Below are positions 1 to 45,379 of a stretch of DNA of 45,379 nt, piece by piece; position 1 is the first letter of the stretch, and each line of letters opens with the position of its first letter. The DNA is from Moraxellaceae bacterium (GTDB taxonomy: Bacteria; Pseudomonadota; Gammaproteobacteria; Burkholderiales; Rhodocyclaceae): positions 1-45,379 of the forward strand of contig JAVHYF010000031.1 in assembly GCA_031119205.1 (NCBI GenBank). The letters are read 5' to 3'. The position numbers were made by a program, and so were the translations under genes. The notes under the pieces were generated by a model that saw only the letters and a program-made list of their open reading frames with translations, ran no database searches and was not told where the DNA came from.

Positions 1-184
1 CGTCACCCGTCTGTGATACTCGTGTGTGGTGGGGGTGTTGTTGTTTATCCCCCCCGGCCCGCTCCCCCGCGGCGCGCGGGTGGTGTGCCCCCGGGGCCCG
101 CGTTTCTTTTTGTCATTCCTCTTGTCCGCAACGCTGTGCCATCAGCAAGCCGGCGTGCCTGCGGCTCACTCAGGTTGCCCGTCC

Positions 185-1093
185 ATGTCCATCCGACCGC
201 ACCCGCTGTCCCGCCGTCGCTTCCTGTTCGCTGCCGCCGCACTGGGCCTGCAGGGCGTCGCACCCGCGCGCACGAACGCGGCGGGCGGCTATCGCTCCGA
301 ACGCTTCGAGCTCGATTCACAGGATCGCAAGCGCCACTACCGCGTGGAGCTGGCGATTCCGGCGGGTGCGCCGCCCGCCAACGGCTTCCCCTTGCTGGTG
401 ATGCTCGACGGCAATGCGGCGTCCGCGGCGCTGGACCGGGCGGAGCTCGAGCGCCTGGCGGCGGCTGGCAGGCCGCTGGTGGTGGCGACCCTGGGCTATC
501 GCACGGAGCAGGCTGTCGACCAGGTGGCGCGAGCCTATGACTACACGCCGCCGGTGCCGGGCCAGGACCCGACCTGGGAGAACGCCCGCTTGCAGCGGCT
601 CGGCGGTGGCGCTGACGCCTTCCTCGACCTGTATGCAGACCGCATCCGTGCGGAGATTGAACGCCGGGTGCAGACCGATGCTGCGCGCAGCACGCTGTGG
701 GGTCATTCCTATGGCGGTCTGCTGGTGTTGCACACGCTGTTCACGCGGCCGCAGCTGTTCGCCCGCTACGCGTCGGCGGACGCCTCGCTGTGGTGGCACG
801 GCGGCTACATCCTGCAGGAAGCCCAGCGTGCGGCGGCGCTGCCCGCCGGTCGCGAAACCGGTCTGTTGATGATGGTGGGCGAATCCTGGCTGGCTGAGCC
901 CGCAGGGACCGCATCAACCCGCCGCAGCGAGGACCCACGCCTGGCGGTGCCGCCGGACAGCGCGCGACGGCTGGCCGAGGAGCTTGGCCGACGCCCCGGG
1001 CTGGCAGTGAGCTGGCGGCCGTTCCCCGGCGTCGGTCACGGCCCGCTGCGGGCGCAGTCCATTGCGCCGACCCTGCAGTTCGCCGCGAACTGA
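185..1093 (+). CDS. Tat-exported alpha/beta hydrolase, IroE/Fes-like siderophore esterase
   Basis: This is a 302-residue esterase-fold protein. The reading frame is open further upstream, but the ATG at 185 begins a textbook Tat signal (SRRRFLF at residues 9-15, hydrophobic stretch, then an Ala-rich cleavage region), so I start there. The nucleophile motif GHSYGG puts the catalytic Ser near residue 175, and a late His lies in FPGVGHG near residue 285. The block around the nucleophile and the following 'ASLWWHGG' resemble the IroE/BesA/Fes group, which cleaves the ester bonds of tri-serine catecholate siderophores. It sits beside a catecholate synthesis operon that ends with a second protein of the same family lacking a signal, so a periplasmic siderophore-hydrolysing role is inferred. 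A generic periplasmic esterase is the alternative. Confidence 0.82.
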   Translation: MSIRPHPLSRRRFLFAAAALGLQGVAPARTNAAGGYRSERFELDSQDRKRHYRVELAIPAGAPPANGFPLLVMLDGNAASAALDRAELERLAAAGRPLVVATLGYRTEQAVDQVARAYDYTPPVPGQDPTWENARLQRLGGGADAFLDLYADRIRAEIERRVQTDAARSTLWGHSYGGLLVLHTLFTRPQLFARYASADASLWWHGGYILQEAQRAAALPAGRETGLLMMVGESWLAEPAGTASTRRSEDPRLAVPPDSARRLAEELGRRPGLAVSWRPFPGVGHGPLRAQSIAPTLQFAAN

Positions 1094-1120
1094 GGCGGGC
1101 AGGGCGGGGCTTGGCAGGGG

Positions 1121-1705
1121 CTACCGCACCCGGCCGATCATCCGCTGTGCCACGTCGTCGCGCCACAGCCAGCGGTGCACCAGCACCATCAGCACGTGAC
1201 CGACGATCAACGCCAGCAGCGTCCACGCCAGCAGGCCGTGGGCCGCGTTGGCGGGCGCCATCAACGCCTCCTGCTTCGGGCCGGCTTCGAACAGCGGCAA
1301 GGTGTTGAACCACGCGAACGGGCGCCCCGAGCCGTACAGGCGGACCAGCGCCAGGCTGGGCACGACCAGCATCAGCAGGTACAGCAGGCCATGGCCCAGC
1401 GCCGCCGCCTTGCCCAGCAGCCCGGCGTCGTGCGGCGGCCGGCGGGCGCGCTGGCTCAAGCCCCAGGCGCCACGCAGCAGCACAAGGATTAGCAGCAGCA
1501 AACCGACGCTGGCATGCAGGCCCACGAAAAAGGACACCAGCGGCGTCTTGCCCAGCGCCAGTCGCAGGCCCATGCCGACGAATTGCCACAGGAGCAGGAA
1601 GGCCATGCCCCAGTGCAGCCAGCGGCTGATGCGGCCATAGCGTTCGGGGCTGTCGAGCCAGGGGGAGGAGGTCGGGGCGGGGAGTGCGGTGGCGGCGTTC
1701 ATCAT
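1121..1705 (-). CDS. cytochrome b561 family protein
   Basis: About 194 residues with four hydrophobic helices and the histidines expected of a di-haem b561 protein: one in RWLHWGMAF (helix 1), one in VGLHASVG (helix 2), and two in the last part (AHGLLAW and VGHVLMVLVHRW). Proteins of this family pass electrons between the quinone pool and periplasmic or membrane acceptors. The frame is open to 1864, but the upstream part is Arg/Pro-rich and unlike the family; the tandem ATG codons at 1705/1702 give MMNAATALP and a normal length. It is convergent with the upstream esterase gene (27 bases between stops). A link to iron, for example supplying electrons for ferric reduction, is only a guess from position. 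Confidence 0.85.
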   Translation of the reverse strand: MMNAATALPAPTSSPWLDSPERYGRISRWLHWGMAFLLLWQFVGMGLRLALGKTPLVSFFVGLHASVGLLLLILVLLRGAWGLSQRARRPPHDAGLLGKAAALGHGLLYLLMLVVPSLALVRLYGSGRPFAWFNTLPLFEAGPKQEALMAPANAAHGLLAWTLLALIVGHVLMVLVHRWLWRDDVAQRMIGRVR

Positions 1706-1872
1706 CGAAGGCGGTGTGGGCGGAGCGGGGCGGAAGCAGGGGGGCGGATGTCGCGCAAAGGCAGCGTACCGGCAAAGGACTGCGAGTCTGACGGGCTGGT
1801 TCCCGGCGAGGCGCTGCCGCCGGCGCCTGGCCGGCGTCCGGTGCCGCGTGCTGCGAGCGCACATGCTTATGG

Positions 1873-1886
1873 CTCAAGGGCTTGAG
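1873..1886. promoter_or_regulatory. short perfect inverted repeat, possible operator
   Basis: CTCAAG-GG-CTTGAG is a perfect dyad with 6-base arms in the divergent intergenic region, closer to the cytochrome b561 gene. It could be a regulator site or a small RNA hairpin in the b561 leader. No regulator can be assigned. Confidence 0.25.
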
Positions 1887-1981
1887 TGCAGTTGATGGTC
1901 TGGTCGACGACACGCAAATTCGGGTAAAGACCGATCCGGCACCGGCATCTGCCGCAGCTTTCTGCGACAATGGCGGCTCTT

Positions 1982-2000
1982 ACAAATGAGAATCAGGCGC
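1982..2000 (+). promoter_or_regulatory. Fur-box-like half site
   Basis: The stretch AATGAGAATCA (1985-1995) matches 10 of 11 bases of the central part of the classical Fur box (AATGATAATCA), and the 7-mer TGAGAAT is one mismatch from the Fur half site. The other half (GGCGC) does not fit, so only one good half site is present. It lies about 140 bases upstream of the first gene of a siderophore operon, where Fur control is expected. Confidence 0.45.
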
Positions 2001-2134
2001 ATCGACGCGCCGGGCGGCTGGAGCCTCCAGCCCTCGGCCGTGAGCCTGCAACGCAGCCCCACGGCGCTTAAGTCCGTGGCCAGGGCTGCGCACCTGCAGG
2101 CCTTCGCGAGCGTCCTTCTCCCCGCAGTACAAGC

Positions 2135-3334
2135 ATGCAATCCCGTCCTGCCGTCGCGGCCCTGCCCGTCCTGTTGTTCACAGCCCTGTCCGGCACCATG
2201 GCGATGATGGCCTTCGTGGCGGTGATCGGCCCGGTGGCGCGCATCCTCGGCCTGGCCGAGTGGCACGCCGGCCTGTCTGTGACCGCCGCCGGCCTGCTGT
2301 GGATGCTGGCCGCGCCGCGCTGGGGCGCGCTCAGTGACCGCATCGGCCGCAAGCGCGTGCTGCTGGTGGCGCTGGCTGCCTACGCGGTGATCTATCTGGC
2401 CATGGCCCTGTTCGTCGGCATCGCCCTGAACAACCCGCCGGCCGTGCTGGCCTCGGTGCTGGCGCTGGTCGGTGCGCGTGCGCTGGTGGGGCTCTTCTAT
2501 TCCGGCATCCCTTCGACGGTCGCCGCCGTGGTGGCCGACCAGATGCCGCCCGGCGAACGCGGCGGCGTCATGGCGCGGCTGGGCACGGCCAACGCCGTGG
2601 GGCTGGTGATCGGCCCGGCTGCCGCCGGCTGGCTGGCCATGCAGGATCTGTCGCTGGCCCTGCACGCCACCGCCGCCTTGCCACTGCTGTCCCTGCTGAT
2701 GGTGTGGTGGCGCCTGCCGGATGCGCCGCCAGCCGCGGCCGGCCGCCCCGGCAAGCGCGCCGGCATGTCCTGGCGTGATCGCCGCCTGCGTCTGCCGCTG
2801 TATGCCGTGTTCGCGGCGATGGTCGCTGTGGCAGTGGCCCAGGTCGCGGTCGGTTTCTTCGCCATCGATCGCCTGCAGCTGTCGCCGGTGGACGGTGCGC
2901 GCATGGCCGGCATGGCGCTCACCGCTGTCGGCTTCGGCCTGATGGCGTCCCAGGCGTTGGTGATGCGTCTGCGCCGCGTGCCCCCGGTGCGCTGGATCGC
3001 CATGGGGGCGTGGATCGGTGCCCTGGGCTTCGCCTCGGTCGCGCTGGTGCAACAGCCCTGGCAATTGCTGGCGGCTTACGCCACGGCGGCCTTCGGCATG
3101 GGCTTCGTGTTCCCGTCCTTCCAGGCGCTGGCCGCCGACTCGGTCGAGGCGCACGAGCAGGGCGCGGCGGCCGGTACGGTCGCCTCCGTGCAGGGCCTGG
3201 GCATGGTGGCCGGCCCGCTGCTGGGCACCGTGGTGTATCGCTGGGCGCCCGGCGCGCCCTACCTGATGATCGGCGCGCTGCTCGTGGTGCTGGGCTGCGC
3301 CGCCACCCTGCATGCCACCGGGGACACGCAATGA
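2135..3334 (+). CDS. MFS transporter, probable siderophore exporter (EntS-like)
   Basis: 399 residues, hydrophobic throughout, with the spacing of a 12-helix major facilitator. The motif-A loop GALSDRIGRKRVLL follows helix 2, and a charged central loop (PGKRAGMSWRDRRLRL) separates the two halves. It is the first gene of the catecholate operon; its stop overlaps the next start by four bases (ATGA). In enterobactin systems the MFS protein EntS moves newly made siderophore from cytoplasm to periplasm, and that is the role inferred here from position. The sequence alone does not separate it from multidrug MFS exporters. The ATG at 2135 is preceded by only a weak Shine-Dalgarno sequence. Confidence 0.85.
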   Translation: MQSRPAVAALPVLLFTALSGTMAMMAFVAVIGPVARILGLAEWHAGLSVTAAGLLWMLAAPRWGALSDRIGRKRVLLVALAAYAVIYLAMALFVGIALNNPPAVLASVLALVGARALVGLFYSGIPSTVAAVVADQMPPGERGGVMARLGTANAVGLVIGPAAAGWLAMQDLSLALHATAALPLLSLLMVWWRLPDAPPAAAGRPGKRAGMSWRDRRLRLPLYAVFAAMVAVAVAQVAVGFFAIDRLQLSPVDGARMAGMALTAVGFGLMASQALVMRLRRVPPVRWIAMGAWIGALGFASVALVQQPWQLLAAYATAAFGMGFVFPSFQALAADSVEAHEQGAAAGTVASVQGLGMVAGPLLGTVVYRWAPGAPYLMIGALLVVLGCAATLHATGDTQ

Positions 3335-4500
3335 CGAACCTGCGGACAACGACCGACATGCTCGACGACACCATTCCGGATGCCGACCCGTATGCAACAC
3401 TTTTCCTGTTGCGCGCCCCGCTGCGCGGGCTGGAGACCACCGGTTGCCTGAACCGCCTGCCGTCTGGTGCTACCGACACGCTGGGCGAGCGCGTGCGCGC
3501 CTTCTTCGCGCAGCGCAGCGAAGGGCCGGCCCTGCTGGTGGGCGCACTGCCCTTCGATCCGCATGCGCAGGACGCGCTGTACCAGCCGGCGGCGTTTGCG
3601 GAAGCCACCATTCCGGCCGCGATGGCCTTGCCGCCGGTCGCGCGCCTGGTCGCCGAGCCTTCCGCCTCCGAGTACGCCGATGCCGTGGCCAGCGCCTTGC
3701 GGCACCTGCGTGCCGATGGCGACGCCCTGCGCAAGACGGTGCTGGCGCGCAGCCTGCACGCCGAACTCGCCGCGGACATCGACCCGCGTGCCCTGGCTTC
3801 GCGCCTGGCGCTGGACCCGAACGTCGCCACCTACGTGGCACCGCTGCCCGTCGCTGACGGCGAAGCGCCGGCCTGGCTGGTGGGCGCGACGCCTGAACTG
3901 CTGGTGTCTCGCCGTGGCCTGGAAGTGACGTCCTATCCGCTGGCCGGCTCCGCCCGCCGCAGCACCGACCCCGACGAGGACGCCCGCATCGCCCAGCGCC
4001 TGCTGGCATCGACCAAGGATCTCGACGAGCACAGCTACGTGGTGGATGCCATCGTCGCCGCGCTGTCGCCGCTGTGCGTGTCGGTGGACGCGCCCGAGCG
4101 CCCGACGCTGACGGCCACGGCCACCATGTGGCACCTCGGCACGCGCATCGTCGGCACGCTGAAGGACCCGTCCGTGTCCGCCGCTGCACTGGCCGGCCTG
4201 TTGCATCCCACACCGGCCGTGTGCGGCACGCCGCGCGAGCTGGCCCTGCAGACCATCCGCGAACTGGAACCGGTGGACCGCGGCTTCTATGCCGGCGCGG
4301 TCGGCTGGGTGGATGCCGAGGGCGATGGCGATTGGTACGTGGCGATCCGCTGCGCGCGCGCGCAGGGCAATGCGCTGCGTTTGTTCGCCGGTGCGGGTAT
4401 CGTGCGGGACTCCCGGCCGCAGCTCGAAGTGGAAGAAACCGCCGCCAAATTCGGCGCGCTGCTCAACGCGCTGGGCATCGATCCTGCGCAAGCTCTCTGA
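3331..4500 (+). CDS. entC: isochorismate synthase
   Basis: 389 residues, the usual size for EntC/DhbC. It converts chorismate to isochorismate, the first step to 2,3-dihydroxybenzoate. Family features seen: RKTVLARS with the conserved Lys near residue 135 that activates the attacking water; PLAGSARRS; the segment [12 protein letters not shown] with Glu; [16 protein letters not shown]; and the C-terminal [17 protein letters not shown] and VEETAAKF blocks carrying Mg-binding acidic residues. The start is the ATG overlapping the MFS stop; the open frame reaches further upstream but there it only shadows the transporter gene. The stop overlaps the next start by one base. A salicylate or anthranilate-type chorismate enzyme is less likely given entB, entE and entA next door. 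Confidence 0.95.
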
Positions 4501-6191
4501 TGACTGACCAGAACGTACAGATTGACGCTGGACTGCTGCCCCTGCGGCAGGTCTGGCCCGACGAACTGGTAGCGCGCTACCGCGCTGCCGGTTACTGGCG
4601 TGGTGAGACCATGCCCGCCTTCCTGCGCGATCGCGCGCAGCGCTTCGCCGACAAGACAGCGGTGGTCGGCGGAGCGGTGGGCAATGAGACACGTCTCAGT
4701 TACGCCCAGCTGTGGCAGGAAGCCGGTCGCATCGGCGCCGGCTTGCTCGCGCAGGGCCTGCGTCCCGGCGAGCGGGTGGTGGTGCAGCTCGCCAACGTGC
4801 CGGCTTTCATCACGGTGGTGTGTGGCCTGTTCCGCGCCGGCCTGATCCCGGCGTACGCGCTGCCGGCGCACCGCATCACCGAGATCGCGCACTTTGCGCG
4901 CAAGGCGCAGGCCAGTGCCTACGTGACCCACGCGCTGCAGGATGGCTTCGACTACCGCACGCTGGCCCGCGCGCTGCGCGACGAGGTGCCGGCGGTGAAG
5001 CATGTGGTCATCGCGGGCGAGGCGGGTGACGGAAACGAGGAATTCATCGCGCTGGATGTGCTGACGGGTGACGAAGCCAGCTTGCCGGCCGACCCCGATC
5101 CGCAATCCGTAGCCTTCCTGCAGATCTCCGGCGGCAGCACCGGCCTGTCCAAGCTGATCCCGCGCACCCATGACGATTACATCTACTCGTTCCGCGCCAG
5201 CAACGACATCTGCGGCATAGACGAGCACAGCGTGTACATGGTGGCGCTGCCGGCCGCGCACAATTTCCCGATGAGCTCGTCTGGCTGGCTGGGCGCGCTG
5301 CATGCCGGCGCCACCACGGTACTGAGCCCGGGTGCCGGCCCGGATGCGGCCTTCCCGCTGATTGCCCGCGAGCGTGTCACCTGCGTCGGTCTCGTGCCGC
5401 CGCTGGCCCTGCTGTGGTCGGACGCCGCGACGAAGACGCCGCACGACCTGTCCAGCCTGCAGGTGATGCAGGTGGGCGGCGCCAAGCTGGTGCCGGAAGC
5501 CGCGCGCCGCGTGGTGAGCGGCATGGGCTGCAAGCTGCAGCAGGTGTTCGGCATGGCCGAAGGCCTAGTGAACTACACCCGCCTGGATGACGGTGAGGAC
5601 ATCGTCCTCAACACCCAGGGCCGGCCGATCAGTCCGGACGACGAAGTGCTGGTGGTGGACGACCACGGCAACCCGGTGCCGGACGGCACGACCGGCCACC
5701 TGCTGACGCGCGGGCCCTACACCATCCGCGGCTATCACAACGACGACGCGGCCAACGCCCGCAGCTTCACCAGCGACGGCTACTACCGCACCGGCGACAT
5801 GGTGCAGCGCCGGCCCGGTGGCTACCTCGTCGTGCAGGGCCGCGCCACCGACCATATCAATCGCGCCGGCGAGAAGATCTCCGCCGAGGAGATCGAGGAC
5901 CACCTGCTGGCCCACCCCGCGGTGTTCGATGCGGCGGTCGTGTCGATTCCCGACGACTACCTCGGCGAGCGTAGCTGCGCCTTCGTCATCACCCAGGGCG
6001 ACGTGCCGCGGGCTGCGCAGCTCAAGGCCTGGGTACGCGGACGGGGGCTGGCGGCCTTCAAGGTGCCGGACCAGATCGTCTTCGTCGACGCCTTCGGCAC
6101 CACCGCGGTCGGCAAGATCAGCCGCCGCGAACTGCGCGCCCAGCTGCGCGAGAAGTACCTGTCTGACCTGTCCGAACAGAAGGATTCGTAA
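4500..6191 (+). CDS. entE: (2,3-dihydroxybenzoyl)adenylate synthase
   Basis: 563 residues; a stand-alone aryl-acid adenylating enzyme that activates 2,3-dihydroxybenzoate with ATP and loads it onto the aryl carrier protein. The A3 core reads [20 protein letters not shown], the EntE/DhbE/YbtE form of the phosphate loop. Later cores include [26 protein letters not shown], the hinge [15 protein letters not shown], and the C-terminal GKISRREL with the catalytic Lys. The region [16 protein letters not shown], with Asn and Ser in the acid pocket, is typical of aryl-acid activators. The start ATG shares its A with the entC stop codon, and the stop shares one base with the next start, indicating translational coupling. 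Confidence 0.95.
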
Positions 6192-6826
6192 TGGGCTTGC
6201 CCAGGATTGCTCCCTACCCGCTGCCCACCGCGGCAGAACTCCCGACTCCGCGCGGCCCCTGGCAGCCGGAGACCCGTCGTCTCGCACTGCTGGTGCACGA
6301 CATGCAGCGCTACTTCCTGGCGGCGTACGCCGCTGACGAAGCACCGCTGAAGCCGGCCATCGCCAACATTGCGCGCCTGCTGGCGCATTGCCGCACGCGC
6401 GGCATCCCCGTGTTCTACACCGCCCAGCACGGCAACCAGGACCGTCGTGACCGCGGCCTGCAGGCCGACCTGTGGGGGCCGGGCATGCGTGCGCTGGACG
6501 AGCATGTGACCATCATCGACGAGCTGACCCCGGCCGAGGGCGAGCACGTGCTGGTGAAGCATCGCTACAGCGCCTTCCAGCGCAGCAACCTCGAAACCAT
6601 GATGCGCGCCCGCGGCCGCGACCAGCTGCTGGTCACCGGCGTGTATGCCCACATCGGTTGTACCGCCACGGTGGTGGAGGCTTTCCAGCGTGACATCGAG
6701 GCTTTCATCGCCGCCGACGCGGTGGCCGATTTCTCGCGCGATGACCATGACATGGCGCTGCGCTGGATCGCCCGCACCAGTGGCGTGCCGATGACCACCG
6801 ACAGCTTGCTGGAAGTACTGAAATGA
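6191..6826 (+). CDS. entB: isochorismatase without fused carrier domain
   Basis: 211 residues. It hydrolyses isochorismate to 2,3-dihydro-2,3-dihydroxybenzoate and pyruvate. Seen: LLVHDMQRYF with the catalytic Asp, VKHRYSAFQRSNL with the catalytic Lys, and TGVYAHIGCTATVVEAF, where the usual isochorismatase-family Cys region takes the EntB/PhzD form. E. coli EntB is bifunctional, with a C-terminal aryl carrier domain of about 75 residues. Here the protein ends after the hydrolase domain, and the carrier is a separate gene beginning inside the last four bases. Coupling by ATGA would keep the two products near equal amounts. Confidence 0.94.
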   Translation: MGLPRIAPYPLPTAAELPTPRGPWQPETRRLALLVHDMQRYFLAAYAADEAPLKPAIANIARLLAHCRTRGIPVFYTAQHGNQDRRDRGLQADLWGPGMRALDEHVTIIDELTPAEGEHVLVKHRYSAFQRSNLETMMRARGRDQLLVTGVYAHIGCTATVVEAFQRDIEAFIAADAVADFSRDDHDMALRWIARTSGVPMTTDSLLEVLK

Positions 6827-7083
6827 CGAACGCCGTACCGCTGACCCTGGAGCGCATGCGCGCCGACATCGCCAAAGCGCTGGACGAGTCGCCCGAGATC
6901 GTCACTGACGACGAGAACCTGATCGACCTCGGCCTCGATTCCATGCGTGTGCTGGTGCTCACCACGCAATGGGCCGAGACCGGCATTCCGCTGCAGTTCT
7001 CCGACCTCGCCGCGCACGTCACGCTAGCTGGCTGGTGGGAGGTGGTACAACGCCTGCAGGCCGGGAGCGCGGCACAGAAATGA
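6823..7083 (+). CDS. stand-alone aryl carrier protein
   Basis: 86 residues with a phosphopantetheine attachment site LGLDSMR (Ser near residue 40), preceded by DDENLIDLG and followed by a helical region ending in AGWWEVVQ. This matches the ArCP part of EntB. It would carry 2,3-dihydroxybenzoate as a thioester from EntE to the condensation domain of the NRPS. It overlaps both neighbours by four bases. It needs a phosphopantetheinyl transferase; no EntD/Sfp-like gene is visible in the window. Confidence 0.92.
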   Translation: MTNAVPLTLERMRADIAKALDESPEIVTDDENLIDLGLDSMRVLVLTTQWAETGIPLQFSDLAAHVTLAGWWEVVQRLQAGSAAQK

Positions 7084-10000
7084 GTGAGGCGACGAGCGCG
7101 GTCGAGCTTGCCGGCACCGTGCAGGCACGGCCCCTGACCGAGGCTCAGGCCGGCATCTGGTACGCGCAGCGGCTGGCGCCTGAGAACCCGGCCTACAACA
7201 CGGCCCACATCCTGTGGATCGACGGTGATCTGGATGTCGCGGCCTTCGTGGCTACAGCGAATCGCGCGGCGCAGGAAGCGCCGGCTCTGAGCCTGCGCAT
7301 CCGCGACGAAGAGGGCGGCCCGCAGCAGTGGGAGGACGCCGACTACCGTCCCGCCATCGAGGTCGTCGATCTCGGCACCGACGCAGACCCCGCAGCCACT
7401 GCCCGCGCGCAGATGCGCGCCGACTACCTGTCGCCGGTCGACCCCGGCCGCGACCGCCTGGCCCAGCAACGCCTGTTCGTGCTCGGCCCGCAGCGTTTCG
7501 CGTGGTACCTGCGCGTCCATCATCTGGTGACCGATGGTTATGGCATGGCCCTGTTCAGCGAACGCGTGTGCGCGCTGTACGGTGCTGCCGATGCCGGCTC
7601 GCCGCTGGGGCCGCTGGCGCCGGTGTTTGATGAGGACACGGCGTATCGCGCCTCCGACAAGCGCGTGCGCGATGCGGCCTACTGGCGCGAGCATCTTGCT
7701 GGCGTGCCGGCCGCTTCCGGCCTGGGCCCCGGCTTCGCGCCGCCTGCCGCCGAGGCGCTGCGCCTGGTGCGGCCGCTGGATGCGAGCCTGCGCGAGCGCC
7801 TGCTCGCCACCGCGGCACGACTCGGCCAGCCCTGGCCGGATCTGGTCACCGCGCTGACCGCCGACTATTGCCGACGTCATGCCGGCGTTGCCGAAGCGGT
7901 GCTCGGTGTGCCGGCCATGGGCCGGCTGGGCAGTGCCTCGGCCAGCGTGCCGGCGATGGTGATGAACGTGCTGCCGCTGCGTGTCGCGCAGTCGTCGGCG
8001 CCGGTGGAAGAATTCGTACGCAGTGTCGGCAGCGCCATGACGCGCGCGCGTCGTCACGGCCGCTACCGCAGCGAGCAGTTGCGACGCGACCTCGGCCTCG
8101 TCGGCGCACAGCGCCGCCTGTACGGCCCGCTGATCAACGTGCAGCCTTTCTACCAGCCGCTGCTGTTGCGTGGCGTCGCGCTGCGCACGGAGATCCTCAG
8201 CACTGGCCCGGTCGATGACGTGACCCTCGGTTTCCGTGGTGACGCGAAGACCCTGCTCGATCTGGAGGTCGAAGCCAACCCCTCGCTGTACACCCCGGCG
8301 CAACTGGAAGCGCATGGCGCCCGCCTGCCAGCCTTCCTGCATGCCGCGCTGGCGGCCTGCGATGCCGGTCGCAGCCTGGACGATGTACCGCTGGCCACGC
8401 CGGCCGAGACCGAGCATTTCCTCTACGCGGTGAACGACACCGCGCATGAGGTGCCGGACACCACGCTGGTCGCGCTGTACGAAGCACAGATGGCCGCCAC
8501 GCCGGATGCACCCGCACTGGAGTTCGAAGGCGAGGTGCTGAGTTACGCGCAACTGGAGCAACGCAGCCGTGCCCTGGCGCTGCAGCTGCGCGCTCAGGGC
8601 GTGGGCCGCGAGTCTGTCGTCGCGCTGGCCTTGCCGCGCTCGCTGGAACTGGTCATTGCCCTGCTGGCCGTGCAGCGTGCCGGTGGTGCCTACCTGCCGC
8701 TGGATCTGGCGCATCCCGATGCACGCCTGGCGCGCATTCTCGACTCCGCGCAGCCGGCCTGTGTGCTGGCCTTCGACGATGCAGTGGTGCGCTTCCCCGG
8801 CCGTGATGTGCTGACGCCTGCGCAGTGGTCGCGCGACAGCGCTGCCGCACTGGACGCCGACGTGCAGCCGCAGGACGCCGCCTACGTCATCTACACCTCC
8901 GGCTCCACTGGCGAGCCCAAGGGCGTGCTGATCGAGCACCGCGCCATCGTCAATCGCCTGGAATGGATGCGCACGCACTACGCCATCGGCGCGGGTGACC
9001 GCATCCTGCAGAAGACGCCGGCGACCTTCGACGTGTCGGTGTGGGAGTTCTTCCTGCCCTGTCTGTGCGGCGCGACCCTCGTTGTGGCGCCGCCGGACGC
9101 GCATCGCGATCCGCGCGCAATCGCGCAACTGATCCGCCAGCGCAACATCACCACGCTGCACTTCGTGCCGTCGATGCTGTCGGCATTCCTCGCGGCGCCG
9201 GACGCGCAGGGGCTGTCTGTGCAACGCGTTTTCGTCAGCGGCGAAGAGCTGGGTGCCGAGTTGCGCGACCGCTTCCACGCCACCATGCATGGCGAGCTGC
9301 ACAATCTTTACGGCCCCACCGAAGCGGCGGTCGACGTCAGCTACTGGCCTGCCGGCCCGGACGACCGCTCGCGGCCCGTGCCGATCGGCTTCCCGGTGTG
9401 GAACACCCGCTTGTACGTGCTGGACGGCCGCATGCGGCCGCTGCCGCCGGGCGTGGTCGGCGACCTGTACCTCGGTGGCGTGCAGCTGGCGCGTGGTTAC
9501 CTCGGCCGCGCCGACCTCACCGCCGAACGCTTCCTCGACGATCCCTTCGTGCCCGGTGCGCGCATCTACCGCAGCGGTGACGTGGCGCGCTGGCGTGCGG
9601 ACGGCGCGGTGGAATTCCTTGGCCGCAGTGATCACCAGATCAAGCTGCGTGGCCTGCGCATCGAACTCGGCGAGATCGAGGCCGCGGTGCGCTCGGCGCC
9701 CGGCGTCGCACGCGCCGAAGTGATGCTGCGCGACGACCGCCTCGTTGCCTACCTGCAAGGGGAGGGCGGGGCTGAAATCGACGAACAGGTGCTGCGCAGC
9801 CACGTCGCCGCACGCGTGCCGGATTACATGGTGCCGTCCGCCTTCGTGGCGCTGGCCGACTGGCCGCTGACCGCCAACGGCAAGCTGGACCGCGGCGCCT
9901 TGCCGGCGCCCGCGGTGCAGATGGGCGAGAGCGCGCCGCGCACGCCGACCGAACGCGAACTCGCCGCGCTGTACGCGCAGGTGCTGGAGCTGGATGCACA

Positions 10001-10988
10001 GGTCGGCGCGGAAGCTGATTTCTTCGGTCTCGGCGGCGACTCCCTGTCCGCTGTGCGCCTGCTGATGGAAATCCAGAAGCGCTGGCGTTGCGACCCGGGC
10101 CTCGGCGCGCTGTTCGCCACGCCCACGGTGGCCGCACTCGCCGCCCTGATCGACGCCCAGCCGGCGCAGGCCGACCACGGCCTCGCGCCGCTGATCCGCC
10201 TCGCGCCGGAAGTCACCGGTTCCACGCCGCTGTTCGCGGTGCATCCGGCTGGTGGCATCGCCTGGAACTACCGCGACCTCGCGCGTGCGCTGTCGCCGGC
10301 CCGCACGGTGTATGGCCTGCAGTCACCCGCGCTGGATCTGGCCGAACCGCTGCCGGAGAGCATCGCCGTGCTGGCCGCCGACTATGCGGACCGCATCGCG
10401 ACAGTTCACGCGGCCGGGCCGGTACATCTGGTCGGCTGGTCGGTGGGCGGCATCATCGCGCAGGCGATGGCGGTGGAGCTGGAACGGCGTGGCCGCGAGG
10501 TCGGCGTGCTGGCCTTGCTGGACGCTTACCCGGCGGAATGCTGGCGTGCCGAGCCGGAGCCGACGCCGGTCGCCGCGCTGCGCGCGCTGCTGGCGATTGC
10601 CGGCTACGACCCCGAGGCGCACCCGGAGCTGGACACGCGCGAGCGCGTCATCGCCTTCCTGCGTCGTGGCGACAGTGCGCTGGGCAACCTGCCGGAGCCG
10701 GTGCTGGATGGCGTGGTGCGTGCGGTGACCGGCACCAACCGCCTGGTGCGCGGCCATCATCACGTGGCCTGTGCGGCGACCGTGCTGCATATCCGCGCCG
10801 GCCGCGATCACGCGACCCGCCCGCACCTGCAATCGTCGCTGTGGGCACCCTATACGGCGAAGGTGGAAGCGGTTGAGCTGCCCTTCCTGCACGCCGAGAT
10901 GACCGGCCGCGACGCGGTGGCGCGCATCGCACCGCTGCTGTCGCAGCAGATGTCACGTCATGCCGACGTGACGAAAGGAAACGCATGA
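7080..10988 (+). CDS. entF: serine-activating NRPS, C-A-PCP-TE (EntF-like)
   Basis: 1302 residues. Order: condensation domain (about 15-440) with HHLVTDG at 147-153; adenylation domain (about 465-960) with [11 protein letters not shown] from 605, [20 protein letters not shown] near 743 and NGKLDR; carrier domain with GGDSL (Ser 988); thioesterase with GWSVGG (Ser 1121) and a C-terminal His near 1271. Aligning the pocket by eye to GrsA numbering gives D-V-W-H-F-S-L-V-D-K, the known EntF serine code. By family knowledge the enzyme condenses DHB with serine, and the thioesterase joins and releases the chains, giving a tri-DHB-serine macrolactone if it iterates as EntF does. A linear product is possible. 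The start overlaps the carrier stop by four bases. No MbtH-like gene is present nearby. Confidence 0.94.
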
Positions 10989-11740
10989 AACTGACCGGAT
11001 TCGAGGGTACGGTGGCACTGGTGACCGGTGCCGGTGGTGGCATCGGTGCAGCGCTGGTGCGCCTGTTGCAGGACAGCGGCAGCGTGGTGGTGGCGACCGA
11101 CATCACTGCACCGACGCAAAGTGCGGCTCAGCATGCCAAGGCGCTGGACGTGACCGATTCCGCCGCGGCGGACGCGCTGGTGGCACGCGTCGAGCGCGAC
11201 ATCGGCCCCATCGGCTTCGGCATCAACGTGGCCGGCGTGCTGCAGACCGGCACGGTGGACGCCATCAGCGACGCCGAATGGCGCCGCGTCTTCGCGGTGA
11301 ATGCCGATGGCGTGTTCCACGTATCGCGCGCGCTGGCCCGCGTCATGAGCCCGCGCAAGCGTGGTGCCATCGTCACGGTGAGCTCCAATGCGGCAGGCGT
11401 GCCGCGCCATGGCATGGCGGCCTACGCGGCGTCCAAGGCGGCGTCCACCATGTTCATGCGTTGCCTGGGGCTGGAGCTGGCGCCGCTGGGCATCCGCTGC
11501 AATATCGTGGCGCCCGGTTCCACGCTGACGCCGATGCAGACCGGCATGTGGGCAGACGACAGCGGCGCGGCGAAAGTCATCGCCGGCCTGCCGGAGATCT
11601 ACAAGGCCGGCATTCCGCTGGGCAAGCTGGCGACGCCCGAGGATGTCGCCAGCGCGGTGATGTTCCTGCTGTCCGACCAGGCCGGTCACATCGCCATGAC
11701 CGACCTGTATGTTGATGGCGGTGCAACTTTGCGCGCCTGA
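10985..11740 (+). CDS. entA: 2,3-dihydro-2,3-dihydroxybenzoate dehydrogenase
   Basis: 251-residue short-chain dehydrogenase. It oxidises the diol from EntB to 2,3-dihydroxybenzoate using NAD. The nucleotide-binding motif TGAGGGIG lies near the N-terminus, with NVAGV in the middle and the catalytic Ser (SSNAAG) and Tyr-x3-Lys (Y147, K151) in the expected places. [15 protein letters not shown] is the substrate-loop region typical of EntA/DhbA. The ATG overlaps the NRPS stop by four bases. Its identity rests on family features plus complete pathway context. Confidence 0.94.
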
Positions 11741-11757
11741 TCCTTCAGCGGTGTCGC

Positions 11758-11774
11758 CGGCAGGCTTGCTGCCG
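11758..11774 (+). repeat. intercistronic hairpin between synthesis and uptake genes
   Basis: CGGCAG-GCTTG-CTGCCG forms a 6-base perfect stem in the only sizeable gap (97 bases) in the operon, between entA and the binding-protein gene. There is no T-run, so it is not a classical terminator. It may set differential mRNA stability of the synthesis and transport halves. Confidence 0.35.
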
Positions 11775-11837
11775 TGGCACCATCGCGGGTTTGCGCGACG
11801 CCTGGCGCGGCGCACCCCAGTTTTCCCGAGGTTTTCG

Positions 11838-12944
11838 ATGAACAAGCGCGTTCCCCGTTTCGCTGCCCTCTGTGGCCTGCTGCTGTCCTTTGCGGCTGCC
11901 CTGCTGCCGGCGCATGCGGCAGAGATCACCGACCTGCGCGGTCGCAAGGTCACCGTGCCCGACCAGGTGCGCAAGATCTCCATCGACGATGGCCGCTACC
12001 TGGTGGCGCTGTCGCTGGTGCAGGCCGATCCGGTGAAGCCGCTGGCTGCCTGGCCGCGCGACATCCACCGCATCGGCGACGCGACCTACGCGCAGTTCGT
12101 CGAGAAATTCCCGGCCCTGCGCAACCTGCCGCAGGTCGCCAGCTCGGCAGGTACCTTCAGTCTGGAGGCCGTGCTGTCGGCCGCGCCGGATGTGGCGGTG
12201 GTGTCGCTGGGTGGCGGGCCCACCGACGCCCAGGTGCAGCAGCTGCAGGCGGCCGGCATTCCGGTGGTTTTCATCGACTTCTTCAACCAGCCCTTCGAGA
12301 ACCAGGAGCGCAGCCTGCGCATCCTCGGTCAGCTGACCGGTGGCTCGGCCAAGGCGGAGAGCTTCATCGAGTTCCGTCGCCAGCACCTGGAGAAGATCTC
12401 GCAGCGCGTCGCCAAGCTGCCTGCCAGCGCGCGGCCGACGGTGTTCCTCGAAGCGCACGCCGGCCTCACCGGCGACTGCTGCAACTCGGTCGGTCCCGGC
12501 AACGTCGGTGACTACATCGAGTTCGTCGGCGGCCACAACATCGGCGCGGACGTGCTGAAGGTGCCGGCCGGCAAGCTGAACCTCGAGTACGTGATGTCGC
12601 GCGACCCGAAGATCTACATCGCCACCGGCGGCGTGCATCTGGAAAAGGCCGGCGGCCTCGTGCTAGGCGCCGGCTATGACGTGGCACGTGCCCGCGCCGC
12701 GCTGCAGAAGATCAGCAAGCGCCAGGGCATCGCCCAGCTGAGCGCGGTGAAGAACGGCAACACCTTCGGCCTTGCGCACCAGTTGGTCAATTCACCGATC
12801 GACATCGTGGTGATCGAGGCCTTCGCCAACTGGGTGCATCCGGAGCTGTTCAAGGACGTCGACCCGGCCAAGACGCTGGACGAAATCAACAAGCGTTTCC
12901 TCGCCGTGCCCTATGTGGGAACGGGTTGGATCAGTCTGAAGTAA
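11838..12944 (+). CDS. periplasmic ferric-siderophore-binding protein of an ABC importer
   Basis: 368 residues. A signal peptide (MNKRVPRF, a hydrophobic run, then LPAHAAE) directs it to the periplasm. The body follows the class III binding-protein pattern (PF01497): ITDLRGRKVTVP near the mature N-terminus, SLEAVLSAAPDVAVVS, GIPVVFIDF, a long connecting helix, and DPKIYIATGG in the second lobe. It would hand the ferric siderophore to the adjacent permease. The ATG at 11838 is chosen because the frame upstream overlaps entA and lacks a signal sequence. An unusual CC pair (GDCCNS) lies in the middle. Specificity for the catecholate is inferred from the operon. Confidence 0.9.
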   Translation: MNKRVPRFAALCGLLLSFAAALLPAHAAEITDLRGRKVTVPDQVRKISIDDGRYLVALSLVQADPVKPLAAWPRDIHRIGDATYAQFVEKFPALRNLPQVASSAGTFSLEAVLSAAPDVAVVSLGGGPTDAQVQQLQAAGIPVVFIDFFNQPFENQERSLRILGQLTGGSAKAESFIEFRRQHLEKISQRVAKLPASARPTVFLEAHAGLTGDCCNSVGPGNVGDYIEFVGGHNIGADVLKVPAGKLNLEYVMSRDPKIYIATGGVHLEKAGGLVLGAGYDVARARAALQKISKRQGIAQLSAVKNGNTFGLAHQLVNSPIDIVVIEAFANWVHPELFKDVDPAKTLDEINKRFLAVPYVGTGWISLK

Positions 12945-12948
12945 GCCC

Positions 12949-14040
12949 ATGAGCAGCGGAATGCATGCCCAGCCGCGGGCTGGTGCACAACCGGCGGCGA
13001 CGGCCGAAGAGGTCCTAGCGCAGTACCGCCGGCTGGTCGGTCGCCGTATCGCCATCGTCGCGGGACTCGCGCTGGCCTGTATTGCCGCTTTCGCGCTGGA
13101 CCTGGTGACCGGCCCGTCCGCGCTGACCGCGATGCAGGTGCTGGGTGGCGTGATCTCGCCCGACAGCCTGACGCCGCCGCAGGCCGCCATCGTCTGGCAG
13201 GTGCGCCTGCCTTACGCGCTGATCGCGGTGCTGGTCGGTGCTGCGCTGTCGCTCGCCGGTGCGGAGATGCAGACCATCCTCAACAATCCGCTGGCCAGCC
13301 CCTTCACGCTGGGCGTGTCGTCCGCCGCATCCTTCGGCGCGGCGCTGGCCATCGTGTCCGGCATCAGCCTGCCTTTCATTCCGGTCGACTGGATGGTGCC
13401 GCTCAACGCCTTCGCCTTCGCATTCGGCTCCGTGTTGCTGTTGCAGTTGATGGCCAGTCGCCGTGGTGCGGGCGTCGAGACGGTGGTGCTGCTGGGCATC
13501 GCGCTGGTGTTCGCCTTCAACGCACTCGTTGCGCTGATGCAGTTCGTGTCCTCGCAGGAAGCGCTGCAGCAGCTGGTGTTCTGGAGCATGGGCTCGCTGT
13601 CGCGTGCGACCTGGGGCAACGTCTGGGTGCTGGGCCTGGTGCTGTTGCTGGTGACGCCGTTCTCCATGCTGGCAGCCGGTCGCCTGACCTCGCTGCGCCT
13701 CGGTGAAGACCGCGCACGCAGCTTCGGTGTCGATGTCGGCCGCCTGCGCTTCATGGCCTTGCTGCGCGTCAGCCTGCTGGCGGCGACCTCGGTGGCCTTC
13801 GTCGGTACCATCGGCTTCATCGGCCTCGTCGGCCCGCACATGGCACGCCTGCTGCTAGGCGAGGATCACCGCTTCCTGCTGCCCGCCAGCGTGCTGTGCG
13901 GCGCGCTGATCATGTCGCTGGCCTCCGCCGCCAGCAAGGCCATCGTTCCCGGCGTGCTGATGCCGGTGGGCATCGTCACGGCGATTGTCGGGGTGCCGGT
14001 GTTCCTGTTCCTGATCTTCCGCCGCCCGGAGCGTTCCTGA
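12949..14040 (+). CDS. FecCD-family ABC permease
   Basis: 363 residues. After a soluble N-terminal stretch of about 45 residues come roughly ten hydrophobic helices. The family blocks RLPYALIAVLVGAALSLAGAEMQ-type 'R(L/I)PR' segment, NNPLASPFTLGVSSAASFGAAL, and the C-terminal GTIGFIGLVGPHMARLLLGEDHRFLLP are all present. It forms the membrane channel for ferric siderophore import. It starts four bases after the binding-protein stop and overlaps the ATPase start by one base. Only one permease gene is present, whereas E. coli uses the FepD/FepG pair, so a homodimer as in BtuC is inferred. Confidence 0.93.
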   Translation: MSSGMHAQPRAGAQPAATAEEVLAQYRRLVGRRIAIVAGLALACIAAFALDLVTGPSALTAMQVLGGVISPDSLTPPQAAIVWQVRLPYALIAVLVGAALSLAGAEMQTILNNPLASPFTLGVSSAASFGAALAIVSGISLPFIPVDWMVPLNAFAFAFGSVLLLQLMASRRGAGVETVVLLGIALVFAFNALVALMQFVSSQEALQQLVFWSMGSLSRATWGNVWVLGLVLLLVTPFSMLAAGRLTSLRLGEDRARSFGVDVGRLRFMALLRVSLLAATSVAFVGTIGFIGLVGPHMARLLLGEDHRFLLPASVLCGALIMSLASAASKAIVPGVLMPVGIVTAIVGVPVFLFLIFRRPERS

Positions 14041-14858
14041 TGGAGGCCACCGCCGTGCGTGAAGACAGCCTGCAGGTCAGCCACCTGTCCACTGGCTACA
14101 GCGACCGCAAGGTCATCCAGGACCTCGATCTCCCGGTGTTCCGTGCTGGCGAAGTGCATTCACTGGTCGGCCCCAACGCTGCCGGCAAGAGCACGCTGAT
14201 GCGCGCGCTGGCCGGCCTGCAGAAGGCCACCGGTTCGGTACGCCTGGGCGGGCAGGAGCTGATCGGCCTCAGCCTCGCCGAACATGCCCGACGCGTCACC
14301 TACATGCCGCAGACCTTGCCGCAGGGTGTAGCGCTGTCGGTGCTGGAGAGCCTCGTCGCCGCGCTGCGTGCGTCGGCCATCGGCGAGCGCAGCGAGAGCC
14401 ACGACGCGGCCGAACGCCGCGCGGTGGCGGTGCTGGAGCGCGTCGGCATTCTGCACCTGGCGCTGGAAGGTCTCGACCATCTTTCCGGCGGGCAGCGCCA
14501 ACTGGTGTCGCTGGCCCAGGCGCTGGCGCGCGAGCCGCGCGTGCTGCTGCTGGACGAACCGATCTCCGCACTCGACCTGCACCATCAACTGCGCGTGATG
14601 CGCCTGGTGCACGACCTCGCGCGTGAGCGCGGCATGATCGTGCTGATGGTGCTGCACGACCTGCAGATCGCAGCGCGCTGGTCCGATGGCATCGTCATGC
14701 TGTCGCGCGGTGCCGTGTCCGCCACCGGCAAGCCGGCCGAGGCGATCACGCCGGAAGCACTGGCGCGGGTGTACGGTGTGCAGGCACGCGTCGAGCATTG
14801 CTCGCGTGGTGGCCTGCAGATCATGGTCGACGATGTCGTGACCGCGGACGCGATGTGA
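14040..14858 (+). CDS. ABC transporter ATPase for ferric siderophore uptake
   Basis: 272 residues with a complete ATPase core: Walker A GPNAAGKST, Q-loop in TYMPQTLPQ, signature LSGGQRQLVSLAQAL, Walker B VLLLDEPISALD, and the switch His in VLHDLQIA. It belongs to the FepC/FecE group. The start overlaps the permease stop by one base and its stop overlaps the following esterase start by one base (TGATG). It completes a binding protein-permease-ATPase importer; the outer-membrane TonB-dependent receptor is not in this window. Confidence 0.94.
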   Translation: MEATAVREDSLQVSHLSTGYSDRKVIQDLDLPVFRAGEVHSLVGPNAAGKSTLMRALAGLQKATGSVRLGGQELIGLSLAEHARRVTYMPQTLPQGVALSVLESLVAALRASAIGERSESHDAAERRAVAVLERVGILHLALEGLDHLSGGQRQLVSLAQALAREPRVLLLDEPISALDLHHQLRVMRLVHDLARERGMIVLMVLHDLQIAARWSDGIVMLSRGAVSATGKPAEAITPEALARVYGVQARVEHCSRGGLQIMVDDVVTADAM

Positions 14859-15700
14859 TGACCACGCTGCCGGACTGGGAGCCCGTCGTCCTGACACGGG
14901 CGCAAACGCGCCTCTGGCCTGCGGCAACCAATGGCCAGCAGTACCGGGTCAGCCTGTGGTTGCCCTCCGGTCCGGCACCTGAAGGCGGTTTCCCGGTGGT
15001 GGTCGTGCTGGACGCCAACGCGATGTTCGTCAGCTTCACAGAGGCCGTGGCGCGCATGTCGCGCCGTGTCGATGCGACCGGCATCGTGCCGACCGCCGTC
15101 GTCGGCATCGCCCACGCCGAAGAAGATCTGTACGTCGATGCGCTGCGCCGTCGTGACTACACCAACGGACCGCAGGGCGGCGGTACCCCGCACGGTGGTG
15201 CGGACGCCTTCCTGTCCTTCATCCTCGACGAAGTGTTGCCTGCCTTGCAGGCGGAGGCACCGCTGTCGGCCTCTCGTCGCACGCTGTTCGGTCATTCGCT
15301 CGGTGGCTTCTTCACGCTGCACGCGCTGAGCGCGCGTCCGGCGGAGTTCGAGCTGTTCGCCGCCATCAGCCCGTCGGTGTGGTGGGACGAGGCCGGCATC
15401 CGCGAGCGTCTGTCGCGACTGGACCATCCGCAGGTGCGCAGCTTCCTGTGTGTCGGCGAGTGGGAAGGCGAAGTGCCGCCCTGGCAACGCAGCGCGCCGG
15501 GTTACGCGGAGCTGGTCGAACGCCGTGCGCAGCGCGGCATGCTGGCGAACGCCGAGTCGGTCGGCGCGCTGCTGCGCGAGCGGCTGGGTGAGGCACGCGC
15601 GGCCTTCCACCTGTTCCCCGGCGAGGACCACGCTTCGGTGGTCATGATCGCCACCCAGCGCGTACTGCGTTTCGCGTCTGTCCCGTCCCTCGGCGGTTGA
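14858..15700 (+). CDS. cytoplasmic siderophore esterase, Fes/IroE-like
   Basis: 280-residue alpha/beta hydrolase with VVVLDAN, a nucleophile motif GHSLGGFF (Ser near 147), ISPSVWWDE and a late catalytic His in FPGEDHASV. This layout matches the IroE/BesA/Fes group that hydrolyses trilactone siderophores to release iron. No signal peptide is present. It is the last gene of the operon and starts in the ATPase stop codon, so its synthesis is coupled to import. Together with the Tat-exported relative at 185-1093 this gives one esterase predicted on each side of the inner membrane. Confidence 0.88.
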   Translation: MTTLPDWEPVVLTRAQTRLWPAATNGQQYRVSLWLPSGPAPEGGFPVVVVLDANAMFVSFTEAVARMSRRVDATGIVPTAVVGIAHAEEDLYVDALRRRDYTNGPQGGGTPHGGADAFLSFILDEVLPALQAEAPLSASRRTLFGHSLGGFFTLHALSARPAEFELFAAISPSVWWDEAGIRERLSRLDHPQVRSFLCVGEWEGEVPPWQRSAPGYAELVERRAQRGMLANAESVGALLRERLGEARAAFHLFPGEDHASVVMIATQRVLRFASVPSLGG

Positions 15701-15735
15701 TGACGCCGGGCAGATCCGCTGCGCGGGCCTGCATT

Positions 15736-17934
15736 TCAGTGATGTTCGCGCAGGGCTGCCAGCGCTTCCGGCGTGGCGGCAGGCAAGCGCAGCACGAACT
15801 CCGCGCCCGGCCCCGTGGCGCGGTTGCGCGCGATGATGATGCCGCCATGCAGTTGCACGATCTCGCGGCAGATCGCCAGCCCCAGGCCGGTGCCACCGGC
15901 CTGCGTGGCGGTGACGCTGCTCTGCACGAACTTCTCGAACACGCGCTCCAGCTCGCTTTCCGGAATGCCCGGGCCTTCGTCGATGACGCGCAGCTCGATG
16001 GCCGGCACCATGGGGCCGTGGCCGGTGTGGGGCGGCAGGCTGCCGGCGGCCATGGCCACGCCGATGCTGCTGCGTTCGGGTGAGAACTTGGCGGCATTCG
16101 ACAGCAGGTTGCGCAGCACCTGCGCCACCATCGCGGGGTCGCCCTGGACCCAGGGCTCTTCGTGTTCGATGATGTCCACCGTCAGGCCACGTCCGTCGAG
16201 GACCGCCGCCTGCTCCGCGATCACTTCGTCCAGCACGTTGCGCAGGCTGAAGGGTTGCACCTTGATGTCCACCCGGCCAGCCTCCAGCTTGGACAGGTCG
16301 AGCAGGTCGTTGAGCAGGCGCAGCAGGTTCTCCCCGCTCTGTACGATGCGCGCGAAGTAGCCGTGCAGCTTGTCGCTGCCTTCCACGTCGCGGGTGCGGC
16401 CTTCGCCGAGGCGGGCGAAACTCAGCACGGCGTGCATCGGCGTGCGCAGCTCGTGCGAGATGTTGGCGAGGAAGCGTGACTTGGCCTCGTTGGCGCGTTC
16501 CGCCGCCTCCTTGGCCCGCATCCAGCGCGCCTCCGCCTGCCGCCAGCCGGTGACGTCGACGATGGCGCACACGATGACCGGCCGCCCCTCGGCATCCTGG
16601 CAACTGCCCTTGGCCACCACGCGGTAGCGGTCCTGACCGGTGAAGGGGTGGGGGCGGTGCTCCTCCTTCAGCACGAACTTGCCGGCCAGCACGGCCTCGT
16701 CCTCGTCGCGCACGGTCTGGTTGAAGCCGGGGTCCTGGCGCGGGCTCAGCGAGGTCTGGCCGATCAGCTCCTCCTTGGACTGGCCGCGGTCGCGGGCGTA
16801 GGCGTCATTGACGATGGCATAGTTGCTGTCGGCATCCTTCACGTACACCGGGTGGGGAATCACGTCGATGAGGCGCTGGATGAACTGCTGGACCTGCGTG
16901 CGACGCTCCACCTCGCGTTCCAGCGAGGCCTTCAGTTCCCGTTCGGCCTGGCGCCAGCCAGTCACGTCGAAGATTGCACAGACGATGACCGGTTCGCCCT
17001 CGGGATCCAGGCAGCTGCCCTTGGCGACGACGCGGAAGCGTTCGCGTCCCGTGTAGGGGTGAGGGCGGTGTTCCTCCTTGAGCACCACCTTGCCGGCCAG
17101 CACATCCACATCTTCCTGGCTCACCACGCGGCGGAACTCCACGTCGCGCGGCTCACCCGCCGGTTGGCCGACCAAAGCCTCGCGCGGCTTGCCGCGGTCC
17201 TTCACGAAGGCCTCGTTGACCATCAGGTAACGGTTGTCCGGCGCCTTCACGTACACCGGATGGGGAATCACATCGATGAGCCGCTGCACGTACTCGGCAA
17301 AGCGCTCGCGGCGATCCACTTCGCGCACCAGCGCCTCGCGCACGGCGCGTTCGGCCTGCCGCCAGGGTGTGAGGTCGAAGTTGGCGCCGACGATCACCGG
17401 GCGGCCCTCCGGATCCAGGCAGGCGGCCTTGGAAATGAGACGGAAGCGCTCCTGCCCGCTGTACATGTGCGGCAGGCTTTCCTCCTTGAACACCGGGTTG
17501 CCGGCCAGCACACTGGCATCCTCGGCGCGGATGCTGTCGGCCAGCGCCGGATCCTTCGCCAGCCCCCAGGACACCTGGCCCACCAGTTCCTCCGCGCGCC
17601 GTCCGCGTTCCTTGCAGAAGGCCTCGTTCACGGCGAGGTAACGGCTCTCGGAGTCCTTGATGTAGACCGGTTGCGGGATGACATCGATGAGCCGCTGCAC
17701 GAACGCGTCCACCTGCGTGGCGACACGCGGCTGGGCAGCGAGCGCGCGGGCGTGGCGATTCATGTAGCGCAACAGCGCCCAGGTGGGAAAGCCGAAGGCT
17801 GCCGCCGCACTGGTTGCGACAGCCATCCATTGCGGCCACGGCATGAGGGCACTGACAAGCGCTGCCAATGCCGCGGCACCGAGCGACAGCCCGAGTGCGC
17901 GCTTCAGTTCCACATCCATACCACTACTGCGCAT
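15736..17934 (-). CDS. membrane sensor histidine kinase with three tandem PAS repeats
   Basis: 732 residues. Two hydrophobic segments (about 14-30 and 36-56) form an N-terminal hairpin anchor with almost no periplasmic part. Three near-identical PAS units follow (about 79-197, 215-333, 351-469), each opening with QRLIDVIP(Q/H)PVY(I/V)K and ending with WRQAE, at about 136-residue spacing. Then come HisKA with NISHELRTP (His 494), the N box NLLSNAAKFSP, and G boxes DEGPGIP and GGTGLGL. There is no receiver domain and no adjacent response regulator, so its partner is unknown. The ATG at 17934 has a strong AAGGAG six bases upstream. It is convergent with the siderophore operon; a role in iron sensing is not supported by sequence. 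Confidence 0.92.
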   Translation of the reverse strand: MRSSGMDVELKRALGLSLGAAALAALVSALMPWPQWMAVATSAAAAFGFPTWALLRYMNRHARALAAQPRVATQVDAFVQRLIDVIPQPVYIKDSESRYLAVNEAFCKERGRRAEELVGQVSWGLAKDPALADSIRAEDASVLAGNPVFKEESLPHMYSGQERFRLISKAACLDPEGRPVIVGANFDLTPWRQAERAVREALVREVDRRERFAEYVQRLIDVIPHPVYVKAPDNRYLMVNEAFVKDRGKPREALVGQPAGEPRDVEFRRVVSQEDVDVLAGKVVLKEEHRPHPYTGRERFRVVAKGSCLDPEGEPVIVCAIFDVTGWRQAERELKASLEREVERRTQVQQFIQRLIDVIPHPVYVKDADSNYAIVNDAYARDRGQSKEELIGQTSLSPRQDPGFNQTVRDEDEAVLAGKFVLKEEHRPHPFTGQDRYRVVAKGSCQDAEGRPVIVCAIVDVTGWRQAEARWMRAKEAAERANEAKSRFLANISHELRTPMHAVLSFARLGEGRTRDVEGSDKLHGYFARIVQSGENLLRLLNDLLDLSKLEAGRVDIKVQPFSLRNVLDEVIAEQAAVLDGRGLTVDIIEHEEPWVQGDPAMVAQVLRNLLSNAAKFSPERSSIGVAMAAGSLPPHTGHGPMVPAIELRVIDEGPGIPESELERVFEKFVQSSVTATQAGGTGLGLAICREIVQLHGGIIIARNRATGPGAEFVLRLPAATPEALAALREHH

Positions 17935-18162
17935 AGGTCTCCTTGCAGCCTCTTGGCGGGCTGGTGACGGACGGAAGCTCCGGGGATGCCGCAGGCCTGT
18001 CCGCGCGGCGCTGGTCCGCGTGTGTTGCCGCAGGTCTGGCGGGAATCCGGAGGCATCGGTTCATGGTCCGCTCCGGCGCGCAGGCGCCGGTGTCCTCCGC
18101 GCGATGATGCCGGAATGCCCGCGCCACGGCCACGGCGGACTCCCCGCATGCGACCGGTGGCG

Positions 18163-18188
18163 CCGGCAGCAGGCAGTGATGCTGCCGG
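18163..18188 (+). promoter_or_regulatory. hairpin overlapping the ribosome binding site of the dienelactone-hydrolase-like gene
   Basis: A perfect 9-base stem (CCGGCAGCA / TGCTGCCGG) with an 8-base loop; the 3' arm runs into the GGAG at 18187-18190 that would serve as Shine-Dalgarno sequence. If formed in the mRNA it would hide the ribosome site. Confidence 0.4.
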
Positions 18189-18203
18189 AGTATGCTTGCC
18201 GCC

Positions 18204-19154
18204 ATGTTGCGCAAGACACTTCCGGCAGCGCTGCTGGCCTGTTGCATTGCAGCGGGCGTCAGCGCGCAGACCACCAGCTCCTCCGCCAGGTCCGTTCCTG
18301 CGTCCTCACCGACTCCCACCTCCGCCCCCACCCCCACCTCTGTTTCCCTGCCGCCATCGGCAGCGGGTCAGCCGGCTCTCGGCGCCTTCCTGTGGTTGCC
18401 CGCCGACACGCGTCCCAGCCCGGCCATCGTCATGGCGCATGGCTGCAGCGGCGTCGGCAAGGGGGGCAAACCTTCGGTCCGCTTCAGCGACTGGGCCCAG
18501 CGTTTCCGTGATGCCGGCTTCAGGGTGTTGCTGGTGGACAGTTTCAGCGGGCGTGGCATCGAAGAGTTGTGCACGGTGAAGTTCGCCGACCGTCGCCTGA
18601 AACAGCAACACCGCGTGCCCGACCTGCTGGGCGCCGCCGCCTGGTTACGCGCACGCGGCGACGTCACCGCCGTCGTGCTGGCGGGCTGGTCGCATGGTGG
18701 TGGCGTGGTGCTGGACACCTTGCAGGACAAACGGGCTACCCGCTTCGACGCGATGCTCGCTTTCTACCCTGGCTGCACCCGCTTCGCAGGAAAGGGCGAC
18801 AGGTTCCGCGCCCCGGTGCCGGTAGTGATCCACGTCGGCGAGGCTGATGACTGGACGCCGGCGGCGCCATGCGTGCAGTTGCATGACAACGCGCAAGCCA
18901 GAGGGCTGGACGTCACCGTCCACACCTATGCGGGCTCGTACCATGACTTCGATTCGGCGACCGGCAAGCTGCATCACCGTGCCGACGTGCCCAATGGCGT
19001 CAATCCCGGTCAGGGCGTGATGGTGGGGCCGAATCCCGTGGCCCGTGCGCTGGCTCGCGAGCGGGTGATGGCCTGGCTGGAAACCTACCGTACGGGTGGC
19101 AAGGCGGGTGGCCTGGGCAGTGACAATTCGCCGGAACGGACGGACCAGAGGTAG
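18204..19154 (+). CDS. secreted dienelactone hydrolase family protein
   Basis: 316 residues from the ATG at 18204; an in-frame ATG at 18192 is only one base from the GGAG and is less likely. The N-terminus (MLRKTLPAALLACC...GVSAQ) is a signal peptide, followed by a Ser/Thr/Pro-rich linker. The hydrolase core has AHGCSGVG, the nucleophile motif GWSHGG, the acid EADDWTP and the His in YAGSYHDFD, the Ser/Asp/His set of the DLH fold. The family includes dienelactone hydrolases and diverse secreted esterases, so the substrate is unknown. The C-terminal tail is polar and Gly-rich. Confidence 0.85.
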   Translation: MLRKTLPAALLACCIAAGVSAQTTSSSARSVPASSPTPTSAPTPTSVSLPPSAAGQPALGAFLWLPADTRPSPAIVMAHGCSGVGKGGKPSVRFSDWAQRFRDAGFRVLLVDSFSGRGIEELCTVKFADRRLKQQHRVPDLLGAAAWLRARGDVTAVVLAGWSHGGGVVLDTLQDKRATRFDAMLAFYPGCTRFAGKGDRFRAPVPVVIHVGEADDWTPAAPCVQLHDNAQARGLDVTVHTYAGSYHDFDSATGKLHHRADVPNGVNPGQGVMVGPNPVARALARERVMAWLETYRTGGKAGGLGSDNSPERTDQR

Positions 19155-19196
19155 ATCGAGCACGAAGCCGGGCCGCAAGCCGCATGCGGCAGGCCG

Positions 19197-20738
19197 TCAG
19201 CGCGCCAGCCACAGCATGGCGAGTTCGCCCGCGGCGATGGCGGACACCGCCAGCATCAGCCACAGCATGCGGCGGTTGCTGGCACGCTGGCGGGCTTCGA
19301 TCTGCTCCAGGCGCGTCAGCCATTGCTCGCGGGCGCTGTCGCCCAGCGCGCGATGCAGCAGGCGTGGCAACTGCGGAAGTGTCGCGGCCCAGCCCGGCGC
19401 CTCGTCCTGCACATGGCGCAGCAGCGCGCGCCAGCCGACCTGCTCGTTCATCCAGCGTTCGAGGAAGGGCTTGGCGGTCTTCCAGAGGTCGAGGTCGGGG
19501 TCCAGCTCGCGACCGAGGCCCTCGATGTTGAGCAGGGTCTTCTGCAGCAGCACGAGTTGCGGCTGCACTTCCATCTCGAAGCGGCGGGCGGTCTGGAACA
19601 GCCGCAGCAGCGTCTTGCCGAACGAGATGTCGCGCAGCGGCTTGTCGAAGATCGGCTCGCAGACGGCGCGGATCGCGCTCTCGAACTCGTCGACGCGGGT
19701 GTTGGCGGGTACCCAGCCGGCATCGACGTGGGCCTGCGCGACGCGCTTGTAGTCGCGCTGGAAGAAGGCCAGGAAGTTCTGCGCCAGATAGGATTTGTCG
19801 CGGTCGTTCAGCGTGCCCATGATGCCGAAGTCCAGCGCGATGTACTGGCCGCGGTTGGGGCCGCCGGTGGCGACGAAGATGTTGCCGGGGTGCATGTCGG
19901 CGTGGAAGAAGCCGTCGCGGAACACCTGGGTGAAGAAGATCTCCACGCCGGCGCGCGACAGGGCGCTGAGGTCGATGCCCTGTTCGCGCAGGCGGGCGGT
20001 CTGCGAGATCGGCGTGCCATGCATGCGTTGCATGACCATGACATTCGACGAGCAGTAGTCCCAGTGCACTTCAGGGACCGTGAGCAGGGGCGAGTCCTTG
20101 AAATTCCGCCGCAGCTGCGAGCAGTTGGCGGCCTCGCGCATCAGGTCCAGCTCGTCGCGCAGGTGCTTGGCGAACTCCGCGACGACCTCGCGCGGCTTCA
20201 GGCGGCGGCCTTCCGACCAGACCTTCTCGATCAGCGTCGCGGCCGCTTCGAGCAGGCCGAGATCGTGTTCGATGATGCGGTCGATGCCCGGCCGCAATAC
20301 CTTGACCGCGACCTCGGTGCCGTCGGGCAGCTCGGCGAAGTGCACCTGTGCGATGGAGGCCGAGGCCACCGGCGTGCGCTCGAAGCGGGTGAACACCTCG
20401 TCCACCGGCCTGCCGTATTCGCCTTCCAGCACGGCCAGTGCCTGCTCGGTGGGAAAGGGCGGCACGCGATCCTGCAGGCGCGCCAGCTCGTCGGCGAGAT
20501 CCGGCGCCAGCAGGTCGCGGCGGGTGGACAGCATCTGGCCGAACTTGACGAAGATCGGCCCCAGCGACTCCAGTGCCTGGCGTACGCGCACCGCGCGCGG
20601 TTCGGCGAAGCGACGATCGGGGATCAGGCGACGCAGCCATTCGCCCACCGGGGTGGTGGAGGCGCGGTCGAGGATGATCTGGTCCAGACCGAAGCGCAGC
20701 GAGACGGTGACGATCTTGGCGAGACGGAACAGGCGCAC
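19197..20738 (-). CDS. ubiB: ubiquinone biosynthesis protein kinase-like UbiB
   Basis: 513 residues, close to the usual length of UbiB. The N-terminal KxGQ signature is in [15 protein letters not shown], followed by the Ala-rich nucleotide loop [21 protein letters not shown], the ExD-like [11 protein letters not shown] and the metal-binding ALDFGIMG. Two C-terminal hydrophobic segments ([20 protein letters not shown]) anchor it in the inner membrane. UbiB is an atypical kinase/ATPase needed for coenzyme Q assembly. An upstream TTG at 20771 keeps the frame open, but it lies in a hairpin; the GTG at 20738 gives the family's [10 protein letters not shown]-terminus with AAAGG eight bases upstream. 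Confidence 0.93.
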
Positions 20739-20748
20739 GCGGCGGGCC

Positions 20749-20770
20749 TTTGCGGGGGAAAAACCCCGCA
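20749..20770 (-). repeat. hairpin in the ubiB leader
   Basis: A perfect 8-base stem (TTGCGGGG / CCCCGCAA) closes over an A/T-rich loop just upstream of the ubiB start. No T-run follows on either strand. It could end transcripts of the upstream lipoprotein gene poorly, or act as a leader structure. It argues against the upstream TTG being the ubiB start. Confidence 0.4.
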
Positions 20771-20853
20771 ATCTTAGCCCGGATGCGTGAGTGCCGTTGC
20801 AGGCGACAGCTGCGCTGCGTCAAGCAGGCCCGCGCCGCCGGCTGCGCCGGCGC

Positions 20854-22071
20854 TTACCAGCTGGCGCGCAGCGAGTCGGCGTTGAAGCGCGGGTGTCGGG
20901 TCACGCTGCGCATGTTGACGAACTCGAACTGGCGGCTGCTCAGGCTGCGCAGCTGGGTCAGGGTGTCGTTGTTCCAGCGCTCGCCGGGTTCGCCTTGCAC
21001 TTGCAGGTCGTCACCGATGTCGGCGACCAGCAGGCCGTATTGCTGCATGGCGCGTGCCACCGTTTTTGCCTGTGCGGTCCATTCGGCGGGGATCACGAAA
21101 TCCGCGCGCAAGCGCAGGCGCGCGCCGAACGGAATGCCACCCGGGGTCGGGCCGCCGTCGTGGCGGCGCGCGGGCCACACATGGGCTTCGGCGAGCACGC
21201 TGTCGCGGAAGCTCACGCGCAGGGCATGGCGTATTTCGCCCAGGTCGGCTTCCTCGACCCGCAGCAGCAGGGGCAGCACCGGCAGGCCGCCGGCGTCACC
21301 GGTGGTCCAGGCGTCCGGCCGCATGCCATAGCTGTTGAGATCCCAGGCCGCGGTGGCCTGCGCATGCCACTGGTTGCCCACCTTCTGGCTGCCCGTGCTC
21401 TCCCACAGCCGGCAGGCACCCGATTCGAGCACCACGATGCGACGCTCCCCGCAGTCCTGTCCGGCGCTGCAGCCACTCTTGCTGGCGATGGCTGCGTCGT
21501 CGGGATAGGGGAAGCGCATCTGCGGCGCAGGAACACGGCTGCACTGCTCCACGGCAAGCCCGCTGTCCTGGCGGAGTACGGCACAGTCGCTCTGCTCGAC
21601 GGCGCCTTGCGGGCTGTCCGGGGCCGCATGTGGCTGGCGGAAGGACACGTTCTGCCAGTCCGGCGACGTGCCGACCAGGAAGTAGGGGACGCCGCGGTAG
21701 GCCTCCGTGTCAGGTCCGTCCGTGGCATTGCTCCAGGCGGTGCGCAGGTTGGCGTCGCCGACCATGCCGATCCACTGATCGCTCATGGCGTGGGCCGGAA
21801 AGCGGGCAGGGTCGTCGATACGCTGGTTGAACACGGCGTCGCCGGGAAACATCTGGCAGCCGCCGAGAATGGGGCCCTCCACCGCATCGAACGGCGCGTC
21901 GCCGCTGGCGATGCGGGCACGTGCGCTCATTGCGTCGTTGCGCTGGACTGACGCCGACATGCTGGCGGCGTTGCTGGAGGTTCCCGCGGGGGAGCCCGTC
22001 CCGCAGGCGGTCATCATCATCACTGCCGAACATGCCAACCACTGCACTGCACCTTGCCGCTTCGATACCAC
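20854..22071 (-). CDS. unrecognised secreted lipoprotein
   Basis: 405 residues from the GTG at 22071, which has AAGGGG seven bases upstream and gives a lipoprotein signal: SKRQ, a hydrophobic run and lipobox MTAC (Cys 23). An ATG at 22131 is the alternative start. The mature part has no domain I can name with confidence. It has a recognisable core: FPYPDDA, IVVLESGACRLWE, AAWDLNSYGMRPDAWTTGDAGGLPVLPLLLR, the run to HALRVSF, HVWPARRHDG, and a C-terminal YGLLVADIGDDLQVQGEPGERWN. From memory, similar blocks occur in uncharacterised secreted proteins of soil bacteria. Several Cys pairs (e.g. SGCSAGQDCGE) suggest disulfides. Its neighbours ubiB and hemE give no clue to function. Confidence 0.72.
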   Translation of the reverse strand: MVSKRQGAVQWLACSAVMMMTACGTGSPAGTSSNAASMSASVQRNDAMSARARIASGDAPFDAVEGPILGGCQMFPGDAVFNQRIDDPARFPAHAMSDQWIGMVGDANLRTAWSNATDGPDTEAYRGVPYFLVGTSPDWQNVSFRQPHAAPDSPQGAVEQSDCAVLRQDSGLAVEQCSRVPAPQMRFPYPDDAAIASKSGCSAGQDCGERRIVVLESGACRLWESTGSQKVGNQWHAQATAAWDLNSYGMRPDAWTTGDAGGLPVLPLLLRVEEADLGEIRHALRVSFRDSVLAEAHVWPARRHDGGPTPGGIPFGARLRLRADFVIPAEWTAQAKTVARAMQQYGLLVADIGDDLQVQGEPGERWNNDTLTQLRSLSSRQFEFVNMRSVTRHPRFNADSLRASW

Positions 22072-22351
22072 TTGCTTGCCCCTTGCCAGACCGTTGCCCA
22101 CTACATCGGCGGCGGCAAGGGTGCGCGACATGCCGACGGCGGCGCGTGTCGTGTCAATGGAGGCTTGAGCGGGACCAGCGTTGCCTGCAGCCGCATGAAC
22201 GGTGGCTGGGGGCCGTCGGTCCGCGCGAAACGCGAAAATAGAAGGCTCGGCAGGCTTCCCGCAGGCGATATACCTTGGTCGTAGGCGGGGTGTGCGGAAG
22301 GTTTTTCGGGGAGGGGTAGAATCTCGGTCCCCCGTCTGTCCCGCCCGAGTC

Positions 22352-23434
22352 ATGACCCGTCCCGCCAACGACACTTTCCTGCGTGCGCTGTTGCGCCAGC
22401 CCACGGACTACACCCCGGTGTGGCTGATGCGCCAGGCAGGCCGCTACCTGCCGGAGTACCGCGAGACGCGCAAGCGCGCAGGTGATTTCATGAGCCTGTG
22501 CCGCGACGCCAGTCTGGCCTGCGAGGTGACGCTGCAGCCGCTGGCGCGCTTCCCGCTGGACGCGGCGATCCTGTTCTCCGACATCCTTACCGTGCCGGAT
22601 GCGATGGGCCTGGGCCTGTACTTCGCCGAAGGCGAGGGCCCGCGCTTCGAACGCCCCTTGCGTGACGAGGCAGCCATCCGTGCCCTGCAGGTACCGGACA
22701 TGGCCAAGCTGCGCTACGTCTTCGACGCGGTGGCCGAGATCCGCCGCGGCCTCAAGAACAGCGTGCCCCTGATCGGCTTTTCCGGCAGCCCCTTCACGCT
22801 GGCCTGCTACATGATCGAAGGCAGCGGCTCGGACGATTTCCGCAACGTGAAGGCGCTGGCCTATTCACGGCCGGAACTGCTGCACCACATCCTCGCGGTG
22901 AATGCCGAGACGGTCACCGAATACCTCAACGCCCAGATCGCCCACGGCGCGCAGGCCGTGATGATCTTCGACACCTGGGGCGGCATGCTCAACGGCGCCG
23001 CCTACCGCGAGTTCTCGCTGGCCTACATGCAGCGCATCGTCGATGGTCTGAACCGCCGCGTGGATGGCGAGGACATTCCGGTGGTGCTGTTCACCAAGAA
23101 CGGCGGCCACTGGCTGGAAGACATGGCGGCTACCGGCTGCGATGCGCTGGGCCTGGACTGGACGGCGGACATTGGTGTCGCCCGCGCCCGCGTCGGCCAC
23201 GAGGTGGCGCTACAAGGCAACCTCGACCCCGGCATCTTGATGGGCTCGCCGGAAGCCGTGGCCCGCGAATGCGAACGCATCCTCGATGCCTACGGCCCGT
23301 TTCCCGGCCATGTTTTCAATCTCGGCCACGGCATCTGGCAGCACACGCCGCACGACAATGTGCGGGTGCTGGTGGACACCGTTCACCGTCACAGCCGGGC
23401 TATCCGCGCCGCGGCGCGATTGCCGGAAGCCTGA
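22352..23434 (+). CDS. hemE: uroporphyrinogen decarboxylase
   Basis: 360 residues, the family length. It removes four carboxyl groups from uroporphyrinogen III to form coproporphyrinogen III in haem synthesis. The N-terminal signature [15 protein letters not shown] and the second signature [16 protein letters not shown] are both intact, and the active-site Asp in LFSDIL is present. The ATG at 22352 gives the normal N-terminus; the open frame upstream is unlike the family. A TAGAAT at 22317-22322 could serve as -10 element, but no good -35 accompanies it. It lies just upstream of priA, a common neighbour in betaproteobacteria. Confidence 0.96.
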
Positions 23435-23638
23435 TCTGGCGGGGCTTTCGCGAGACGCATCGGGGAAAAGGCGGTTTTGCCGGCCGTTTCCCTGCCAAAG
23501 GCGTACCGCAACCCAGGCCAGAAGGGCTTCTGCGGCCTATGCCGATGGGCTGATGCAGTGCAGATCGGCCTTGCCACACGTTTGACTTATGCACAACTTT
23601 GGGCGCTGCGGCGCAGCATCGACCGTAGGACGCCTCCG

Positions 23639-23651
23639 ACAAACGGTTTGT
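23639..23651. promoter_or_regulatory. 13-base dyad upstream of priA
   Basis: ACAAAC-G-GTTTGT is a perfect inverted repeat with 6-base arms around one base, about 10 bases upstream of a TTGAAA. It has the size of a dimeric regulator half-turn site. The regulator is unknown. Confidence 0.3.
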
Positions 23652-23751
23652 GCGTAAAGCGTTGAAAAGTAATGAACATTTTGTAGGTTCCGGGCTTAGC
23701 ACGATTTTTTGTAGCCGCGCAAGCCCCCCATAAGCCTCTTCGCGTAGACGT

Positions 23752-23786
23752 CTATTCACATTTTTATCCACAGAATCTGTGCACAA
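23752..23786. promoter_or_regulatory. tight group of three DnaA-box-like 9-mers
   Basis: CTATTCACA (one mismatch), TTATCCACA (exact E. coli consensus) and reverse-strand TTGTGCACA (one mismatch) lie within 35 bases, spaced by 3 and 5 bases. This sits 76 bases upstream of the priA start. A further exact box, TTATGCACA, is at 23587-23595. Confidence 0.5.
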
Positions 23787-23861
23787 ATCGCTGCGGTAAC
23801 GTTCCTGCAATGTGTTGCGCGAAAAACCCGTTAAAGCACTTCATGAATCGCGCATAACCTG

Positions 23862-26072
23862 ATGATTGAAAAAGAAAAAACGGGCGTTTCAAGCGGGGGT
23901 TCAAAGCGTGTGGTGCGGGTGGCATTGCCGCTTCCCAAGCCACAACTCTTTGATTACGCGGCGGAAGATGCCGATCTTGGGCCAGGGCATTGCGTTCGCG
24001 TGCCTTTCGGACAAGGCGAAAAAACCGGGGTCGTGATTGCCGTAAACCCCGAGGACTCACACCCTTCAGCGCGCCTCAAGGCGGTCCTCGAAGTCTTGCG
24101 CGATGCGCCGCCGCTGCCACCGCAATGGTTGGCGCTGGCCGACTTCGCAGCGCGCTACTACCAGCACCCGCTAGGCGAGGTCGTGAGCACTGCGTTGCCA
24201 CCCGGGCTGCGTCGCGCCGTGCGCCTGCCGCGCGACGATGATCCCTTGCTCGCGGCCACCCCTGAGGGGCAGTCCGCGCTGGCCGCCGCAAAGAAACTGA
24301 CGCGCGCACTCGCCGCCGTGCTGGCGGTGCAGACGGCAGGGCCGCAGCGCCGCTCGGTACTCCTCGATCGCCTGGATGGCGATGGCAGCGCCGCCATCCG
24401 CGATGCGCGTGCGCGTGGCTGGCTGGTGCCCACGGTGCCCAGTTTCGACGCCACCGCCAGCGGCGCGCTGACGCTGAATGCCGAGCAGGGTGCCGCCGTC
24501 GAACGCGTGGCCGCGACGCTCGGCCGCTTCGAAGCCTTCCTGCTGTTCGGCGTCACCGGCAGCGGCAAGACCGAGGTGTACCTGCAGTCGATTGCCCATG
24601 CACTGGCGGCCGGCAAGCAGGCCCTGCTGCTGGTGCCGGAAATCGGCCTTACGCCGCAACTGCTGGAGCGGGTGGCGGAACGCTTCCCGGCGGCGCGCTG
24701 GCTGGCCCTGCACAGTGGCGTGCCGGACGGTGAGCGATCGCGCGGTTTCCTTGCCGCCCTGCGCGGCGAGGTGGACATCCTCATCGGCACGCGGCTGTCG
24801 GTATTCGTGCCGCTGCCGCGCCTCGGGCTGATCGTCGTCGACGAAGAGCACGACGCCTCCTTCAAGCAGCAGGATGGCCTGCGTTACTCCGCGCGTGATC
24901 TCGCTGTATGGCGCGCGCATCACGAGAGCCTGCCCATCGTGCTCGGCTCCGCCACGCCGTCGCTGGAAAGCTGGCAGCGCGCGCAGGCCGGGCGCTACAC
25001 CCGGCTGGACCTGCCACGCCCCGCGCTGGCCCCGCAGCCGCCCACCATGCGGCTCATCGACACCCGTCGCTGCAAGCTCGACAACGGCCTGTCGCCGCCG
25101 CTGGTGGAAGCGCTGCGCCAGCGCATCGAACGCAATGAGCAAAGCCTCGTCTTCCTCAACCGCCGCGGCTATGCGCCGGTGGTTACCTGCACGTCCTGTG
25201 GCTGGGTCAGCGCCTGCGAGCATTGCTCCGCCAACATGGTGTTCCATGCCGCCGATGGCCGCCTGCGCTGCCACCACTGCGGTGCCGAGGAACGCGTGCC
25301 GCGCGCCTGCCCGCAATGCGGCAACCAGGACCTGCAGGCGCACGGGCGCGGCACCCAGCGACTCGAAGAGCGGCTTGGCGAACTGCTGCCGGATGCGCGC
25401 ATCCTGCGGGTGGACCGCGACGCCATCCGCAGCCCGGCCGAATGGGCTGCCACCCGCATGCAGATCGCCGAGGGTGACGTCGACATCCTTGTCGGCACCC
25501 AGATGCTCGCCAAAGGGCATGACTTTCCGCGCCTGACGCTGGTGGGTGTGGTGGGCGCAGACGCGGGCCTCTTTGCCGCTGACTATCGCGCACCGGAACG
25601 GCTGTTCCAGCAGTTGATGCAGGTGGCGGGCCGCAGTGGCCGCGCCGAGCTGCCGGGCGAGGTGCTGATCCAGACCGAGTTCGGCGAGCACCCGCTCTAC
25701 CAGCACCTGATGCGCCGCGACTACACCGGCTTCGCCGCCCGCGAACTCGGCGAACGCAAGCAGGCCAGCTTCCCGCCGTGGACCTACCACGCCACCCTGC
25801 GTGCAGAGGGCCTGCAGCTGGCGGACGCACTGGATTTCCTGTCGCGTGCCCGCGCGGCGGCCGAAAGCCTGCAGGCAGGTGTGCACCTGTTCGACCCGGT
25901 GCCGATGCGCCTCGTGCGGCGTGCGCGACTGGAGCGTGCGCAGTTCGTCATCGAGGCCGACCAGCGTGGTGTGCTGCAGGCATTCCTCACCGCCTGGACG
26001 CCCTTGCTCTACGCACTGAAGATGCCACGCGAGCTACGCTGGCATCTGGATGTCGACCCCGCCGAGCTATAA
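23862..26072 (+). CDS. priA: primosomal replication helicase PriA
   Basis: 736 residues, the usual length. PriA recognises abandoned replication forks and reloads the replisome. The N-terminal 3' DNA-binding domain begins VVRVALPLPKPQLFDY. The helicase core has Walker A GVTGSGKTE (Lys near 236), motif II VVDEEHD, and SATPSLESW. The zinc-binding insert supplies eight Cys in CTSCGWVSACEHC and, later, CHHCG and CPQCGN. Motifs V-VI include VGTQMLAKGHDFP and QVAGRSGRAELPG. The ATG at 23862 yields a slightly long, lysine-rich start (MIEKEKTG). The gene lies immediately downstream of a DnaA-box-like cluster. Confidence 0.96.
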   Translation: MIEKEKTGVSSGGSKRVVRVALPLPKPQLFDYAAEDADLGPGHCVRVPFGQGEKTGVVIAVNPEDSHPSARLKAVLEVLRDAPPLPPQWLALADFAARYYQHPLGEVVSTALPPGLRRAVRLPRDDDPLLAATPEGQSALAAAKKLTRALAAVLAVQTAGPQRRSVLLDRLDGDGSAAIRDARARGWLVPTVPSFDATASGALTLNAEQGAAVERVAATLGRFEAFLLFGVTGSGKTEVYLQSIAHALAAGKQALLLVPEIGLTPQLLERVAERFPAARWLALHSGVPDGERSRGFLAALRGEVDILIGTRLSVFVPLPRLGLIVVDEEHDASFKQQDGLRYSARDLAVWRAHHESLPIVLGSATPSLESWQRAQAGRYTRLDLPRPALAPQPPTMRLIDTRRCKLDNGLSPPLVEALRQRIERNEQSLVFLNRRGYAPVVTCTSCGWVSACEHCSANMVFHAADGRLRCHHCGAEERVPRACPQCGNQDLQAHGRGTQRLEERLGELLPDARILRVDRDAIRSPAEWAATRMQIAEGDVDILVGTQMLAKGHDFPRLTLVGVVGADAGLFAADYRAPERLFQQLMQVAGRSGRAELPGEVLIQTEFGEHPLYQHLMRRDYTGFAARELGERKQASFPPWTYHATLRAEGLQLADALDFLSRARAAAESLQAGVHLFDPVPMRLVRRARLERAQFVIEADQRGVLQAFLTAWTPLLYALKMPRELRWHLDVDPAEL

Positions 26073-26101
26073 CCCGGCGCGGGGGACCATCGGTAGTGGC
26101 G

Positions 26102-26659
26102 TCACGAATGGCGCGAACGCAGCAGCGAGCAGGCCATCAGGCCGATCGCCAGCAAGGCCAGCGGCGCGGGCTCCGGTATCTCTCCGGAGTCGCGCAGGTA
26201 GACGCTGATGTGCGACACGTTCTTCGTATTCGGGATCGTCAGGAAGGGCGGATTCTCAAAGGGAGATTCCCAGCTTCCGCCGAAGGTGTCGTCGGCGAGC
26301 AGGTAGCCGACGACAGTCGTGCCGTTACCACTTTTGAAGACGAGCATGACATCGCCATCGAGCGACGGAATTCCCCAGGTTCCGCTCATGCCCGTTCCGG
26401 TTCCTGAGTAGCCGGCGTTAACGCCAATCTTGCCGCCGAAGATCCAGTCGCTGAAGCCGAAGAAGGCGTCCGCATTCACGGTGAGTGGATCGGTGTTGAG
26501 GAAGTCCTGCGTGCTGGCGGTGCTGTACTCGCAGGCGATGCTGCCGGTGACGCCATTGCTGATGCTGGCGGGGCAGCTGATGGTGCCGGCTTGCGCCAGC
26601 ACTGCATTCGCGAGGCATGCTGCCGCGCAGAACGCTTTGCACAAAGATGCCGTTTTCAT
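26102..26659 (-). CDS. PEP-CTERM sorting-domain protein
   Basis: 185 residues from the ATG at 26659 (a GTG six bases earlier is also in frame). A Sec signal peptide (MKTASLCKAFCAAACLANAVLAQAG) is followed by a Gly/Ser/Thr-rich, largely beta-like body. The C-terminus is the classic tripartite sorting signal: IPEP, the hydrophobic LALLAIGLMACSLL, then basic RSRHS. Such proteins are processed by exosortase (EpsH) and released or attached to the cell surface, often with exopolysaccharide. No exosortase is in the window, so it must be encoded elsewhere. The body matches no domain that I recognise. It is convergent with priA, 29 bases apart. Confidence 0.88.
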   Translation of the reverse strand: MKTASLCKAFCAAACLANAVLAQAGTISCPASISNGVTGSIACEYSTASTQDFLNTDPLTVNADAFFGFSDWIFGGKIGVNAGYSGTGTGMSGTWGIPSLDGDVMLVFKSGNGTTVVGYLLADDTFGGSWESPFENPPFLTIPNTKNVSHISVYLRDSGEIPEPAPLALLAIGLMACSLLRSRHS

Positions 26660-26824
26660 GATCACTACCGGTGCTGCTGATGCCTGAAGATCAGCAAGAA
26701 CTGCACCGACTTCCGGCCGTCGCCCTGCGCGCGAGGCCGGTAAAGCGTCTCACATTCCGGCACATTTACGCTCATGCGGCGGCTGTCAAAACCGCCGACG
26801 GAACACCTAGGAATAACGTGAAAA

Positions 26825-26853
26825 CCGTCACGGCGCGGCGGGCGCCGTGACGA
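26825..26853 (-). terminator. rho-independent terminator of the chemoreceptor gene
   Basis: An 11-base perfect stem (CGTCACGGCGC / GCGCCGTGACG) with loop GGCGG spans 26826-26852. Read on the reverse strand it lies just after the chemoreceptor stop codon and is followed by GGTTTTCACG, a short T-run. Confidence 0.82.
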
Positions 26854-26859
26854 TGGCGC

Positions 26860-28482
26860 TTACACCCGATAGCGCGCCATTTCCTTTTTCATGCTCTCGG
26901 TCAGCTGGTCGAGGCGATGCGCCGCGTCGGCAGTGCTGGAGGCTGCGGCGTTGTTCTCTTCCGAGATCTGCGCGATGCGCTCGACCTGTTGCGAGATGGC
27001 GTTGCTGGCCTGGGCCTGTTCGCTGATCGCCTCGGCAATCTCGGAGACCATGTGCAGTGCCTCGTTGGCACGGTCGCGTATGCGGGTGATGGTCTCGCCG
27101 GCAACCTGTGCGCCCTCGGCACTTTCGCGAACGCGTTCGGCAACGCCGCCCATGTGGTCGACCACCGTCAGCGCGCCGTTCTGCACGCCGCCGATCATGC
27201 CTTCGATCTCCAGCGTGGCCTTGGTGGTGCGTTCCGCCAGCTTGCGCACTTCGTCGGCTACGACGGCGAAGCCGCGCCCCAGCTCGCCGGCACGTGCCGC
27301 TTCGATGGCGGCGTTCAGCGCCAGCAGGTTGGTCTGGTCTGCAATTTCCTTGATGACGCGTACCACGCCGCCGATCGCGTCGGCCTGCTGGCGCAGGTCC
27401 TCCACGCCGCTGGCGGCGCTGCGCACCGTCTCCACAGCGGCATTGATGCGGGTCACCGTGTCGAGGATGACGCGCTCGCCATCGCTGGCCATCTGGCCTG
27501 CGTCACGGGACATGCTGCTGGCATCCTGCGCGCGGTCGCCCACGTGATTGATGCTGACGGTGAGTTCTTCGATGGTGGCCGCGATTGACGAGGCGGATTC
27601 GGAAGCCAGTGCTGCGCTCTTCGATACTTCGTCCGCCGTGTGGCTCATGCTGCGGGTGGATTCGGCCACGCCTGCGACCGTCTCGTTGATGCCGCGGAAG
27701 CTCTTCTGCAGGGTGCCCAGCAAGCCGTCCAGGGCGCGTGCGGTGTCGGCGATCTCGTCCTCTTGCTGGGTGTTCACCCGCAGCGTGAAATCCAGTCGCG
27801 TGGAGGCGGCAGCGGTGGCGTCGCGCGCGGCCGCAAGAGGGCCGGTGACGGAGCGCTGCAGCCAGAAGCCGAGGCCCAGCACCAGCCCGCTGGCGATGAT
27901 GATCAGCGTGATCATCGTGGTGCGCGTGCTCGCATAGGCCGCCTCGGCATTCTCGCGGGCCGCATTGGCGCTTTCCTGGCTGCGTTTGACGATGCCGTCG
28001 ATAGTGTCATTGACCAGCTTGGCAGCGGCCACCGCGCGCGGGTCGGACACGGGCGGTGGATTGTTCGGGTCGAGTGCGCGCGATACTTCGAGGATGGGTT
28101 TCACCACCTCCATGTACTCGGTGGTAGCCCGGCTGAGTGTCTCCGCTTGCTTCAGGTCTTCGGCCGGCAGGGGCAGCTTGCCGTAAGACGCCAGCAGGTC
28201 GTGGATGCGGGCGACGCGGTCCTGCATGGCCTTCTCGGCGGTCAGCTTGGGCGCGACGTCCTTGGCCGCGATGTGGCGCAGCACTTCCATGCGGATGCTG
28301 ACCATCTGGGTGTTCAGATCCCGGGCGGTGTCCACCGCATGCAGCGTCACGTCGCTGATCTGACGGAGGTTTTCCTGGGTGGCGGCCAGCCGGTTGACCG
28401 CCATGAAGCCCAGCAGGACAAGGGCGAAGACGGAAACGGCAATCATGCCGGCAATACGCCGGCCTACGGTCAGACGGATCAT
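26860..28482 (-). CDS. methyl-accepting chemotaxis protein
   Basis: 540 residues, standard class. The first membrane helix is at about 11-31; a periplasmic helical domain of the four-helix-bundle type (about 32-187) follows, then a second membrane helix ([15 protein letters not shown]), a HAMP region ([15 protein letters not shown]) and the cytoplasmic coiled coil. The hairpin tip that binds CheA/CheW is intact: [24 protein letters not shown] followed by [18 protein letters not shown]. It senses an unknown ligand and controls the flagellar motor through CheA. No chemotaxis genes adjoin it. A rho-independent terminator follows the stop. Confidence 0.95.
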
Positions 28483-28537
28483 GCTGTGGGCTCCCGAGCG
28501 CCTCGATCGGGCGCTGCAGACGGGATTAGCGACCTGT

Positions 28538-28554
28538 CTTCAGGTTTACTGAAG
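28538..28554 (-). repeat. small hairpin downstream of ilvA
   Basis: CTTCAG-GTTTA-CTGAAG is a perfect 6-base stem in the 131-base gap between ilvA stop and chemoreceptor start. It has no clear T-run on the reverse strand, so it is at best a weak ilvA terminator; it may also lie in the chemoreceptor promoter region. Confidence 0.3.
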
Positions 28555-28613
28555 GGCAGCCCTCTGACTATTTACGTAGAGAATGGCGCAGGGGCGACCC
28601 GCCCCGCGCCGGT

Positions 28614-30140
28614 TCAGCCCAGGAACAGGCGGTAGGCCGGGTTGGCCGTCTCGTCCACGTACTCGTAGCCGAGCCGGTCGAGGAAGGCCTGGAAGCGATC
28701 CTGATCTGCTGCAGGAACCTCCATTCCCACCAGCACGCGGCCGAAGTCCGCGCCGTGGTTGCGGTAGTGGAACAGGCTGATGTTCCACTCGCCATGCAGG
28801 GTGTCGAGGAAGCGCATCAGGGCGCCGGGCCGCTCGGGGAAGATGAAGCGCAGCACGCGCTCATCCTTTGCCAGCGGCGAATGCCCGCCCACCATGTAGC
28901 GAACGTGGCTCTTGGCCAGCTCGTCGTCGGTGAGGTCCAGCGTCGCCAGCCCCTGCTGGTTGAGTTGCTCGACCAGGGTGCAGGACTCGGCGCGGTTGCG
29001 TACCGAGATGCCGACGAAGACATGGGCGGCCTGGCGGTCGGCGTAGCGGTAGTTGAACTCGGTGATGTTGCGGGCGCCGAGCTGCGCGCAGAACAGGCGG
29101 AAGCTGCCGGGCTGCTCGGGAATGGTTACCGCCAGTACGGCCTCGCGCTGCTCGCCCAGTTCGGCGCGTTCGGCGACGAAGCGCAGGCGGTCGAAGTTCA
29201 TGTTGGCGCCGGAGGCCACGGCCACCAGCGTCTTGCCCTGCGCGCCTTCGCGCGCCGCCCAGGCCTTGGCGCCGGCGACCGCCAGCGCACCGGCGGGTTC
29301 GAGGATGGAGCGGGTGTCCTCGAAAACGTCCTTGATGGCGGCGCAGATGGCGTCGTTGTCGACGCGGATGACTTCGTCGACGTATTGCTCACACAGCCGG
29401 AAGGTCTCGTCGCCGACGCGCTTCACCGCCGCGCCGTCGGCAAACAGTCCGACGTGATCCAGCGTCACCACGCGACCAGCCGCCAGCGACTGCGCCATGC
29501 CGTCGGCATCGTCAGCCTCGACGCCGATGACCCGGGTGCCGGGCTTCAGACGCTTGATGTAGGCCGCCACGCCGGCAATCAACCCGCCACCGCCGATGCA
29601 GCAGAACACCACATCGATGGGGCGCGGGTGCTGGCGCAGGATTTCCATGCCCACCGTGCCCTGGCCGGCGATGACATCCGGATCGTCGAAGGGATGCACG
29701 AAGCTGAACCCTTCGCGTGCCTCCAGCTGGCGGGCGTGGGCATAGGCTTCGTCGAAGGATTCTCCGTGCAGGACCACCTCGCCGCCACGGCCGCGCACGG
29801 CATCGATCTTGATTGCGGGCGTGGTCACCGGCATCACGATGACAGCGCGGCAAGCGAACTTCTGCGCCGCCAGCGCAACGCCTTGTGCATGGTTGCCGGC
29901 CGAGGCGCAGATGACGCCGCGCGCTCTTGCTTCGGGCGACAGCTGGGCCAGCTTGTTGTAGGCGCCGCGCAGCTTGAAGGAGAACACCGGCTGCAGGTCT
30001 TCGCGCTTCAGCAGCACGTGGTTGCCGGTGCGTCGCGACAGGCCGGGGGCTTCGTCCAGCGGCGACTCGATGGCGATGTCGTAGACCTGGGCGTTGAGGA
30101 TGCGCTCCAGGTAATCGGTGTTGGTGTTGCTGTCGCTCAA
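28614..30140 (-). CDS. ilvA: biosynthetic threonine ammonia-lyase
   Basis: 508 residues (E. coli IlvA has 514). It deaminates threonine to 2-oxobutanoate, the first committed step to isoleucine, with pyridoxal phosphate on Lys 56 in FSFKLRGAYNKL. The phosphate loop CCIGGGGLIAG and NHAQGVALAA are present. The C-terminal third carries two ACT-like regulatory repeats (EQPGSFRLFCAQLG..ITEFNYR and ERPGALMRFLDTL..ISLFHYRNHG), so isoleucine feedback is expected. The start is a TTG whose TTGA overlaps the stop of the upstream gene, with GGAG five bases ahead; this gives the correct N-terminus, and the upstream open frame is unlike the family. Confidence 0.95.
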   Translation of the reverse strand: MSDSNTNTDYLERILNAQVYDIAIESPLDEAPGLSRRTGNHVLLKREDLQPVFSFKLRGAYNKLAQLSPEARARGVICASAGNHAQGVALAAQKFACRAVIVMPVTTPAIKIDAVRGRGGEVVLHGESFDEAYAHARQLEAREGFSFVHPFDDPDVIAGQGTVGMEILRQHPRPIDVVFCCIGGGGLIAGVAAYIKRLKPGTRVIGVEADDADGMAQSLAAGRVVTLDHVGLFADGAAVKRVGDETFRLCEQYVDEVIRVDNDAICAAIKDVFEDTRSILEPAGALAVAGAKAWAAREGAQGKTLVAVASGANMNFDRLRFVAERAELGEQREAVLAVTIPEQPGSFRLFCAQLGARNITEFNYRYADRQAAHVFVGISVRNRAESCTLVEQLNQQGLATLDLTDDELAKSHVRYMVGGHSPLAKDERVLRFIFPERPGALMRFLDTLHGEWNISLFHYRNHGADFGRVLVGMEVPAADQDRFQAFLDRLGYEYVDETANPAYRLFLG

Positions 30141-30550
30141 GGCAGCTCCGCCGTCTTCACTTCGCGCACGCCGATCGCGTAATAGCGCGTCTCGGCAAAG
30201 CAGTTGGTGGGCACACCGACGTGCTCTTCGTAGGTCAGCGACACGCGCTTGCCGATCAGCGCGTTGATCTGCGCGGCCACTTCGTCGTCGCGCACCGAAA
30301 AGGCGAATATCTCGGCCGGCTGGCCGGGCAGGTTCACCAACGCCAGATCGCCCTCCCAGGTCTTGCAGATCCACCCCTTGCGCGAAATCTTCTGGACGTA
30401 ACCGGCGCGCTCACCATCCGAGTAGTTGTAGGTGAGCGTGGCCCAGGTGTACAGCAACGCCAGCCCGAGGACGACGGCCAGCAGGGTGATGAGGATCCGG
30501 AGTGCTTTGCCAGCCTGGCGGGTACGACGGAAGTGCGCGGTATGCAGCAT
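30137..30550 (-). CDS. small single-pass membrane protein, unknown function
   Basis: 137 residues. A basic N-terminus (HFRRTRQAGKALR) is followed by one membrane helix (ILITLLAVVLGLALLYTW) and then a soluble domain of about 90 residues starting YNYSDGERAGYVQKISRKGWICKTWEGDLAL. The GWxCKTWEG block and the ending TNCFAETRYYAIGV are, from memory, shared by conserved hypothetical proteins of betaproteobacteria, some misnamed as 6-phosphogluconate dehydrogenase. Orientation predicts the domain outside the cytoplasm. Its stop overlaps the ilvA start by four bases. I cannot assign a function. Confidence 0.82.
   Translation of the reverse strand: MLHTAHFRRTRQAGKALRILITLLAVVLGLALLYTWATLTYNYSDGERAGYVQKISRKGWICKTWEGDLALVNLPGQPAEIFAFSVRDDEVAAQINALIGKRVSLTYEEHVGVPTNCFAETRYYAIGVREVKTAELP
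30146..30149 (-). promoter_or_regulatory. ribosome binding site that fixes the TTG start of ilvA
   Basis: GGAG lies five bases before a TTG at 30140, inside the end of the upstream gene. No ATG or GTG gives a better N-terminus, so this pair decides the start and indicates coupling. Confidence 0.7.
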
Positions 30551-30628
30551 GGAGGCCCCTTGTTGTTGTCCTGCGCTTGATCGCGGGTGCCTGATCTTAA
30601 CCGCCTTTCGCTGCCTGCCCGCTACCGT

Positions 30629-32134
30629 CTATTGCGCTGCATCACCCGGCAGTGCGCGGCGGTACTGCAGCGCCTCGGCGACATGGGTGCTGGCGACGTC
30701 GCGCGCGTCAGCCAAGTCCGCCACTGTGCGCGCCACCTTCAGCACGCGGTGATACGCGCGTGCCGACAGACCCAGGCGCTCGATGGCCTTGCGCAACAGC
30801 GCGGCGCCGGCTTCATCGGGGGCGCACCAGATGTCGATCTCCCCGGCATCGAGCTCCGCATTCGGCTTGCCCTGACGCGTCAGCTGCCGCTCCCGCGCCT
30901 GGCGCACGCGTTCGCGCACCACGGCCGTGGACTCACCGGGCGGCAGGGTCTGCAGTTCGTCGGCGCTCAGGTTGCCGACTTCCATGGCGAGGTCGATGCG
31001 ATCCAGCAGCGGGCCGGAGATCTTGCCGCGATAGCGCGCCACCTGATCCGGCGTGCAGCGGCACTGGCGTTGACGCGATCCCTGGTAACCGCAGGGGCAG
31101 GGGTTCATCGCCGCCACCAGCTGGAAGCGCGCCGGAAAGTCGGCCCGCTGTGCAGCACGCGAGATGGTGATGTGACCCGTCTCCAGCGGCTCGCGCAGCG
31201 CCTCCAGTACACGGCGATCGAACTCCGGCAGCTCGTCGAGGAACAGCACGCCGTTGTGGGCCAGCGAGATTTCGCCCGGGCGTGGCGAAGCGCCGCCGCC
31301 TACGAGTGCCGGCGCAGACGCGGAGTGATGGGGCGAGCGGAATGGGCGCAGGCCGAAACGTGCTGGATCGAAGCGCCCCTCCAGCGACTGTACGGCGGCG
31401 CTCTCCAACGCTTCCGCGTGGGGCAGGGCTGGCAACAGGCCTGGCAGGCGGCTGGCCAGCATGGACTTGCCGGTGCCGGGCGGTCCGTAGAGCAGGACCG
31501 AGTGCTGGCCCGCTGCGGCGACTTCCAGCATGCGGCGTGCCGGCCCCTGTCCGCGCACGTCAGAGAGATCGGGGTAATGCGGAATGGCGGGCAAGGCCGT
31601 GTGTTCGACCTGGGGGAGATCGCCGTGACCATTGAAGTGGGCCACCACGGCCAGCAGGCTGTCGGCCGCCAGGATGCGAAGTCCCGGCACCAGCGCGGCC
31701 TCAGCGGCGTTGGCGTGCGGAAGGATCAGGGTGCGGCCGGTATCCGCGGCCCGCCAGGCCATGGCCAGTGCGCCGCGCACCGCGCGCAGTTCGCCCGACA
31801 GCGACAGCTCGCCCGCGACTTCGTACTCGGCCAGCGTACTGGCCTTCATCTGGTCGGACGCGGCGAGGATGCCCAGTGCAATCGCGAGGTCGAAGCGGCC
31901 GCTTTCCTTGGGCAGGTCGGCAGGCGCAAGGTTGGCGGTGATGCGACGCTGGGGGAACTCGAACTGGCAGGTCTGCAACGCGGCCCGCACGCGATCGCGT
32001 GCCTCCTTCACTTCGGTGTCCGGCAGGCCGACCAGCGAGAAGCTGGGCAGGCCGTTGGCGAGGTGCACCTCGACGACGACTTCCGGCGCATCGAGCCCGG
32101 CGAGGGCGCGGCTTTTGACGAGGGCGAGCGACAT
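30629..32134 (-). CDS. comM: YifB/ComM family Mg-chelatase-like AAA ATPase
   Basis: 501 residues. The N-terminal domain has the Lon-like ChlI fold (LVGLPDTEVKEARDRVRAAL, NLAPADLPKESGRFDL). The AAA core has Walker A YGPPGTGKSMLA, FRSPHHSASAPALVGGG, Walker B GVLFLDELPEF, and a sensor region with MNPCPCGYQG followed by a short Cys cluster. The C-terminal helical domain contains LSARAYHRVLKVART. ComM is a hexameric helicase that promotes branch migration when donor DNA is integrated during natural transformation; many non-competent bacteria also have it. The ATG at 32134 gives the family's MSLALVKSRAL start. Confidence 0.95.
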   Translation of the reverse strand: MSLALVKSRALAGLDAPEVVVEVHLANGLPSFSLVGLPDTEVKEARDRVRAALQTCQFEFPQRRITANLAPADLPKESGRFDLAIALGILAASDQMKASTLAEYEVAGELSLSGELRAVRGALAMAWRAADTGRTLILPHANAAEAALVPGLRILAADSLLAVVAHFNGHGDLPQVEHTALPAIPHYPDLSDVRGQGPARRMLEVAAAGQHSVLLYGPPGTGKSMLASRLPGLLPALPHAEALESAAVQSLEGRFDPARFGLRPFRSPHHSASAPALVGGGASPRPGEISLAHNGVLFLDELPEFDRRVLEALREPLETGHITISRAAQRADFPARFQLVAAMNPCPCGYQGSRQRQCRCTPDQVARYRGKISGPLLDRIDLAMEVGNLSADELQTLPPGESTAVVRERVRQARERQLTRQGKPNAELDAGEIDIWCAPDEAGAALLRKAIERLGLSARAYHRVLKVARTVADLADARDVASTHVAEALQYRRALPGDAAQ

Positions 32135-32256
32135 GGCGCCGAGTCTAGCCCAGCGCTTCGCGCACCGGCCATCCTTGCCCGCAGGTCGCGACAGGCCTTG
32201 CCTTCGCGGCTTCGGGCTTGCAGCATGCTGCTCGTCTGTGAGTACCGGATGGCTTC

Positions 32257-34131
32257 ATGAAACCTTCATTCCTGCGCTGGCTCGCGATGAGCCTTTGCCT
32301 TGCCTGGATCCACACAGGCATGGCCGCCGAACTGGCCTCGGCGCGCATCGCGGAAATCACGTCCTGGTTGCCGCCCACGCCCCGGGGCCTGGGGCCTGTC
32401 TGTGCGGATCGGCCAGCCTGGTCGGCAGTGGTGGCGAGCGGGCGCGTGCAGGGCGTCGTGGCGGCTGCCGACAAATTGCTCGGCCAGCCTTTCCCGTCCT
32501 GGGACGATGACGCCTACCGCGAGTTCTCGCGCAACGGCCAGCGGGTGCGTGGCGAGCGCATGATGAATGCTCGCAAGGCCTGGTTGTTGCCATTGGTGCT
32601 GGCCGAGTGTCTGCAATGGGACGGCCGCTATCGCGAGGCACTTGCCACCACTCTGCGCGAACTGGCGACACAGCCTTCGTGGAGCTGGCCGGCGCATGAC
32701 AAGAGCCTGCGCAACCTGCGCGGCGACTACGAGGTGGATCTCTTCGCAGCCGACCTCGCGCATGAGCTTGCACAAGCACTGTACATGCTGGGTGATCGCG
32801 TCGACGAGGCCACGCGACAGCAGGTAGTTGCCGCACTGGAGCAGCGTGTCTTCGCGCCGATGCGGCGCAGTTTCGCCAGCGGTCGCGACCACTGGTGGCT
32901 GAAGGCCGATCACAACTGGAACGCGGTGTGCCTGAAGGGAGTCGTGGCCGCCGCATTGACCCTGCAGGATTCGCGCGAAGAGCGGGCCTTGTTCGCCGCG
33001 GCTGGCGAGCACTACATCCGCCGTTATGTGGAAGGTTTTGCGGCTGACGGTTACACCACGGAGGGCCCGGGCTACTGGAACTACGGCGTATCGCACTTCG
33101 CCGAGCTGCACGCGGCGTTGTGGCAGGCCAGCGGCGGTCGCATCGACCTGTTTGCGGAGGAGCCCGCCAAGGTGCGGGCGATTGCCTTGTACGGTGTGCG
33201 CATCGAGATGCGGCCCGGCAACAGCGCGGCTTTCAGCGATGCATCACCGACCACCCGCATGGACGATTTCACCCGTGCCTATACCAACGAGGTGCTGGGC
33301 CTCGGCTTGCCCTTCCGGCTGGCGGCCTTGCCGGTCACGCCGCAGCAGGCGCCGAACAATGCGCCGCTGGCCACGGCAGCCTTGCTGCTGTCGGCCGCTC
33401 CGCCCGCCCGGGTGGCCCCACCCAGCGACGAACCCGGGCTGCGCAGCTACTTCGACCAAGTGGGTGTCCTTGTCACGCGACCACGGGAGGGCGGACGCCT
33501 CGCGGCCAGTATCAAGGCCGGTGGCAATGGCAACCACAGCCATAACGACATCGGCAGCTATGCGATTGGGCTGGGCAGTGAACAGCCGGTGGGCGACGTC
33601 GGCCGCCCGCAGTACACGGCGCGCACCTTCGGGCGTGAGCGCTACAGCATCCGGGCGATCAACTCCTACGGTCACCCGGTACCGCTGGTGGCAGGCACCC
33701 TGCAGCGCGAAGCCACCACGGTGAAGCCGCAGGTGCTCGTCACCCGTTTCGGGGACGAGGCCGACAGCATCGAGATCGACCTGGCGAGCGCCTATGCCGT
33801 GCCGGCGCTGCGCAACCTGACCCGCCAACTGCGTCATGATCGTGCCGCGGATGCTATCAGCATCGAAGACCGGTTCCGCTTCGACAGCCCGCAGGCGTTC
33901 GAGCTCGCGATCACCACGCTGGGAAGCTGGCGCAGGCGCGAGGATGGTCTGCTCGAATTCCGTCGCCGAAACGAGTCCTTGCTGGCCCGGATCGAAGCGT
34001 CTGCAAGCTTCGACCTCGTCGAGGAGCGCATCGACGAGGAGGGCCTGAGCTTCACGCGTCTTGCTGTCCGCCTGCGCGAGCCAGCGACCGAAGGCTTCGT
34101 CCGCCTGCACTACACGCCGACAGCACGCTGA
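32257..34131 (+). CDS. secreted heparinase II/III-family polysaccharide lyase-like protein
   Basis: 624 residues with a signal peptide ending near MAAEL. The N-terminal half is an alpha-barrel type region with LKADHNWNAVCLKG and YTTEGPGYWNYGVSHF. The C-terminal half is a beta-sheet domain opening with the family's GGNGNHSHNDIGSYAIG block, where the His and Asn help catalysis or metal binding in heparinase II, PL15 and PL17 enzymes. The family cleaves acidic polysaccharides (heparin-like, alginate-like) by beta-elimination. Exact substrate cannot be told. No transporter or sugar-utilisation genes surround it; turnover of the cell's own exopolysaccharide is one possibility. It is divergent from comM and convergent with the GDT1-family gene. 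Confidence 0.87.
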   Translation: MKPSFLRWLAMSLCLAWIHTGMAAELASARIAEITSWLPPTPRGLGPVCADRPAWSAVVASGRVQGVVAAADKLLGQPFPSWDDDAYREFSRNGQRVRGERMMNARKAWLLPLVLAECLQWDGRYREALATTLRELATQPSWSWPAHDKSLRNLRGDYEVDLFAADLAHELAQALYMLGDRVDEATRQQVVAALEQRVFAPMRRSFASGRDHWWLKADHNWNAVCLKGVVAAALTLQDSREERALFAAAGEHYIRRYVEGFAADGYTTEGPGYWNYGVSHFAELHAALWQASGGRIDLFAEEPAKVRAIALYGVRIEMRPGNSAAFSDASPTTRMDDFTRAYTNEVLGLGLPFRLAALPVTPQQAPNNAPLATAALLLSAAPPARVAPPSDEPGLRSYFDQVGVLVTRPREGGRLAASIKAGGNGNHSHNDIGSYAIGLGSEQPVGDVGRPQYTARTFGRERYSIRAINSYGHPVPLVAGTLQREATTVKPQVLVTRFGDEADSIEIDLASAYAVPALRNLTRQLRHDRAADAISIEDRFRFDSPQAFELAITTLGSWRRREDGLLEFRRRNESLLARIEASASFDLVEERIDEEGLSFTRLAVRLREPATEGFVRLHYTPTAR

Positions 34132-34140
34132 GGGCCGCTG

Positions 34141-34713
34141 CTAAAGCAATCCGTCCAGCCCCAGCAGGGCGGCGATGCCCAGCAGCGCGAAGACCGCAGC
34201 GGCTACTTTGTGCACCACGCCGATGGGCACCCGCTTCATCAGCGCGTCGCCAGCGAATACGGCGGGCGCGTTGGCGAGCATCATGCCCAGCGTGGTGCCT
34301 GCCACGACGGCGATGAAGGCTTGGTACTGGGCGGCCAGCGCAACCGTGGCGATCTGGGTCTTGTCGCCCATCTCGGCCATGAAGAAGGCGACCACAGTGG
34401 TAATGAAAACGCCGAAGCGGCGCGTGGTGGTGGCCTCGTCGTCGTCCAGCTTGTCGGGAATCAGGATCCACACCGCCATGGCGAGGAAGGACAGGCCGAG
34501 GATCCAGCGCAGGACGTCCGGGCCGAGCACGGTGGTGACCCAGGCGCCGACGGCGGCGGCGAATGCGTGGTTGGCGAGGGTGGCCGCGAGGATGCCCAGG
34601 CAGATGGTCCAGGGCTTGCGGAATCGGGCGGCGAGGATGAGGGACAGAAGCTGGGTCTTGTCGCCCATTTCTGCCAGGGCAACGACCCCGGTCGATATCA
34701 GGAAGGCTTCCAA
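34141..34713 (-). CDS. TMEM165/GDT1 family manganese exporter (MneA-like)
   Basis: 190 residues, about six membrane helices in two homologous halves, each with the diagnostic E-x-G-D-K-T motif: LAEMGDKTQLLSL near residue 15 and MAEMGDKTQIATV in the second half. Bacterial members export Mn(2+). The best start is a TTG at 34713 with GGAG five bases upstream, giving MEAFLISTGVVAL, the usual N-terminus; further upstream the frame runs through the riboswitch. A yybP-ykoY manganese riboswitch precedes it, which independently supports a role in manganese export. An acidic loop (PDKLDDDEATTTRR) separates the halves. Confidence 0.94.
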   Translation of the reverse strand: MEAFLISTGVVALAEMGDKTQLLSLILAARFRKPWTICLGILAATLANHAFAAAVGAWVTTVLGPDVLRWILGLSFLAMAVWILIPDKLDDDEATTTRRFGVFITTVVAFFMAEMGDKTQIATVALAAQYQAFIAVVAGTTLGMMLANAPAVFAGDALMKRVPIGVVHKVAAAVFALLGIAALLGLDGLL

Positions 34714-34718
34714 AATGA

Positions 34719-34722
34719 CTCC
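34719..34722 (-). promoter_or_regulatory. ribosome binding site of the GDT1-family gene
   Basis: GGAG five bases before the TTG start at 34713. It directly follows the 3' arm of the 10-base inverted repeat at 34723-34767, so that stem could control its access. Confidence 0.65.
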
Positions 34723-34767
34723 ATGAACCGGCAAACATACCAATGACCGCGGCGCGCGCCGGTTCAT
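34723..34767 (-). promoter_or_regulatory. expression-platform inverted repeat of the manganese riboswitch
   Basis: Reverse-strand ATGAACCGGC (34767-34758) is perfectly complementary to GCCGGTTCAT (34732-34723), 25 bases apart. The 3' arm ends one base from the GGAG of the GDT1-family gene. It is well placed to switch ribosome access depending on whether the aptamer has bound manganese. Confidence 0.55.
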
Positions 34768-34780
34768 CGACGTGCTGCGG

Positions 34781-34894
34781 TCAAAGGTCTCGCCAATCCA
34801 GTGAAGTCGCCTGTGCCATGTCCCGGCGGACAAGTCTGTTGACACAGGCCCCGTGCAGTTCCGGCGAACGACGGGCGGCTACTCCCCAATGAGG
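34781..34894 (-). ncRNA. yybP-ykoY manganese riboswitch aptamer
   Basis: Reading the reverse strand, the conserved elements appear in order: GGGGAGTAGC (34887-34878), GTCAACAGACTTG (34843-34831), GGGACATGGCA (34824-34814) and GGCGAGACCTTTGACC (34794-34779). These are the hallmark blocks of the yybP-ykoY class, which binds Mn(2+) at the junction of two docked helical legs and usually turns on manganese export genes. A TAAAAT promoter-like hexamer lies just upstream. It stands in front of a GDT1-family exporter, a known partner of this riboswitch. Confidence 0.9.
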
Positions 34895-35026
34895 AAGCCG
34901 ATTTTAGCGTTTTGCCCTGACGGGCGCCACGACCATTTATCGAAGCGGCGTTATCCGATAAAATTACTCGGGTATTGCCGGCGTGCCCGTACCGGGGCCG
35001 GCCCATCGAACCCACGGAGCAAGACC

Positions 35027-35353
35027 ATGAGCGTGCAGGACACCATCCGCGAAACCGTCACCAACAACCCCGTCGTGCTGTACATGAAGGGCACGCCGAG
35101 CTTCCCGCAGTGCGGCTTCTCCGCCACCGTGGCGCAGATCCTGAAGCTGTCCGGCGTCACCGAGTACGCATCGGTGAATGTGCTGGCCGACGACGAGATC
35201 CGCCAGGGCATCAAGGAATACGCCAACTGGCCGACCATCCCCCAGCTCTACATCAAGGGCGAGTTCGTCGGTGGTTGCGACATCGTCAAGGAGATGTACC
35301 AGGCCGGTGAGCTGCAGACCCTGCTGAAGGACGCCGGCATCACGACCGCCTGA
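35027..35353 (+). CDS. grxD: monothiol glutaredoxin GrxD
   Basis: 108 residues. The active site is the monothiol CGFS (Cys near 29) in [14 protein letters not shown]; downstream are [19 protein letters not shown], with the TIPQ cis-Pro loop and GGCD glutathione-binding turn. Such proteins carry [2Fe-2S] clusters bridged with glutathione, often with BolA, and serve iron-sulfur trafficking. The ATG at 35027 has GGAG eight bases upstream; the longer open frame reaches into the riboswitch region and is rejected. A clear terminator follows. Confidence 0.96.
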
Positions 35354-35376
35354 GTTGTCGGGGCCGGATCCGGAAA

Positions 35377-35398
35377 GCCGCCTGCGGGCGGCTTTTTT
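35377..35398 (+). terminator. rho-independent terminator after grxD
   Basis: GCCGCC-TGCG-GGCGGC followed by six T, preceded by three A. It begins 24 bases after the grxD stop. The A/T flanks could let it work on both strands, ending the reverse-strand operon whose last stop is at 35426. Confidence 0.92.
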
Positions 35399-35425
35399 CA
35401 TTGGCCCTGCCGACGCTTCGTGCGC

Positions 35426-36517
35426 TCAGGGCTGATCGGTCTGCAGCGGCTGACCTGCGTCGCTGACGCGCATCCAGGCCTTGCGCAGCAGATGCTGCGT
35501 CAGCAGCTTCGGTGGCATGCGCAGCCAGTGCGCGCGGATGTACAGCGCCTCGCGCGCCAGCGGTGTCAGCAGGTCCTTGGTGGAGCTGTGCAGCGGCGTG
35601 AAGATGCGCTTGTACATCTGGTCGCGCAGCAGACGCTGCAGCATGTTGCCGGCATGCGGGGACAGTGCATGCGTGACTGCGGCGGGAACGGCCACACCCA
35701 GCACGCGGGCGAGGTAGCGCAGGGCCAGCGCCAGCACTTCGCAGAGGTTGTGGCGGTGCGCCTGTTCCACCAGGCGGTGCCAGAAGTCCGGGTCGGCTGC
35801 GAGGAATTCCGCGATCAGGCTGCGCAGGTCCACCAGGTCACGCAGTGCGTTGTCGCCTTCCCCTTCGTGGAAGAGGTGGGTGGCGGAGTGCAGCACCATG
35901 TCGGCCGGGGACAGAACCGCCAGCCCGGGCCAGTCCGCCAGCGCACGCGCATTGGCGACCAGCGCGGCGGGGTCGGGGTGGGCCCGCGAGGTCGGCGGCA
36001 GGATGGTGTGGTGCACGTCCACCACGCTGCCGCGCTGCAGGTGCTGCATGGGCGGCAGTTCGTGCATCCATTCGCGGTAGTAGCGCTGGTTGTAGGCGTC
36101 AGTCTCGCCGCTGACCCAGCCAGCCAGCATCAGCGCGGCCTCGGCCTGGGCCAGTTGCCCGTGCGGCACCAGCAGGTCGACGTCGGCAAAGACCCGGCCA
36201 CGCGCAGCGTTCAGGTCGGCGAGCACATACGCCGCGCCCTTGAGCAGCACGGGCCGGATGCCGGTGGCATTGAGTGCTGACGCCAGTTCCTGCGCTTCGT
36301 GGCGGACCGATTGCTGCTGCCGCTCGGCCAGCCGTGCGCCGGCCAGCAGGTGCACCTGCGCGACCTCCGGTACCGAGGGCATGTCGTGCAGCAGATCGTG
36401 CAGATGCCCCAGCAGGTTGGCGTGACGCGCCTGGCGGATCAGCAGGTCCCATTGCGACAGGCTCAGCGAGGCTGCCGTGGCAGGCTCGCGCAGGGCCCGC
36501 AGCAGCAGGACCCTCAT
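35426..36517 (-). CDS. nucleotidyltransferase family protein of the HPr-rel-A gene set
   Basis: 363 residues, last gene of a four-gene operon. The central block LLKGAAYVLADLN...GRVFADVDLLVP carries the D-x-D type metal-binding pair of the nucleotidyltransferase fold (PF14907-like), followed by VDVHHTILPP and LSPADMVLHSATHLFHEGE, also typical. Such proteins are predicted to move a nucleotide or a related group onto a protein or small molecule, but the substrate of this type is unknown. Its start overlaps the upstream kinase-like stop by four bases. The long helical C-terminus (about 230-363) is Leu- and Arg-rich. Confidence 0.85.
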   Translation of the reverse strand: MRVLLLRALREPATAASLSLSQWDLLIRQARHANLLGHLHDLLHDMPSVPEVAQVHLLAGARLAERQQQSVRHEAQELASALNATGIRPVLLKGAAYVLADLNAARGRVFADVDLLVPHGQLAQAEAALMLAGWVSGETDAYNQRYYREWMHELPPMQHLQRGSVVDVHHTILPPTSRAHPDPAALVANARALADWPGLAVLSPADMVLHSATHLFHEGEGDNALRDLVDLRSLIAEFLAADPDFWHRLVEQAHRHNLCEVLALALRYLARVLGVAVPAAVTHALSPHAGNMLQRLLRDQMYKRIFTPLHSSTKDLLTPLAREALYIRAHWLRMPPKLLTQHLLRKAWMRVSDAGQPLQTDQP

Positions 36518-37437
36518 GCCGCTTGCTCCACGGCACCAGCCAGCTCGTCGAAGCAGGCGATGGCTTCGTCCAGATAACCGTACTCGAAGCGCCAGGCCGG
36601 CGCACCATCAAGCAAGGCGCACAAGGCCGAAAAGCCATGCTGACCCTGGATGTGATAGTTGAACGCGTTGTCCGCCAGCGCCAGCAGTGCCTCGGCCGGT
36701 GCCATCGGGGTGAGGCGTGCAGGTGCGTCGGCGACGTACTTCGGGAACACCACCCAGGCGGGGCGCCGCAGCCGGGCGACCGCGGCGACGCTGCCGGCCG
36801 GGGGACGCAGCAGGGCCACCGTTCCCTTGGTGGTGTCCAGATAGGGGCCGCACACTTCGACTTCTGGGGCGAAGCGACGGATCACGGAGATCGAGGCGTT
36901 CTTCAGGTTGATCGGTCGCGCCAGTCCGTGCAGCAGGCCAGTGGCTGGATCCAGCAGGGCCAGCTCGTCCGACAGGAGGTCCCAACCGGACAGTGCCAAT
37001 GCAGCGCACAGCGTGCTCTTGCCGGAGCCGGCCGGTGCCGGCATCACCACGGCGCGGTCGCCGCGCCCCAGCACGGCCGCGTGCAGCATCAGCAGGTGGT
37101 TGGCGTAGCCGGCGATGCACCAGTTCAACCCCCATTCCAGCATCGGCATGGCCTGGTCGGCCGGCAAGGGCTTGAAGGGCTCCAGCCCGTCGACGACGAA
37201 GCGGACCTGCGGCCGCACGAAACGCCGCAAGTTGCGGCCGGGGAGGATAGCGACGTGGAAGTCGATGAAGTCGTCGTCGCCCCGCAGCGGATGCGCTGCA
37301 TAGAGGCGACCGATGCCTTCTGCCAGATCCCGCTGCGGGCTTTGCACGCGGAAGGCGAAAGGTCCTGCGGCGAAACGCAGGCCGGCACCGGCGAGACGCG
37401 CTCGCAAGGCCGATGGCGACAGGTCGGCGACGATCAT
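36514..37437 (-). CDS. HPr-kinase-related kinase (HprK-related kinase A)
   Basis: 307 residues. A P-loop PAPAGSGKST (Lys 140) follows the HAAVLGRGDRAVV strand; LLSDELALLD at about 154-163 provides the acidic metal-binding pair, and KYV and DNAF blocks lie near the C-terminus. This resembles the HprK/P C-terminal kinase domain and matches the 'HprK-related kinase A' type known from gene neighbourhoods with a PqqD-like protein. True HPr kinases phosphorylate a Ser of HPr; no HPr or PTS gene is nearby, so the target is probably another protein. It overlaps both neighbours by four bases. Confidence 0.87.
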   Translation of the reverse strand: MIVADLSPSALRARLAGAGLRFAAGPFAFRVQSPQRDLAEGIGRLYAAHPLRGDDDFIDFHVAILPGRNLRRFVRPQVRFVVDGLEPFKPLPADQAMPMLEWGLNWCIAGYANHLLMLHAAVLGRGDRAVVMPAPAGSGKSTLCAALALSGWDLLSDELALLDPATGLLHGLARPINLKNASISVIRRFAPEVEVCGPYLDTTKGTVALLRPPAGSVAAVARLRRPAWVVFPKYVADAPARLTPMAPAEALLALADNAFNYHIQGQHGFSALCALLDGAPAWRFEYGYLDEAIACFDELAGAVEQAA

Positions 37438-37718
37438 GCGCCGGATTGTGCCAGTAGCCGGGCTTGTAGCAGTGTGTCGAGTGCCGCGTCGAAGGCTTCG
37501 TCGGAGAGGCCTTCGCTCAGGGCGTCGGCACGCAGGGCAGCAAGGTCGAGGCCCCTGGCGGGCGCCTGCTGCACGGTTTCATAGAGCCAGCGGGTGGCGC
37601 CGTGGAGTACATGGGTACTGCCGGGGCCCGGAAGGAAGACAGCGAGTGCGTCGCCCAGAACGTGGGCCAGTGGGGTCAGGCCGTCAGGCGTTTGTGCGGC
37701 GGGGGCGTGCAGGCGCAC
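37434..37718 (-). CDS. PqqD-like protein of the HPr-rel-A gene set
   Basis: 94 residues from the GTG at 37718, which has GGGGG just upstream; a GTG at 37742 would add eight residues and overlap the preceding gene by 11 bases. The sequence LGDALAVFLPGPGSTHVLHGATRWLYETVQQ resembles the PqqD fold, a small winged-helix peptide chaperone that presents precursor peptides to modifying enzymes. The acidic-helical C-terminus (LSDEAFDAALDTLLQARLL) also fits. Its stop overlaps the kinase start by four bases. By analogy it would bind the N-terminal part of the secreted protein encoded just upstream, but that is inference. Confidence 0.75.
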   Translation of the reverse strand: MRLHAPAAQTPDGLTPLAHVLGDALAVFLPGPGSTHVLHGATRWLYETVQQAPARGLDLAALRADALSEGLSDEAFDAALDTLLQARLLAQSGA

Positions 37719-37731
37719 GCCACCCCCGTGA

Positions 37732-38283
37732 TCAGAGCTCACCCGTGGTGTGCTTGAGGTAGCTGAGAAGCTGTGCCGTGGTCCAGGTTACGCCGGGAGT
37801 CGGGCTGTAGTTGCCGGTGCGGTACTGCCACATCTTGCGGACTTCGGTGGGGCTGGACGGCGTGCGGTTGTTGAGTGCATTGAGGTAGGCTGCCACGATG
37901 TACTTCTCGCATTCGGTGCGTGCGGAACCGGGGGCAATGCAGCTGAGCAGCGTGGTCGTGGTGTCGCTGCCGCTGGTCGCTCCGGACAGCGAGGACAGCT
38001 TCGTGACGCTGCGGTCGCAAGGCCAGGTGCCGGTGGTGTACCACTCGCTCGGCTTCTTCCCCATCTTGCTGTCCTTGCAGGTGAATGCTTCAGGACGGCT
38101 GAGGTTGCCGGAGATCGAAAACCCGGAGGGTTGCTTGCAGGTCGCGTAGGCGGGGCGACCGGCCAGGGTCAGCAGCAGCGGACCGGTTGCCAGACCGCCC
38201 TGGATCAGGCGGCGGCGGCCAGCGGCCGGCAGTTGCGGCGTGGTGCTTTCTTGCGACGGGCTGTCGATTTCTGGCTTTTGCAT
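37732..38283 (-). CDS. secreted Cys-containing protein with Tat-like signal, first gene of the HPr-rel-A-type operon
   Basis: 183 residues from the ATG at 38283. A polar leader of 22 residues precedes RRRLIQGG (23-30), a hydrophobic run and a PAYA cleavage site near 47, giving a Tat-like signal. The mature part has five Cys (49, 69, 89, 115, 125), a Ser/Thr-rich middle and a conserved-looking C-terminal half: ECEKYIVAAYLNALNNRTP, then MWQYRTGNYSPTPGVTWT and a final LLSYLKHTT. I know no named domain for it. Being first in a tightly coupled set with PqqD-, kinase- and nucleotidyltransferase-like genes, it is the obvious candidate target of modification. An upstream in-frame start to 38403 is possible but would bury the signal. 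Confidence 0.78.
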   Translation of the reverse strand: MQKPEIDSPSQESTTPQLPAAGRRRLIQGGLATGPLLLTLAGRPAYATCKQPSGFSISGNLSRPEAFTCKDSKMGKKPSEWYTTGTWPCDRSVTKLSSLSGATSGSDTTTTLLSCIAPGSARTECEKYIVAAYLNALNNRTPSSPTEVRKMWQYRTGNYSPTPGVTWTTAQLLSYLKHTTGEL

Positions 38284-38536
38284 GGTTTGAGACCCTGGAA
38301 CAGTGGCGTCTGATGGCGCGCATGGTGCCGCAGGCAGGTGAAAGCTGCATGGCAAGGCATCACGGTTGCCCGAGAGGACGCATGACTGCCTATCAGGAAG
38401 CAAGTTGGGTGCCCATTACGACAGCGGGTTTAAGCGTATGTTCCATATAAGGTTTTGGCCGTCATTGGCAGGGCAGTCAGGCAGCTGGCAGCGAAGTGTC
38501 AATTCCGTCGACGTCGCTGCACGCCCGGCTGGCGAG

Positions 38537-39442
38537 TCAGTGTGAGAGATCCATCGCCAGCCGTTCGGCCATGCGCTCGGCCTGGGCCAGATAGCTTCGG
38601 CCAAACGTGTTCAGATGGTTGAGCACATGGTAGAGGCTGTAGAGCGGCTTGCGCCGCTCGTAGCCTTCGTCCAGCGGCCAGGCCTTGCGGTAGGCGGCAT
38701 AGAAAGGCAACGGGAAGCCGCCGAACAGCTCGGTCATGGCAAGGTCGGCTTCGCGATCGCCGTAGTGCACGGCCGGGTCGAACAAGGTCAGGCGAGGGCC
38801 GTCCGGGCCGTCGGTGATGGCGGCGTTTCCGCTCCACAGGTCGCCATGCAGGAGGCTGGGGCGTGGCCGGTACTCGAGAAAAAGGGCGCTGGCACGCTCG
38901 GCGATCTGCTCGCCAAGTTGTTGGAGGCGGCCGCGATGCCCCTGCGAGGCCGCCAGCGTGAGCTGTGGCTGCAGGCGACGCTGTACGAAGAAGCGGGCCC
39001 AGCTGTCCTGCGGCGTGTTGGCCTGCGGGCTGTGTCCGATGTAGTTGTCGCGGGACCAGCCGTAGCGCGTGCCCTCCTGTCGATGGAGCTCAGCGAGCGC
39101 GGCACCCGCGCGACGGCCGGTTTCGTCGCCGGTTAGCGGACGCAGGTCCAGCCACTCCAGCAACAGGGCGGCCTGATCGGCTGCCTGGCCCAGTGTGAGC
39201 ACGCGGGGCACGCGGATGGCCGGGCATTGGCCGAGGGCGCTGAGGCCGTCGGCCTCCGCCGCGAAGACGTCCTGCTCGGCCGCCGGACGGAGCTTCAGGA
39301 AGTAGTCACCATCGTTGCCTGTGACGCGCAGGCAGGCATTGATGTCGCCGCCACTGACGGGGCTGAGGTCGCGCAGGCGGAAGCCTGTACCGGTGACCGA
39401 GCGGACCAGGGTTTCTATATCGCCGCGCAGGGTCGGGTTCAT
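38537..39442 (-). CDS. fructosamine kinase family protein
   Basis: 301 residues, the family length. VSGGDINACLRV and DYFLKLRPA form the nucleotide-binding N-lobe, LLLEWLDL the hinge, and the catalytic LLHGDLWSGN with LFDPAVHYGDREADLAM supplies the aminoglycoside-kinase-like active site. By family knowledge these enzymes phosphorylate sugars attached to protein amines, starting repair of glycated proteins; bacterial members mostly act on ribulosamines or erythrulosamines. It is followed closely downstream of a Ser/Thr kinase gene (9 bases), suggesting co-transcription, without an obvious shared pathway. Confidence 0.93.
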   Translation of the reverse strand: MNPTLRGDIETLVRSVTGTGFRLRDLSPVSGGDINACLRVTGNDGDYFLKLRPAAEQDVFAAEADGLSALGQCPAIRVPRVLTLGQAADQAALLLEWLDLRPLTGDETGRRAGAALAELHRQEGTRYGWSRDNYIGHSPQANTPQDSWARFFVQRRLQPQLTLAASQGHRGRLQQLGEQIAERASALFLEYRPRPSLLHGDLWSGNAAITDGPDGPRLTLFDPAVHYGDREADLAMTELFGGFPLPFYAAYRKAWPLDEGYERRKPLYSLYHVLNHLNTFGRSYLAQAERMAERLAMDLSH

Positions 39443-39451
39443 GGTGGACAG

Positions 39452-40747
39452 CTATGGGTGCGTGAGCCGGACGTTGGCGGCTGCCAGGCGTTCCGCCAGC
39501 GTGTCGAGGAAAGCGCGATAGAAGCGCATCTGGCAACCGCTGGACGCCCGCGCCACGGCTTCTGCGCGCAACTCGACGAAGGTGCAGTCGGAGTCGGCGA
39601 TGACATCCGCGCTGCGGGTGCCGGGATGGGAGCCGAACAACGACATCTCGCCGAAGCATTCGCCCACCGATAGCCGGTGCAGCCGCTGGCCTTGCGAGCA
39701 GACGGCGGCCTGGCCGTGGGCGAGGATCGCCACGTAGTGGCCGGGCTCGCCCTCGCGCATCACCAGCGTGCCGGCCGCGACTTCGCGCCATTCGGCGAGG
39801 CGCAGCACCTCCCAGATCTGCACGTCGTCGAACTGGCGGAAGAAGGGCATGCCGCGCAGGGTCTGGAAGCGGTGGGTCTCGGAGTGTGGTTGTGATTGCG
39901 CGACGAGGCGCCGGTTGCGGGCCGCCTGGGCGAGGTCGTGCGAGAACTCCAGCCAGCTCTGGTAGCGTGCCGACAGCGACTTGTGCATGGCGCGGGCGCA
40001 GATCTCGTCCAGCGCGGGCGGGACCTCCGGCCGCAGGCTGGAGGGTGGCGGTGCATCGAGATTGCTGATCTTCCAGGCGAGGCTCAGGTGGTTGTCCGTC
40101 TCGAAAGGCAGGCGCCCGGTCAGCAGCTGGTACATCACCACGCCCAGCGAATAGATGTCCGTCTGATGGTTCAGGGTGGCGTCGCGCACCTGTTCCGGTG
40201 ACATGTAGGCCGGCGAGCCCAGGCCCATCACCAGCGTACGGTCGGCGTCATGGAAGATCGCCGCACCGAAGTCCGACACCTTCACCTCACCACCGTCCGG
40301 GTCGCTCAACAACAGGTTGCCGGGCTTGATGTCGCGGTGGGTCACCCCCTGCAGGAAGGCGTACTCCAGCGCGCGGGTGCATTTGAAGAGGATTTCGATC
40401 AGGCGGTCGAAAGGCAGCAGGTTCTCCGGCCGGCAGAACTGCTCCAGCGTGCCGCCGGGCACGTACTCCATGGCGAGGTAGGCCTCGCGCTCGGTCACCG
40501 CCGCGTCGTACACCTGCACGATGTGCGGGTGGATCAGCCGGCTGGCGAGCGAGGCCTCGGTCAGCAGCTGCTGGCGATGTGCCTGCGCGCGCTGCGGATC
40601 CCGCAGCACCTCGGCGAACACTCGCTTGAGGGCGATCGAGCGTTGCGCGAAGGGGTCGCGAGCGAGGTAGACCGCGCTGGTGGCGCCTTCACCCAGCAGG
40701 CTCTGGATCTCGTACTTGCCGATGCGCTCCACCAGTTGCACGGTCAT
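39452..40747 (-). CDS. Ser/Thr protein kinase fused to a cyclic-nucleotide-binding domain
   Basis: 431 residues. The Hanks-type kinase domain (about 11-275) is complete: LGEGATSAVY, Lys 41, Glu 64, HRDIKPGNLL (Asp 139), DFG 159-161, GSPAYMSPEQ and DIYSLGVVMYQLLTG. A linker leads to a C-terminal cNMP-binding fold (about 295-420), with the phosphate-cassette-like block GECFGEMSLFGSHPGTRSADV keeping Gly-Glu and the Arg that holds the cyclic phosphate. There is no membrane segment. Cyclic AMP or GMP control of kinase activity is inferred. It lies between a DUF1304 gene (one base apart) and a fructosamine-kinase gene (nine bases). Confidence 0.92.
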   Translation of the reverse strand: MTVQLVERIGKYEIQSLLGEGATSAVYLARDPFAQRSIALKRVFAEVLRDPQRAQAHRQQLLTEASLASRLIHPHIVQVYDAAVTEREAYLAMEYVPGGTLEQFCRPENLLPFDRLIEILFKCTRALEYAFLQGVTHRDIKPGNLLLSDPDGGEVKVSDFGAAIFHDADRTLVMGLGSPAYMSPEQVRDATLNHQTDIYSLGVVMYQLLTGRLPFETDNHLSLAWKISNLDAPPPSSLRPEVPPALDEICARAMHKSLSARYQSWLEFSHDLAQAARNRRLVAQSQPHSETHRFQTLRGMPFFRQFDDVQIWEVLRLAEWREVAAGTLVMREGEPGHYVAILAHGQAAVCSQGQRLHRLSVGECFGEMSLFGSHPGTRSADVIADSDCTFVELRAEAVARASSGCQMRFYRAFLDTLAERLAAANVRLTHP

Positions 40748-40748
40748 G

Positions 40749-41105
40749 TCAGTTGCCCGCGATGAGGACCAGCAGCAAGGCGATGGCCGCAGGCATGGCC
40801 TGGAACCACAGGATCTTCCGGCTGGCGGTGGCAGCGCCGTACAGGCCGGCGACGATCACGCAGGACAGGAAGAACAGTTCGAATTCCCGCCCGGGCTGCA
40901 GCAGGCCGTAAAGCAGGCCCGCTGCGAGGAAACCGTTGTACAGCCCCTGATTGGCGGCCAGCACACGGGTACTGGCGGCGTACTCAGGGGTGTGGCGGAA
41001 GGTGCGCAGGCCCATCGGCTTGTCCCACAGGAACATCTCCAGCACCAAGAAATACACGTGCAGGAGGGCCACCAGGGCTACGGCGATGTCGGCGAGCGTA
41101 CTCAT
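40749..41105 (-). CDS. DUF1304 integral membrane protein
   Basis: 118 residues from the ATG at 41105 (MSTLADIAVALVALLHVYFLVLEMFLW), the typical family start; an ATG nine bases earlier is also in frame. Four hydrophobic helices are separated by short loops. NQGLYNGFLAAGLLYG and the final VIVAGLYGAATASR are conserved in the family. The function is not known. It is followed after one base by the kinase gene and preceded by argH on the same strand (26 bases). Confidence 0.88.
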   Translation of the reverse strand: MSTLADIAVALVALLHVYFLVLEMFLWDKPMGLRTFRHTPEYAASTRVLAANQGLYNGFLAAGLLYGLLQPGREFELFFLSCVIVAGLYGAATASRKILWFQAMPAAIALLLVLIAGN

Positions 41106-41131
41106 CCAGTGCATGCGCCGGGGGCAGGGGG

Positions 41132-42574
41132 CTAGCCCAGGCGCTTGCGTGCGCGGGCGATGGCGGCGCGTACCTGTGCCGGTGCCGTGCCGCCGATGTG
41201 GTCGCGGGAATCCAGCGAGCCTTCCACCGTCAGCACCGCAAACACGTCGTCGCCCAGCCGCTCGGCCGCGCCATTCACATGGGTCATGCAGGCGCGCAGG
41301 TCGGCCAGTGCCATCTGCGGCAGATCGACGCCACGTTTCTCTGCTTCGCGCACAGCTAGTGCCACGGCCTCGTGGGCATCGCGGAAGGGCAGGCCCTTCT
41401 TCACCAGGTAGTCGGCGAGGTCGGTGGCGGTGGCAAAGCCCAGGCTCAATGCTGCGCGCATGGCGTCAGCCTTCACGCGGATGCCGGGGATCATGTCGGT
41501 GTAGATGCGCAGCGTATCCACCAGCGTGTCGGCGGCGTCGAACAGCGGCTCCTTGTCCTCCTGGTTGTCCTTGTTGTAGGCCAGCGGCTGGCCTTTCATC
41601 AGGGTCAGCAGGGCCACCAGATGGCCATTGACGCGGCCGGTCTTGCCACGCACCAGCTCCGGTACGTCCGGGTTCTTCTTCTGCGGCATGATCGAGCTGC
41701 CGGTGCAGAAACGGTCGGCCAGATCGATGAAGCCGAAGCGCGGGCTCATCCACAGGATCAGCTCTTCCGACAGGCGCGACAGGTGCGTCATCGTCAGCGC
41801 GGCAGCGGCGCAGAATTCGATGGCGAAGTCGCGGTCGGACACGGCGTCCAGCGAGTTCTCGCAGACTTCGTCGAAGCCCAGTTCCCGGGCCACGAACTCG
41901 CGGTCGATCGGGTAGCTGGTGCCAGCCAGCGCGGCAGCGCCCAGCGGCAGGCGGTTCACGCGGCGACGGCAGTCCGCAAGGCGTTCGGCGTCGCGGCGGG
42001 CCATTTCTACGTAAGCCATCAGGTGGTGGCCGAAGGTGACCGGCTGGGCGACCTGCAGGTGGGTATGCCCCGGCAGCGGGGTGGCGGCGTGCTGTTCGGC
42101 CATGGCGAGCAGGGCGCGCTGGAAGTCGTCGAGCAGGCCCACCGCTTGGTCGATGGCGTCGCGCAGCCACAGGCGGATGTCGGTGGCTACCTGGTCGTTG
42201 CGGCTGCGGCCGGTATGCAGGCGCTTGCCGGCATCACCCACCAGGGCGGTCAGGCGCTTCTCGATATTGAGGTGAACGTCCTCGTCATCAAGATTCCAGT
42301 TGAAACTGCCGTTGGCTATCTCTTCACGGATCTGCGCCATGCCGCGCTCGATGTCGGCCAGATCCTGCGCGCCGATGATGCCCTGACGCGCGAGCATCTT
42401 TGCGTGGGCGAGCGAGCCGCGTATATCCTGCGCGGCCATGCGGTTGTCGAAGAACACCGATGCCGTGTAGCGCTTGACGAGGTCGGAGACGGGTTCGGAG
42501 AAGCGGCCCGACCAGGCCTTAGTGGTCTGCTCGTCGCCGGAACTGCCCGGCGCGATGCCATTGGGATGGGTCAT
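41132..42574 (-). CDS. argH: argininosuccinate lyase
   Basis: 480 residues, slightly long at the N-terminus ([21 protein letters not shown] before the family's SGRF). It splits argininosuccinate into arginine and fumarate, the last step of arginine synthesis. The signature [23 protein letters not shown] carries the catalytic Ser loop; [13 protein letters not shown] and [18 protein letters not shown] supply other active-site residues. The frame stays open for over 600 more codons upstream, but that stretch only mirrors the sensor and regulator genes on the other strand, so the ATG at 42574 is used. It is divergent from the sensor kinase, 63 bases apart. Confidence 0.96.
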
Positions 42575-42637
42575 GATTGAAGCGAAAACCGTTTGCGGCG
42601 CGGGCTCCAGGCGGGCTACCGGCGCGAGTGAGAATAG

Positions 42638-43663
42638 ATGGCAAGTATAAAGCAATCGCCCACGCGGCCTGCGCCAGACCCGGCCCGCTGCGCGATTCCG
42701 GACTTCCGCAACGTCGGCGCCATCCTGCGCATGTTGTTGCTGGTGAACGTGCTGGCGCTGGCCACTGCACTGATCCGTGCCGACCGCGCGGAGCACATCC
42801 TGCGCGACTTCGTCGTCATGGCCGGGCGCCTGGAGTTGCCGTTGCTGTTGTGCGCGCTGCTCGTCTATCTGATTGCACCCTGGCTGGCCCGGCGTAGCTG
42901 GGAAGGTTTTGCATACGTACTTGCCCTGATGGCCGTGGGCATGACCCTGCTGACGCATGCCTTCATCTCGGCCGAGAGTTCCGAGGCGGTGGCGCGACGT
43001 GCGCTCTGGGCGGCGAGTGCGGCGCTCATCGTTACCATATATTTTCGCTGGCGCCAGATCGAACAGATTCCGGCGCTGGACGAGGCGCGCATCCTGGCAC
43101 TTACTGCGCGCATCCGGCCGCATTTCTTCTTCAACAGCCTCAACGGTGTGCTGGGTGTCATTCGTTCCGATCCGAAGCGGGCGGAGCATGCGCTGGAAGC
43201 GCTGGCCGAGCTGTTCCGAGAGCTGATGCGCGACTCGCGTGAACTGGTGACGCTGTGCGATGAGATCGACCTTTGTCATCGCTACCTCGATCTGGAGCGG
43301 CTGCGGCTGGGCGACCGCCTCAAAGTAGAATGGGACCTGAAATACGCGCCGCTCAACGCCAAGGTGCCGCCGTTCATGCTGCAGCCCTTGCTGGAGAACG
43401 CGGTCTATCATGGGATCGAGCCCAACCCGGAACCGGGGGTCATCACGGTGCGGATTGCGCGGCGCGGAAACGGCGTGAAATTCGAGATCAGCAACCCCGC
43501 CACGAGCCATGCGCGACGTGCCAGTGGCAACCGCATGGCATTGCAGAACATCCGCGAGCGGCTGATGCTGTTCTTCGACCTGGACGCCAACATGATCACC
43601 GAGGAAGTGGAAGGCAAGTTCCGGGTTACGATCCGCATTCCCTTGCGGCGAGAGGAAAAATAA
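42638..43663 (+). CDS. LytS/AlgZ-type sensor histidine kinase
   Basis: 341 residues. About four hydrophobic helices (24-130) form the sensor region with no large periplasmic loop. The kinase part has the LytS-family phosphoacceptor block [16 protein letters not shown], the dimer region [20 protein letters not shown], and ATPase motifs [19 protein letters not shown], followed by [13 protein letters not shown]. The argH/sensor/regulator arrangement is the same as argH-algZ(fimS)-algR in Pseudomonas and many betaproteobacteria. The response regulator follows with no gap. The signal is unknown. Confidence 0.92.
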
Positions 43664-44425
43664 ATGGATACCCAACCGCTCGATGTACTGATCGTCGACG
43701 ACGAAGCGCCCGCGCGCGAACGCCTGCGCGACCTGCTGGGCGATATCTCCGCCGAGCAGCCGACCCGCATCGTCGGCATGGCCGGCAATGGCGTGGAGGC
43801 ACTGCGCCTGCTGGAGACCGTGCAGGCTGACCTGTTGCTGGTGGACATCCGCATGCCGGCCATGGACGGCATCGAGTTCGCGCAGCATGCCACCAGGCTG
43901 GACCCGCCGCCGCGCATCATGTTCGTGACGGCCTATGACGAATACGCGGTACAGGCCTTCGAGCTGAACGCGGTCGACTACCTGCTCAAGCCGGTACGTG
44001 CCGATCGCCTGTCGCAGGCGCTGGACAAGGTGCGCCGTGCGGCACCTATCACCCGCGAGGCGCTGGACCGCGTGGCCGAGCCGCGTGGCCACCTGACCTG
44101 CAGCGAGCGTGGCCGCATCCACCTCATCCCGATCGAGGAAGTCGCCTACCTCAAGGCTGAGCTGAAGTACGTGACCGCCCGCACCGGCGAGCGCGAGTAC
44201 CTGCTGGAGGAGTCGCTGGTCAAGCTGGAGGAAGAGTTCCCGGACCGCTTCGTGCGCATCCACCGCAATTGCCTGGTTTCCCGCGCGGCGGTGACCGGCT
44301 TCGAGCGGGTGTCGGCCGATGACGGTGGCGAGGGCCATTGGGCGGTCCGCCTGGCCAACGTGCCGGAGGCCCTGCCGATCAGCCGCCGCCAGTGGGCCAG
44401 TGCCCGGGCAGCCCTGGGCGGCTGA
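43664..44425 (+). CDS. LytTR-family response regulator (AlgR-like)
   Basis: 253 residues. The N-terminal receiver has the acidic pair in [10 protein letters not shown], phospho-acceptor Asp in [13 protein letters not shown], Thr/Tyr switch region [14 protein letters not shown] and LLKPV. The C-terminal LytTR DNA-binding domain runs from [18 protein letters not shown] to [19 protein letters not shown]. It would be phosphorylated by the adjoining sensor and bind promoter DNA. In Pseudomonas AlgR controls alginate, type IV pili and virulence; targets here are unknown. The haem gene hemC, often next in this order, is absent. Confidence 0.94.
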
Positions 44426-44514
44426 TCCGCGGCCAGCCCGCACGAACTGACCTGCGAATACCCGCTCCGGTTACACTGCGCACTCGTCGCTGGTGGCAAC
44501 CGGAGCAGCCCTCG

Positions 44515-45132
44515 ATGTACACCCTCTATTATTGGCCGACGCCCAACGGGCAGAAGGTCTCCCTCATGCTGGAAGAGCTGGGCGTCACCTATGAGGTGAA
44601 GCCGGTCAATATCGGTCGTGGCGATCAGTTCGCCGCTGACTTCCTGGCACTCAACCCGAATCACAAGATCCCGGTGCTGGTCGACAGCAACGGCCCCGAA
44701 GGCAAGCCGATCACCCTGGTGGAGTCCGGCGCGATCCTGCTCTACCTGGCCGGCAAGTACGGCCGTTTCCTCGCCGACGATGTGCGCGGCAAATACGAAG
44801 CCCTGCAGTGGCTGATGTTCCAGATGGGCTCGGTCGGCCCGATGCTGGGGCAGGCGCACCATTTCCTGCGTGCCCAGCAGGTCGTGCCTTATGGCGTGGC
44901 CCGCTACGTCAGTGAAAGCCGGCGCATCTACGGTGTGCTGGAGTCACGCCTGCAGGACGAGGAGTGGCTGGCCAGCGACGAGTACTCGGTGGCCGACATC
45001 GCCACCTGGCCGTGGATCCACCGGCATGCCATGCACCAGGCGAAGCTGGTGGATTTCCCCGGTGTGAAGGACTGGTATGAACGTATCGCCAAGCGCCCGG
45101 CCGTCCGGCGCATGCTGAAGGTGCAGGGCTGA
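44515..45132 (+). CDS. glutathione S-transferase, YfcG/Nu-class-like
   Basis: 205 residues. The N-terminal thioredoxin-like domain begins MYTLYYWPTPNGQKVSLMLEE and has the glutathione-binding NPNHKIPVLVD and ESGAILLYLA. The all-helical C-terminal domain includes WLMFQMGSVGPMLGQAHHF and YSVADIATWPW, both typical of the YfcG/YghU group, which acts as glutathione-dependent disulfide-bond oxidoreductase or peroxidase. The ATG at 44515 is chosen over longer in-frame extension because it gives the family start and has GGAG about nine bases upstream. A TACACT at about 44472 may be part of its promoter. Confidence 0.9.
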   Translation: MYTLYYWPTPNGQKVSLMLEELGVTYEVKPVNIGRGDQFAADFLALNPNHKIPVLVDSNGPEGKPITLVESGAILLYLAGKYGRFLADDVRGKYEALQWLMFQMGSVGPMLGQAHHFLRAQQVVPYGVARYVSESRRIYGVLESRLQDEEWLASDEYSVADIATWPWIHRHAMHQAKLVDFPGVKDWYERIAKRPAVRRMLKVQG

Positions 45133-45143
45133 CGCGGGGTCTC

Positions 45144-45379
45144 ATGCTGTCTGGCGACATCGAAGTCATCCACTGCCTGCCCAAGGCCCCGGCGCGGCCG
45201 ACGCCGCTGCTGTTCATCCATGGCGCCTACGCGGGTGCCTGGCAGTGGGCTGACAATTTCCTGCCGTACTTTGCCGAGCAAGGCTGGGCTGCTTACGCGC
45301 TGTCCCTGTCCGGGCACGGTGCCAGTCGCGGCCGGGCCCACCTCGATGTGCTGAGCATCGAGAACTACGTCGACGACGT
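45144..45379 (+). CDS. alpha/beta hydrolase, truncated by the window end
   Basis: 78 codons are visible, beginning ATG at 45144, 11 bases after the GST stop, and still open at the last base. The translation has LLFIHGAYAGAWQW, the oxyanion HG motif of alpha/beta hydrolases, then a YFAEQGWAAYALSLSGHG block where the second strand and SGHG turn are expected. The nucleophile Ser and the rest lie beyond the window. It is probably co-transcribed with the GST gene; the substrate cannot be told. Confidence 0.75.
   Translation, partial: MLSGDIEVIHCLPKAPARPTPLLFIHGAYAGAWQWADNFLPYFAEQGWAAYALSLSGHGASRGRAHLDVLSIENYVDD

Follow-up and report, generated by a model that had tools for sequence, protein, structure and literature searches.

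Genes at the Locus

The window is the whole stretch of 45,379 nucleotides that was analyzed. Translation of its open reading frames places four genes on the minus strand between positions 38283 and 35426. The features of this cassette and of its convergent neighbor are as follows.

37732..38283, minus strand: secreted protein of 183 aa, the proposed substrate (type A); ATG at 38283, stop at 37732
38143..38283, minus strand: leader (residues 1–47) with a hydrophilic N-terminus, R23-R24-R25, a hydrophobic stretch, and AYA; from alignment and the leader HMM
38098..38139, minus strand: serine box (residues 49–62) with C49, S53, and S58, the proposed modification site; from alignment and motif counts
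37434..37742, minus strand: PqqD-like protein, predicted leader-binding element (RRE); from a weak TIGR04353 match and the predicted fold
36514..37437, minus strand: HprK-related kinase A, 307 aa; from TIGR04352
35426..36517, minus strand: PF14907 nucleotidyltransferase-fold protein, 363 aa; from PF14907 and conserved residues
35027..35353, plus strand: Grx4-family monothiol glutaredoxin, convergent neighbor; identified by profile

The kinase gene overlaps the PqqD-like gene by 4 nt, and the transferase gene overlaps the kinase gene by 4 nt, in both cases through the sequence ATGA. The PqqD-like gene starts either at GTG 37742, which gives an 11-nt overlap with the gene for the secreted protein, or at GTG 37718, which gives no overlap. 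The four reverse-strand genes with overlaps of 4, 4, and 0–11 nt are therefore all present as described in the initial annotation. All four genes beat their antisense frames in codon-usage score; the kinase and transferase belong to the training set, and so the independent test consists of the first two genes (secreted protein and PqqD-like protein), which score 40 and 21. The gene set recurs in other genomes and is thus more than a chance arrangement.

The kinase matches TIGR04352 with 373 bits (cut-off 200), in keeping with the relationship to HprK that had been proposed for it. Residues H119, K140 (Walker A), D157, and E158 are invariant in 29 aligned relatives, and the kinase profile matches HprK (1jb1) over the H119–E158 region with an E value of 0.0035. 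The last protein of the cassette, previously described as nucleotidyltransferase-like, matches PF14907 (NTP_transf_5) with 177 bits (gathering cut-off 31.2). Its residues L92-K93-G94, R108, D112, and D114 (LKG...R...DxD) are kept in all 108 aligned rows.

The PqqD-Like Protein

The second protein scores 27.9 bits against TIGR04353, under the cut-off of 35. Since this cut-off is missed while the position and the RRE-like fold are right, the protein is called PqqD-like here and not a member of TIGR04353; the earlier PqqD-like call fits in position and predicted fold and falls short at the level of the family model. The name rests on weak similarity together with position and the predicted fold. 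The structure model (pLDDT 84) consists of three strands followed by three helices, as in known RREs. Its best PDB match using Foldseek is the TbiB1–leader complex 5v1v (probability 1.00, TM 0.64/0.72, E 0.025), with a lasso B1 and further RiPP enzymes ranking below it; no chain titled PqqD appears among the 50 Foldseek matches listed. The resemblance of the model to the leader-binding RREs of lasso peptides is new. A Pfam match to the SelB wing (E 0.005, below cut-off) was judged to be a winged-helix resemblance.

The Secreted Protein

The first gene encodes a protein of 183 aa with five Cys, RRR at residues 23–25, a hydrophobic stretch, and AYA before Thr48-Cys49. The five Cys and the Tat-like N-terminus of the initial annotation can both be read from the translation. 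In an alignment of 50 proteins of the same type (type A), R23 and R24 are invariant, and two of the five Cys, C49 and C69, are conserved at a level of at least 90%. A leader HMM, whose training set includes the secreted protein itself, gives it 43.0 bits and scores an ordinary Tat signal of the window at 5.4 bits. The RR pair, the hydrophobic stretch, and the A-x-A motif are seen by eye and in alignments. No NCBIfam or Pfam family, generic Tat-signal models included, matches the protein at E 1. TatC was found to be encoded in the genome.

Nine leader-bearing proteins gave sub-cut-off matches only with NCBIfam. Four Pfam families, each of which matched one of 50 members with E values of 0.017–0.1, were taken as chance. 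The body of the window protein has no fold match in the PDB (best E 2.5) and none among viral structure models (best E 1.7). Leader and serine box are common to the secreted proteins, and the bodies differ.

The secreted protein could conceivably be a carrier only, with the boxed segment cut out after modification and released as a RiPP-like product. The enzymes resemble lasso-peptide tailoring enzymes, some leader-bearing proteins are very short (74 aa at locus L025, and the peptides of type C), and 21 of 80 named loci have a gene for a trypsin/HtrA-like protease, below all cut-offs, in the neighborhood of the cassette. These loci, the 80 top-ranking ones of 584 relatives, lean towards the kinase of the window. 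This explanation is nonetheless judged improbable: residues 81–180 of the window protein are confidently predicted (block means 92–97), its body domain recurs in larger secreted-looking proteins, and the lasso protease domain PF13471 was not found in the genome.

Serine Boxes and Substrate Types

The secreted proteins fall into two types with separate serine boxes, and this arrangement of a common leader and box is new. In type A the motif follows the leader and reads Cxx(x)S[G]xx(x)S; scored as Cxx(x)S[GASVC]xx(x)S, it is present in 99 of 105 proteins (shuffled mean 1.6). The count covers 105 of 110 rows, with four type B proteins and L030 (contig end) left out and with manual resetting of the start points in four rows. 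The type B motif, CxxS[FLI] near the C-terminus, is present in 30 of 33 proteins (shuffled 0.71), a set from which L119, L121, and L135 were moved out as type A by their bodies and from which the loci with no leader match (L136, L137, L143, L190, and L194) were excluded. The C-terminal box appears in 0/105 type A proteins, and S[GAS]xx(x)S[GAVN] appears after the leader in 2/32 type B proteins. The boxes are far above the shuffles, which ignore common descent, and are nearly exclusive to their own type.

Besides M1, R23, and R24, residues S53 and S58 are the sole invariant columns in the 50 aligned type A proteins; the alignment holds 50 of 74 non-redundant substrates, and the omission of 24, many of them divergent, biases this invariance to the main group. 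The exact residues named by the two boxes make the substrate idea testable.

In the kinase tree, types A and B are split by a single branch, as would be expected from vertical inheritance alone. The tree contains 147 tips from 155 sequences, obtained by removing six duplicate or partial loci and merging identical sequences, and some type labels were assigned by hand. The midpoint root falls on the A/B branch, which for this reason carries no printed support. The initial annotation mentions neither the serine box nor the two substrate types, nor the XrtA link described below.

Conservation of the Cassette

Around the kinase, a leader-bearing protein (homologous or leader-sharing) is found in 109 of 110 loci by an HMM seeded with 54 upstream proteins and that of the window, so that 55 of the 109 matches are seeds. 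The PqqD-like gene is found in 107/110 loci with an HMM seeded with 72 sequences, and the transferase in 109/110. The 110 loci contain at least two duplicates, in which one place was drawn from two collections (L004/L116 and L005/L052). The kinase and transferase of L088 are accompanied by no recognized substrate or PqqD-like gene, and the stretch covered for the type C relatives yielded no transferase.

Substrate-profile matches occur in 34/41 genomes with the kinase versus 7/328 genomes without it (Fisher p = 3e-34); the profile was built partly from the same loci, and the telling figure is therefore 7/328. Homologues of the secreted protein do not usually occur without the other genes, since 34 of the 41 genomes with a substrate match also have the kinase over cut-off. 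The match is close to the kinase on the same contig in 33 of those 34; in G015 it is a body domain elsewhere, away from the kinase. Among the other seven genomes with a substrate match, a weaker HprK-like match lies within about 1 kb in G184, G285, and G360, the substrate match is to the body domain in G080, G099, and G215, and the match of G084 was not recovered on fetching. Used as a single query, the window protein had no match in 7/7 genomes of the same genus, and the cassette, or at least the secreted protein, is thus patchy.

Such genomic association is also expected of a regulator or an unrelated client. The kinase and transferase might act on another cellular target in sensing or regulation, with the secreted protein as a traveling client. 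HprK is itself a regulatory kinase, and the link between the enzymes and the serine box is a predicted one. We regard this explanation as quite improbable, given that leader and box are conserved while the bodies differ, that the partner protein is RRE-like, and that a PqqD-like domain and the kinase share a single open frame in L090.

XrtA and Neighboring Genes

Exosortase XrtA is present in 35/41 genomes with the kinase versus 38/328 without it in the class sample, and this co-occurrence is new. Of the 80 named loci, 27 have genes of the XrtA exopolysaccharide system no more than 6 kb away, a raw count uncorrected for any background rate at other loci. The cassette of the window is not beside XrtA, which is on another contig of the genome. 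In the phylum sample, where all genomes are outside the class of the window, 36/61 kinase genomes contain no XrtA over cut-off; an obligate partnership with XrtA was rejected.

Greedy clustering of neighbors was dominated by antisense frames, and the clusters used are those identified by profile or by eye. Of the 80 loci, 26 have a glutaredoxin homologue close to the cassette; the Grx4-family neighbor is probably context and not part of the system. The neighbors at L041, recognized from sequence, are presumably hemA, prfA, prmC, and grxD.

Proposed Mechanism

The explanation that we favor, and consider reasonably likely, is an RRE-guided tailoring cassette for an exported protein, in which a three-part toolkit probably decorates conserved serines before export. 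From the cassette and its protein families, the predicted fold, the leader and boxes, and the genomic links, we infer the binding, catalytic, export, and matrix steps as follows. The PqqD-like protein would act as an RRE and bind the leader of the substrate, which also bears the Tat-like motif. The HprK-like kinase would phosphorylate the leader-adjacent box at Ser53, Ser58, or both. The phosphate of the box would then be modified by the PF14907 enzyme, most likely with a sugar, as reported for PsmN, or with a nucleotide. After export by Tat and cleavage of the leader at A-x-A, the decorated protein would work outside the cytoplasm, perhaps with an XrtA-linked exopolysaccharide matrix. The initial annotation had the secreted protein held by the PqqD-like protein, modified, and exported by Tat; the conserved cassette, the RRE-like fold, the leader HMM scores (43.0 vs 5.4), and the serine boxes give this idea indirect support.

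A variant in which the transferase adds a nucleotide (AMP or UMP) to Ser or phospho-Ser, and no sugar, is possible but somewhat unlikely. PF14907 is named as a nucleotidyltransferase family, the LKG...R...DxD residues are kept, and the review PMC9266682 allows for nucleotidylation by PsmN followed by the action of a host glycosyltransferase. Against this variant, pseudomycoidin is reported with hexoses and not nucleotides in the reviews PMC9266682 and PMC8498205.

The RRE-guided tailoring of an exported protein might also be one case of a general bacterial route that puts phosphate-linked sugars on exported proteins, a speculative extension that we think unlikely. The RRE would read a dual leader/Tat signal, phospho-Ser would be formed in a movable box (leader-adjacent in type A, C-terminal in type B), and the transferase would build a phosphodiester-linked sugar as an anchor or primer for the exopolysaccharide of the XrtA system. 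If true, RRE-guided peptide tailoring would extend to whole exported matrix proteins. Under the favored explanation itself, if it is right, lasso-peptide-type enzymes would also modify full-size exported proteins, many Proteobacteria would add phosphate-linked groups to proteins ahead of export by Tat, and a secreted protein would have a candidate molecular connection to biofilm polysaccharide of the XrtA type.

Comparison with Known Systems

The initial annotation likened the locus to the HPr-rel-A arrangement (TIGR04352 kinase and TIGR04353 PqqD-family chaperone). The likeness holds for the kinase, which is well over its cut-off and has a PqqD-like gene directly upstream, but not for the PqqD-like protein, which is under the TIGR04353 cut-off. 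No paper on the HPr-rel-A system, its models, or PF14907 turned up among the openly licensed papers searched; NCBIfam notes may already record the substrates or the XrtA link. HPr kinase/phosphorylase (1jb1, 1kkl, and 1kkm) has in common with the kinase a P-loop with matching His, Lys, and Asp. The similarity is weak and local (E 0.0035), however, the second acidic residue is Glu here, and the operon is unlike. The XrtA/PEP-CTERM system co-occurs with the kinase in the class sample and contributes the nearby exopolysaccharide genes noted above, whereas the substrate, inspected by eye, has no terminal PEP-CTERM anchor and the cassette of the window and XrtA are on separate contigs.

The reviews PMC9266682 and PMC8498205 describe two relevant lasso peptides. 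In paeninodin, the residue that PadeK phosphorylates is the C-terminal Ser of the precursor; pseudomycoidin is phosphorylated by PsmK and receives hexoses from PsmN. These systems likewise combine an HprK-like kinase, a nucleotidyltransferase-annotated enzyme, and a PqqD-like B1/RRE (PMC9266682, PMC8498205), and PsmN is likened to the PF14907 enzyme by its nucleotidyltransferase annotation. A lasso peptide proper was rejected since a profile search of the genome gave no match to the B2 transglutaminase-like lasso protease (PF13471). The conserved Ser near the C-terminus of lasso precursors recurs in the type B substrates, but the substrate in the window is a protein of 183 aa that carries a Tat-like leader.

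Conservation of the Four-Gene Cassette

Four minus-strand genes are arranged end to end at 38283-35426.

Genes of the cassette at 38283-35426
First gene, -, secreted protein, 183 aa; matches no family by profile search
Second gene, -, PqqD-like protein, 94 or 102 aa (two starts); TIGR04353, 27.9 bits (cut-off 35)
Third gene, -, HprK-related kinase A, 307 aa; TIGR04352, 373 bits (cut-off 200)
Fourth gene, -, transferase, 363 aa; PF14907, 177 bits (cut-off 31.2)

The kinase and transferase genes each have an ATGA overlap with the preceding gene. Between the first two genes the overlap is 11 nt with one of the possible PqqD-like starts and absent with the other. The families named in the initial annotation were recovered above the cut-off for the kinase and the transferase, but the PqqD-like protein fell below it. 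The kinase, PF14907 and TIGR04353 each gave a single match in profile searches of the window genome.

The kinase was detected above the TIGR04352 cut-off in 41/369 genomes across the class, in 28 families, and in 61/398 genomes across the phylum; the two samples have a few genomes in common. The 110 loci studied comprise 30 from class-sample genomes and the best 80 of 584 relatives. Nearly all of these 80 are labelled Beta- or Gammaproteobacteria, the exceptions being L043, L047 and L058 (Proteobacteria only) and L060 (Rhizobium). A substrate profile, seeded with 54 upstream proteins and that of the window, identified a leader-bearing protein in 109/110 loci and none in L088. This protein is encoded downstream of the transferase in L078, L086, L090 and L111. 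The PqqD-like profile matched in 107/110 loci, and candidates were recognized by eye in L029 and L104. The transferase was found in 109/110 loci, on the kinase strand in 107 and divergently in 2; in the remaining locus, L096, the contig stops short. The PqqD-like domain and the kinase of L090 share one open frame of 443 residues (one assembled contig).

Two substrate genes stand in tandem ahead of one PqqD-like/kinase set at L093:4182-5614. At L195:1084-3641 and L196:2274-4756 lie related "type C" systems. Their HprK-like kinases are divergent, scoring 72-85 bits against TIGR04352 (below cut-off), and are accompanied by a PqqD-like gene and by short peptides with a Tat leader, three of them in L196. 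No PF14907-type enzyme was found within the stretch fetched for either.

Leaders and Serine Boxes of the Secreted Proteins

The arginine pair is present in 98-100% of the leaders with a residue at that position (139 aligned). In the same alignment T, L, S and P of a T-L-x-S-x-P stretch ahead of A-x-A are each kept in 68-78%. The leader profile scored 43.0 bits for the window protein, a member of its training set, versus 5.4 bits for the ordinary Tat signal of the protein at 185-1093. An earlier version, including seven type B leaders, found 19 further matches among the phylum loci (E <0.001). Generic Tat models did not match the window secreted protein in a profile search.

The sole invariant columns among 50 aligned type A proteins, which carry the serine box after the leader, are M1, R23, R24, S53 and S58 (window numbering); C49, C69, W81, A131 and L134 are kept in >=90%. 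The box, Cxx(x)S[GASVC]xx(x)S, was found in 99/105 proteins, compared with a mean of 1.6 and a maximum of 8 when the part behind the leader was shuffled. The six misses resemble near variants such as SNMMSG. Type B proteins share this kind of leader but have bodies that do not visibly resemble those of type A, and many have C-termini of the form [ST]CWxS[FL] or similar. They come from 22/28 phylum-search loci, from four loci of the set of 110 and from seven retrieved regions; the 22 belong to a different class of that phylum, probably the Alphaproteobacteria. C..S[FLIMVA] occurs within the last 28 residues of 30/33 type B proteins (shuffled mean 0.71) and in 22/25 below 50% identity (shuffled mean 0.60). 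The C-terminal box was found in 0/105 type A proteins and S[GAS]xx(x)S[GAVN] after the leader in 2/32 type B proteins, so the two boxes hardly co-occur. These shuffles allow for composition but do not correct for shared ancestry. One branch of the kinase tree (147 tips) parts 108 type A from 33 type B tips, a single split that is also expected from vertical inheritance.

The body of the window protein is predicted with block-mean pLDDT values of 92-97 over residues 81-180. It gave no match to solved structures (best E 2.5) or viral structures (best E 1.7). The type A body domain also occurs in leaderless proteins of L202 (650 residues), L205 (479), L204 (290) and L206 (truncated where the contig ends). 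In these four it lies towards the C-terminus of secreted-looking proteins.

Co-occurrence of the Proposed Substrate and the Kinase

The profile of the 50 type A proteins matched in 41/369 class-sample genomes, the kinase in 41/369 and both in 34 (Fisher p=3e-34); the profile was partly built from these very loci, so the informative part is that a match occurs in only 7/328 kinase-less genomes. Homologues of the secreted protein occur mostly with the kinase, in keeping with the functional unit proposed in the initial annotation. The match is near the kinase in 33/34 shared genomes; in G015 it is to the body domain, on a different contig from the kinase. Seven kinase genomes have no match: six (G134, G286, G091, G213, G314 and G303) carry type B proteins, and in G259 the contig is cut short. 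In G296 an additional, orphan substrate (L207), with both leader and box, lies away from the kinase. Against the association, the window protein used as a single-sequence query gave no match in 7/7 genomes of the same genus. The secreted protein is very probably the substrate of the cassette.

Genomic Context

Within 6 kb, 27/80 loci (best 80 of 584 relatives) have a relative of an XrtA/PEP-CTERM polysaccharide gene, identified through cluster representatives above the cut-offs of TIGR03027, TIGR03007, TIGR03018 or TIGR02917. At least one of what we take, by eye, to be hemA, prfA, prmC and grxD is nearby in 30 other loci of the 80, with no overlap with the 27. In the window grxD adjoins the transferase.

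The exosortase XrtA was found above cut-off in 35/41 kinase genomes of the class sample versus 38/328 others (Fisher p=1.4e-22, uncorrected for relatedness). It lies on one contig with the kinase, ~29-107 kb away, in 11 of the 35 (G107, G122, G124, G213, G237, G247, G309, G322, G335, G338 and G348), and 11-45 kb away in five more genomes, from the phylum sample (G393, G675, G700, G709 and G753). The distance is greater, or the contigs separate, in the remainder. In the window genome XrtA is on another contig. The link is weaker in the phylum sample (25/61 kinase genomes versus 10/337 others, p=2e-15). None of the 36 kinase genomes that lack XrtA belongs to the window's class; the 25 of them with loci examined gave 22 type B loci and 3 without a leader match. 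For the window's lineage, a role with the XrtA polysaccharide is tentatively suggested.

A trypsin/HtrA-like serine protease gene is near the cassette in 21/80 loci (best 80 of 584; e.g., L040:8030-8863), 19 of them in the XrtA setting. Several models match its representative, none above cut-off, and the protease is possibly a processing enzyme. At 38537-40747 of the window a fructosamine kinase adjoins a Ser/Thr kinase with a cyclic-nucleotide-binding domain; a similar kinase was seen by eye ahead of the cassette in Zoogloea loci. A 624-aa secreted-looking protein at 32257-34131, with no Pfam or NCBIfam match at 1e-3, resembles heparinase II/III or alginate lyases by eye. A catechol-siderophore-like cluster at 3331-15700 encodes a chorismate-binding enzyme, AMP ligase, isochorismatase, short-chain dehydrogenase, periplasmic binding protein and esterase, together with a large ORF (7080-10988) that we take by eye to be NRPS-like.

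Comparison with Lasso-Peptide Tailoring

H119, G137, G139, K140, D157 and E158 are kept in 29 aligned kinases, and a profile comparison aligned the region around these residues with the solved HprK structure 1jb1 (E 0.0035). LKG, R108, D112 and D114 of the transferase are kept in 108/108 aligned rows. The model of the PqqD-like protein (60 sequences, pLDDT 84) shows three strands and then three helices. Foldseek against the PDB gave no match at E <=0.001; the best was the lasso RRE (leader-binding RiPP recognition element) TbiB1 with leader (5v1v; prob 1.00, TM 0.64/0.72, E 0.025). A further lasso B1 and RiPP enzymes that carry an RRE ranked lower.

In the openly licensed literature searched, no paper was found that names the HPr-rel-A system, its models or PF14907, and none that joins an exosortase with HPr kinase. 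PEP-CTERM, HprK and PqqD together led there to a single 2011 paper, apparently on another system.

A similar trio is described for lasso peptides in two reviews, PMC9266682 and PMC8498205. Leader binding falls to the B1 proteins and phosphorylation of the C-terminal Ser in the precursor to an HprK homologue; in pseudomycoidin one or two hexoses are put on the phosphorylated Ser by PsmN. The lasso kinases are reported to have a His-Lys-Asp-Asp motif (PMC9266682), the last residue of which is Glu in the cassette kinase. By analogy, the target of the cassette would be the box Ser in a protein exported by Tat. The box Ser is the likely modification site, and the transferase may then modify the phosphate, a step for which the chances appear about even. 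RRE-guided tailoring by kinase and transferase is already known; its predicted use on exported proteins would be the new part.
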